Assembly: GCA_004563715.1 (NCBI GenBank)
Contig: SIRX01000176.1
Coordinates: 1 to 39,037 of the forward strand
Direction: 5' to 3'
Source: Actinomycetota bacterium
GTDB taxonomy: Bacteria > Actinomycetota > Rubrobacteria > Rubrobacterales > Rubrobacteraceae
DNA length: 39,037 nt
The notes under the pieces were generated by a model, which was not told where the DNA came from, did not search any database, and saw nothing but the letters and a program-made list of their open reading frames with translations. Positions 1 through 39,037 of this stretch are shown in pieces. Every line of letters begins with the position of its first letter. Position 1 is the stretch's first letter. The translations under genes were made by a program, and so were the position numbers.

Positions 1-64
1 CGAGCCCGGCGACCACCCGGATGATCCGCCCCGCGGGCTCGGACATGAACCTCGCGAACGCCAT
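1..64 (-). CDS. Partial DUF2892-like (YgaP-type) small membrane protein, N-terminus only
   Basis: Only the first 21 codons are inside the window; the gene runs off the left edge. The start ATG (complement of 62-64) follows a strong GGAGGT ribosome site on the minus strand at 72-77, seven bases upstream. The visible peptide begins MAFARFMSEPAGRIIRVV, which resembles the start of small two-helix DUF2892 membrane proteins that begin with a short basic amphipathic stretch and then a hydrophobic segment. The family call rests on about 20 residues and is tentative; that a real gene starts here is better supported by the ribosome site. Confidence 0.5.
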   Translation of the reverse strand, partial: MAFARFMSEPAGRIIRVVAGL

Positions 65-165
65 GACCGCTACCTCCTTCTCCCCCGAGTTTGGGGGTTT
101 ATCTGTTTAAGGCTGACTCTATTGGGCTGCGGGGCTTCCGCAATGAGCAGCCTGGGTCATTTGGG

Positions 166-181
166 TGATCAAGATTGATCA
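166..181. promoter_or_regulatory. Motif A site 1: TGATCA-N4-TGATCA
   Basis: The sequence TGATCAAGATTGATCA is two copies of the self-complementary hexamer TGATCA, ten bases centre to centre. It ends 70 bases before the flavin reductase start at 252. The identical 16-mer occurs at 6129-6144, and a variant with a different spacer occurs at 10152-10167 ahead of narK. All three lie in short promoter-type gaps. The protein that reads it is unknown. It does not fit the TGA-N6-TCA geometry of CRP/FNR sites. Confidence 0.6.
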
Positions 182-251
182 AATACGCTTCAAAGCGCTT
201 GTATCCGGCGTCCCACCGGGGATAATGAATCTGGAAAGGAGGTCTCGCAAG

Positions 252-863
252 ATGAGAGAGCACACCTACCGGGAAGGCCTCGTGACGTTCGGTGACGACC
301 TTTCTATATGGGACCGGGTCTTCACCGTTAACCCCCTGGTCCTCGTCGGCACCCGCGAGCCGGAGTCGGGTTACGACCTTGCCCCGAAGCACATGGCCAC
401 CCCGATGGGCTGGGAGAACTACTTCGGCTTTGTGTGCACGCCGCGCCACGCTACCTACGCCAACGCGCGCCGCGAGGGCGCGTTCACGGTGAGCTACCCG
501 CGGCCCACGCAGGTGGTGCTGACGAGCCTGGCCGCCGCCCCCAGGGACCGCGACGGCTCCAAGCCGCTGGTCGAGGCCCTCCCGACCTTCCCGGCGAGCG
601 TGGTGGACGGCGTCTTTGTCGAGGACGCCTACCTCTTTCTGGAGTGCGCGCTGGATAGGGTGGTGGACGACTTCGGGGAGAACAGCCTGATCGTGGGCCG
701 CGTCGTGGCCGCCCACGCCCGGGAGGACCACCTGCGCGCCTCCGAGGTGGACGATCAGGACCTGATCCACAGCTCTCCCCTGCTGGCCTACCTGAGCCCG
801 GGGCGCTACACGCAGGTCTCGGAGAGCTACTCTTTCCCCTTCCCGACGAACTTCATGCGGTAG
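252..863 (+). CDS. Flavin reductase-like FMN-binding protein
   Basis: A 203-residue protein of the flavin reductase-like split-barrel family, which bind FMN and act as NAD(P)H:flavin reductases or small flavoprotein oxidases in the cytosol. The segment around residues 40-75 (KHMATPMGWENYFGFVC, then ATYANARREGAFTVSYP) has the family pattern of a flavin-contact loop followed by the N...R..G.F.VN-like strand. The ATG at 252 is chosen because AAGGAGG lies at about 236-242. The frame stays open upstream to a GTG at 165, but that start has no ribosome site and would overlap motif A. The M20 peptidase gene follows 11 bases downstream, so the two are probably co-transcribed. The physiological substrate is not evident. 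Confidence 0.75.
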   Translation: MREHTYREGLVTFGDDLSIWDRVFTVNPLVLVGTREPESGYDLAPKHMATPMGWENYFGFVCTPRHATYANARREGAFTVSYPRPTQVVLTSLAAAPRDRDGSKPLVEALPTFPASVVDGVFVEDAYLFLECALDRVVDDFGENSLIVGRVVAAHAREDHLRASEVDDQDLIHSSPLLAYLSPGRYTQVSESYSFPFPTNFMR

Positions 864-874
864 CGGCGGGGAGC

Positions 875-2053
875 ATGGCGCAGCCGGCCCGCAAGGTTCT
901 GAGCCTACTCCGCGAGCACCGCGCGGAGATGGTCCGATTCCTGAAGTTCCTAGCACTCGCCGAGTCCCCCTCGGACGTGCCCGCCGCGCAGAGAAAAGCC
1001 CTGGACCTGCTCTCCGAGGCCCTGGAAGACCTGGGCTACGCGGTGCGGCGCCTCCCCGGCCGCCGGAGCGGCGGCCACCTCCTCGCCCGGCCCCGCGGCC
1101 GGCGGCGCGGCGATCCAGTACAGCTCCTGCTCGGCCACTGCGACACGGTCTGGCCGAAGGGCACGGTGGAGGAGATGCCGGTCGAGAGCGGGGACGGTGT
1201 GGTCCGCGGCCCCGGCGTCTACGACATGAAGGGCGGCCTCACCCAGATGGTCTTCGCCCTGCGCGCGCTGCGGGAGCTGGACCTCGATCCCTCTGTGACG
1301 CCGGTGATCTTCGTAAACTCGGACGAAGAGCGGGGGAGCCGGGAGTCCACCCGCCACATCCGCCGCCTGGCCCGCCTGGCAGACCGCGCCTTCGTGCTGG
1401 AGCCATCCCTGGGCCCTTCGGGACGGCTCAAGACGGCCCGCAAGGGCGTGGGCCGTTTCACCATCGTGGTGGAGGGCGCGGCGGCCCACGCGGGCCTCGA
1501 CCCCGGCGGCGGCGCCAGCGCCATCCTGGAGCTCTCGTACCTCATACAGGCGCTGTTCTCCCTGAACGACCCGCAGACCGGCACCAGCGTGAACGTCGGG
1601 ACCATAGACGGCGGCCTGAGCCCGAACGTCATCGCCCCGGAGAGCCGCGCCGTGGTGGACGTGCGGGTGCCGAACCAGGAAGAAGCAGAGCGGGTGGAGA
1701 AGGAGATCCTGGACCTGGAGCCCGTTACGCCGGGCGTCAAGCTGCGCGTTAGTGGTGGCGTAGGCCGTCCGCCGCTGGAACGCACGCCTCGCAACCGCCG
1801 CCTCTGGGAGCGGGCCAGATCTCTGGGCGTCGAGCTGGGCTTGGAGCTGCAGGAGGGCGTGGCCGGCGGCGGCTCCGACGGGAACACCACGAGCCTGTTT
1901 ACGGCCACGCTCGACGGCCTCGGAGCCGTAGGCGACGGGGCGCACGCCGCCCACGAGTTCGTCTACACGGACCGGATGGTCGAGCGGTGCGCCTTGCTGA
2001 CGCTGCTGCTGCTGGAGCCACCGCTCGCGGAGAAGGGTGCCGCGCCGGACTAG
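875..2053 (+). CDS. M20 family metallopeptidase (carboxypeptidase G2-like)
   Basis: A 392-residue M20/M28-clan zinc hydrolase, close in plan to glutamate carboxypeptidases. These remove a C-terminal amino acid or hydrolyse N-acyl amino acids using two zinc ions. Visible catalytic residues are His88 and Asp90 (LLGHCDTVW), bridging Asp117 (GVYDMKGG), the general-base pair Glu151/Glu152 (NSDEERGS), Glu176 (VLEPS) and a C-terminal metal His in GAHAAHEFVY. A dimerisation lid with EGAAAHAG lies mid-protein, as expected. No signal peptide is seen, so it is likely cytosolic. Its stop is 28 bases before the P-loop gene, on the same strand, which suggests the two work together. Substrate is not predictable from sequence alone. 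Confidence 0.85.
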   Translation: MAQPARKVLSLLREHRAEMVRFLKFLALAESPSDVPAAQRKALDLLSEALEDLGYAVRRLPGRRSGGHLLARPRGRRRGDPVQLLLGHCDTVWPKGTVEEMPVESGDGVVRGPGVYDMKGGLTQMVFALRALRELDLDPSVTPVIFVNSDEERGSRESTRHIRRLARLADRAFVLEPSLGPSGRLKTARKGVGRFTIVVEGAAAHAGLDPGGGASAILELSYLIQALFSLNDPQTGTSVNVGTIDGGLSPNVIAPESRAVVDVRVPNQEEAERVEKEILDLEPVTPGVKLRVSGGVGRPPLERTPRNRRLWERARSLGVELGLELQEGVAGGGSDGNTTSLFTATLDGLGAVGDGAHAAHEFVYTDRMVERCALLTLLLLEPPLAEKGAAPD

Positions 2054-2081
2054 AAGGTCCGGCCGGGGAAAGGAGGAGACG

Positions 2082-3095
2082 TTGACCGGCAAATATTTCT
2101 TCACGTCGCTGACCAGGATCTCGGACCTGGACGAAGGCCGCTTCTCGGTGGAGCCGCTACCCCGGCGGGAGTGGGAGACGGGGGACTATGTCGTGGGAGA
2201 GATAATCTCCGCCCCGAACCGACTCTCCCGCGTAGAGCTGGCCACGGGCCGCATGGTCGAGGTCGTCGAGGAAGACCTGGTGGTGGGCGCCTTCGGCGTG
2301 CGCTACGCGACCCTCGAAGCCGTGGGCGGCTGGCAGGGCGTCGGGCTCGACCGGCGGATGGAGGCACTTACCAGCGCGGGGATCTTTGGCAGGTCAACGT
2401 CGAGATCGGCCCTGCTCCCGCCGCTGCTCTCCCTGCTCTACAAGGGACACGTATCCGCCGGCGGACGAAAGGCCACGATGACGGCTTACGTGCCGCCCGC
2501 CCCGGAGGTTCAGTTCGAGCTTCCAGTGGTGCTGCTCGTGGGGACCTCCATGTCCGCGGGCAAGACGACCACGGCCCGGGTGATCATCCGCCAGCTCAAA
2601 AAGCTGGGTTTGAACGTGCTCGCGGCGAAGCTCACCGGGGCCGGCCGCTACCGGGACATACTGAGCATGCAGGACGCCGGCGCCGACTACATCTTCGACT
2701 TCGTGGACGCTGGGCTACCCTCGACCGTCGTCCCGGAAGACGAGTACCGCGCCGCCCTGCGGAACCTGTTCTCCCGGATGGCCGCCGTGGAGGCCGACGT
2801 GCTCGTTGCGGAGGTCGGCGCCTCGCCCCTGGAGCCCTACAACGGCGCCACGGCCATAGAGGAACTCGGCGACAACGTCCGGTGCGCGGTTCTCGCCGCC
2901 TCCGACCCCTACGCCGTGACCGGCGTGACGACCGCCTTCGGCAGCCGGCCCAACCTGGTAACCGGCCTCGCCACCAGCACCGACGCCGGTATAGAGTTGG
3001 TGGAGAAGCTCTCCGGCATCCGGGCGCTCAACATCCTGGACCGTAACTCGTACCCCAAGCTCCGGGCCGTACTGCAGGACACGCTCGGCCTCTGA
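2082..3095 (+). CDS. P-loop NTPase-fold protein related to DUF1611/BioD-like proteins
   Basis: A 337-residue protein of uncertain function. The first 140 residues form an N-terminal domain without motifs I recognise. The second half starts with a P-loop at residues 154-162 (GTSMSAGKT), followed by a pattern typical of dethiobiotin synthetase/CobQ-like and DUF1611 proteins (LTGAGRYRD near 184, then VLVAEVGASPLEP near 245). The TTG start at 2082 is preferred because GGAAAGGAGGAG stands just before it; a longer frame from 2037 would overlap the peptidase stop. DUF1611 proteins of the DgcN type act on amino-acid derivatives next to peptidases or epimerases, and the M20 neighbour fits that theme, but this is inference. 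It converges on the hemerythrin gene with a 4-base gap. Confidence 0.6.
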   Translation: MTGKYFFTSLTRISDLDEGRFSVEPLPRREWETGDYVVGEIISAPNRLSRVELATGRMVEVVEEDLVVGAFGVRYATLEAVGGWQGVGLDRRMEALTSAGIFGRSTSRSALLPPLLSLLYKGHVSAGGRKATMTAYVPPAPEVQFELPVVLLVGTSMSAGKTTTARVIIRQLKKLGLNVLAAKLTGAGRYRDILSMQDAGADYIFDFVDAGLPSTVVPEDEYRAALRNLFSRMAAVEADVLVAEVGASPLEPYNGATAIEELGDNVRCAVLAASDPYAVTGVTTAFGSRPNLVTGLATSTDAGIELVEKLSGIRALNILDRNSYPKLRAVLQDTLGL

Positions 3096-3099
3096 GGAC

Positions 3100-3654
3100 C
3101 TACCGGTCCCAGCCGCCGCCCTCACTATCCCCCGGTCCCGGCCAGGACTCGTAGGACGTGCCCTCCGCCGGGACCCACGGCTCGGACCGCGCCGCCGGGG
3201 CCGCGCCGAAGGCCTCCAGCCGGCAGGCCACCTCGTGCAGGGCCTCTTCCGGCAGGTCCTCCTCGACCCTGGGAAAGACCACCCGCTCCTCCAGCCTTAT
3301 GTGCGCCTCCAGCTGCTCGCCGAGATCCCGCAGCGTTTCCCCGCGCACGGTTCCCTGCTCCAGCTCGTCGCTGACCTGCATGGCGAGGCCCCGGATACGG
3401 GCGTGCTGGGTGAGCATCTGCACCACGGGGCCCTCTTCCAGGTCGCCGCCGTGGCGGGCCATCACCGGCAGGAGCACCTCCTCTTCTTTCCTGAAGTGGA
3501 CGCTGGTATCCTCCCGCCAGAACTCCAGGAAAGCCACGGCGGCCTCTTCGGGGGCCACCCCCTCCCCGGAAGCCGACCGCTTGAGCCGGAGGGCGTTGAC
3601 CAGCCCCTGATGATGGTCGTCCGAGAACTCCCTGAGGTCCGGGTGCCGCTTCAT
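3100..3654 (-). CDS. Hemerythrin/HHE domain protein
   Basis: A 184-residue four-helix hemerythrin-like protein. The di-iron ligand set is visible: His14/His15 (DDHH), His53 with Glu57 (HFRKEEE), His84 (QHARIRG), and His118 with Glu122 (HIRLEERVVFP). Proteins of this family bind oxygen or nitric oxide or protect iron centres. The C-terminal 40 residues are low-complexity and probably disordered. It is the second gene of a minus-strand pair: the upstream cupin gene stops three bases before this ATG, and its last codons supply a GAGAGG ribosome site. Two FNR/DNR-like boxes lie ahead of the cupin, so expression under low oxygen or NO is likely. Confidence 0.85.
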   Translation of the reverse strand: MKRHPDLREFSDDHHQGLVNALRLKRSASGEGVAPEEAAVAFLEFWREDTSVHFRKEEEVLLPVMARHGGDLEEGPVVQMLTQHARIRGLAMQVSDELEQGTVRGETLRDLGEQLEAHIRLEERVVFPRVEEDLPEEALHEVACRLEAFGAAPAARSEPWVPAEGTSYESWPGPGDSEGGGWDR

Positions 3655-3657
3655 AAC

Positions 3658-4032
3658 CTACCTCTCCTCTCCGCTCCGTGAGCTTCCTGGCCTGCCGCCG
3701 AGCCGTACCGGGCCCCGCCGGCGGTGGACGGTGAGGTAGGCGAAGTCGTCGGAGGCGCTCCGGGTCGAGCGCGAGGCTCCCCGGGGGACGACGACCAGCG
3801 TACCTTCCGCCAGCGCGTGCTCCTCTCCCTCCACCCTCAAGACCCCCGTCCCCGAGACCCCGAGGATCACCACGTCCACCTCGTCGTTTACGTGCGTCCC
3901 GACACCCTCCCCGGCGGGGAAGCGAACCAGGTTGGCGTTCAGGTCCTCGCTCTCTTCGAGGGTCCATATAACACCCGGCCCGCTGTCTCGTCCGGCGATC
4001 CCCCGTAAGTCCGCTTTGTACCCCCCGGCCAT
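3658..4032 (-). CDS. Small single-domain cupin protein
   Basis: A 124-residue cupin with the two barrel motifs. Motif 1 is reduced (FPAGEGVGTHVNDEVDVVILGVSG, around residues 38-61) and motif 2 is VVVPRGASRST near 81-91. Only one clear metal-type His (GTHVNDE) is present, so metal binding is uncertain. The C-terminus is basic and rich in Arg, Ser and Gly. It is the promoter-proximal gene of the operon with the hemerythrin gene. FNR-like boxes at 4056-4069 and 4084-4097 stand 24 and 52 bases upstream of its start, and motif C lies further out, ahead of the divergent methyltransferase. Function is likely sensing or handling of a small ligand or metal; the substrate is unknown. Confidence 0.7.
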   Translation of the reverse strand: MAGGYKADLRGIAGRDSGPGVIWTLEESEDLNANLVRFPAGEGVGTHVNDEVDVVILGVSGTGVLRVEGEEHALAEGTLVVVPRGASRSTRSASDDFAYLTVHRRRGPVRLGGRPGSSRSGEER

Positions 4033-4055
4033 CAGAGTCCCGTCCTGGTCCGCGT

Positions 4056-4069
4056 TTGATCCATGTCAC
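4056..4069. promoter_or_regulatory. FNR/DNR-like box (motif B, site 1)
   Basis: TTGAT-CCAT-GTCAC matches the CRP/FNR-family layout TTGAT-N4-RTCAA with one outer mismatch, and keeps the TGA-N6-TCA spacing. It sits 24 bases upstream of the cupin start on the minus strand. A second box is centred 28 bases away. No CRP/FNR-family gene is in this window, so the cognate regulator would be encoded elsewhere. Confidence 0.5.
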
Positions 4070-4083
4070 CCGCCACGCTGTTT

Positions 4084-4097
4084 TTGATCCAGATCAC
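4084..4097. promoter_or_regulatory. FNR/DNR-like box (motif B, site 2)
   Basis: TTGAT-CCAG-ATCAC is a near-perfect FNR/NNR-type site; its inner TGATCCAGATCA is a dyad with only the two central bases unpaired. It lies 52 bases upstream of the cupin and 71 bases upstream of the methyltransferase, so it could activate either direction. Confidence 0.55.
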
Positions 4098-4123
4098 TTG
4101 CAAAACCGGACACGCGGACATTT

Positions 4124-4144
4124 TATTACAAACCTGGTGTCAGT
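4124..4144 (-). promoter_or_regulatory. Motif C site 1, ahead of the methyltransferase
   Basis: Read on the minus strand this 21-base element aligns without gaps to the sites at 9550-9570, 9604-9624 and 5478-5498. Shared positions are ACT at the start, AC at positions 7-8, A at 10, and GTA near the end, with a TGTAAT box in three of the four. It ends 23 bases before the methyltransferase start, where a repressor would block transcription or early elongation. The Rrf2 protein encoded at 5650 is the candidate binder. Confidence 0.5.
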
Positions 4145-4167
4145 AAATCCGTGAGAGGGGCAGGGCC

Positions 4168-4995
4168 TTGAGCGAGACTCGGAACGCGTCGGCGGCCGGG
4201 AGGCCCAAAGCAGGCAAAGAACTGGATACGGCGAAGATGCCGGGGCACTGGCTCCTGGCGCGCCTCGGGAAGCGGGTGCTGAGGCCGGGCGGCCTGGAGT
4301 TGACGGAGAAGATGCTGGCGGCCCTGGACGTTCGTCCTTCGGACGCGGTGGTGGAGTTCGCCCCGGGCCTGGGGACGAGGGCCCGCATGACCCTCGCGAA
4401 ATCGCCCGCCTCCTACACCGGGGTTGAGCGGGACGAGACGGCGGCCGAGATGGTTCGCGGCTACCTGAACGGTTCCGAACAGCGATGTCTGGTGGGCAGC
4501 GCGGAGGAGACCGGGATCGCCGACGGGTCGGCCACGGTGGTCTACGGTGAGGCCATGCTCACCATGCAACGGCCGCCGCAGAAGGTCCGGATCGTTGAGG
4601 AGGCGTTCCGGGTCTTGCGGCCCGGCGGCCGCTACGGCATACACGAGTTGTGCCTGGTCCCGGACGACCTGGACGAGAACAAGAAAGAGGAGGTCCAGAA
4701 CGAGCTGTCGGCGGCGATACACGTCGGCGCCCGACCGCTTACGCCCTCCGAGTGGCGGAAGCTGCTGGCTTCCACAGGCTTTGAAGTAACCGCCCAGTCC
4801 CTGGCCCCCATGCACCTGCTGGAGCCCCGGCGTCTGGTCCAGGACGAGGGGCTGGCGGGCGCTCTAAGCTTCGCGCAGAACGTCCTGCGGGACGCCGAGG
4901 CCCGCAAAAGGGTGCTGGCCATGCGCAAGGTTTTCCGTCGGCACCGACAACACCTCTCGGCCATCGCGCTCGTCGGCGTAAAGCCCGGAGAATAG
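4168..4995 (+). CDS. Class I SAM-dependent methyltransferase
   Basis: A 275-residue class I methyltransferase. The SAM-binding glycine loop is VVEFAPGLGTRAR (about residues 60-72), followed by the acidic residue at the end of strand 2 (YTGVERDETAAEM). Strand 4 and its flank appear in GSATVVYGEAMLTMQ, and a LRPGGRYGIHEL segment is typical of small-molecule methyltransferases of the UbiE/Methyltransf_11 type. A TTG start at 4168 is used, preceded by GAGAGGGG. The gene is divergent from the cupin-hemerythrin pair, with FNR-like boxes and motif C between, which places it in a nitrosative or low-oxygen response. The acceptor substrate is not evident. Confidence 0.8.
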   Translation: MSETRNASAAGRPKAGKELDTAKMPGHWLLARLGKRVLRPGGLELTEKMLAALDVRPSDAVVEFAPGLGTRARMTLAKSPASYTGVERDETAAEMVRGYLNGSEQRCLVGSAEETGIADGSATVVYGEAMLTMQRPPQKVRIVEEAFRVLRPGGRYGIHELCLVPDDLDENKKEEVQNELSAAIHVGARPLTPSEWRKLLASTGFEVTAQSLAPMHLLEPRRLVQDEGLAGALSFAQNVLRDAEARKRVLAMRKVFRRHRQHLSAIALVGVKPGE

Positions 4996-4999
4996 AAGA

Positions 5000-5022
5000 G
5001 CACCCGGCCTCATACCGGGCGC
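5000..5022. terminator. Possible bidirectional terminator hairpin
   Basis: Between the converging methyltransferase and second cupin genes, CCCGG (5003-5007) pairs with CCGGG (5015-5019). The stem extends by two more pairs past one mismatch, with a seven-base loop. Only a short, imperfect T run (CCCTTTC) follows on the plus strand, so termination strength is uncertain. Confidence 0.4.
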
Positions 5023-5036
5023 CCTTTCACGCGGAC

Positions 5037-5432
5037 CTAGCCTGCCACCGGCGACCCTTTGCCGCTCGCGATGGTAACCACGCACACGGCGTCCTCAAGG
5101 GCTTCGACCGCGTGCCGCACCCCGGCGTCGCAGGTTAGCACTGTCTTCGGACCGGCCTCGACCGTTCCCTCCTGCGTGGTAAACCGGATGCGCCCCTCGC
5201 GGACGGCCACGGAGATGGGTCCGGGTGCGGAGTGCTCCTCCAGACTGTCGCCGCCCTTCATCACCAGCAACACCACGCTCAAACCCTCTCCCTTGCGCAG
5301 GGTGATGGCGTTCCGCCGCCCCTCCCGCCAGGACTTCTCCCCGCGCAGGCGGTCTACCTCTTCTTCCAGATCAAAGCTCTGCAACAGCCCGTGCATGGGC
5401 CGCTCCGTCTCGGGATGAGGCCGGGAAGACAC
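5037..5432 (-). CDS. Second cupin-domain protein
   Basis: A 131-residue cupin. Barrel motif 1 is around residues 55-80 (LVMKGGDSLEEHSAPGPISVAVREGRI) and motif 2 near 95-110 (KTVLTCDAGVRHAVEA), giving a His in each motif that could bind a metal. Proteins of this shape are often annotated as cupins of unknown function near anaerobic-respiration or NO-response genes. The ATG at 5432 has AAGGAGG just upstream on the minus strand. It is divergent from the Rrf2 regulator, with motif C at 5478-5498 in the shared gap, so it is a likely direct target of that regulator. Confidence 0.7.
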   Translation of the reverse strand: MSSRPHPETERPMHGLLQSFDLEEEVDRLRGEKSWREGRRNAITLRKGEGLSVVLLVMKGGDSLEEHSAPGPISVAVREGRIRFTTQEGTVEAGPKTVLTCDAGVRHAVEALEDAVCVVTIASGKGSPVAG

Positions 5433-5477
5433 GTTTCAACCTCCTTTTTCCGATGCTTGCGACGCTTGCACACCAAT

Positions 5478-5498
5478 ACTATTACAATATTAGTATAA
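5478..5498. promoter_or_regulatory. Motif C site 4, in the cupin/Rrf2 divergent gap
   Basis: This site begins ACTATTAC and ends TAGTATAA. It has the strongest outer symmetry of the four motif C sites: TACTA at 5477-5481 pairs with TAGTA at 5491-5495. It lies 46 bases upstream of the cupin and 152 bases upstream of the Rrf2 start. Fe-S Rrf2 regulators commonly autoregulate, which fits. The rest of the 217-base gap (5433-5649) holds the regulator's untranslated leader and no open frame I would support. Confidence 0.5.
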
Positions 5499-5649
5499 TT
5501 ACTGGCGGGCAAAGGCCTCGGAGATTGACAGACCGCGAAAAACGGTGAAAGAACTGACTATACGGTCCGACCCGGACGTGTATATACGGAAGCGTGTATC
5601 CTTTGTGGATGGGATTTGAGGAATCGGTTACCGGAGAGGATCGGGCGCC

Positions 5650-6066
5650 TTGCGTCTGGAGTTGAGCAGCGAGGGCCGCTACGCTTTGCGGGCCCTGATC
5701 TACCTGGCGCAGCAGGCTGAGGGGCGGGTAACGGCGGACAGGATCTCCGCGGAGGCCAACATCCCGCGGCGGCTGCTCGCCCGCGTGCTCGCCCGGCTCT
5801 CTCGGGCCGGCCTGGTCGAGAGCTACGAGGGACGCGGCGGCGGCTCCCGGCTGGGCCGACCGCCGGAACAGGTAACGCTCCGGGAGGCCGTCGAAGCCGC
5901 CGAGGGACCATTCGAGATCACCCACTGCATCCTGGAGCAGCGGGCCTGCGGCGAAGGTCGGCCCTGCGCCATGCACGACGCCTGGGGAGAGGGTCAGGAG
6001 GCGATCCTCGACTACCTCGCCGGACAGACCCTGGCACAATTCATTATCCGTACCGTCCCCCATTAG
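5650..6066 (+). CDS. Rrf2-family regulator with Fe-S-type cysteines (NsrR/IscR-like)
   Basis: A 138-residue Rrf2-family winged-helix regulator. The N-terminal HTH is LELSSEGRYALRALIYLAQQ through NIPRRLLARVLARLSRAGLV, and the wing contains GRGGGSRLGRPPEQVTL. Three cysteines, Cys93, Cys100 and Cys106, stand in the position that ligates an Fe-S cluster in IscR, NsrR and RsrR; the spacing is C-X6-C-X5-C rather than the C-X5-C-X5-C of typical NsrR. Such proteins sense nitric oxide, redox state or Fe-S supply. The start is TTG at 5650 after GGAGAGGATC. The nearby motif C sites, the hemerythrin gene and the nar operon all favour an NO-sensing role, but the specific ligand is inference. Confidence 0.85.
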   Translation: MRLELSSEGRYALRALIYLAQQAEGRVTADRISAEANIPRRLLARVLARLSRAGLVESYEGRGGGSRLGRPPEQVTLREAVEAAEGPFEITHCILEQRACGEGRPCAMHDAWGEGQEAILDYLAGQTLAQFIIRTVPH

Positions 6067-6128
6067 GGTCTGGACCGCCGTGGGCAACCGCCCGTCGGAG
6101 CCGGATTAGGCAATCTGCGCCACGCGGT

Positions 6129-6144
6129 TGATCAAGATTGATCA
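6129..6144. promoter_or_regulatory. Motif A site 2: TGATCA-N4-TGATCA
   Basis: TGATCAAGATTGATCA, identical over 16 bases to the site at 166-181. It lies 149 bases upstream of the gene at 6294, in a 227-base gap after the Rrf2 gene. The rest of the gap shows no gene. Confidence 0.55.
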
Positions 6145-6293
6145 GGAACCGTCAGGCGGCGACGCTAGAATAATCTCTACGACAGCTCGACACCCCGCCG
6201 ATCCCTCGCATCGGTCTGCCCGCAAAGCGGGCGCAGGGCTCCGTATGCCAGAAGATTCATAGCGCTCGAAAACCCGTACCCCGGAGGTGCACG

Positions 6294-7445
6294 ATGAAGA
6301 ACGAACGGCGAAGACGGCTGGTGGTAGGTTCCGGCATGGCCCTGCTAGCGGCGTTTGTCGCGGCCCGGATCTGGCGCTCACCGCAGGTCCGGTTCGCCCG
6401 GATGAGCGGCTCCTCGATAGCCACGCCCGGGGCGGCGTTGTGGGTCACGGACTTCCTGAACGCCGCGTACTTCCGCCGGCCGCCGGGGCTCAGGCAGGTG
6501 GAAGACCTGCGGCTGGCCTTCAACGTGGTGACGACCTTCTGGCACCGGGGCGGTGGCCGCCGGCTGGCGGCCTCGGACGTGGTCCCGTTCCACCGGGCCT
6601 TCGGGAAGGACCGCTTCCTCGACCGCACCCGTTCCGAGTACGGCACCATGACCCGCGAGCAGGTACTCGAAGGGGCCTCACGGCTGCTGGGAGACTGGTT
6701 CCCCGAGGCGCTGCCGGACGACGACCGCCGGGGCTGGGGCATCGTCTTCGAGACCGAGGAGGACAAACGGCGCTACAACCCGGAGGAGCGGCTACGCGGA
6801 GCGAAGCTCGGGCCGCTCACCCCGCCGGAAGCTCCAGCGAAGGAGCAGATCTGGCACACCTACCCGCCGGTCCCCGTCCCCTCGGCGGCGGGCGTGATCT
6901 CGGCCCTCTCGAAGCCCGAGACCTGGCCGGACTACGCCTCCGAGATCGGCCGGTTCACCCCGGTCCGCTCGACCGGGCTGGCGGGACAGACCTTCGAGAT
7001 AGAAGTCGTGGCGCACCCGACCTCGCGCACGCCCATTTTCACCCGCGGCTATGTCACCATCACCCGGCTCGTCTCACAGGAGGACCCGGCCGAGCTGGAA
7101 GGGTACGTCTCCGAGCTGAACGACTCGCTCGCCAGGTTCGGCCGCGACGAGCCGCCCGCGGTACCGGAGGGAGCGGAGCCGGTGCTCGCCTTCGACCTGA
7201 CCACCCACGAGGGACACTTCATGGGCCGGGCCCGGAACCGGCTGGTGCTCTTCGAGCAGGAGGGACAGGCATACGTGCGGGCGGCCGGAACCTGGGACCC
7301 CTTGCCGTGGCACCTGGACCAGGCCTACCGGCGCGTCGGACACTACGCCCAGCACGCCATCTGGGGAATGGAGAGCCCGCAAGAGAGCATGCTGCACCAG
7401 ATCGCCGAGAAGTTGGAGCAGGCCGTCGTCCGGGACGCTGGCTGA
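6294..7445 (+). CDS. Membrane-anchored protein of unknown function
   Basis: I do not recognise this 383-residue protein. It starts with a basic stretch (MKNERRRRLVVG) and one hydrophobic segment at about residues 9-25, so it is probably anchored in the membrane or carries an uncleaved signal, with the rest outside. A central part around residues 190-260 (PETWPDYASEIGRFTPVRSTGLAGQTFEIEVVAHP) could be a lipid- or ligand-binding SRPBCC-like strand region, but this is weak. The ATG at 6294 has GGAGGTG seven to ten bases upstream. The CrtI-like gene begins one base after its stop, so the pair is surely co-transcribed and probably shares a lipid or isoprenoid substrate. Motif A lies upstream. Confidence 0.65.
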   Translation: MKNERRRRLVVGSGMALLAAFVAARIWRSPQVRFARMSGSSIATPGAALWVTDFLNAAYFRRPPGLRQVEDLRLAFNVVTTFWHRGGGRRLAASDVVPFHRAFGKDRFLDRTRSEYGTMTREQVLEGASRLLGDWFPEALPDDDRRGWGIVFETEEDKRRYNPEERLRGAKLGPLTPPEAPAKEQIWHTYPPVPVPSAAGVISALSKPETWPDYASEIGRFTPVRSTGLAGQTFEIEVVAHPTSRTPIFTRGYVTITRLVSQEDPAELEGYVSELNDSLARFGRDEPPAVPEGAEPVLAFDLTTHEGHFMGRARNRLVLFEQEGQAYVRAAGTWDPLPWHLDQAYRRVGHYAQHAIWGMESPQESMLHQIAEKLEQAVVRDAG

Positions 7446-7446
7446 G

Positions 7447-8976
7447 GTGCCGGCCCTCTCCGGCGACTACGACGCGGTAGTAGTCGGCAGCGGCCCGAAC
7501 GGCCTCTCGGCGGCCATAACGCTCGCCGAGCGGGGCCGTTCGGTCCTGGTGCTGGAGGCTGCGCGGCGGCTGGGAGGGGCCGTGGCCACCGAGGAGCTGA
7601 CGTTGCCCGGCTTCCGCCACGACGTCTTCTCCTCGGTCTACCCGGCGGCGGTCGCCTCGCCCGTCTTCTCCCGGATGCCGCTGGAGCGCCACGGGCTTAC
7701 CTGGGTCCACCCCGGAGTCGCCATGGCCCACCCGCTGCCGGACGGCCGGGTGGCAGCCCTCCACCGGGACCTCGACCGCACGGCGGAGAGCCTGAACGCC
7801 CTCTCGCCCGGCGACGGCGACCGCTGGCGGACCTTCGCCGGCCCGTACCTGAAGGGCTTCGGAGCCGTTCGCGCCACCATGTTCTCTCCGTTCCCGCCGG
7901 TCCTGGGCGGCGCGCGCCTGCTTGCCGCTCTCGGGCTCGGCGGGACGCTGGAGTTCGCCCGACTCATGTTGCTCCCGGCCTCGGCGCTCACCGCGGAGCT
8001 GTTCCGCAGCCCGGGCTCCACCGGCTGGCTCTACGGCACGGCTATGCACGGCGACGTCCCCCCGGAGGGGGCGGGCAGCGCGATCTCCGGCGCCTACCTG
8101 AAGCTCCTCGCCCACGCGGTCGGCTGGCCCAGCCCGCAGGGCGGAGCAGCCAGCCTCTCCGCGGCGCTCGTGGCCTACCTCCACGAGCTGGGCGGCGAGA
8201 CCCGGGTGAACACCCCGGTGGAGACCCTGCTCATATCCGGCGGCCGGGTCCGGGGCGCGGGCACCCCGGCGGGCGCCGTCCGGGCGAAGGCCGTGATCTG
8301 CGCCGTCACGCCTCACGCCCTCCTCAAGCTGGCCGGCGGCTCTCTCCCCGAACAGTACGCGCGGAAGCTAGCCCGCTTCCGCTACGGCCCCCGGACGCTC
8401 AAGGTAGACTGGGCGCTCTCCGGTCCCATCCCGTGGCAGGCCGAAGAGGCCCGCCGGGCCGGGACCATCCACGTCGGCGGCCCCTCCGGAGAGATCTCCG
8501 CCGCCGTGGCGGACGTCGCGGCGGGCCGGACGCCGCAGCGCCCGTTCATGCTCGCCGGGCAGCAGTCCGTGGCCGACCCCTCCCGGGCCCCCGCCGGGAA
8601 GCACACCGCCTGGGCCTACACCCGCGTCCCGGCAACAGACCTCGACCCCGAACGCCACGCCACCCGCATGGAGGAGCAGATAGAACGCTTCGCCCCCGGC
8701 TTCCGCGACCGCATCCTGGCCCGGCACGTCCTCTCGCCAGCCGGCCTTCAGGACAGGGACCGGAACCTCGTCGGTGGCGACGTCGGCGGCGGCAGCTACG
8801 CCCTCGACCAGCTCGTCTTCCGCCCCATCCCCGCGCTCTCCCCCTACCGGACGCCGGTCCGCGGCCTGTACCTGGGCAGCGCCTCGGCCTTCCCCGGAGG
8901 AGCGGTCCACGGAGTGCCCGGCTACGGAGCCGCCCGGACCGCCCTGCTGGAGTCCCGGCTGCGCCGCAACCCCTGA
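7447..8976 (+). CDS. Phytoene desaturase-like FAD-dependent oxidoreductase
   Basis: A 509-residue flavoprotein of the CrtI/NAD(P)-binding Rossmann superfamily. The dinucleotide-binding motif GSGPNGLSAA is at residues 14-23, followed by LEAARRLGGAV at the end of strand 2. The C-terminal family signature LYLGSASAFPGGAVHGVPGYGAA is near residues 475-497. Relatives oxidise, isomerise or saturate polyene and prenyl substrates, and many bacterial members are not carotenoid desaturases. The GTG start is one base after the preceding stop, which indicates coupled expression. No other carotenoid gene (crtB, crtE) is in the window, so a pigment role is unproven. Confidence 0.8.
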   Translation: MPALSGDYDAVVVGSGPNGLSAAITLAERGRSVLVLEAARRLGGAVATEELTLPGFRHDVFSSVYPAAVASPVFSRMPLERHGLTWVHPGVAMAHPLPDGRVAALHRDLDRTAESLNALSPGDGDRWRTFAGPYLKGFGAVRATMFSPFPPVLGGARLLAALGLGGTLEFARLMLLPASALTAELFRSPGSTGWLYGTAMHGDVPPEGAGSAISGAYLKLLAHAVGWPSPQGGAASLSAALVAYLHELGGETRVNTPVETLLISGGRVRGAGTPAGAVRAKAVICAVTPHALLKLAGGSLPEQYARKLARFRYGPRTLKVDWALSGPIPWQAEEARRAGTIHVGGPSGEISAAVADVAAGRTPQRPFMLAGQQSVADPSRAPAGKHTAWAYTRVPATDLDPERHATRMEEQIERFAPGFRDRILARHVLSPAGLQDRDRNLVGGDVGGGSYALDQLVFRPIPALSPYRTPVRGLYLGSASAFPGGAVHGVPGYGAARTALLESRLRRNP

Positions 8977-9036
8977 CCCCACGGCTGGACCGCACACCCG
9001 TCCGGCACGGCTTGGGTAGAGGCAACGAGAGGTCAG

Positions 9037-9175
9037 GTAACGTACGGCATCGTTCACACGGTCCACGCGGTGCCGGACAGGGTATCTGGCAGCCTCAGGG
9101 CTTTACCGTACGTGGAGTACGCGCTGCTGGTGGCGCTCCGGCGTGAGGGGCCCGTATCGTGGCGGCTCGTCTACG
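9037..9175 (+). pseudogene. Possible remnant of a DUF4149/CopD-like gene
   Basis: In the gap after the CrtI-like gene, one frame reads VHTVHAV at about 9051-9071 and then YVEYALLVAL at 9109-9138. These match, in order, VHTLHVL and YVEYGLLVVL of the intact protein encoded at 9658. The DNA at 9109-9137 agrees with 9898-9926 in 26 of 29 positions by eye. The roughly 75 residues that should separate the two motifs are missing. The simplest reading is a decayed, internally deleted paralogue. The evidence is short, so confidence is low. Confidence 0.35.
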
Positions 9176-9505
9176 CTATATCCCGATCACGCCGGTCGTT
9201 ACCAGCGTGATAAAGGCGGAGAGCGCCACCAGCGCCCCTCCCAAGACGCGCCACACCTGCGACCCGTGGGGCGGAAGGAGCAGGGCCGAGAGCCCGGGAA
9301 CGCCGAACAGCGACAGGAAGATGTACGGGGTGTCCAAGTAAACCAGGAGCATCGTCAGAAAAACGGCCAGCGGCACCGACCAGATGAGCGCCGCCGCACC
9401 CCGCTCAAAGCAGGTGAAGGGTTTGATCTCGTACAGGATCAAGGCCACGAAAACCACGAAGATTACCGCCGAGAACAACAGCGCCAGATCAAATACCAAC
9501 TGCAA
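9176..9505 (-). CDS. Small integral membrane protein, unknown function
   Basis: A 109-residue hydrophobic protein with about three to four membrane helices: residues 3-23, 38-58, a short hydrophobic stretch around 62-76, and 87-108. No catalytic motif is seen; a single Cys (FTCFERG) lies in the first loop. It is divergent from the DUF4149/CopD-like gene, and each direction has its own motif C copy (9550-9570 on this side). That suggests co-regulation by the Rrf2 protein and a shared job, perhaps in a membrane response to NO or redox stress. I cannot assign a family. Confidence 0.6.
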   Translation of the reverse strand: MQLVFDLALLFSAVIFVVFVALILYEIKPFTCFERGAAALIWSVPLAVFLTMLLVYLDTPYIFLSLFGVPGLSALLLPPHGSQVWRVLGGALVALSAFITLVTTGVIGI

Positions 9506-9549
9506 GATATGCTCCCTTCCATCGTTCCGTCGACTTCCCGGCCCAACAT

Positions 9550-9570
9550 ACTAGTACAAATCTTGTAATT
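9550..9570. promoter_or_regulatory. Motif C site 2
   Basis: The core TACAA-ATC-TTGTA (9555-9567) is a perfect 5-3-5 dyad, the clearest palindrome among the motif C sites. It is 44 bases upstream of the small membrane gene on the minus strand. The adjoining TTGTAATTATTATC could also form a -10 region, so overlap with a promoter is likely. Confidence 0.55.
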
Positions 9571-9603
9571 ATTATCGCTTCCGGGGTCGTAGCGGCTGGC
9601 TAT

Positions 9604-9624
9604 ACTGGCACGAATCCTGTAATA
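9604..9624. promoter_or_regulatory. Motif C site 3
   Basis: Begins ACTGGCACGAATCC and ends TGTAATA. It is 33 bases upstream of the DUF4149/CopD-like start. Nine bases at its ends (ACTG, TGTAATA apart from spacing) also match site 1, and the gap-free alignment with site 2 keeps ACT, AC, AAT and TGTAAT. Confidence 0.55.
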
Positions 9625-9657
9625 TTCTCATTTGGAGGCGTAGCGGAGGTTTGTACG

Positions 9658-10128
9658 TTGGGTGCGGTGGTACACACGCTACACGTCCTGCTGGCCGGGA
9701 CTTGGCTCGGGGGGGTCGTCTTCACCACGATGGTCGTCTCACCGGCCTTCAAGGCGATGAAGTGGAGCGAGGCCGAGCGGGTCGGCGTGCGTTCCGCCGT
9801 CGGGCGGCAGTACGCGAAGGTGGGCGCGATCAACCTGGTGCTGCTGGCGGTCTTCGCCGTTCTGGACGGCCTGTTCCGGGGCTTCGGTCCGGTTTTCTAC
9901 GTGGAGTACGGGCTTCTGGTGGTGCTGTTCGCGCTGGTGGGTGTGCACGGGGCGTACTTCGGGCGGCGGCTCGCGGAGCTGGCCGATGCCGAGCGCCGGG
10001 CGGAGAGTACAGAGGAGGCGCGGAGGTTCGCCGGGCGGCGTCGCGGGCTTCAGAGAACTTCTTTCAAGACCTCGATGCTCGACCTGGCGGCCAGCGTGGC
10101 GGTCGTGGCGCTGGCCGTAAACGTTTGA
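9658..10128 (+). CDS. DUF4149/CopD-like four-helix membrane protein
   Basis: A 156-residue membrane protein with four predicted helices. The first helix has the family pattern VVHTLHVLLAGTWLGGVVFTT: His6 and His9 followed by a W-x-GG turn. This is shared by CopD-domain and DUF4149 proteins, which may bind copper or heme within the membrane. Helices 2 and 3 are near residues 52-72 and 80-100, and helix 4 is at the C-terminus. The TTG start at 9658 follows GCGGAGGT. Motif C sites stand upstream and the nar operon follows, so it may act in the nitrosative response or serve a cofactor need of anaerobic respiration. The exact role is unknown. Confidence 0.7.
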   Translation: MGAVVHTLHVLLAGTWLGGVVFTTMVVSPAFKAMKWSEAERVGVRSAVGRQYAKVGAINLVLLAVFAVLDGLFRGFGPVFYVEYGLLVVLFALVGVHGAYFGRRLAELADAERRAESTEEARRFAGRRRGLQRTSFKTSMLDLAASVAVVALAVNV

Positions 10129-10151
10129 GGGGCCTTCGAAAAAGCTGGAGA

Positions 10152-10167
10152 TGATCAGTTTTGATCA
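10152..10167. promoter_or_regulatory. Motif A site 3, ahead of the nar operon
   Basis: TGATCA-GTTT-TGATCA: the two hexamers and the 4-base spacing are the same as in the other motif A sites, but the spacer differs, so the hexamers rather than the spacer are conserved. It ends 65 bases upstream of the narK start. The 104-base gap holds nothing else recognisable. Confidence 0.6.
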
Positions 10168-10232
10168 TGTAGAGGTAGTCCGGTATCGGTAGGGTGGAAT
10201 CGCTGGTCGACGGCAGGAAGGACGGTTAGAGC

Positions 10233-11444
10233 ATGAGCACCGCCAAAGCAGGTCCGCAACCGGGCGCCTATCGCGCCCTCGTGCTGGCGACTCTATCCTT
10301 CGCCCTGTGCTTCTCGGTGTGGGGCCTCATAGCGCCGCTGGCACCCCAGTTCCAGCAGCTCTACGAGCTGTCGAGCACCCAGATCAGCATCGTAATAGCG
10401 ACGCCCGTAATTCTGGGGTCGCTGTTCCGCATCCCTCTGGGGCTGCTCACGGACCGCTTCGGCGGCAGGCTGGTGTTCACGGCGCTAATGCTGGTGGTTA
10501 CCGTACCCACCCTCTTTATAGGGTTCCTGGGTGGCTCTTTCGGCGGGCTGCTGTTCTGGGGGTTCTTTCTGGGCCTCGCGGGCGCCTCGTTCGCCGTTGG
10601 CGTGCCGTTCGTCTCCAAGTGGTTCCCGCCACACATGCAGGGGCTGGCGCTGGGAATCTACGGCATGGGCAACATCGGGACCGCGCTGGCGGCGTACAGC
10701 GCCCCGGCGATAGCCGCTTTTTACGGCTGGCAGTGGGCGTTTTGGGTATTCATCGTGCCGCTCATAGCGATGGCCGCCGTCTTCTGGTTTCTAGGCCAGG
10801 ACGCGCCGAGCAGGGGACCGCGCCCCTCGGTGACGGCGGGGATGGTGTTGTTCAAGGACGAGATCATGCCGTGGGTCCTGAGCCTGTTCTATTTCCTCAC
10901 CTTCGGCGGTTTCGTGGCCCTGGGCATCTACCTGCCGACGCTTCTGGTAGACCTCTTTGGCTTCACACCCACCGGGGCGGGCCTCCGGGCGGCGGGGTTC
11001 GTGATCCTGGCGACGCTGTCGCGGCCGGTGGGCGGCTGGCTCGCCGACCGCATAGGCGGCTCCAGCACGCTCACGATCATCTTCGCGGTGCTGCCGGTCA
11101 TGGCGCTCATCATGGGCTTCCAGCCGGGGATAGTGCTCTTTACCGTCGGGGCGCTCTCCAGCGCGGTTCTGCTGGGGCTCGGCAACGGAGCCGTCTTCAA
11201 GCTGGTCGCCGAGTACTACCCGGCCAAGACCGGTGCGGTTACCGGCGTCGTCGGGGCGGCGGGTGGCCTGGGAGGCTTCTTCCCGCCGCTGGTGCTGGGC
11301 GTGGTCCGGGACGCGACCGGCGCCTACACCATCGGGTTTATCCTGCTGGCCGTGTTCGCCGTGGGGTGCCTGCTGGTCAACATGCTGTACGTCCGGCGAC
11401 ACCCGTCGGGCACGGACGACGCTACAGAAGGGAGAGTGCGATAG
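10233..11444 (+). CDS. narK: Nitrate/nitrite transporter, MFS family
   Basis: A 403-residue major facilitator protein with 12 predicted membrane helices. The signature of the nitrate/nitrite porter family is present (GLALGIYGMGNIGTALAAY, near residues 140-158), along with the first-half loop GLLTDRFGGR and the matching second-half glycine-rich segment GAAGGLGGFFPP. It imports nitrate, by proton symport or in exchange for nitrite, for the reductase encoded just downstream. The ATG at 10233 lies 65 bases after motif A. The last base of its TAG stop is the first base of the narG GTG, so translation is coupled. Whether it is a NarK1-type symporter or NarK2-type antiporter cannot be told by eye. 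Confidence 0.9.
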   Translation: MSTAKAGPQPGAYRALVLATLSFALCFSVWGLIAPLAPQFQQLYELSSTQISIVIATPVILGSLFRIPLGLLTDRFGGRLVFTALMLVVTVPTLFIGFLGGSFGGLLFWGFFLGLAGASFAVGVPFVSKWFPPHMQGLALGIYGMGNIGTALAAYSAPAIAAFYGWQWAFWVFIVPLIAMAAVFWFLGQDAPSRGPRPSVTAGMVLFKDEIMPWVLSLFYFLTFGGFVALGIYLPTLLVDLFGFTPTGAGLRAAGFVILATLSRPVGGWLADRIGGSSTLTIIFAVLPVMALIMGFQPGIVLFTVGALSSAVLLGLGNGAVFKLVAEYYPAKTGAVTGVVGAAGGLGGFFPPLVLGVVRDATGAYTIGFILLAVFAVGCLLVNMLYVRRHPSGTDDATEGRVR

Positions 11445-14400
11445 TGGCACATCCGACCAACCCCCTGCTCAGGGGCCTGCAGTACTTCCGCAAGGGGGAG
11501 GAGAGCTCCGGGGGATGGAGCGAGATCAGCGCCCGCGACCGGGAGTGGGAGTACGCCTACCGCCAGCGCTGGCAGCACGATAAGATCGTGCGCTCCACCC
11601 ACGGCGTGAACTGCACCGGCTCCTGCTCCTGGAAGGTCTACGTCAAGGACGGCATCATCACCTGGGAGTCGCAGCAGACCGACTACCCTTCCAACGGGCC
11701 TGACGCCCCCGAGTACGAGCCGCGCGGCTGTCCCCGCGGGGCTGCGTTCTCCTGGTACACCTACTCCCCGATCCGCATAAAGTACCCTTACGCCCGCGGC
11801 GTCCTCGTGGACCTGTACCGCGAGGCGAAGGCGCAGACCGGCGACCCCTTGGACGCCTGGGCCTCCATCGTCGAAGACCCGGAGAAAGCGAAGCGGTACA
11901 AGGCGGCGCGGGGCAAGGGCGGTCTCGTGCGGGCGGCGTGGCCGGAGGTCGCGGAGATCATGGCCGCAGCCCACGTCTACACCATAAAGAAGTACGGTCC
12001 CGACAGGATCATCGGCTTCTCCCCGATACCGGCGATGAGCATGGCCTCCTACGCCGGCGGCTCGCGCTTTATGTCCCTGATCGGCGGTATCGTCCCGAGC
12101 TTCTACGACTGGTACGCCGACCTGCCGCCGTCCTCGCCCCAGATCTGGGGCGACCAGACCGACGTGCCCGAGTCGGCCGACTGGTGGAACGCCTCGTACC
12201 TGATGATGTGGGGCTCGAACGTGCCCATCACGCGCGCCCCGGACGCCCACTTCATGACCGAGGCCCGCTACAAGGGCCAGAAGACCGTCGTCGTGAGCCC
12301 GGACTACTCCGACCACACCAAGTTCGCCGACCACTGGCTCCCGGTACAGCCCGGCACCGACGGGGCGCTCGCCATGGCGATGGGGCACGTGATCCTCAAG
12401 GAGTTCTTCGTCGAGCGCCAGGTTCCCTACTTCCAGGAGTACGTCCGGAAGTACACCGACCTCCCGATGCTGGTCACGCTCAGAGAACGTGAGGATGGCG
12501 AAGGCCGCGCCTACGTCTCCGACCGCTTTCTGCACGCCGCCGACCTCGGCGCGGAAGGTGAAGCCTCCGAGAACGCCGAGTGGAAGACGGTATTCATGGA
12601 CGCAACCTCCGGAGAACCCGTCGTGCCCAACGGCTCGATGGGCCACCGCTACGGGGAGGAGGGCGTCGGCAAGTGGAACCTGAACCTCGGCGGCGCCGAC
12701 CCGGCGCTCACGCTCTTGGGCTCCCACGACGAGCTGGTCGCGGTGGACCTGCCCCGCTTCGACCTCGGGGACACGGACGAGGGCGGCGTCGCGATGCGCC
12801 GGGGCGTACCCGCAAAGAGGATCGGCGGGCACCTCGTCACCACCGTCTACGACCTGATGCTCGCCCAGTACGGCGTGGGGCGCGAGGGTATGCCGGGCGA
12901 GTGGCCCACCGGTTATGACGACCCGGAGCCCTACACCCCGGCGTGGCAGGAGGAGGCCACCGGCGTGGACGCCGGGCGCTGCACCCGCATAGCGCGCGAG
13001 TTCGCCCGCAACGCCGAGCGGAGCGGGGGGCGGTCCATGATCATCATGGGCGCCGGCACCAACCACTGGTACCACTCGGACCAGATCTACCGCTCCATGC
13101 TCGCCCTGGTACTCCTGTGCGGCTGCCAGGGCGTGAACGGCGGCGGCTGGGCGCACTACGTCGGCCAGGAGAAGGTCCGGCCCATTACCGGCTGGTCGAC
13201 TTTGGCCTTCGCCTTCGACTGGGCCCGTCCGACCCGCCACATGGCCGGCACCGCCCTCTGGTACCTGGCGAGCAGCCAGTGGCGCTACGATACCTTCAAG
13301 GCCGACGAGTTCGCCACGCCCCTCGGGAAGGGCAAGCTCGCCGGCAAGCACCTCGCCGACTGCCTGGCTCTCTCGGCCCGCCTCGGCTGGCTGCCCTCCT
13401 ACCCCAGCTTCAACCGCAACCCGCTGGAGATAACGGCGGAAGCGGAGGCCGAAGGGATCAGCCCCCAGGAGTACGTGGTGCGCGAGCTGAAGGAGGGCCG
13501 GCTGCGCTTCGCCGCCGAGGACCCGGACGCCCCGGAGAACTTCCCACGCGTGCTGACCCTCTGGCGCTGCAACCTGCTCGGCTCCTCCAGCAAAGGCCAC
13601 GAGTTCTTCCTCAAGCACCTGCTCGGCGTGCCGGACGCGGCAGTCCGGTCCGAAGAGTCACCGGAGGAGTTGCGCCCCACGGAGGTCACCTGGCGCGAGA
13701 CCCCGGAAGGCAAGCTGGACCTGCTCACCACCATAGACTTCCGCAAGAACGGCTCATCGCTCTACTCGGACATCGTGCTGCCGACGGCTACCTGGTACGA
13801 GAAGCACGACATCTCCTCCACGGACATGCACCCGTTCGTCCACCCGTTCAACCCGGCCATAACCCCACCCTGGGAGGCCAAGAGCGACTGGGACATCTTC
13901 AACTACGTCGCCGAAGCCTTCTCGGAGCTGGGCAAGAAGCACCTGGGCGTTAGAAAGGACCTCGTCGCCGCGCCGCTGTTGCACGACACGCCGGACGAGA
14001 TCTCCCAGCCTTCCGGCCGGGTGCTGGACTGGAAAAAGGGCGAGTGCGAACCCGTTCCCGGCAAGACGATGCCGAAGCTCGCGGTGATCGAGCGCGACTA
14101 CGGGTCGGTGGCCGAGAAGATGACGGCGATAGGCCCGGCGGTGGAGAACGTCGGGATCGGGGCGAAGGGCAACAACTGGAAACCGGCGCAGGAGATCGAG
14201 TACCTCAAGGGCCACAACGGCACCGCGCGCGGCGGCGTCGCCGACGGGCGGCCCTCCATAAAGCGGGCCGAGCAGGTCTGCGACGCCATACTCGCCCTCT
14301 CCGGCACGACCAACGGCCGCATGTCGGTCGAGGGCTTCAAACAGCTCGAAACCCGCACCGGCGTGAAGCTCGCCGACCTCTCCGAGGAGCGGGCCGAGGA

Positions 14401-15124
14401 GCTTATAACCTTCGCCGACATAACCAGCCAGCCGCGCAAGGTCATCGTCTCCCCCGAGTGGTCCGGCACCGAGAGCCGCACCCGCCGCTACTCGCCGTTC
14501 ACCATAAACGTGGACCGCTCGGTTCCCTGGCGCACGCTCACCGGCCGCCAGCAGTTCTACGTGGACCACGAGTGGATGCTGGAGTACGGCGAGGGCCTGC
14601 CCGCCTATCGCCCGCCGATGCGCATGGCGAAGCACCTCGGCGACATCCGCGAGGGCAACGGCAAGGCGGAGGTCGTGCTCAAGTACCTCACGCCCCACTC
14701 CAAGTGGTCCATCCACTCCGAGTTCCAGGACAACCTGATGATGCTCACCCTGTTCCGGGGCGGGCCGACGATGTGGATGAGCGATAAGGACGCCGAGAAG
14801 ATCGGCGTCAAGGACAACGACTGGATCGAGGCGTACAACCGCAACGGCGTCGTCTCGGCTCGGGCCGTCGTCTCCCACCGCATCCCGGAGGGGACCACGA
14901 TAATGTACCACTCCCAGGACCGACACCTGAACGTGCCGATAAGCGAGGTCTCGGGCACCCGCGGCGGCACCGAAAACTCCCTGACCAAGATCTTCGTGAA
15001 GCCCACGCACATGATCGGGGGCTACGCCCAGTTCTCGTACTTCTTCAACTACTACGGGCCGACCGGAGCCCAGCGGGACGAGCTTACCGTGATCCGCAAG
15101 CGCGAAAGCGAGGTGGTCTACTAA
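11444..15124 (+). CDS. narG: Respiratory nitrate reductase alpha subunit (Mo-bisMGD)
   Basis: A 1226-residue catalytic subunit of membrane-bound nitrate reductase, which reduces nitrate to nitrite at a molybdenum-bisMGD centre on the cytoplasmic face. The FS0 cluster ligands are His53, Cys57, Cys61 and Cys96 (STHGVNCTGSCSW, then RGCPRG). The molybdenum ligand is Asp222 in SFYDWYADLPP. The stretch WGDQTDVPESADWWN and the RAPDAHF segment are family hallmarks, and the length is normal. No twin-arginine signal is seen; the N-terminus is like the E. coli protein, which stays inside. The GTG start shares one base with the narK stop. An apparent long open frame reaching back into narK is a frame artefact. 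Confidence 0.96.
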   Translation: MAHPTNPLLRGLQYFRKGEESSGGWSEISARDREWEYAYRQRWQHDKIVRSTHGVNCTGSCSWKVYVKDGIITWESQQTDYPSNGPDAPEYEPRGCPRGAAFSWYTYSPIRIKYPYARGVLVDLYREAKAQTGDPLDAWASIVEDPEKAKRYKAARGKGGLVRAAWPEVAEIMAAAHVYTIKKYGPDRIIGFSPIPAMSMASYAGGSRFMSLIGGIVPSFYDWYADLPPSSPQIWGDQTDVPESADWWNASYLMMWGSNVPITRAPDAHFMTEARYKGQKTVVVSPDYSDHTKFADHWLPVQPGTDGALAMAMGHVILKEFFVERQVPYFQEYVRKYTDLPMLVTLREREDGEGRAYVSDRFLHAADLGAEGEASENAEWKTVFMDATSGEPVVPNGSMGHRYGEEGVGKWNLNLGGADPALTLLGSHDELVAVDLPRFDLGDTDEGGVAMRRGVPAKRIGGHLVTTVYDLMLAQYGVGREGMPGEWPTGYDDPEPYTPAWQEEATGVDAGRCTRIAREFARNAERSGGRSMIIMGAGTNHWYHSDQIYRSMLALVLLCGCQGVNGGGWAHYVGQEKVRPITGWSTLAFAFDWARPTRHMAGTALWYLASSQWRYDTFKADEFATPLGKGKLAGKHLADCLALSARLGWLPSYPSFNRNPLEITAEAEAEGISPQEYVVRELKEGRLRFAAEDPDAPENFPRVLTLWRCNLLGSSSKGHEFFLKHLLGVPDAAVRSEESPEELRPTEVTWRETPEGKLDLLTTIDFRKNGSSLYSDIVLPTATWYEKHDISSTDMHPFVHPFNPAITPPWEAKSDWDIFNYVAEAFSELGKKHLGVRKDLVAAPLLHDTPDEISQPSGRVLDWKKGECEPVPGKTMPKLAVIERDYGSVAEKMTAIGPAVENVGIGAKGNNWKPAQEIEYLKGHNGTARGGVADGRPSIKRAEQVCDAILALSGTTNGRMSVEGFKQLETRTGVKLADLSEERAEELITFADITSQPRKVIVSPEWSGTESRTRRYSPFTINVDRSVPWRTLTGRQQFYVDHEWMLEYGEGLPAYRPPMRMAKHLGDIREGNGKAEVVLKYLTPHSKWSIHSEFQDNLMMLTLFRGGPTMWMSDKDAEKIGVKDNDWIEAYNRNGVVSARAVVSHRIPEGTTIMYHSQDRHLNVPISEVSGTRGGTENSLTKIFVKPTHMIGGYAQFSYFFNYYGPTGAQRDELTVIRKRESEVVY

Positions 15125-16842
15125 TGCGCGTCAAGGCGCAGGTGGCGATGGTGATGAACCTGGACAAGTGCATCGGGTGCCACACTTGCTCGGTCACCTG
15201 CAAGAACGTCTGGACGAGCCGCGAGGGGACCGAGTACATGTGGTGGAACAACGTCGAGACCAAGCCCGGCGTCGGCTACCCCAAGATGTACGAGGACCAG
15301 GAACGCTGGAAGGGCGGCTGGCAGCTCAAGAACGGCAAGCTGGAGCTGAAGGCCGGCGGCAAGCTGCGCAAGCTCGCCAACATCTTCTTCAACCCTGACC
15401 TGCCCTCCATTGACGACTTCTACGAGCCCTGGACCTACGACTACGAGACCCTGACCAACGCCAAGCCCTCCGAGCACCAGCCGGTAGCCCAGCCGATCTC
15501 GCAGCTCTCCGGCGATCCCCTGGACTTGCAGTGGGGGCCGAACTGGGACGACGACCTGGCCGGCACCCCGGAGACCGGACACCTCGACCCGAACATCCGG
15601 GGCGAGCTGGAGGAGTCGGTCCGCTTCGAGTACGAGAAGGTCTTTATGGCCTACCTGCCGCGCATCTGCGAGCATTGCCTCAACCCCTCGTGCGTGGCCT
15701 CCTGCCCCTCGGGCGCGATGTACAAGCGCGAGGAGGACGGCATCGTCCTCGTGGACCAGGAGCAGTGCCGCGGCTGGCGCTACTGCGTCTCCGGCTGCCC
15801 GTACAAAAAGACCTACTTCAACTGGGAGACCGGCAAGGCCGAGAAGTGCACCCTCTGCTACCCGCGCATCGAGGCCGGACAACCCACCATCTGCTCCGAG
15901 ACCTGCGTGGGGCGCTTGCGTTACATTGGTTTGGTACTTTATGACGCAGACTCGGTAGAGGAAGCCGCCTCGGTGCCAGACGAGAAGGAACTGCTGGAGG
16001 CCCAGCGGCGGGTGTTCATGGACCCCAACGATCCGGAGGTGGTCGAACAGGCGCGCTTCGACGGCATCCCGGAGGACTGGATCCAGGCGGCGCAGCGGTC
16101 CCCGATCTACCCGCTGGCGATAGATTGGGGCATCGCCCTCCCGCTCCACCCGGAGTACCGGACGATGCCGATGGTCTGGTACGTGCCGCCGCTCTCGCCG
16201 GTCATGGGCTTTGTGGAGGGCGAGGGATCGGAGGCCGACCCCGACGACGTATTCCCGGCCATCGACGAGCTGCGGATACCGATCCAGTACCTCGCCAACC
16301 TCCTCTCCGCGGGCGACGAGGAGGTCGTCCGGCGGGTCCTCAAGCGCCTGGCCGCGATGCGCGGCTACATGCGGGAGAAGAACCTCTCCGGCGCGGGCGT
16401 GGAGGAGATAGCCGCCTCCGTCGGCATGGAGCCGCAGGCGATAGAGGACATGTACCGGCTGCTCGCCATCGCCAAGTACGAGGACCGCTACGTCATACCG
16501 CTCGCCCACAAGGAGCTCGCCCACGAGCTCTACGAGCAGCGCGGCTCCCAGGGCCTCGACTTCGCCGCCAGCCGCGCCCCGGCCGCCAACGGCGGCAACG
16601 CCGCCTACTCCTGCAGCCTCGACTTCGCCGGCGGCCCCGGGAGTTGCGCCTCCGGCGAGACCGGCGCTCCGGGCGGAAGCCCGCGCAACGAGGGCTTCTA
16701 CGCCATGAAGGACGAGCTGGAGAAAAAGGCCCGCGCCCTCGGCGGCAAGGTCGCGGCGCCCAACGTCCAGTTCTTCAAGAACAAACAGGACTTCGAGAGC
16801 TTCCACCTCAAGGGACGGGGGCCGCAAGGGGCGGGCGCGTGA
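15124..16842 (+). CDS. narH: Nitrate reductase beta subunit (Fe-S electron transfer)
   Basis: A 572-residue ferredoxin-like subunit that carries electrons from NarI hemes to NarG through one 3Fe-4S and three 4Fe-4S clusters. The first cysteine group is Cys16, Cys19, Cys22 and Cys26 (CIGCHTCSVTC). The others are in CEHCLNPSCVASCP, in CRGWRYCVSGCP, where Trp replaces a ligand as in the 3Fe-4S site, and in CTLCYPRIEAGQPTICSETC. The ATG overlaps the narG TAA by one base (TAATG). The C-terminal 80 residues include a longer Ala/Gly-rich insert (residues about 480-525, SRAPAANGGNAAYSC) than the short proteobacterial forms. Confidence 0.95.
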   Translation: MRVKAQVAMVMNLDKCIGCHTCSVTCKNVWTSREGTEYMWWNNVETKPGVGYPKMYEDQERWKGGWQLKNGKLELKAGGKLRKLANIFFNPDLPSIDDFYEPWTYDYETLTNAKPSEHQPVAQPISQLSGDPLDLQWGPNWDDDLAGTPETGHLDPNIRGELEESVRFEYEKVFMAYLPRICEHCLNPSCVASCPSGAMYKREEDGIVLVDQEQCRGWRYCVSGCPYKKTYFNWETGKAEKCTLCYPRIEAGQPTICSETCVGRLRYIGLVLYDADSVEEAASVPDEKELLEAQRRVFMDPNDPEVVEQARFDGIPEDWIQAAQRSPIYPLAIDWGIALPLHPEYRTMPMVWYVPPLSPVMGFVEGEGSEADPDDVFPAIDELRIPIQYLANLLSAGDEEVVRRVLKRLAAMRGYMREKNLSGAGVEEIAASVGMEPQAIEDMYRLLAIAKYEDRYVIPLAHKELAHELYEQRGSQGLDFAASRAPAANGGNAAYSCSLDFAGGPGSCASGETGAPGGSPRNEGFYAMKDELEKKARALGGKVAAPNVQFFKNKQDFESFHLKGRGPQGAGA

Positions 16843-17471
16843 TCTTCAAGCTGCTCTCGCTGCTGCTGCGCTACCCGGACGACGAGGTTCTCGAAGCCCG
16901 GAGAGAGATAGCGGAGGCCGTGCGCGAGCTACCCGAATCTCCGGCGCGGGACGCCATGATCCGGTTTCTGGACTATTGGGAGAACGAAGACCCGCACCGG
17001 CTACAGGCGACCTACGCCGAAAACTTCGACTTCAAGCGGCGCGGAAACCTCTACCTGACCTACTACCGCCACGGGGACTCGCGGGCGCGCGGCCAGTCTC
17101 TGGCGGACATGAAGGCCGCCTACGCCCGGACGGGCTACCCGCTAGACACCACCGAGCTGCCCGACTACCTGCCGCTGCTGCTGGAGTTCACCGCCGCCCG
17201 GCCGGAGGAGGGGCTCGAGATGCTCGCCGAGCACCGGGCGGCCATAGAGGTCATCCGGCGTTCCCTGTTGCACGATAAGAGCCCCTACGCGCTGCTCATC
17301 GAGGCCCTGGGCGTCTTCCTGCCGGAACTCGATGAGGCGACCGTGGCGGAGATGCAGAAGCTCATAGTCCAGGGACCGCCGGAGGAGAGCGTCGGTCTGG
17401 AGCCGTATTCGGCGGACGCGCCACCGGGCGGACGGCTAAGTAACGTCACTTTTCACGGGAGGAAACGTTGA
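16839..17471 (+). CDS. narJ: Nitrate reductase assembly chaperone
   Basis: A 210-residue NarJ/TorD-like helical chaperone that binds the NarG N-terminus and assists molybdenum cofactor insertion before membrane attachment. The family features are the N-terminal LLSLLLRYPDDEV, the central TYAENFDFKRRGNLYLTYYRHGDSR that marks NarJ, and the LPDYLPLLLEF helix. The GTG start overlaps the narH stop by four bases (GTGA). An in-frame extension to 16125 is only an open reading frame inside narH. Confidence 0.9.
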   Translation: MIFKLLSLLLRYPDDEVLEARREIAEAVRELPESPARDAMIRFLDYWENEDPHRLQATYAENFDFKRRGNLYLTYYRHGDSRARGQSLADMKAAYARTGYPLDTTELPDYLPLLLEFTAARPEEGLEMLAEHRAAIEVIRRSLLHDKSPYALLIEALGVFLPELDEATVAEMQKLIVQGPPEESVGLEPYSADAPPGGRLSNVTFHGRKR

Positions 17472-18244
17472 ACCTCTGGCACCAGTTCTTATGGGTCATA
17501 TTCCCCTACCTCGCCTTGGTGACGTTCGTGCTGGGGCACATCTACCGCTACGCCTACGACCAGTTCGGCTGGACGGCGGGGTCCAGCCAGCTAATGGAGC
17601 GCCGCCTCCTCATGTGGGGCGTGCTGCTCTTCCACTGGGGCATACTCTTCGTCTTCATCGGGCACGTGATGGGGCTGCTGGTACCCATTGAGGTCTACCG
17701 GGCGATGGGGGTCTCGGATCACTCCTACCACCTGCTCGCGCTGTGGGCCGGCACGTTGTTCGGCGTGATCGCGCTGGCCGGCATCCTGTTGCTGAACATC
17801 CGCCGCTGGTTTATCTCCCGCATCCGGACCAACACGGACACGATGCGGTTCCTGACCGACGGGCTGCTGCTGGTGGTCATCTTCTCGGGCTTGGCGGCCA
17901 CCGTCGGCTACCGCATCTACGCCGCCCAGTACGACCTGCCGGCGGAGTTCGAGTACCGGGAGAACATCGCGCCCTGGTTCCGGAGCCTCTTCTACTTCGC
18001 CCCGCAAATAGAGTTGATGCTGGAGGTGCCTCTGATGTTCCAGCTGCACGTGCTCCTGGCCTTCCTGCTCTTCGCACTGTGGCCTTTCAGCAGCCTGGTA
18101 CACGTCTTCAGCGTCCCGCTCGGCTACCTGCGCCGCAGCTACATCCAGTACCGCAGTTCGAACCCCAAGGCGGCGATAAGCCGGGAAAAGGACCGGAGGA
18201 AGAGCAGAAAACCCGTCGGCGTAGATCAGGGTCGCAAAGAGTGA
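17468..18244 (+). CDS. narI: Nitrate reductase gamma subunit (cytochrome b)
   Basis: A 258-residue membrane subunit with five predicted helices that oxidises quinol and passes electrons to NarH through two b hemes. The four heme-ligand histidines are at the expected places: His56 and His66 (LFHWGILFVFIGHV) and His194 and His212 (QLHVLLAF, LVHVFSVP), with the 10- and 18-residue spacings of the family. The TTG start overlaps the narJ stop (TTGA). The C-terminus is basic and cytoplasmic. It completes the narKGHJI operon. Confidence 0.94.
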   Translation: MNLWHQFLWVIFPYLALVTFVLGHIYRYAYDQFGWTAGSSQLMERRLLMWGVLLFHWGILFVFIGHVMGLLVPIEVYRAMGVSDHSYHLLALWAGTLFGVIALAGILLLNIRRWFISRIRTNTDTMRFLTDGLLLVVIFSGLAATVGYRIYAAQYDLPAEFEYRENIAPWFRSLFYFAPQIELMLEVPLMFQLHVLLAFLLFALWPFSSLVHVFSVPLGYLRRSYIQYRSSNPKAAISREKDRRKSRKPVGVDQGRKE

Positions 18245-18257
18245 GGAGGTAGTACTC

Positions 18258-18779
18258 GTGTTTCGCACGATCCAGGAGAGGATCCATTGGAGGGCGGTGA
18301 TCTGGGGCTGGGCCGTCGCGATCGTGACCGGCATCCTGCTCAACGTCCTTTTCGAGGCGGCTCACATCATCTTGTTTAGCGGGGAAGCGCTGGACGCTGC
18401 CAACCTCACCGCCGCCGTTATAACGATCTCCCTGATCTCCGGCTTTCTGGCCCACTTCGCGGGCGGTTACATGGCCGGCCGGCGGGCGCGCGCCTACGGG
18501 GGTTTGCAAGGGGCCATGGTGGCGATACTCGGCTTTCTCTTCGTGGTCGCCGCCGTGGTTATAGTTTCGGCTATCCTGGTAGCCACCGCCGGCATCTTCC
18601 TGATAGAAGGGCAGTTGCCGCTCCCCGCCCTGACGTTCGGGTTTGCCGGCGGAGCCCTGCTCGTGAGCCTGGCGCTCCTCGGCCTCAACCTCATCGGAGG
18701 ATACTCCGGCGGGAAGCTGGGCGAGTGGGAGGTCGGGCCGGTGAGCACCTCCGGCGGGGCGAGCAAGACCCCCAGGTAG
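18258..18779 (+). CDS. Small four-helix membrane protein, unknown function
   Basis: A 173-residue membrane protein with about four helices (residues 11-31, 47-67, 78-105 and 115-140) and small-residue motifs such as AGGYMAGRRARAYGG between helices 2 and 3. It resembles the TIGR04086/YrzE-like style of small membrane proteins, but I cannot name a family with confidence. The GTG start has GAGGAGGT nine bases upstream and lies 13 bases after narI, so it is probably the last gene of the nar transcript. The motif of repeated glycines in helix interfaces suggests oligomer formation. Confidence 0.6.
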   Translation: MFRTIQERIHWRAVIWGWAVAIVTGILLNVLFEAAHIILFSGEALDAANLTAAVITISLISGFLAHFAGGYMAGRRARAYGGLQGAMVAILGFLFVVAAVVIVSAILVATAGIFLIEGQLPLPALTFGFAGGALLVSLALLGLNLIGGYSGGKLGEWEVGPVSTSGGASKTPR

Positions 18780-18824
18780 GACCGGGCAAAGCGTTTTGCG
18801 CTGCGAGTAGAAGGAGGTCTGCGG

Positions 18825-19433
18825 GTGGGCGAACTCAGCCTCGGTGGGAAAACAGCCGTCGTGCTCGGGGCCTCCAACCTCCACGGAACCGCGACCGTCC
18901 GGCTGCTGGCGGGCGAAGGCGTCAACCTGGCCCTGGGAGGCCGCAACCGGGAGCGGTTGGAGGCGCTTCAGGCGGAGGTCGAGGCTGCGGGCGGCAAAGC
19001 GCTCGTAGTGGGCACGCACCTGGCCAAGCGCCACCACCCGGCGCATCTGGTGGAGGCCGCGGTGGAGCAGTTCGGTGGCCTGGACTACCTCCTGTTCATG
19101 GCCTACAGCGGCGCCCCGCCGTTGACGAGCCAGGAGGTCGGGGAGTGGGAACGCTCCGTCGACGTGAACATCAAAGGCTTTCTCTACTGCCTGGCTGCGG
19201 CGCTGCCGGCCCTGCGCAGCGGAGGCGGCGGGCACGTGGTGGCGCTCGGAGCGGAGGAGCCGGGGCTCCCGGACCCGTTGCATCGCGCCGCCCGGGCTGC
19301 GGTGTCCGTGCTCGTCGAAGAGTTGAACGCCGGGCTCTCGGACGAAGGCATTTCGGCGAGCATCGTGTCGGAGCAAGACCCCGGCCAATGCGCAGAGGCC
19401 GTGCGGCAAGCACTGTTGCACCACCAGAGATAA
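18825..19433 (+). CDS. Short-chain dehydrogenase-like protein lacking the catalytic residues
   Basis: A 202-residue Rossmann-fold protein of the SDR superfamily. The cofactor loop is altered to GASNLHG, and the NNAG motif reads FMAYSGAP. Where Ser...Tyr-x3-Lys should stand, the sequence is VVALGAEEPGLPDPLHRAARAAV, so Tyr is replaced by His and Lys by Arg, with no candidate Ser. Normal SDRs are about 250 residues, so the C-terminal substrate loop is also shortened. It is probably non-catalytic, perhaps a binding protein, or has lost function. The GTG start has GAAGGAGG upstream. It stands between the nar-linked membrane gene and the acyl-CoA dehydrogenase on the same strand. Confidence 0.7.
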   Translation: MGELSLGGKTAVVLGASNLHGTATVRLLAGEGVNLALGGRNRERLEALQAEVEAAGGKALVVGTHLAKRHHPAHLVEAAVEQFGGLDYLLFMAYSGAPPLTSQEVGEWERSVDVNIKGFLYCLAAALPALRSGGGGHVVALGAEEPGLPDPLHRAARAAVSVLVEELNAGLSDEGISASIVSEQDPGQCAEAVRQALLHHQR

Positions 19434-19508
19434 GCGTGCCGGGACACCGGCCGGAGAAAGGCCGCCCGGACTACATAGCAGAGGTTCGGCGGAGCCCATC
19501 AGCACGCT

Positions 19509-19519
19509 GTCTGACAGAC
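19509..19519. promoter_or_regulatory. Short palindrome GTCTGACAGAC, possible operator
   Basis: An 11-base dyad (GTCTG-A-CAGAC) in the 105-base gap, 19 bases before the acyl-CoA dehydrogenase start and just ahead of its ribosome site. Fatty-acid degradation genes are often controlled by TetR-type repressors with short palindromic sites, but no such regulator is adjacent. Confidence 0.3.
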
Positions 19520-19538
19520 CAGTCGAGGAGGCGAGACG

Positions 19539-21438
19539 ATGGTTGAGAACAACGGCTGCCAGGTAAGCGAGCGTGAATCTCGGGAGGTCGCCGAAGCCGC
19601 GCGGCAGCAGGAGTGGGAACGCCCGAGCTTCGGCAAGGAGCTGTTCTCCGGACGCCTGAGGGTAGCCCTCATCCACCCCCCAACCCGAGCCGGACCCCGC
19701 CGAGCAGGAGCGGGCCTCGGAGTTCATGAAAAGGCTCGAAGCTTTCCTCCGCGAGAGCGTAGACGCCGAGGAGATCGAGCGCGAAGGCAAAGTTCCTGAA
19801 GGCGTCATCCAGGGCCTCGCCGATCTGGGAGCGTTCGGGATCAAGATCCCCGAAGAGTACGGGGGGCTGGGGCTCTCTCAGCTCAGCTATAACCGGGCGA
19901 TGGGCCTCGTGGCCACGGCGTCCACGGCCCTCGTGACGCTGCTCTCGGCACACCAATCTATCGGGGTACCCCAACCTCTCAAGCTCTTCGGCTCCGAGGA
20001 GCAGAAGCAGAAGTGGTTGCCGCGCGTCGCCCGGGGGGCTGTGAGCGCCTTCGCCCTCACCGAGCCCGAGGTGGGCTCAGACCCCGCCCGCATGAAGACC
20101 TCCGCCAACCCCACGGAGGACGGCGCGGCGTACCTCATAAACGGCGAGAAGCTCTGGTGCACCAACGGGCCTATAGCCGAGCTGCTGGTCGTCATGGCCC
20201 ACACGCCGGGCCGGGAGAGCGGACGGCCCGGCATTACGGCGTTTGTGGTAGAGGCGGACACGCCCGGCGTCGAGGTCGTCCACCGCTCGGAGTTCATGGG
20301 CCTGCGCGGCATCGAGAACGGGGTCATCCGCTTTGCCGACGTGCGGGTCCCGAAAGAGAACGTCATCTGGGGCGAGGGGCTGGGCCTGAAGCTGGCGCTC
20401 ACGACGCTGAATACGGGTCGCCTGACCATCCCGGCGGCGGTTACCGCCAGCGGGAAATGGTGCCTGGAGGTGGCGCGCCGGTGGGCCAACGAGCGGCACC
20501 AGTGGGGACAACCTATCGGCAAGCACGAAGCCGTCGCCCGGATGCTCGCCGACATAGCCGCGACGACCTTCACGATGGAGGCCATAACCGAACTCACCTC
20601 CCTCATGGCCGACGCGGAGGAGGTAGACTACAGGATCGAGGCCGCCCTGGCGAAGCTCTGGAACACCGAGGCGGCCTGGCGGGTGGCCAACGAGACCATG
20701 CAGATCCGGGGCGGCCGGGGCTACGAGACCGCCGCCTCCCTGGAGAACCGCGGCGAGTTACCGGTACCCGTAGAGCGGGTGGTCCGGGACCTGCGCATCA
20801 ACACCATCTTCGAGGGGTCCAGCGAAATCATGCGCCTCCTCATCGCCCGCGAGGCGGTGGACGAGCACCTGCAGGTGGCCGGGCCCCTGATCTCGCCAGA
20901 CCTCTCCACCAAAGACAAGCTCTCGGCCTTCCCCGACATAGCCTGGCACTACGCTGCTTGGTACCCGCGGCAGTGGAAGGGCTTCGGGAGGCCCCGGTAC
21001 GAGGAGTTCGGCGAGCTCTCGCGGCACCTGCGCTTTGTGGAGCGCGGCTCGCGCAAGCTCGCCCGCTCCACGTTCCATGCTATGGCTCTTTTCGGGCCGA
21101 AGCTGGAGAAGAAACAGATGGTCCTCTTCCGCATCGTGGACATCGGGGCCGAGCTCTTCGCCATGTCCGCCGCCTGCGTCCGGGCCCGGCGGTTGCTGCA
21201 ACAGGCCCCGGAGGACAAAGGCCCCGTCAAGCTGGCCGACCTCTTCTGCCGGCTGGCCCGCCACCGGGTGAACAACCTCTTCTCCGAGCTGTTCCGCAAC
21301 GACGACGCCTACACCTACAAAGTCTCGCGCGAGGTCCTCGACGGAGAGCACGCCTGGCTGGAACAGGGGATTATCGGGGCTCCCGAAGGCTCCATGTTCC
21401 CCGCAACCCAGGCCGGGTTCGAGCGCGCGGGCGCCTGA
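19539..21438 (+). CDS. FadE-like acyl-CoA dehydrogenase with an apparent frameshift
   Basis: A large (about 632-residue when restored) acyl-CoA dehydrogenase that introduces the alpha-beta double bond into acyl-CoA and passes electrons to ETF. The ATG at 19539 has GAGGAGG just upstream. The first 46 or so codons (ending LRVALIHP) belong to one frame, and the rest (from PEPDPAEQERASEFMKRLEAF onward) to the next. Dropping one C from the six-C run at 19676-19681 joins them. The N-terminal helical domain, the FAD-binding ALTEPEVGSDP-like strand and the C-terminal FEGSSEIMR with the expected catalytic Glu are intact. An internal ATG at 19726 could give a protein lacking the first 62 residues. A sequencing error is the simplest explanation. 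Confidence 0.8.
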
Positions 21439-21456
21439 TCGGCGGTCGCTTCCGCG

Positions 21457-22299
21457 TTACTCTACCCCGGTCTTCCTGGTCCTCTGGGAACGACGCCGTA
21501 GCAGCGCGAAGGCCAAGACGGCGAGAAGGACGGCGAACAGTAGCGCACCGGGGACGTTCTCCGCCAGGCTGCCGGCCCACCGGTCGGCGGCGAAGGCCAG
21601 ATCCGTGGCGCCGGCGGCGGCGTATACACCCTCCAGCGCGGAGGTGCCTTCGTAGAAGATAAAGAGAACCCCGATGATTATGAACATCAGGCCGGAGACG
21701 AGGTTGGTGGTGTGGACGCGCAGGGGACCCAGCAAGACCTCCCGGCCCCGCAACCAGCGCCGGCTGCCGAGGTCGAAGCGGTCCCACACAAGGGCCAGAA
21801 AGAAGAGCGGGGCCGCCATCCCGGCGGCGTAGGTGGCGAGCAGCCCCGCCCCCTGGAGGACCTGGCCGGAAGCCGCCGCCACAGTGAGCACCGCGCCCAG
21901 GATCGGTCCGGAGCAGAACCCGGCGAAGCCGTAGACCGCGCCGAGGGCGTAGGCAGCACCCACGCCCCGTCCTCGGATACCGTTCTGCAACCGAGACAGA
22001 GGCCCGAGGTAGAAGCCGCCGCCGATGATCTGCAAGACGCCCAGCACGATTATGAAGGCACCAGCCACCAGGATGAGGGTTGCCCGCTGGCCGTACACGA
22101 GCGCGCTGACGGCCGAGATCCCCATCCCCAGGGGCACGAGCGTCGTCGCCAAACCCAGGTAGAATACCCCGGTCTTTCGGACGAGCTCTCCGCCCTGAAA
22201 GGCGTAGGCGAAGAACGCCGGCAGGAGCAACGCGCTACACGGGCTGAGCAACGAAAGCACCCCGCCGAAGAACGCCGTGAGGAAAGAGACTTCGAGCAC
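21457..22299 (-). CDS. ccdA: CcdA-type cytochrome c biogenesis/thiol-disulfide membrane protein
   Basis: A 280-residue membrane protein of the CcdA/DsbD-core family, which carries reducing electrons across the membrane through a pair of cysteines. The two conserved cysteines are in LSLLSPCSALLLPAF (first helix) and YGFAGFCSGPILGAVL (fourth helix), each next to prolines or glycines as in the family. Six core helices plus one or two extra at the C-terminus are predicted. The GTG at 22299 is chosen because it is five bases after the DsbA-like stop, whose end supplies GGAGG; the frame is open further upstream but only as antisense of the neighbour. The adjacent thioredoxin-fold protein is the likely partner. 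Confidence 0.85.
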   Translation of the reverse strand: MLEVSFLTAFFGGVLSLLSPCSALLLPAFFAYAFQGGELVRKTGVFYLGLATTLVPLGMGISAVSALVYGQRATLILVAGAFIIVLGVLQIIGGGFYLGPLSRLQNGIRGRGVGAAYALGAVYGFAGFCSGPILGAVLTVAAASGQVLQGAGLLATYAAGMAAPLFFLALVWDRFDLGSRRWLRGREVLLGPLRVHTTNLVSGLMFIIIGVLFIFYEGTSALEGVYAAAGATDLAFAADRWAGSLAENVPGALLFAVLLAVLAFALLRRRSQRTRKTGVE

Positions 22300-22304
22300 C
22301 CCGG

Positions 22305-23126
22305 CTAGCCGGCCTCCGCCTGCCGCCGGGCTTCCTTGATGACCTCCTCGAAGGTCTCCAGGGGTTGAAGGCCCACGAGCACCTGCCCGTTCACGACGAA
22401 CGTCGGCGTGCCGCTGACACCCCGTTCCTGACCTTCCTGGAAGTCCCGGCCCACGGCCTCCGCGTACCGGCCGCCCTGGAGGTCGTCCTCGAAACGTTCC
22501 ACGTCGAGCCCGGTCTCCCGGGCCAGGGCCACGAGGGCCTCGTCGCTGAAGACCCCGGACTGGCTCCTGAAGAGCAGCTCGTGGTACTCCCAGAACTTGC
22601 CCTGGGCCTGGGCCGCCCGCGCCGCCAGCGCCGCGTTGACCGACTCCTGCCCCTGGTAGGGGAAGTCCCGCCACTCCATCCTGAGCGTGCCGTCTTCGAC
22701 GTACTTCTCTACAAGCTCCGGTTTCACCTCACGGGTGAACCTGCCGCAGAACGGGCACTGGTAGTCGGAGTACTCGACCATGACCACCGGCGCCCCAGCC
22801 TCCCCGAGCGCGGGATGGTCCAGCATCTCTCCTTCGTCGACAGGCTCTCCGCTAGCGGCCTGCGACGGTTGCCCCTCTTCGGTACCGGGTGTTGGAGAAC
22901 CTTCCTCCGCCTGGTTCTGGGAAGCCCGGTCTCCTTCCGGCGCGCTTCCCCCGCTACCCAGCAAGAACACAGCCAGCACGGCGACCGCCGCCACCAGCGC
23001 CAGGCTCAGCATCAAGGGCCACAAACGCCTCCGGCCCGTAGAACCCTCCCTGTTCTCAGACAGTGGAATACCCCCTTTACACAAGGACAGGATATTGCAT
23101 AACCGTGCGGGTAGTAACCTTAACAT
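22305..23126 (-). CDS. DsbA-like thioredoxin-fold protein, membrane anchored
   Basis: Up to 273 residues. A basic stretch and one hydrophobic segment (LMLSLALVAAVAVLAVFLL) anchor it, followed by a low-complexity linker and a DsbA/thioredoxin-4 domain. The active site is CPFC in YSDYQCPFCGRF, and the cis-Pro loop is GVSGTPTFVV. It would oxidise, isomerise or reduce disulfides outside the membrane, probably with CcdA encoded five bases downstream. The start is uncertain. The ATG at 23126 has no clear ribosome site, while AAGGGGG stands seven bases before an in-frame CTG at 23063 that would give a more usual short N-terminus. Confidence 0.82.
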   Translation of the reverse strand: MLRLLPARLCNILSLCKGGIPLSENREGSTGRRRLWPLMLSLALVAAVAVLAVFLLGSGGSAPEGDRASQNQAEEGSPTPGTEEGQPSQAASGEPVDEGEMLDHPALGEAGAPVVMVEYSDYQCPFCGRFTREVKPELVEKYVEDGTLRMEWRDFPYQGQESVNAALAARAAQAQGKFWEYHELLFRSQSGVFSDEALVALARETGLDVERFEDDLQGGRYAEAVGRDFQEGQERGVSGTPTFVVNGQVLVGLQPLETFEEVIKEARRQAEAG

Positions 23127-23191
23127 CGTCTGAGCCGTTGTTTAAGTTCGTCCCACATGGGAACGTAGCCGCGGGCCGGATAAAGTTGATA

Positions 23192-23211
23192 TACTATTAC
23201 TCTATAGTAAT
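23192..23211. promoter_or_regulatory. Palindromic operator ahead of the ArsR gene
   Basis: TACTAT-N6-ATAGTA (23192-23209) overlaps a second dyad ATTACT-N4-AGTAAT (23196-23211). It is 27 bases before the ArsR start and surrounds the likely promoter, in a short AT-rich patch of otherwise GC-rich DNA. ArsR-family repressors usually bind such sites in their own promoters. Its first eight bases after TA also match motif C site 4 (ACTATTAC), so some relation cannot be excluded. Confidence 0.55.
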
Positions 23212-23238
23212 GTGCTTGTAATGAGCAGGAGGGCTGCG

Positions 23239-23598
23239 ATGCCGAAGTATACTAAGAAAAACCTCAGCGACGAGGCGTTCGAGAGGCTCGGGGAGCAGTT
23301 CAAAGCCTTCTCCGAGCCAATGCGGCTGCGCTTGATCTACGCTCTGATGGACGGGGAGAAGACCGTCTCGGAGCTGGTAAAGGAGACCGGCGGGTTGCAG
23401 GCGAACGTCTCCAAGCACCTGCGCATGCTCCTGGAGGCAGGGATCGTCGAGCGGCGCAAGCAGGGTCTCAATTCCTATTACAGTATCGCGGACCCTTCGA
23501 TCTTCGAGCTGTGCGACCTGATGTGCAACTCTATCCGGGGCCGCCTGACCGCCGAGCTGGATAGCTTCTCCGCCGCCCGGTCCTCGGCGACGGCCTAG
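23239..23598 (+). CDS. ArsR-family transcriptional regulator
   Basis: A 119-residue winged-helix protein. The core is FKAFSEPMRLRLIYALMDGEKTVSELVKET, followed by a recognition helix in GLQANVSKHLRMLLEAGIVERRKQG and a wing with SYYSIADPSI. Two cysteines, Cys92 and Cys96 (FELCDLMC), lie in the last helix. A paired Cys there could bind a metal or act as a thiol switch, but the classic ELCVCD metal site is absent from the recognition helix. The ATG at 23239 has AGGAGGG six bases upstream; an earlier in-frame GTG lies in the operator and is unlikely. The thiol-redox genes on the minus strand (DsbA-like, ccdA) are divergent from it and are plausible targets. Confidence 0.85.
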   Translation: MPKYTKKNLSDEAFERLGEQFKAFSEPMRLRLIYALMDGEKTVSELVKETGGLQANVSKHLRMLLEAGIVERRKQGLNSYYSIADPSIFELCDLMCNSIRGRLTAELDSFSAARSSATA

Positions 23599-23613
23599 GG
23601 TTCTAGGTTTTTT
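23594..23613. terminator. Terminator hairpin formed from two facing stop codons
   Basis: CCTAG (23594-23598) and CTAGG (23603-23607) form a 5-bp stem with a GGTT loop, followed by six T on the plus strand. The first arm contains the ArsR TAG stop, and the second contains the complement of the DoxX stop. The stem is short, so efficiency is uncertain. Confidence 0.5.
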
Positions 23614-24055
23614 CCGTGCCGCCTCCATCCAGCCCGAGCATCCGGTCGAGGGAGAGCTTTCCCGGTCCCAGGAGCAGGACGGTGAGGAAACCCGCGATCA
23701 GGGCCAGGTCTAGCTCCGCACCGGCTCCTGCCTCCGGGGGCGCTATGAGCCCGACGTTGACCTTTACCAGCAGGATGGCGACGGTGAGGTTTATCGTGAG
23801 CAGAAGCGCCGCCAGGCGCGACAGCAGGCCGAGGATGAGCAACACGCCGCCCAGCAACTCCACCAGGGTGACCACGTAGGCCATCAGCCCGGGTAGCGGT
23901 ACGCCGAGCTGTCCGAGAAACTGGCCGAAGTTGCCCAGTCCTCCTACCAGCTTCTGCCAGCCGTGGGCGGCCATTATCGTGCCGGCTATGAGCCTCACGA
24001 TCAGCGGGGCAAGCCCCGCAAGCCGGGAGAGCGGCGTGAGCGCGAGGGCGTTCAT
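23603..24055 (-). CDS. DoxX-family membrane protein
   Basis: A 150-residue, four-helix DoxX/DoxD-like protein. The family start LIVRLIAGTIMAAHGWQKLVGG is at residues 18-39, and the second half has ELLGGVLLILGLLSRLAALLL. DoxX proteins take part in thiosulfate or sulfide oxidation or in redox and oxidative-stress complexes, and some interact with quinones. The ATG at 24055 follows GGAG by eight bases; a GTG one codon earlier is possible. It converges on the ArsR gene. Confidence 0.8.
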   Translation of the reverse strand: MNALALTPLSRLAGLAPLIVRLIAGTIMAAHGWQKLVGGLGNFGQFLGQLGVPLPGLMAYVVTLVELLGGVLLILGLLSRLAALLLTINLTVAILLVKVNVGLIAPPEAGAGAELDLALIAGFLTVLLLGPGKLSLDRMLGLDGGGTEKT

Positions 24056-24164
24056 CACGATTGCTCCTTCTCTTCGTAACGCAAGTTTCCAACCATCAGG
24101 TTAGCAGGAGATTGCGAACCACCGCCTCCCCCAGATGGGCCATCTTTCGCGTAACCCAGATGAG

Positions 24165-25123
24165 CTAGAGCCAGCCGGAGCGTTTGAAAGCGCGGTAGAG
24201 AAAAAGCGCGATCAGGACCATCAGCGACAGCGCGAACGGGTAGCCGAGGGGCCAGTACAGCTCCGGCATGTACTCAAAGTTCATGCCGTAAATACCGGCG
24301 ATGAGGGTCGGCACGATCAGGACGGCGGCCCAGGCGCTGATCTTCTTTGTCTGGTCGTTCTGGTCGATGCCGATCAGGGTCAGGTTCACGCTCAGGATGC
24401 TCGTCAGCAACTCGCGGAAGTCCTCAACCTGCTCCGCGACCCTTAAGGTCTGCCCCTCCAGGTTGCGCAGGCGGCGGCCCTCCTCCCGGTCGGTCTCCTC
24501 CAGGACCAGACCCTCGACAACGCCGCCCAGCGGTTTGGTTGCCCGCTGGAACTGGATCACCTCGCGGTACAGCTCGTAGATGCGGCGCGATACGCCCGGG
24601 TGGCCGCCGAAGACCTCGTCTTCTATCTCCTCGATGTCGTTCTCCAGGCCCTCCACCACGGGAGCATAACCCTCGACCACGCGTCCCAGGAGTACGTGCA
24701 GCACAGCATCCGGACCCCGGCGGAGCCTGTCCGGCTCCGCCTCCAGGATCCGCCGCACCTCGCGCACGGGACTCGTATCTCCCAGGGGGACGGTGACCAC
24801 GAAATCCGCGCCGATAAAGAGCCGGATCTCCCCTATCTCGACCGCTTCCGGCTCTTCCAGGTAGCGGGCTGTCTTGAGGACGGCGAAAGTCAGGTCGTCG
24901 GAGCGTTCGATCTTAGGCCGCTGGTGAGGGCGGTTGGCGTCCGCGAGGGCCAGGTGGTTCGGCTCGAACTCGCGTACCACAGACGCGAACTCCCCGGCGG
25001 AGGGCTCGTGCAGATCCACCCACGCGAAGCCGTTCCGCTCACGACACGCCCGGTAGGTGCCCACCAGTGGGCGCCGGACGGTTTCGCGTGCCCCTCGACG
25101 TATACGGCGTTGTCCAGGATCAC
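24165..25123 (-). CDS. corA: CorA-family magnesium/cobalt transporter with N-terminal frameshift
   Basis: A pentameric divalent-cation channel of about 319 residues when restored. The long cytoplasmic domain has the willow-helix region EGLENDIEEIEDEVFGG. The two C-terminal helices follow, with the pore signature YGMNF near the end of the first and a basic tail (AFKRSGWL). The intact frame begins at a weak GTG at 25064. A typical CorA start (MILDNAVYVEG) lies just upstream at 25123-25091 in another frame, so one base appears lost between about 25064 and 25094, an interval that includes a four-base run. If the loss is real, about 20 residues of the N-terminal domain are missing; a sequence error is also plausible. 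Confidence 0.82.
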
Positions 25124-25206
25124 GCCTCCATCATACGCCCGGCGAATTGAACATGTTGCGCCAAAAGTATAGTATTTCGTTTGCAGGCGACCGAGAGGGG
25201 TGGCCG

Positions 25207-25869
25207 ATGAGGACGGCGCAACTGCCCCGGCCCATACAAAACATCGTCGAGTACCAGACCGGAGACGCCGTCTTCGTCATAGGCCCCGACTACCGCATCA
25301 TCTACTGGGACAGCCGCGCCGAGTTCCTTACCGGTCTGAGAGCGGAGGACGTGCTCGACAAGCCATGCTACGAGGTGATCCTCGGCGAGCGTGATGATGG
25401 CGAACGTTTCTGTAGCTGGGGATGCTCCGTGATGCGCATGAGCCAGGAAGGCCGTCCCGTGCTCAGCTACGACATGAAAATACACTCGCCCTCCGGGGGC
25501 AAGCGTTGGGTAAACGTTAGCACGTTGAGCATCGAGTGCGAGGAGGGCATCCACATAGTGCATCTGATGCGAGACGCGCAAAGGACGCACGAAACCCTGG
25601 AGATGGCCCGGGGTTTGATCCAGATCAGCAAAAAGGCCGACAAGAGATCCGTCGCCGACAGACAACCCGTGCCGGCGCTTACTGCCCGCCAGCTGGAGAT
25701 GCTCCAGTTGCTCTCCCAGGGAAAGTCGGTTCGGGACATAAAGACGGAGCTGCACCTCTCTGAAGCGACCGTGCGCAACCACATACGTTCGGTCTTGCAG
25801 GCTCTCGGGGCCCACTCCCAGCTCGAAGCCCTCGCCCGCGCCCGCGAACTGGGAATCTTGACGCCTTAA
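25207..25869 (+). CDS. PAS-LuxR transcriptional regulator with conserved cysteines
   Basis: A 220-residue regulator. The PAS domain spans residues about 12-125 (FVIGPDYRIIYWDSRAEFLTG) and contains Cys54, Cys69 and Cys73 (KPCYEVILG, then FCSWGC). A LuxR/GerE HTH follows at about 155-215 (LTARQLEMLQLLSQGKSVRDIK, then LSEATVRNHIRSVLQALG). The cysteine triad in the PAS domain suggests a redox, metal or Fe-S signal, as seen in a subclass of PAS proteins, but the ligand is unknown. There is no receiver domain, so it is a one-component sensor. The ATG at 25207 has GAGAGGGG upstream; longer in-frame starts overlap the divergent corA start. Confidence 0.8.
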   Translation: MRTAQLPRPIQNIVEYQTGDAVFVIGPDYRIIYWDSRAEFLTGLRAEDVLDKPCYEVILGERDDGERFCSWGCSVMRMSQEGRPVLSYDMKIHSPSGGKRWVNVSTLSIECEEGIHIVHLMRDAQRTHETLEMARGLIQISKKADKRSVADRQPVPALTARQLEMLQLLSQGKSVRDIKTELHLSEATVRNHIRSVLQALGAHSQLEALARARELGILTP

Positions 25870-25981
25870 GAGGTCTCCTCCTCTTGAAACCTCGAGAATC
25901 CGGTAGTGTACTGGTCGGTAGGGATATAGGTGGCCCTGGCTACAAGCTCTCATAGCAGCCGGGGATTGAAAGGACCTGACT

Positions 25982-26656
25982 ATGTCTGATCGCTTACCGG
26001 AAAGGGACGTGACCTTCGAGGACCGGACGGACGCCGGGCGGCGGCTCGCCGGACGCCTGATCCGCTACCGGGACGAAAGGCCCGTAATCCTGGCTCTGCC
26101 GCGGGGTGGCGTACCGGTGGGGTACGAGATCTCCCGCGCCCTCGACGCCCCGCTGGACGTCATTACCGCGCGCAAGCTGGGCGCCCCGGGTCAGCCGGAG
26201 TTGGCTGTCGGGGCCGTGGCGCCCGGCGGCGTGCGGGTCCTCAACGAGCGCGTCGTGCACTGGCTCGCCATTCCGGAGGACTGGCTCGACGCGGCGGCGG
26301 AGAAGGAGCGGGAAGAGATAAGGCGCCGGTTAGAGCGCTTCAGGGGCCAACGTCCCGAGCCGGACCTGAAGGACAAGACCGTGATCCTGGTGGACGACGG
26401 CATCGCCACCGGCATGACGGTTAGGGCCGCCATTCGGGCCGTCCGTGCCCGGGAACCCCGGCGCATCGTCCTCGCCGTGCCCGTATGCGCGCGGGAAACC
26501 GCCGGAGAGCTTTCCCGGGAGGTGGACGAGTTGGTATGCCTCGAAACCCCCTCTGATCTCTGGGCCATCGGCTTCTGGTACCGGAACTTCGAGCAGGTTC
26601 CCGACGAGGAAGTGGTGGCGCTCCTCGAAAGCACCCGGGCCCACCGAAGTGGCTGA
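25982..26656 (+). CDS. Phosphoribosyltransferase-domain protein
   Basis: A 224-residue type I phosphoribosyltransferase-fold protein. The PRPP-binding motif VILVDDGIATGMT is at about residues 137-149, and the N-terminal PPi loop region is ALPRGGVPVGYEI. This orphan class, common in Actinobacteria and often near stress genes, is not assigned to a known nucleotide salvage step; a helical insert (residues 92-122) replaces the usual hood. The ATG at 25982 follows GAAAGGACC. It converges on the Nudix gene. The 112-base gap before it (25870-25981) shows no feature. Confidence 0.8.
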   Translation: MSDRLPERDVTFEDRTDAGRRLAGRLIRYRDERPVILALPRGGVPVGYEISRALDAPLDVITARKLGAPGQPELAVGAVAPGGVRVLNERVVHWLAIPEDWLDAAAEKEREEIRRRLERFRGQRPEPDLKDKTVILVDDGIATGMTVRAAIRAVRAREPRRIVLAVPVCARETAGELSREVDELVCLETPSDLWAIGFWYRNFEQVPDEEVVALLESTRAHRSG

Positions 26657-26691
26657 CGAGACCAGGCTGCCCGGCCCTTCGATACCGGAAG

Positions 26692-27314
26692 CTAGTCGAA
26701 GTCAGCCGTTCCATCGCGGTCGGCAGCCCGTTCGACAAGCCACACGACCTGCTCAGGAGTGATGCGCCCGAGAGACAGCTCAGGTAGCGCGTCCCTGGCA
26801 AAGAAACCCACCCCGTCGGTCTCCGGGCTCGCCGCCAGGGGGCGCCGCCCCGCAATTCGCAGTGAAAGACTACCTTGTACACGTGGAAAGGCAGGGGCGG
26901 ATGCGGATGTTTGTCCCGGTCCCACAGCGCCAGGAGCCTCGCGGCACGCACCTCGTAGCCGGACTCCTCTCTGACCTCCCGCTCGACGGACTCGTTCGGG
27001 GACTCGCCCACGTCCACCCAGCCTCCGGGCAGGGTCCACAAGCCATCTTCTTTCTCCCGGACGAGCAGCACCGCCGCTTCATCGTTCAATACCACCGCCC
27101 TGATGTCTACCTTGGGAGTGGCGTAGCCCGTCTCCCCGAAAAAGAGGGTGTCCAAGTCCTCCGCGGTTGACCAGGAACGGGAGGCAGCGATCTCGGCGGC
27201 GATCCAGCGTACTTGCTCGTAGCGCTCTACGTCGTACCGGTCCTTTGCGTAAGTAAGACCACTCTGGGCAATCGCCTGAAGCCTTCTGGCCCAACCCAGC
27301 CACTCGGTATTCAT
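26692..27314 (-). pseudogene. Nudix hydrolase, frameshifted
   Basis: A Nudix pyrophosphohydrolase of about 207 residues when restored, with an N-terminal helical domain of the type seen in ADP-ribose pyrophosphatase-like Nudix proteins (WLGWARRLQAIAQSGLTY). The complete Nudix box GWVDVGESPNESVEREV then REESGYEV lies mid-protein. After HCELRGGAP the frame leaves the family pattern. Adding one base to the five-G run at 26838-26842 restores a clean C-terminus (LAASPETDGVGFFARDAL to TADFD) ending at the stop at 26692. Start ATG 27314 is used without a clear ribosome site. The break may be a sequence error; then this is a normal gene. Confidence 0.75.
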
Positions 27315-27557
27315 ACCGTCTATGCTAACGTTTCTCGACGCGCTGTTCGCCCTGCCTGGAAGCGAAAATCGGGACCTTGGCGTTAGGTTCGTCTTTTGGC
27401 CAGCTTTTGAGGGTGACCGTACGGTGAAAACGGCCAGAAGCGGCAGCACCCCGGGACAAAGATAGGTCCGGGTGCACAGCTCCTCGAAGCCGCTGGCACC
27501 CTCCTGCACGGTTGTGACGTACCGCTCGTTCGTGTCGCCAAAGGAGTCCTGACGATC
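27315..27557. other. Non-coding gap with one imperfect hairpin
   Basis: No gene is supported in this 243-base stretch. GCACCC (27446-27451) pairs with GGGTGC (27470-27475), and the stem continues with two bulges. It could be a transcript end, but has no T run. Short open frames here show no family pattern. Confidence 0.35.
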
Positions 27558-27920
27558 AGCGCCTGACGGCTACCACCTCCAGATGTTCGCCCGTCACGAC
27601 GAGCGTGCCGTCGTCCGAGGTGTTCCAGCTCTCGAACACTTCCTCGAGGTCCCGCGCCAGAGCTTCCTGTCCGGCGTCATCGAGCGCCTCGAAGGCTTTA
27701 ATCATCGGCCCGAAGATACTCGACGTTGTGCCGGGCCGAGGTGTAGCGGAAGACGAAGGCGCGCCGCGTCGTCTTTAGCGAGGAGACCCCGTTGCCGAAA
27801 AGCTCCCGCAGCCGCTCTTCGGTACCCCACAGCGGAGGCGGCTTTACGCCGGCAGGGGGCGGAACGTGTTTTGCGATGGTGCGGAACATGTGGCCGATGA
27901 AGCCGTTGGGAGTCCCTTAT
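27558..27920 (-). pseudogene. 3' half of a SAM methyltransferase gene, decayed
   Basis: On the minus strand this reads TPNGFIGHMFRTIAKHVPPP, then GVKPPPLWGTEERLRELFG, then EALDDAGQEALARDLEEVFESW, and ends HLEVVAVRR before the stop. It follows the C-terminal half of the intact methyltransferase at 31536-32360 almost residue for residue. The SAM-binding half is absent: the similarity stops abruptly near 27920. A frameshift occurs near 27700, where YLR should continue DYYGP but about 11 bases are missing. A TTCGG repeat at the break would fit slippage. It is a pseudogene fragment. Confidence 0.75.
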
Positions 27921-27992
27921 GCCAGTGTCCTGGAGGCCGGTACGAGGGTGCGCAGGACGTCCAGCGCGGGTGCGACTCTCCGCGCGATCTCT

Positions 27993-28222
27993 CCTGTCGC
28001 AGACGTAGTTTTTAGAAGGCTCGTAGTCCCGACCGTCCACCTCTCCGAGCTGGGGCCCGTAGGGGTGCATGGAGACAGCCGTGCTGGTGGCGAGGTTGCC
28101 CACGCGGTGTATGCCTCCGCTGTGGGGCAGGACAATCGAGATTTCGTCTTTCTCCACGCCCGCCGCCAGACCTTCCCCAGGCGGGCGTATTCGGAAAGGG
28201 AGCCGTCGTCGAGACGCTCGAA
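27993..28222 (-). pseudogene. Remnant of a cysteine dioxygenase-like (cupin) gene
   Basis: The minus strand reads DEISIVLPHSGGIHRVGN, then AVSMHPYGPQLGEVDG, then RDYEPSKNYVCDR. This resembles the C-terminal barrel of cysteine dioxygenase-type cupins (an IHRV-N then S-H-Y-P pattern). A piece of the same protein (ERLDDGSLSEYARLGKVW, 28222-28150) seems to continue upstream in another frame, so there is an internal frameshift near 28150. The N-terminal metal-binding motif is missing. It is joined at 28222 to an unrelated alpha/beta-hydrolase start, and followed by the methyltransferase fragment. The family assignment is from memory of the pattern and is moderate. Confidence 0.5.
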
Positions 28223-28355
28223 GCTCGGTGCCGTCGTTGGAGACAGCGCGGTGGATGTGCGTTTCTTCGTTTGCGTCTGTTGATGTTGCTTCGGGCATGG
28301 TTTCTTCGTTGGTTGTGGTGAGCAATTCAATCGGTTGTCGCTCTGGTGTTGCCAT
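28223..28355 (-). pseudogene. 5' fragment of an alpha/beta-hydrolase-like gene
   Basis: The minus strand encodes HIHRAVSNDGTEL (28256-28221), the typical first strand of alpha/beta hydrolases (x-AVSxDGTxI). The same start (IHKAVSKDGTQI) recurs at 34245-34301. No catalytic region follows; the frame runs straight into the cysteine-dioxygenase-like remnant. The leader codons are unusually rich in A for this GC-rich window. Confidence 0.5.
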
Positions 28356-28381
28356 CGCCGCTAGCGCGTCGCGGTACTGTT

Positions 28382-30019
28382 TCAGCCGTGTTCGTCGTGC
28401 TGGTCCGCGAAGGCCGGCGGCTTCGTCTCCGCCTCGAGCGGTTCGCCGTTAGGCGGCGGGGGTGGCACCGGCACGTCGACGATGCCCATACCGTTGACGG
28501 TGACCGTGTGCGGACTGCTGGCGGCGGCGCTGCGGATCCTCAGCGTCGCCTGACGCACGCCCTGTGCGGTGGGCCGGAACGTCACTCGCACAGTGCGCAC
28601 CGTCCCGTGATCCATCGTGACCCGGGTCGGGCTCCAGGAGAAGGGCGGTGCTGCCGGATCGATCGAGAACGTCATGCGCTTCTCGGTAAAGTTCTTGAGG
28701 CGGAACGTGAGCGTCCGCTCCTCGCCGATATGGACCGTGCCGAAGCGTATCATGTCGCGGCTGAGATAGAGGTCGGGCACCGGGTCCTGCTCTCTGCGGA
28801 ACTTCGCGACCACGGGCGCGTTGTCGTTCATCGTCCGGGCGTTGTCGGCCTCCTCGAACGAGCCGGTGCGCTCGCCTTCGAACCAGACCCGCGGGTTCGA
28901 GAAGTTTTGCAGGCGCCGTCCTGGCGAATAGGCCATGATCGTGCGGTACTGCTGGCCGCCGGCCCGGAAGCGCCAGCCATAGGCGTAGTCGAACACACAG
29001 TCCGAGTCGGCGTTGTCTGCGTCGTGGCAGCAGCCCATGTTGTGACCGAGCTCGTGTCCAAACGTGTAGCTTCCGGTGGCACAGCCCCGCGACGTGACGG
29101 AGAACCCCCACCGCTCGAAGCTCTGGACCGGATTCTGCATCAAGTAGGCTATCCCGCAAAAGTCCCTTCGCTCCACGATCATCGCGACCAGGTCGGCGCC
29201 GTAGAAGTCGCGCAGCCTGTGCACCTCGTCGATGTGGCCGTTGCCGTCGCCGCGCAAGTCGTCGAGCATCTGGCGGTAGTTGCCGGCGGCGCTCTCGTTG
29301 TAGCGAACCTCACCCATGTACATCAGTCGGATACGATGCTGCACGTCGCTGCGCGCGTAGGCCTGGTTGGTCTCGAGGATGGCAAGGTCGATGGTCGTGC
29401 GGATCGCGGCATCGCTGCCGGCGCCTTGCCGCGCGGCAGATGTGTAGACGACGAGCACGTCGACGATCGAGCCGTCGTCCCGCGACTGCGGATCTACCCC
29501 GGGCGCCGGTAGCGCGTCGTGGACGTCGGGCGCCTCCTCCGGACCGGAGCCGCAGGGCGGCAGGCGCGAGTCGTCGATCGCCCGTACGACGTGCAGCTGC
29601 GTACCGGCGAGCGGCGCGACCTGGAAGAGGCCAAGGGAGTCGGACCGGATGCTCCCCATCAGGATCTCGCTCCGCGTCACGGTGCCGCCGTCCACGGTGA
29701 CGCCCTCGCGCGTCACGAATGTGACGCTACTGCTCTCGTCGTCCTTGAGCCTACCCGCCCAGGCGCGCGCGTCGGGCGAGGGCGCCGGCTCCGGCTGCAA
29801 GGAGGCGACGACCTCGACGTCCTCGAAGAGGTTAAGCGTCACGTCGAACGCCCCTGCTTCCGCCTCGAGGCGGCGGAAGATCCCGACGTCGGGGCGGACG
29901 GCACGAGCCCGGGTGCCAAAGGCGTCGAGCAGCACCTCGTGGTCGAGTCGCTCCATCATGCCGGCTGGCACCTCGCTGAACAAGTTCGGGGGCGTGGGGG
30001 AGTTGTCTGCTGGTGGCAT
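28382..30019 (-). CDS. Reprolysin-like zinc metalloprotease with C-terminal Ig-like domain
   Basis: A 545-residue M12-type metzincin. The zinc site is HELGHNMGCCHD, with His322, Glu323, His326 and His332, and the Met-turn candidate is TIMAYSPG about 45 residues later. A propeptide-like region of about 180 residues precedes the catalytic domain (DVLVVYTSAARQG is its first strand). After it, residues about 425-520 form an immunoglobulin-like beta domain of the ASH/DUF1573 kind (RFGTVHIGEERTLTFRLKN). The C-terminus is proline-rich. No signal peptide is visible, which is odd for this family. AAAGGAG lies eight bases before the ATG, inside the last codons of the 40-residue frame upstream. Confidence 0.85.
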   Translation of the reverse strand: MPPADNSPTPPNLFSEVPAGMMERLDHEVLLDAFGTRARAVRPDVGIFRRLEAEAGAFDVTLNLFEDVEVVASLQPEPAPSPDARAWAGRLKDDESSSVTFVTREGVTVDGGTVTRSEILMGSIRSDSLGLFQVAPLAGTQLHVVRAIDDSRLPPCGSGPEEAPDVHDALPAPGVDPQSRDDGSIVDVLVVYTSAARQGAGSDAAIRTTIDLAILETNQAYARSDVQHRIRLMYMGEVRYNESAAGNYRQMLDDLRGDGNGHIDEVHRLRDFYGADLVAMIVERRDFCGIAYLMQNPVQSFERWGFSVTSRGCATGSYTFGHELGHNMGCCHDADNADSDCVFDYAYGWRFRAGGQQYRTIMAYSPGRRLQNFSNPRVWFEGERTGSFEEADNARTMNDNAPVVAKFRREQDPVPDLYLSRDMIRFGTVHIGEERTLTFRLKNFTEKRMTFSIDPAAPPFSWSPTRVTMDHGTVRTVRVTFRPTAQGVRQATLRIRSAAASSPHTVTVNGMGIVDVPVPPPPPNGEPLEAETKPPAFADQHDEHG

Positions 30020-30024
30020 GGCGT

Positions 30025-30147
30025 TTACTCCTTTGCTTGCCGTGAGTAGAAGTTCCTGCTTGCTTCGATCGCGACAGAATCACTTATGCAGATCCCGTCG
30101 ACCTGCGGATGCATTCCGCACGTTCGCAGTTCGATGTTCATAGTCAT
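30025..30147 (-). CDS. 40-residue small protein between tyrosinase and protease genes
   Basis: It starts MTMNIELRTCGMHPQ and ends SRQAKE. Its ATG overlaps the tyrosinase TGA (ATGA), and its last codons carry the ribosome site of the metalloprotease, with a gap of five bases. The codon-level coupling suggests it is translated. It has Cys10, Cys20 and one Tyr (residue 34). I do not recognise it. It may be a genuine small peptide or a leftover of a longer gene, since the tyrosinase upstream is truncated. Confidence 0.45.
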   Translation of the reverse strand: MTMNIELRTCGMHPQVDGICISDSVAIEASRNFYSRQAKE

Positions 30148-30608
30148 CGAGTCACCTGTTCGGCCGCATCCCGCAAGAGTGACAGACAGCTCTGGCCGAT
30201 CTCGCCGGTGTGACCATTCATCCGCACTGAGTAGAGCGGGTCGATCTCCCCGTTCACGCTCTCCGCGGCGTATGCCTCCGGTATGCCCGAGGCATGGGCT
30301 TGCTCGGAGGACCAATCCCACCACGGCAGGGACACCGTGGGGACGTGATCTCGCAGAGCCAACTCGAAGAAATAGAGGTAGGCCCTGTGCCAGGGCAGGA
30401 AAAGGTGGTCCCCGTGCGTGCAGTAGATCGGGAGCGGCAGGCCGTGGATGCCGACGGCGTGGTGGTCGTAGCCCCGCTCATCCCGCATGGGCAGCACGGC
30501 CCCCACGGCCCGCCGGAAGTCCGAAAGCTGCTCCACATCGAGGTGTTCAACGCTCCTGCGATGCCGCGGCGTCCGGGCGTCCGCCCCGGCGCCGACTGGG
30601 CTTCTCAC
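30144..30608 (-). CDS. Truncated tyrosinase (CuA half only)
   Basis: A 154-residue protein matching the N-terminal half of bacterial tyrosinases, which oxidise phenols at a dicopper site. The CuA region is clear: GIHGLPLP, CTHGDHLFLPWHRAYLYFFE with His65 and His74, and LPWWDWSSEQ. The CuB half with its His-x3-His pair is missing: the protein stops at AAEQVTR, whereas relatives are about 270-300 residues or more. As it stands it could not form a normal dicopper centre. The GTG start has only a weak A-rich ribosome site. The abrupt end, with another frame coupled to it, suggests a deletion or rearrangement. Confidence 0.65.
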   Translation of the reverse strand: MRSPVGAGADARTPRHRRSVEHLDVEQLSDFRRAVGAVLPMRDERGYDHHAVGIHGLPLPIYCTHGDHLFLPWHRAYLYFFELALRDHVPTVSLPWWDWSSEQAHASGIPEAYAAESVNGEIDPLYSVRMNGHTGEIGQSCLSLLRDAAEQVTR

Positions 30609-30653
30609 GTTGGATCTTCTTTCTTTCCCGCTATTGGCTCGCGGCTCGGTTTG

Positions 30654-31304
30654 TTAGTTCTGATGACGATCACATGGGCAGAATATCGGCATTGAGGCGA
30701 ATGGTGGTGAACAGCAATAGAATCCCCTCTGGCTGCCATCAGGAAGAACGACCCATCCGCCCCAATGGTGGTCTTCACCATCGAAGGTGGTCTCCGCCGT
30801 GTACACCCCAGCGTCGCCACCGGCCTCGGTTGCCTCGAACGGCTGCGGCTCCCCGCTCCCCACGGTAACGGCGCCGGAGACGGCGTCGTTAAGCGACAAC
30901 TCAACGGTCAAATCTTCGCTCTCTTCGCCCTCGTGCGTCTCGCCCTCGAGCGTCATGGCCTCGGGGCCGATCTCACCGCTCAGTGACGCGCCTATCTCCT
31001 CACCGTCGCACAGGTAGACGCGTGCTTCTTGCGGCCCTTCGGCCTCGGCGCCCTCCGGTAGCGATATGCCGACGTACAAATCTTCATTGACCGCGCCGAC
31101 GTATGTGTCCCCCCACGGCTCGGCCTGCAAGGTTCCCTCGTCCGTCTCGGCGCTCAGCGTGTCGAGGTCGAGTTCGGGCGCGGAGTCCTCCGGGGCTTCG
31201 GCCTCGGCGGCGTCATCCGTGTCCGTGGCCGCGCAGGCGGCCATGAACGCGGCAAGGACGAATGTGCCAATCACGTACATCACGGGTCGTAGTCTTCTCG
31301 TCAT
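30654..31304 (-). CDS. Secreted lipoprotein, unknown function
   Basis: A 216-residue protein with an N-terminal lipoprotein signal: MTRRLRPVMY, a hydrophobic core, then MAAC with Cys24 as the likely lipidated residue. An acidic low-complexity linker (TDTDDAAEAEAPEDSAPELD) follows. The mature part is beta-rich and acidic, with YVGISLPEGAEAEG and a repeat-like GEIGPEAMTLEGETHEGEE. The last 25 residues (FYCCSPPFASMPIFCPCDRHQN) are unlike the rest and Cys-rich, so a frameshift near 30710 is possible. The ATG at 31304 has GGAG upstream. No family is recognised. The 231 bases between it and the next gene (31305-31535) hold no gene I can support. Confidence 0.6.
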   Translation of the reverse strand: MTRRLRPVMYVIGTFVLAAFMAACAATDTDDAAEAEAPEDSAPELDLDTLSAETDEGTLQAEPWGDTYVGAVNEDLYVGISLPEGAEAEGPQEARVYLCDGEEIGASLSGEIGPEAMTLEGETHEGEESEDLTVELSLNDAVSGAVTVGSGEPQPFEATEAGGDAGVYTAETTFDGEDHHWGGWVVLPDGSQRGFYCCSPPFASMPIFCPCDRHQN

Positions 31305-31535
31305 GCTCCTTCTCCTTTCGATGTTCTCCTATCGGCGACTCGCTATTGGCCCGGCCTTCGGAAGGTCATTTCTCTGGCCCATCATCTCCGTCGCCACCTC
31401 TACGGTGAAGACGGGGGTGCTCTTCGCGCTTTTGAGGCCACAAGCCTTCCGCCCATCGCCTCGACGAGGGCTTTCACGGGGGCGTGGCGGTCTTCGGGGC
31501 TCACGCTCCCGCTCGTCACTCTCGAAGGGCAACGT

Positions 31536-32360
31536 TTAACGTTTGATAGCAACAACCTCCAAATAGTCCGAGGTGACGACGAGGGTCTCGTCGCCCGAGG
31601 TATTCCATCGGTTCATCAACTCCTCCAGGTCCCGCACCAGGGCCTCCTGCCCCTCGGCGTCGAGCGCGGCGAAGGCGCGGACGGTCGGACCGTAATAGTC
31701 GCGGAGTAGACCCACGTAGAACTCCACCGAGGGATAGCGGAAGACGAAGGTGCGCCGCGTCGCCTCGATCGAGGAGGTTCCCTCGCCGAAGAGTTCCCGC
31801 AGCCTCTCCTCCGTCCCCCACAAGGGCGGCGGCTTTATGCCGGGGGGCGGGGGGACGTGCTCGCCGACGGTCTTCAGCATTTGCCCGATGAAGCCGTCGG
31901 GCGTCCAGTTCGAGAGCCCGATCCTCCCCCCGGAGCGGCACACCCGGAGGAGTTCTCCCGCGGCCATCTCCTGCCTCGGGCAAAACATTACCCCGATTGT
32001 GGAAAGCACCACGTCGAAGGAGGCGTCGGGGTACGGCAAATCCTCCGCGTCTCCGACCTCGAAGGCGAGGTCCATGCCCTCGGCCTCGGCCCGTCTGCGG
32101 GCGTGCTCGATGGAGCCGGGGTCGAGGTCCATGCCCGTGACCTCGCAGAAGCGCCGCGCGGCAGAGATGGCGGTGTTGCCACTGCCGGTCGCCACGTCGA
32201 GGACCCTCTCGTCGGACCGAATATCCGCGGCCTCGCAGAGTCGCTCGCCGATGAGGACGAGGGTGTTTCCGACGCGGGCGTACTCGCCGGAGGTCCATAT
32301 CTTGTGCATGCGCTCCTTGACGGCGGCTATGTCGGGCGCCGGGGGTTGTTCGGTGGTCAT
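31536..32360 (-). CDS. Class I SAM-dependent methyltransferase (UbiE-like)
   Basis: A 274-residue methyltransferase. The glycine loop VLDVATGSGNTAI is at residues 53-65, the acidic residue after strand 2 is in VTGMDLDPGSIEHAR, motif II is VGDAEDLPYPDASFDVVLS, and motif III is RVCRSGGRIGLSNWTPDGF. The C-terminal half (HVPPPPGIKPPPLWGTEERLRELFG) also occurs as the decayed copy at 27558-27920. The ATG at 32360 has AAGGAGG eight bases upstream. Substrate unknown. It is the intact member of a duplicated pair within this accessory region. Confidence 0.85.
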   Translation of the reverse strand: MTTEQPPAPDIAAVKERMHKIWTSGEYARVGNTLVLIGERLCEAADIRSDERVLDVATGSGNTAISAARRFCEVTGMDLDPGSIEHARRRAEAEGMDLAFEVGDAEDLPYPDASFDVVLSTIGVMFCPRQEMAAGELLRVCRSGGRIGLSNWTPDGFIGQMLKTVGEHVPPPPGIKPPPLWGTEERLRELFGEGTSSIEATRRTFVFRYPSVEFYVGLLRDYYGPTVRAFAALDAEGQEALVRDLEELMNRWNTSGDETLVVTSDYLEVVAIKR

Positions 32361-32462
32361 GGTGTTTCCTCCTTGCTTCGGGTTTGGTTGCCTGAGTGTC
32401 CGACTGACGTCTTGACGTTTACATAGGGCTCATGCAGCCTCCTTTAACATCCCACGGCCTGT

Positions 32463-33863
32463 TCAGCCGCCGGGTTTTATGTTCTGGTTGGCCCGGAAGA
32501 GGTTTTGCGGGTCATACCTGCGCTTGACCTCCGCGAGGCGGTCGTAGTTGCCGCGGTAGGTGGCCCGGACTCGCTCCTCGCCCTCCTCCATCAGGAAGTT
32601 GACGTAGCCTCCGCCGGCGGCGTGGGGGTGCAGGGCCTCCCAGTACTCGCGCACCCACGCGGTGTGGGCGGGCATGTTCGCCGGGTCGGGGTCTACGGCG
32701 ACGACGTTGTGCACGAACTCCACGTCCCGGTAGGAGAAGGCGCTCTCATCCTTCCCGATTTCCTGTATCGCGCCGCTCAGGGGGTAGAGGTGCATCGTCG
32801 ACAGGAAGTTCGGGACCCGCGGGCCGTGCTCGGCGTGGACTTCGATCATCTCGTCGGTCAGCTCCTCGACGAAGTCGGCCTTCCAGTAGTGGTGAAGCCC
32901 CGGCGGGATCAGCGGGTCGAAGAGGCTATTGAGCGCCGGGTACGGGATCGGGGCCAGCAGATCCAACGCGGGCGGTCCGAACTCCCGCAGCGGCCTCGCG
33001 ACCTCCTCGCCCTCCTCCGGCGGCCCGGCGTAGCAGGCGATGACGGCGGCCATCGTCACCCCTTGCAGGTGCTCGGGGATGAACGGCGCGGGCGGGCCGA
33101 TGTGGAAGCTGAAGAAGGCGCTCATCTCATGCGGGATACTCCGCATGTACTCGCGGTAGAAGCGCATCGCGTCTCGGGTGGTCTCGATGGGGTAGAAGAT
33201 CGCCCCGCCGAGGACGGTGCTCACCGGGTGCAGCCGGAACTCGAAGGAGGTGACGACGCCGAAGTTGCCCCCGCCGCCGCGCAACGCCCAGAAGAGACCC
33301 TCGTTCTCCTCTTCGCTGGCCGTCACGAAGCTGCCGTCGGCTAGGACCACGTCGGCGGAGACGAGGTTGTCGCAAGAGAGGCCGTGGGCGCGCGAGAGGT
33401 GCCCAAAGCCGCCGCCCAACGTGAGGCCGCCGACCCCGGTGGTGGAGAAGATGCCGCTGGGAACGGCGAGTCCGAAGGCGTGCGTGGCGTGGTCCACGTC
33501 GCGCCAGGCCGCGCCGCCGCCGACGCGGGCGGTGCGCCGCGCGGGGTCGACGCGGACATCCGTCATGGGTGAGAGGTCTATGACAAGGCCGTCGTCGCAG
33601 ACGGACATGCCGGCGACATTGTGACCCCCGCCGCGCACCGCGAGGGTGAGGCCGTGCTCGCGGGCGAAGTTAACGGCGTCGATGACGTCCGCGGCGTCAG
33701 CGCAGCGCGCTATAAGGCGCGGCCGGCGGTCTATCATCGCGTTGTAGACTCGGCGGGCTTCCTCGTAGGTCTCGTCGCCCGGCTCGATCAGGGCTCCCCG
33801 CAACCCGGCCCGCAGGCCCGTGACGTCCAGCCCCTCGGGGCTCGGTATGGTGACGTCTGACAT
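32463..33863 (-). CDS. BBE-type FAD-binding oxidoreductase
   Basis: A 466-residue flavoprotein of the berberine-bridge/PCMH class, which oxidise alcohols, sugars or phenolic compounds with oxygen. The FAD-binding part has AVRGGGHNVAGMSVCDDGLVIDLS with a His in the position of covalent flavin attachment, and LGGGFGHLSRAHGLSCDNLVSAD with a Cys in the position of the second attachment, so bicovalent flavin is likely. The C-terminal BBE motif is RYDPQNLFRANQNIKP. The ATG at 33863 is preferred because GAGGAGGAG lies just upstream; a TTG five codons earlier lies within that ribosome site. No redox partner is adjacent. Confidence 0.88.
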   Translation of the reverse strand: MSDVTIPSPEGLDVTGLRAGLRGALIEPGDETYEEARRVYNAMIDRRPRLIARCADAADVIDAVNFAREHGLTLAVRGGGHNVAGMSVCDDGLVIDLSPMTDVRVDPARRTARVGGGAAWRDVDHATHAFGLAVPSGIFSTTGVGGLTLGGGFGHLSRAHGLSCDNLVSADVVLADGSFVTASEEENEGLFWALRGGGGNFGVVTSFEFRLHPVSTVLGGAIFYPIETTRDAMRFYREYMRSIPHEMSAFFSFHIGPPAPFIPEHLQGVTMAAVIACYAGPPEEGEEVARPLREFGPPALDLLAPIPYPALNSLFDPLIPPGLHHYWKADFVEELTDEMIEVHAEHGPRVPNFLSTMHLYPLSGAIQEIGKDESAFSYRDVEFVHNVVAVDPDPANMPAHTAWVREYWEALHPHAAGGGYVNFLMEEGEERVRATYRGNYDRLAEVKRRYDPQNLFRANQNIKPGG

Positions 33864-33909
33864 ATGTCTCCTCCTCAACGTGTGTTGTTGACTTCCTGGC
33901 GTATAGTGT

Positions 33910-34228
33910 TCAAAGGACCCCCGAGATCATCCACCCCCCTCCTACGATCAGCAGCACGCCCGCGACCCGGCCCACCCGATGACCCGCCGGAGCCACCTTT
34001 TCGAGCAAGACGAACCCCGCGATAGCGGCGACCCAGAGCAGGTTCATCACCCCCGCGATGAAGAGCAGAGCCATCAAGGACCAGCAGCAGCCGACGCAGT
34101 AGCTGCTGTACTTGAGCCCCGTTAGGAAGGCTTTCCGCTTCTCTACTCTCTCCAATAGGTGTCCACTGGTAGGTCCCGGCAGCCAGTAACAAGACCTCGC
34201 CCAGAACGGGGCTCGTGCTCACCATCAT
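33910..34228 (-). pseudogene. Internally deleted DUF2182 membrane protein gene
   Basis: Two pieces of a DUF2182 predicted metal-binding membrane protein are visible in order: PVLGEVLLLAAGTYQWTP (34215-34160), then from 34155 LKYSSYCVGCCWSLMALLF with the CVGCCW signature and GVMNLLWVAAIAGFVLLEKVAP. About 30 residues that normally lie between (the LKxxCLxHC region) are missing, the frame changes at the joint, and the N-terminal 100 or so residues are absent. The joint falls on one arm of the inverted repeat at 34135-34156. The tail runs to a stop at 33910. It cannot encode the full protein. Confidence 0.7.
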
Positions 34229-34248
34229 TGGAGAGAGTAGAGAAGCGG
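34135..34248. repeat. Perfect 22-bp inverted repeat with 70-base loop
   Basis: The 22 bases at 34135-34156 are the exact reverse complement of 34227-34248 (arm begins CCGCTTCTCTACTC). Chance agreement of 22 bases at this distance is very unlikely. One arm marks the internal joint of the DUF2182 remnant, and the other marks the joint between that remnant and the alpha/beta-hydrolase start. No transposase or terminal-repeat element is present. Confidence 0.9.
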
Positions 34249-34301
34249 CCTATCTGAGTGCCGTCCTTGGAGACGGCCTTGTGGATTTGCTCTTCGTTCA
34301 T
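34245..34301 (-). pseudogene. Second 5' fragment of an alpha/beta-hydrolase-like gene
   Basis: ATG at 34301 (MNEEQIHKAVSKDGTQI) is the start of an alpha/beta hydrolase, with an A/G-rich ribosome region (GGAAAGAGAAC) upstream. The similarity ends after about 18 codons at the inverted-repeat arm, and the frame continues into unrelated sequence. It parallels the fragment at 28221-28262 in both the peptide and the point where it breaks. Confidence 0.55.
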
Positions 34302-34320
34302 ATTGTTCTCTTTCCTTGCG

Positions 34321-34376
34321 CCGTCCGGCTTTGGGAGGAGAGCCGAGCCGTGGGTTCCGAATCCCTCTTTGTTCCG
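34321..34376 (-). repeat. Leader repeat, copy 1
   Basis: This 56-base intergenic block aligns with 34816-34870 over its full length with one gap; about four-fifths of positions agree by hand. Shared parts include GGAGG, GAGCCGA, CCGTG and GTTCCG. It lies between the SnoaL-like stop and the hydrolase fragment start. Its hairpin is less perfect than in copy 2. Confidence 0.65.
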
Positions 34377-34383
34377 ACGAATT

Positions 34384-34797
34384 TTATGAGTGGGCTTCGA
34401 TGGCCTTTGCCGTATCCAGGAAATGCCGGTAGGCGATGATTTTGCCGTCAGGACCGAAACTCCATAGGTGGATCTCCTCGTCATGAATCCGCTTCCCCGT
34501 GGACTTGACAGTGAGATCGAACTCGATCACCACCGCCACAATACCGTCTCCCTCGAGGAACGTATGGGGATTGAAGGAGCGCATCTCGAAGTCCTCTCCG
34601 ATGTCTTCGAAAAACCCGGGAACTACTTCTTCCCGGTCGTTTCGGAGTCTCATGTACGGCACGTCGTGGTCTTGAGCGGTGTTACCGGTCGGGTGGTGCT
34701 CCCAACGGACGTCCTCGGCTATCCACTCGCCGATCGCCTCGATGTCTCCGCGGCCGAAAGCCTCGTAGATACGCTGCACGGTTTCGATGTTGCTCAT
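34384..34797 (-). CDS. SnoaL-like/NTF2-fold protein
   Basis: A 137-residue protein of the NTF2-like SnoaL group, with a cone-shaped fold that binds small hydrophobic ligands and sometimes acts as an isomerase or cyclase. Recognisable parts are the first helix (VQRIYEAFGRGDIEAIGEWIAEDVRWEHH), GIVAVVIEFDLTVKSTGKRIHDEEIHLWSF, and the closing FGPDGKIIAYRHFLDTAKAIEAHS. The ATG at 34797 follows GGAGATAA. Leader repeat copy 2 is directly upstream. Substrate is unknown. Confidence 0.82.
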   Translation of the reverse strand: MSNIETVQRIYEAFGRGDIEAIGEWIAEDVRWEHHPTGNTAQDHDVPYMRLRNDREEVVPGFFEDIGEDFEMRSFNPHTFLEGDGIVAVVIEFDLTVKSTGKRIHDEEIHLWSFGPDGKIIAYRHFLDTAKAIEAHS

Positions 34798-34815
34798 TTA
34801 TCTCCTTCCCTTATT

Positions 34816-34870
34816 CCGTGCGGTTTCAGGAGGGAGCCGACCCGTGTGTTCCGGCTCCCTCTCCGTTCCG
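34816..34870 (-). repeat. Leader repeat, copy 2, with 10-bp hairpin
   Basis: It contains GAGGGAGCCG (34830-34839) pairing perfectly with CGGCTCCCTC (34852-34861) around a 12-base loop. On the minus strand it is 5' of the SnoaL-like gene, about 20-55 bases before its start. No T run follows, so it is more like a leader structure or processing site than a terminator. Confidence 0.6.
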
Positions 34871-35098
34871 TTGGGTTATGTCGCGCCGTCCCTGTTGCGG
34901 GTCGCCTCGTCGTAGCTCGCGAGGACCTGGGCAACGCCTCCAACGACTGGCCCGGAAGCTCGCCGTCCTTCTTTGCCCGGAGCATAGACTGGGTCTCTTA
35001 CCGGGCTCTTACCTGGAGAAGCGCTGGATCTACTCAATGTTGAGTATTTTTGGTCCGCGTCAGCGGAAAACGCATGAAGAACCCCTGGTCCCTACTTG
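34871..35098. other. Gap with one palindrome, no gene supported
   Basis: The stretch between the leader repeat and the SARP regulator has short open frames only; none shows family features or a ribosome site. At 35031-35046, TACTCAA and TTGAGTA flank two bases, followed on the plus strand by a run of five T. It may be a weak terminator or an operator. Confidence 0.45.
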
Positions 35099-38000
35099 CT
35101 AAGGGGGGTTTTGCTCCGTCATCCAGGCGGCGAGCCCGGTCCTGGACTGCAGCCCGAGTTTCTTGAGGATCCCGCGCACGTGGGTGGCGACCGTGTGCTC
35201 GGAGAGCGTAAGCTCGGCGGCTACCTGGCGGTTGGTAAGCCCCCGCGCTACGAGAAGCGCGACCTCTTGCTGACGGGGGGTGAGGATCTCCAGCGTTTCG
35301 CCATCCAGGGTCGGCTCCGCCGGGACCGGTACTCCCGCGCCCAGCGCGTACTCGACGGCCTGCTCGGGGTGCATGTCGCGCCCCTGGGCCCACGCCGCCT
35401 CGAAGGCCGCCTTGCCCAGCCTGGCAAGCGCGGAGGCGAGGTAGCCCTCGTAATAGTAGTGGTCGCGGACCATAGGGGTGAGCGGAAGACCGAAGATCTC
35501 CCGCAGGGCCTCGGAGGCTCCCCACAGCCTCGAAGCGCGAGCGGGTTGCCCTCGCAGGGCGGCCACCCCGGCCATCCCCAGCAGACCGTAGACGATGCCC
35601 GTTTTGTCTCGCAGCTCTCTCAGGATACGCAGGTCCTCCTCGAACAACTCCGCCGCCCACCCAGAATCGTCCTGTTCCAGGGCGGAGATCCCCGCGACGC
35701 CGAGGCTCATGGCGACGTGCCGGATGTCTCCCAGTTCCCGGAACAGGGGCAGGGCCTCCCCGGTACGGACCGCTACCTGCTCGCAATCCCCCTCGCTCAT
35801 GGCGGCGACCCCCAGGAACAGGAGCAGATGGGCCCTCGCCCAGCGATCCAGGGGTCCTCCCAGCAGCGCTTCGGCCTCTTCACGGAGCGTTGCCAGCCGG
35901 TCGTAATCTCCCGAGTGCGCCACCGCGTGTCCCAGGTTGCTGATCGAGATCGCCAGCCCCGACTTGTCTCCCAGCTTCCTAGAGAGAGCCAGGCCCTCTT
36001 CGAGCAGCGACATCGCCTGCGGGTCGGCCTGGAAGATGGCTATAAATCCGGCTTCGCCGAGGGCTTTCGCCCGCCGGGGGGTCGGCGACGCGCCGCTGCG
36101 GGCGAGCCCGCGCTCCAGCCACCGGCGTCCTTCGCCGGGACCATACGTGTTCCAGAACCTCCCCAGCGCCACCGCCATCCGCAGGCCCATCTCCGCGCGC
36201 TCCTCAGGGCCCGCTTCTTCCTCCAGACACCAGCCGAGGGTCGCACGCAGGTTGTCGTGCTCGACCTTCAGCCGCTCCAGACACGCCACCGGCCGGGGGC
36301 CCATCAACTCGGACTCCGCAGCCTCCGCCAGCGCCAGGTAGTACCCCGCGTGACGCTCCCGGACCTGCTCCTCCTCGCCGCACGCCTCCAGCCGTTCCCG
36401 CCCGTACTGGCGGACCGGCTCCAGCATCCTGTAGCGTAGCGCTCTATCGTCTCCCGGCGAGGCCTCGGCCACCACGAGCGACTTCTCCACCAGCCTAGAC
36501 AGTAGGTCCAGCACGCCGGCCTCTTCTATGCCGTTCCCCGCTGCCACGGCCTCGGCCGCTTCCAGGGTCCACCCCCCGCTGAAGGCCGAGAGGCGTGCGA
36601 ACAGCTTCCGCTCCTCCTCCGAGAGCAGCCTGTGGCTCCACTCCAGGGTCGCCCGCAGCGTCCGGTGCCGGCGATCCGCCGTCCGGTCGCCCGAGGTAAG
36701 CAGGTCCAGGGAGTCCTCGAACCGTGCGGCGATCTGGTCCACCGCCAGAGCTGTCATCCTCGCGGCCGCCAGCTCGATGGCCAGCGGGATACCGTCCAGA
36801 TTCCGGCATACCCGCGCCACGGCCGGGGCGTTCTGCGGGTTCAGGGAAAAGCCCGGTTGCTTCGAGCGCACCCGATCCCGGAAGAGCCTGACAGCTTCGC
36901 AGCGGGTGAGGTCCTCGACCGGAGCCGGCCGTTCCGCGTCCGGCACCGCGAGGGGGAGCACGGGCCAGTTCGCCTCGCCCGCGACCCTTAGCGGTTCCCT
37001 GCTGGTGGCCAGGATGCGCAGGTACTCGCAGGAGTTGAGGAGCGTATCCGCGAGCCAGGCACAGGCGTCTATAAGGTGCTCGCAGTTGTCCAGTACCAGG
37101 AGTAGCTGCCGGGACTTGAGGTGATCTGAGAGCGTCTCCGTCATCGAGCGGCCCGGTTGCTCGCGTACGCCTAAAGCCGAGGCCACCGCCTTCGGCACCA
37201 ACTCCGGGTCCGAAAGCGGGGCCAGCTCCACCAGCCACACCCCGTCGGGGTAGACTCCCACGAGGTCCTTCGCCACCTCCAGGGCGAGACGCGTCTTGCC
37301 GCAGCCACCGGTCCCCGTGAGGGTGAGCAGACCCGTCATGGCCAGTGCCCGCTTGATCTCCGCCAGTTCCTGCTCCCGGCCGACGAAGCTGCTCTGCGCG
37401 TTCGGCAGGTTGTGCTTCCCGCCGGCGGCGTTCCGGCGCTCCTGTGGTGGTCGTCCTATGAGACGTGGACGGTGCCGTGGCAACCGGCCGGACAGGATCT
37501 CCTCGTAGAGACGCCGGCTGGTGGCATCGGGCTCCATCCCCAGGTCTTCGGAAAGAGCCTTCTGGAGCCGCCCGTACTGGAGGAGTGCTTCCCGACGCCG
37601 GCCGGTCGTGGCGTACAGCCGCATCAACCGCGAGTGGGCCTCTTCGTGGGTGCGCTCGTTCGCTACCACCTTCTGGAGCGCTTCGATGGCCGGGCCGGGC
37701 TCTCCTTGCTCCTCGTGGAGCGCGGCCAGCTCGACGAGCAGGGAGAGATAAACGGTTCGTAGCTCCTGGCGCCTGCCTTCCGCCCAGGGTTCGTAGCGAT
37801 CCTCGGGCAGGAGGTCGCCGGTGTAGAGGTCTATGGCGGCCCGGTACGCCGCGGTTCCACGACTGCGACGGGCGGCGGCAGCGGCGCTCTCGAAGGCCTC
37901 GACGTCCACCCGGAGCTGTTCGTCCGGGCATAGCGCGAGTAGATCTTCCCGAAACTCCAGGCAACGGGAAGTAGCGGTTTCCGGGGTGGGCTCGAGCGTC

Positions 38001-38278
38001 CGGCGGGCGAAATGGAGGGCGCGGTGCAGGTTATTGGCCGCGGACTCCGGGACCAGCTCCGGCCAGAGCTGGTCCATAATCTGCTCCCGGTGCAGCCTGT
38101 GCCCCTGCGCGAGAGCGAGGAGCTTAACCAGGCTCCCCGCCTTGCGAAGCCGCCACTCTTCCTCTCCAACGGTCCGGTTCCCTACCGACACCCGGAAACG
38201 ACCCAACAGTTCGACGCGCACGGCTTCGGGTGTTCCGGTGGAGAGCGTCACGTTCGAGCCGCCAGCCGCGTTTGTCAT
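35099..38278 (-). CDS. SARP/BTAD-NB-ARC-TPR-LuxR large transcriptional regulator
   Basis: A 1059-residue regulator. Residues about 20-100 form an OmpR-like winged helix (VELLGRFRVSVG to LHRALHFARRTLEP), and about 110-265 the bacterial transcriptional activator (BTAD) domain. An NB-ARC/STAND ATPase follows, with Walker A TGTGGCGKTR at 321-330 and a Walker B-like LLLVLDNCEHL. Then comes a TPR-like helical region rich in ALGEAGF and LGVAAMSEGD repeats, and a C-terminal LuxR HTH (LTPRQQEVALLVARGLTNRQ, LSEHTVATHVRGILKKLG). It joins the DNA-binding domains of AfsR/SARP and LAL regulators in one chain. It probably controls secondary metabolism or stress genes. The ATG at 38278 has AAGGAG about 12 bases upstream. 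Confidence 0.9.
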   Translation of the reverse strand: MTNAAGGSNVTLSTGTPEAVRVELLGRFRVSVGNRTVGEEEWRLRKAGSLVKLLALAQGHRLHREQIMDQLWPELVPESAANNLHRALHFARRTLEPTPETATSRCLEFREDLLALCPDEQLRVDVEAFESAAAAARRSRGTAAYRAAIDLYTGDLLPEDRYEPWAEGRRQELRTVYLSLLVELAALHEEQGEPGPAIEALQKVVANERTHEEAHSRLMRLYATTGRRREALLQYGRLQKALSEDLGMEPDATSRRLYEEILSGRLPRHRPRLIGRPPQERRNAAGGKHNLPNAQSSFVGREQELAEIKRALAMTGLLTLTGTGGCGKTRLALEVAKDLVGVYPDGVWLVELAPLSDPELVPKAVASALGVREQPGRSMTETLSDHLKSRQLLLVLDNCEHLIDACAWLADTLLNSCEYLRILATSREPLRVAGEANWPVLPLAVPDAERPAPVEDLTRCEAVRLFRDRVRSKQPGFSLNPQNAPAVARVCRNLDGIPLAIELAAARMTALAVDQIAARFEDSLDLLTSGDRTADRRHRTLRATLEWSHRLLSEEERKLFARLSAFSGGWTLEAAEAVAAGNGIEEAGVLDLLSRLVEKSLVVAEASPGDDRALRYRMLEPVRQYGRERLEACGEEEQVRERHAGYYLALAEAAESELMGPRPVACLERLKVEHDNLRATLGWCLEEEAGPEERAEMGLRMAVALGRFWNTYGPGEGRRWLERGLARSGASPTPRRAKALGEAGFIAIFQADPQAMSLLEEGLALSRKLGDKSGLAISISNLGHAVAHSGDYDRLATLREEAEALLGGPLDRWARAHLLLFLGVAAMSEGDCEQVAVRTGEALPLFRELGDIRHVAMSLGVAGISALEQDDSGWAAELFEEDLRILRELRDKTGIVYGLLGMAGVAALRGQPARASRLWGASEALREIFGLPLTPMVRDHYYYEGYLASALARLGKAAFEAAWAQGRDMHPEQAVEYALGAGVPVPAEPTLDGETLEILTPRQQEVALLVARGLTNRQVAAELTLSEHTVATHVRGILKKLGLQSRTGLAAWMTEQNPP

Positions 38279-38348
38279 CCTTGCGATCGTCTCCTTGCTA
38301 AATCTTGAGACCTTCGCCTGCTGTAGCTATTTCTTCGCGTTTCGGAGT

Positions 38349-38372
38349 CAACTTGTTCCGGTGAACAAGTTG
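38349..38372. terminator. 10-bp perfect hairpin in the gap
   Basis: CAACTTGTTC pairs perfectly with GAACAAGTTG around a CGGT loop. It lies at the end of the TPR frame that would continue past the 38429 stop, so it may be that gene's original transcript end. No T run follows on either strand. Confidence 0.4.
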
Positions 38373-38428
38373 GCCCGGATCCGCAACGTCTGCTCCAGGT
38401 CGTAGTGCTGGTCCAGATCCCGGAAGAT

Positions 38429-39037
38429 CTACGCCGCCCGGTTCAGGCAGGCTACTGCTTCGTCCGGCTCGCCCTGCGCGGCGTGGATCTCGCCGCGCAC
38501 CCTCAGCACCTGTGCCTGCCCGGCCTGGTTCTGGCTCATGTCCACGATCTCCTGGGCCTTACCGGCGTACTCCCAGGCGGTCTCCGGGTCGCCGGCAGCC
38601 AGGTGGTATGCGGCCAGAGCCGGATGCATCTGCAGGCTGCATACGTTACACATCCGCCGCTCTTCCTCCAGCTTGCCGGCCGTCCGCACCAGCTCCTCGG
38701 CGCTTGCCAGATCACCAGCCTCCAGCCGGTTCCAGATGCCGGTGCCGCAGAGCCTTTGCAGGCAGTGGTCCCACACCGCGGCCTGCCGGGCTACCTCGAG
38801 CCCTTCCTGCACCAGGTTCCATCCGGTCTCGGCGTCGTCCTGGACCGTACGCAGGCCGGCCTGCCGGGCCAGGGTGTAGGCCACGCCGGCGGGCGAGCCG
38901 ATCCGGTGGTTGAGCCTGAGAGCCTCTTCCAGGTTCTCTTCTGCTTCTTCCGGATAGCCCCGTAGCAGGGCCATGCTGCCCAGGGCGTAGTGACAGACGG
39001 CCACGCACCGCAGGTCTCCAAACTCGGCGGCGTACTC
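38429..39037 (-). CDS. TPR-repeat protein, 3' part, runs off the right edge
   Basis: The frame is open from the window end (EYAAEFGDLRC) to a TAG at 38429 and encodes about 202 residues of helical repeats. TPR-like units include GYPEEAEENLEEALRLNHRIG, AGDLASAEELVRTAGKLEEE, AGDPETAWEYAGKAQEIV and QGEPDEAVACLNRAA. Proteins of this pattern in Actinobacteria are often C-terminal arms of STAND regulators or adenylate-cyclase-type proteins. The real N-terminus is not in the window. After the TAG the same frame continues in TPR-like style (IFRDLDQHYDLEQTL) to a TGA at 38348, so the TAG may be a recent nonsense change. Confidence 0.65.
   Translation of the reverse strand, partial: EYAAEFGDLRCVAVCHYALGSMALLRGYPEEAEENLEEALRLNHRIGSPAGVAYTLARQAGLRTVQDDAETGWNLVQEGLEVARQAAVWDHCLQRLCGTGIWNRLEAGDLASAEELVRTAGKLEEERRMCNVCSLQMHPALAAYHLAAGDPETAWEYAGKAQEIVDMSQNQAGQAQVLRVRGEIHAAQGEPDEAVACLNRAA

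Follow-up and report, generated by a model that had tools for sequence, protein, structure and literature searches.

The window, by which we mean the whole 39,037-nucleotide stretch analyzed, is one of the 176 contigs that make up a 3.47-Mb genome. Rubrobacter taiwanensis and Rubrobacteraceae MAGs are among its relatives, which makes the host a Rubrobacter-like actinobacterium. A hemerythrin-cupinA pair on the minus strand is followed by a methyltransferase gene (plus), a second cupin gene, cupinB (minus), the gene of an Rrf2-family regulator (plus) and genes for an uncharacterized protein and a CrtO/CrtI-like oxidase (plus). On the 3' side of the oxidase are the genes of a small membrane protein (minus) and of a DUF4149 membrane protein (plus), and then narK and narGHJI (plus). 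Four candidate operators, S1 to S4, lie among these genes (scores in bits refer to the matrix described below):

3100-3654, minus strand: hemerythrin HHE protein, in a probable operon with cupinA; by the TIGR03652 cut-off it does not count as a RIC
3658-4032, minus strand: cupinA (Cupin_2 protein A), predicted target through S1
4084-4097, no strand assigned: FNR-like box TTGATCCAGATCAC, a consensus match only
4122-4144, no strand assigned: S1, TTTATTACAAACCTGGTGTCAGT, 17.8 bits, between cupinA-hemerythrin (minus) and the methyltransferase (plus)
4168-4995, plus strand: SAM-dependent methyltransferase (Methyltransf_11), predicted target
5037-5432, minus strand: cupinB (Cupin_2, slightly under the Pfam cut-off), divergent from the Rrf2 gene in most relatives
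5478-5500, no strand assigned: S2, ACTATTACAATATTAGTATAATT, 31.6 bits, between cupinB (minus) and Rrf2 (plus), with equivalents in relatives
5650-6066, plus strand: Rrf2-family regulator of 138 aa (Pfam Rrf2, E = 2.4e-36), predicted ligands Cys93, Cys100, Cys106 and His109
9176-9505, minus strand: small membrane protein of no known family, predicted target through S3; a 58.7% homologue has its own site
9550-9572, no strand assigned: S3, ACTAGTACAAATCTTGTAATTAT, 24.4 bits, before the small membrane protein (minus)
9604-9626, no strand assigned: S4, ACTGGCACGAATCCTGTAATATT, 16.1 bits, before the DUF4149 gene (plus)
9658-10128, plus strand: DUF4149 membrane protein (match 4.7e-08), predicted target through S4, co-occurring with Rrf2
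10233-11444, plus strand: NarK-family nitrate/nitrite transporter, first gene of narK-narGHJI, with no Rrf2 site of its own within the window
11504-18244, plus strand: respiratory nitrate reductase (narG-narH-narJ-narI), conserved together with the Rrf2 gene

The original prediction held that four gapless sites close to gene starts form a local regulon with the Rrf2 regulator. The sites exist and align without gaps, 23-mers being the best length, and their closeness to starts was borne out by distances of 23, 45, 44 and 31 bp from S1, S2, S3 and S4 to the nearest start codon. The core at 9555-9567, described as a perfect dyad, reads TACAA-ATC-TTGTA; its 5-bp arms are indeed perfect, but the 3-nt center is non-symmetric. 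Individually, S1 and S4 are weakly symmetric (4 of 11 pairs) and convince mainly through their conservation. S1 is also placed upstream of the divergent cupinA-hemerythrin pair and overlaps a promoter-like -35/-10 pair on the minus strand (4147-4120) that points in the cupinA-hemerythrin direction. Each operator has a start codon 23-45 bp away in at least one direction and S1 covers a candidate promoter, an arrangement with the geometry expected of a repressor. The center of the FNR-like box is approximately 42 bp from that of S1, which would be a class II spacing if transcription begins near S1 and fits a combination of anaerobic activation with derepression.

We trained a palindromic 23-bp matrix by expectation-maximization on the 200 bp upstream of orthologous Rrf2 genes at 11 loci of Rubrobacteraceae relatives, with the window sequence left out of the training set. 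The trained motif was ACTATTAC-N7-GTAATAGT (matrix consensus ACTATTACAAAATTTGTAATAGT), and the four best non-overlapping matches in the 39-kb window were exactly S1 to S4. Nothing in 4 Mb of first-order Markov sequence was as good as S1, S2 or S3; the score of S4 had a p of about 1e-6 in that sequence, or approximately 0.04 expected occurrences per window. In 400 kb of the organism's own genome sampled outside the window, no position reached S1, S2 or S3, one 23-mer reached S4, and the top score (16.8 bits) came from an AT-rich stretch without the AC-N7-GT core. S4 is marginal on its own. Because the sample held no position at the level of S1 and one at that of S4, the sites are not generic AT-rich promoter sequence. 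Further, a search of the promoters of DUF4149 orthologues alone, run without a symmetry constraint, returned the same palindrome (TTACtaatatgGTAATATT) with a log-likelihood of 137, versus 65-74 for six dinucleotide shuffles, indicating that the palindrome is natural rather than an artifact of the model. The AC-N7-GT core is kept in 24/24 sites. A sequence-only covariance model, R1, reported S2 and S3 alone in the own genome at E values up to 10 and was too insensitive to report S1 and S4; as R1 includes the window sites, its result is supporting and not independent.

Several other patterns were considered. A guessed IUPAC pattern missed the sites, and the trained matrix was used instead; ATTAC-N7-GTAAT with up to two mismatches was too loose genome-wide, giving 185 matches versus 82 for a reversed-pattern control. 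A fifth candidate site, ATTACTCTATAGTAAT at 23193, was rejected (N6 spacing, 9.9 bits, position before an ArsR-type gene); this element (23193-23208) is directly 5' of the ArsR-like gene at 23212 and is probably that regulator's own operator. Exact TGATC-N6-GATCA palindromes occur at window positions 166 (near a flavin-reductase-like gene), 6129 (before the gene at 6294) and 10152 (before narK), where base composition predicts about 0.01. The 400-kb own-genome sample holds one more exact copy (L118:8540), and a copy with one mismatch precedes narK of genome G005 (L034:6776). This set looks like a second, possibly Crp/Fnr-type, regulon. The window also encodes a PAS-LuxR-type regulator with a CSWGC motif (25057-25869), whose homologues adjoin nar, DUF4149 or cupin genes in G020 and G004 and which is a possible further nitrate or oxygen regulator.

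Orthologues of the Rrf2 protein (66-76% identity) were found in 13 genomes of the family, including one partial and one recovered via a site match, and most adjoin cupinB, DUF4149 or narK-narGHJI. Most of the orthologous Rrf2 promoters bear sites, as do promoters of cupinB, cupinA, DUF4149 and narK in relatives. The motif thus follows the Rrf2 gene across genomes, one of them from another phylum, as the original prediction required. Counterparts of S2 occupy the cupinB-Rrf2 gap in most Rrf2 loci, and those of S1 occupy the gap between cupinA/hemerythrin and the methyltransferase in genomes G020, G019 and G008 (loci L064, L067 and L068). S4 has counterparts at 12 of the 15 DUF4149 loci outside the window, and S3 has one in G020 alone (L065:7523, 27.9 bits), before the 58.7% homologue of the orphan membrane protein. 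No site was found at the DUF4149 genes of G005 and G026 or at the Rrf2 gene of G003. In genomes G008 and G019, the Rrf2 gene is more than 1 Mb from the regulon and itself has no site, and the regulon keeps sites of 17-36 bits at the hemerythrin-methyltransferase gap, RIC, cupinB and DUF4149; the link between Rrf2 and the sites is therefore more than mere adjacency. Since orthologues of each target bear the site, control of the methyltransferase, a cupin and both membrane-protein genes by one Rrf2 protein is supported.

The relatives also extend the target list. Six relatives have a primary RIC/YtfE gene scoring above the TIGR03652 cut-off, and in each of them a site lies 45-60 bp upstream of it; no site accompanies the second RIC copy of G020, encoded shortly after the first and in the same orientation. 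A site precedes a NO reductase gene (quinol-type, with a NorB cytochrome-c-like domain) in G005 and narK in G003 and G020 (loci L027 and L033), and other site-bearing genes encode a ferredoxin and a Rieske protein (both in G020) and Crp/Fnr-type proteins. The G005 NO reductase gene (L034, approximately 7288-9624) has a frame break near its start that could be an assembly error. Beyond the family, a Chloroflexia MAG encodes a 59% identical Rrf2 protein, with the palindrome ACTATTACGATATTAGTAATAGT (33.8 bits) in the gap that separates its gene from a cupin gene. The cupin gene is followed by one with a distant resemblance to NnrS that scores under the Pfam cut-off. Conservation of ATTAC-N7-GTAAT before the Rrf2 gene and before the members of a coherent gene set spans the Rubrobacteraceae and one Chloroflexia genome.

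In an independent collection, homologues at least 59% identical bear the motif in 7/7 loci. No match of at least 18 bits was obtained at 18 GC-rich loci whose homologues are 28-38% identical and differ in their recognition helices (the AT-rich L093 was left out). In one Acidimicrobiia MAG (L094), narK-like and narG genes lie within a few kb of the gene for a 35% identical Rrf2 protein with Cys3His, but the motif is absent; the association with nar may predate the operator. Loci L101, L105 and L106, from MAGs labelled Latescibacterota, Fibrobacter and Gemmatimonas, carry an identical AATGATTATCAATTGGTATGGAA approximately 35-60 bp before an Rrf2 gene. The shared sequence may be an operator kept within a different Rrf2 group, or the three MAGs may be a single organism binned under separate names.

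Across 38 genomes of the family, and with relatedness ignored in all three tests, DUF4149 is present in 14/14 genomes with the Rrf2 gene and 1/24 without it (p = 1.6e-9), narH in 12/14 against 1/24 (p = 4e-7) and RIC in 6/14 against 0/24 (p = 0.001). Genome G010 has two narH copies and no orthologue of the Rrf2 protein or DUF4149, an instance of nitrate respiration without the regulon. In the own genome, a RIC gene was sought and not found, a NO reductase query run without a positive control gave no match, and nitrate respiration is the sole evident source of NO. The argument for NO is for this reason transferred from the relatives, where the targets form an NO-detoxification and repair regulon of the NsrR kind (RIC in 6/6, NO reductase, narK).

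The regulator itself belongs to the Rrf2 superfamily, scoring 125.2 bits against PF02082 (cut-off 30) and 111.4 against TIGR00738 (cut-off 73.3). The three cysteines of Fe-S type noted in the original prediction are present, with an invariant His109 in addition: Cys93-x6-Cys100-x5-Cys106-x2-His109 is unchanged in 13 orthologues. The NsrR equivalog model gave 57.8 bits against a cut-off of 182 (E. coli NsrR, the control, scored 292.8), and the best NCBIfam equivalog, the IscR model, gave 84.7 against 207.55. Under the curated models, the protein is neither NsrR nor IscR. His107 is the fourth ligand of IscR and is not conserved in NsrR (PMC4432287, PMC8593673). The Asp8 ligand that, with the lack of a His107 equivalent, marks NsrR aligns here with Arg10, and IscR Cys92, Cys98, Cys104 and His107 all align with residues invariant in the orthologues, the first spacing being x6 and not x5.

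The best reading of these observations is an NsrR-like repressor for nitrosative stress and nitrate respiration, with an IscR-type ligand set and an operator of its own. From sequence comparison, control of the site-bearing genes by the Rrf2 protein is very likely. Given such control, NO is quite likely the physiological signal, as the identity of the targets and gene content suggest. That S1 to S4 are operators of the Rrf2 protein encoded among them, and that this protein is an NO-responsive repressor of protective genes, is probable as a whole. In the proposed mechanism, an Rrf2 homodimer carrying an Fe-S cluster on Cys93, Cys100, Cys106 and His109 would bind the palindrome where it overlaps, or sits just downstream of, candidate promoters. 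The bound protein would repress its own gene, cupinB, cupinA-hemerythrin and the genes of the methyltransferase, the small membrane protein and DUF4149, transcription of the latter possibly reading on towards narK. NO from nitrate respiration would then nitrosylate the cluster and release the repressor, allowing the protective genes to be made, and FNR-type regulators at the same promoters may provide anaerobic activation.

Alternatively, the same Rrf2 protein and sites could respond to Fe-S status, iron or oxygen in the manner of IscR, tuning nitrate respiration and cluster repair to cofactor supply. The alignment of the ligand set with that of IscR, which reads Fe-S status (PMC8593673), the AC-N7-GT shared by the operator and the IscR type 1 motif, and the ferredoxin and Rieske protein among the G020 targets are all consistent with such a signal. 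However, the regulon abounds in genes of nitrogen-oxide metabolism (RIC, NO reductase, narK) and not of cluster assembly, and the own genome's two SUF core genes, inspected with 1.5-kb flanks, have no nearby site (best 7.8 bits), which leaves an IscR-like signal unlikely. It is considerably less probable that the palindrome is bound by a different regulator of this regulon, such as a Crp/Fnr-type protein. Genes of this type do adjoin sites in four genomes (G020, G019, G008 and G062), yet at most loci the site adjoins the Rrf2 gene and no Crp-type gene is visible nearby, the motif tracks Rrf2 identity (7/7 loci with homologues of at least 59%, none of at least 18 bits in the 18 with 28-38%), and the TGATC-N6-GATCA palindrome of the window is the better candidate for a Crp/Fnr-type protein. 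We rejected the reading of the sites as sigma-factor -10 regions or chance AT-rich promoter sequence, now scarcely credible despite the promoter-like pair at S1 and the several site arms reading TATACT, near a -10 hexamer, because the motif does not match such sequence equally well (among 4,111 equally AT-rich own-genome 23-mers, one reaches S4 and none S1 to S3) and the symmetric palindrome, with AC-N7-GT in every site, was recovered without a symmetry constraint.

The target list of the relatives resembles a nitric oxide defence and brings in several genes that had no earlier connection with one. A non-exhaustive search of the published literature turned up nothing on an Rrf2/NO regulon in Rubrobacter, and the titles and abstracts of DUF4149 papers that it returned held no link to NO. 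Most descriptions of NsrR-type control come from Proteobacteria, Bacillus, Streptomyces and Thermus. To these the present locus adds a nitrate-linked Rrf2 regulon that is conserved within a deep lineage of actinobacteria, and its operator and ligand set separate working like NsrR from being NsrR. It also makes it possible to test whether an Rrf2 cluster with a histidine ligand can serve as the NO switch, and it attaches a hypothesis of protection from nitrosative stress to the uncharacterized DUF4149 family and an orphan membrane protein. More tentatively, and with somewhat less than even confidence, we propose that a further lineage of Rrf2 NO sensors (Cys3His, ATTAC-N7-GTAAT) took over the role of NsrR in nitrate-respiring Rubrobacterales and some Chloroflexota, its regulon naming DUF4149, the small orphan membrane protein, the methyltransferase and the two cupins as new NO-protection genes.

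Among known systems, NsrR shares the Rrf2 fold, three cluster cysteines and the local, autoregulatory control predicted here. NsrR regulons include dnrN/ytfE, norB, narK and tehB (PMC1274295), and the relatives' targets are similar: RIC/ytfE, NO reductase, narK and a methyltransferase gene comparable to tehB. NsrR targets such as hcp and hmp combine anaerobic activation with release from repression (PMC1274295). Unlike NsrR, the protein has x6/x5 cysteine spacing, an added His and Arg10 for Asp8, and ATTAC-N7-GTAAT differs from both gATGyAT-N5-ATrCATc (PMC1274295) and the Streptomyces 11-1-11 repeat (PMC4432287). IscR has the matching Cys3His positions, and its type 1 consensus, ATASYYGACTRWWWYAGTCRRSTAT (PMC3899308), has the AC-N7-GT core at the same spacing, whereas the flanks and the rest of the half-site differ and Ala44 takes the position of Glu43. 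In Thermus thermophilus, nsrRST encodes NsrR-Th (Rrf2), the ScdA-type NsrS and the cupin NsrT (PMC5748679), likewise an Rrf2 protein of nitrate/nitrite respiration clustered with RIC-type and Cupin_2 proteins. However, NsrR-Th recognizes the palindrome CTTGACCNNGGTCATGG, has Ser at the usual position of the fourth ligand and is both repressor and activator (PMC5748679), and neither DUF4149 nor a methyltransferase is reported for nsrRST. RsrR of Streptomyces venezuelae is likewise an Fe-S Rrf2 protein from an actinobacterium and was initially mistaken for NsrR, but it differs in its redox sensing, 11-3-11 repeat and large NAD(P)H-related regulon (PMC5015018). No NsrR motif described so far (PMC1274295, PMC4432287, PMC5748679) corresponds to the operator, and the Rrf2 protein resembles NsrR in its predicted function and IscR in its ligand set and operator core.
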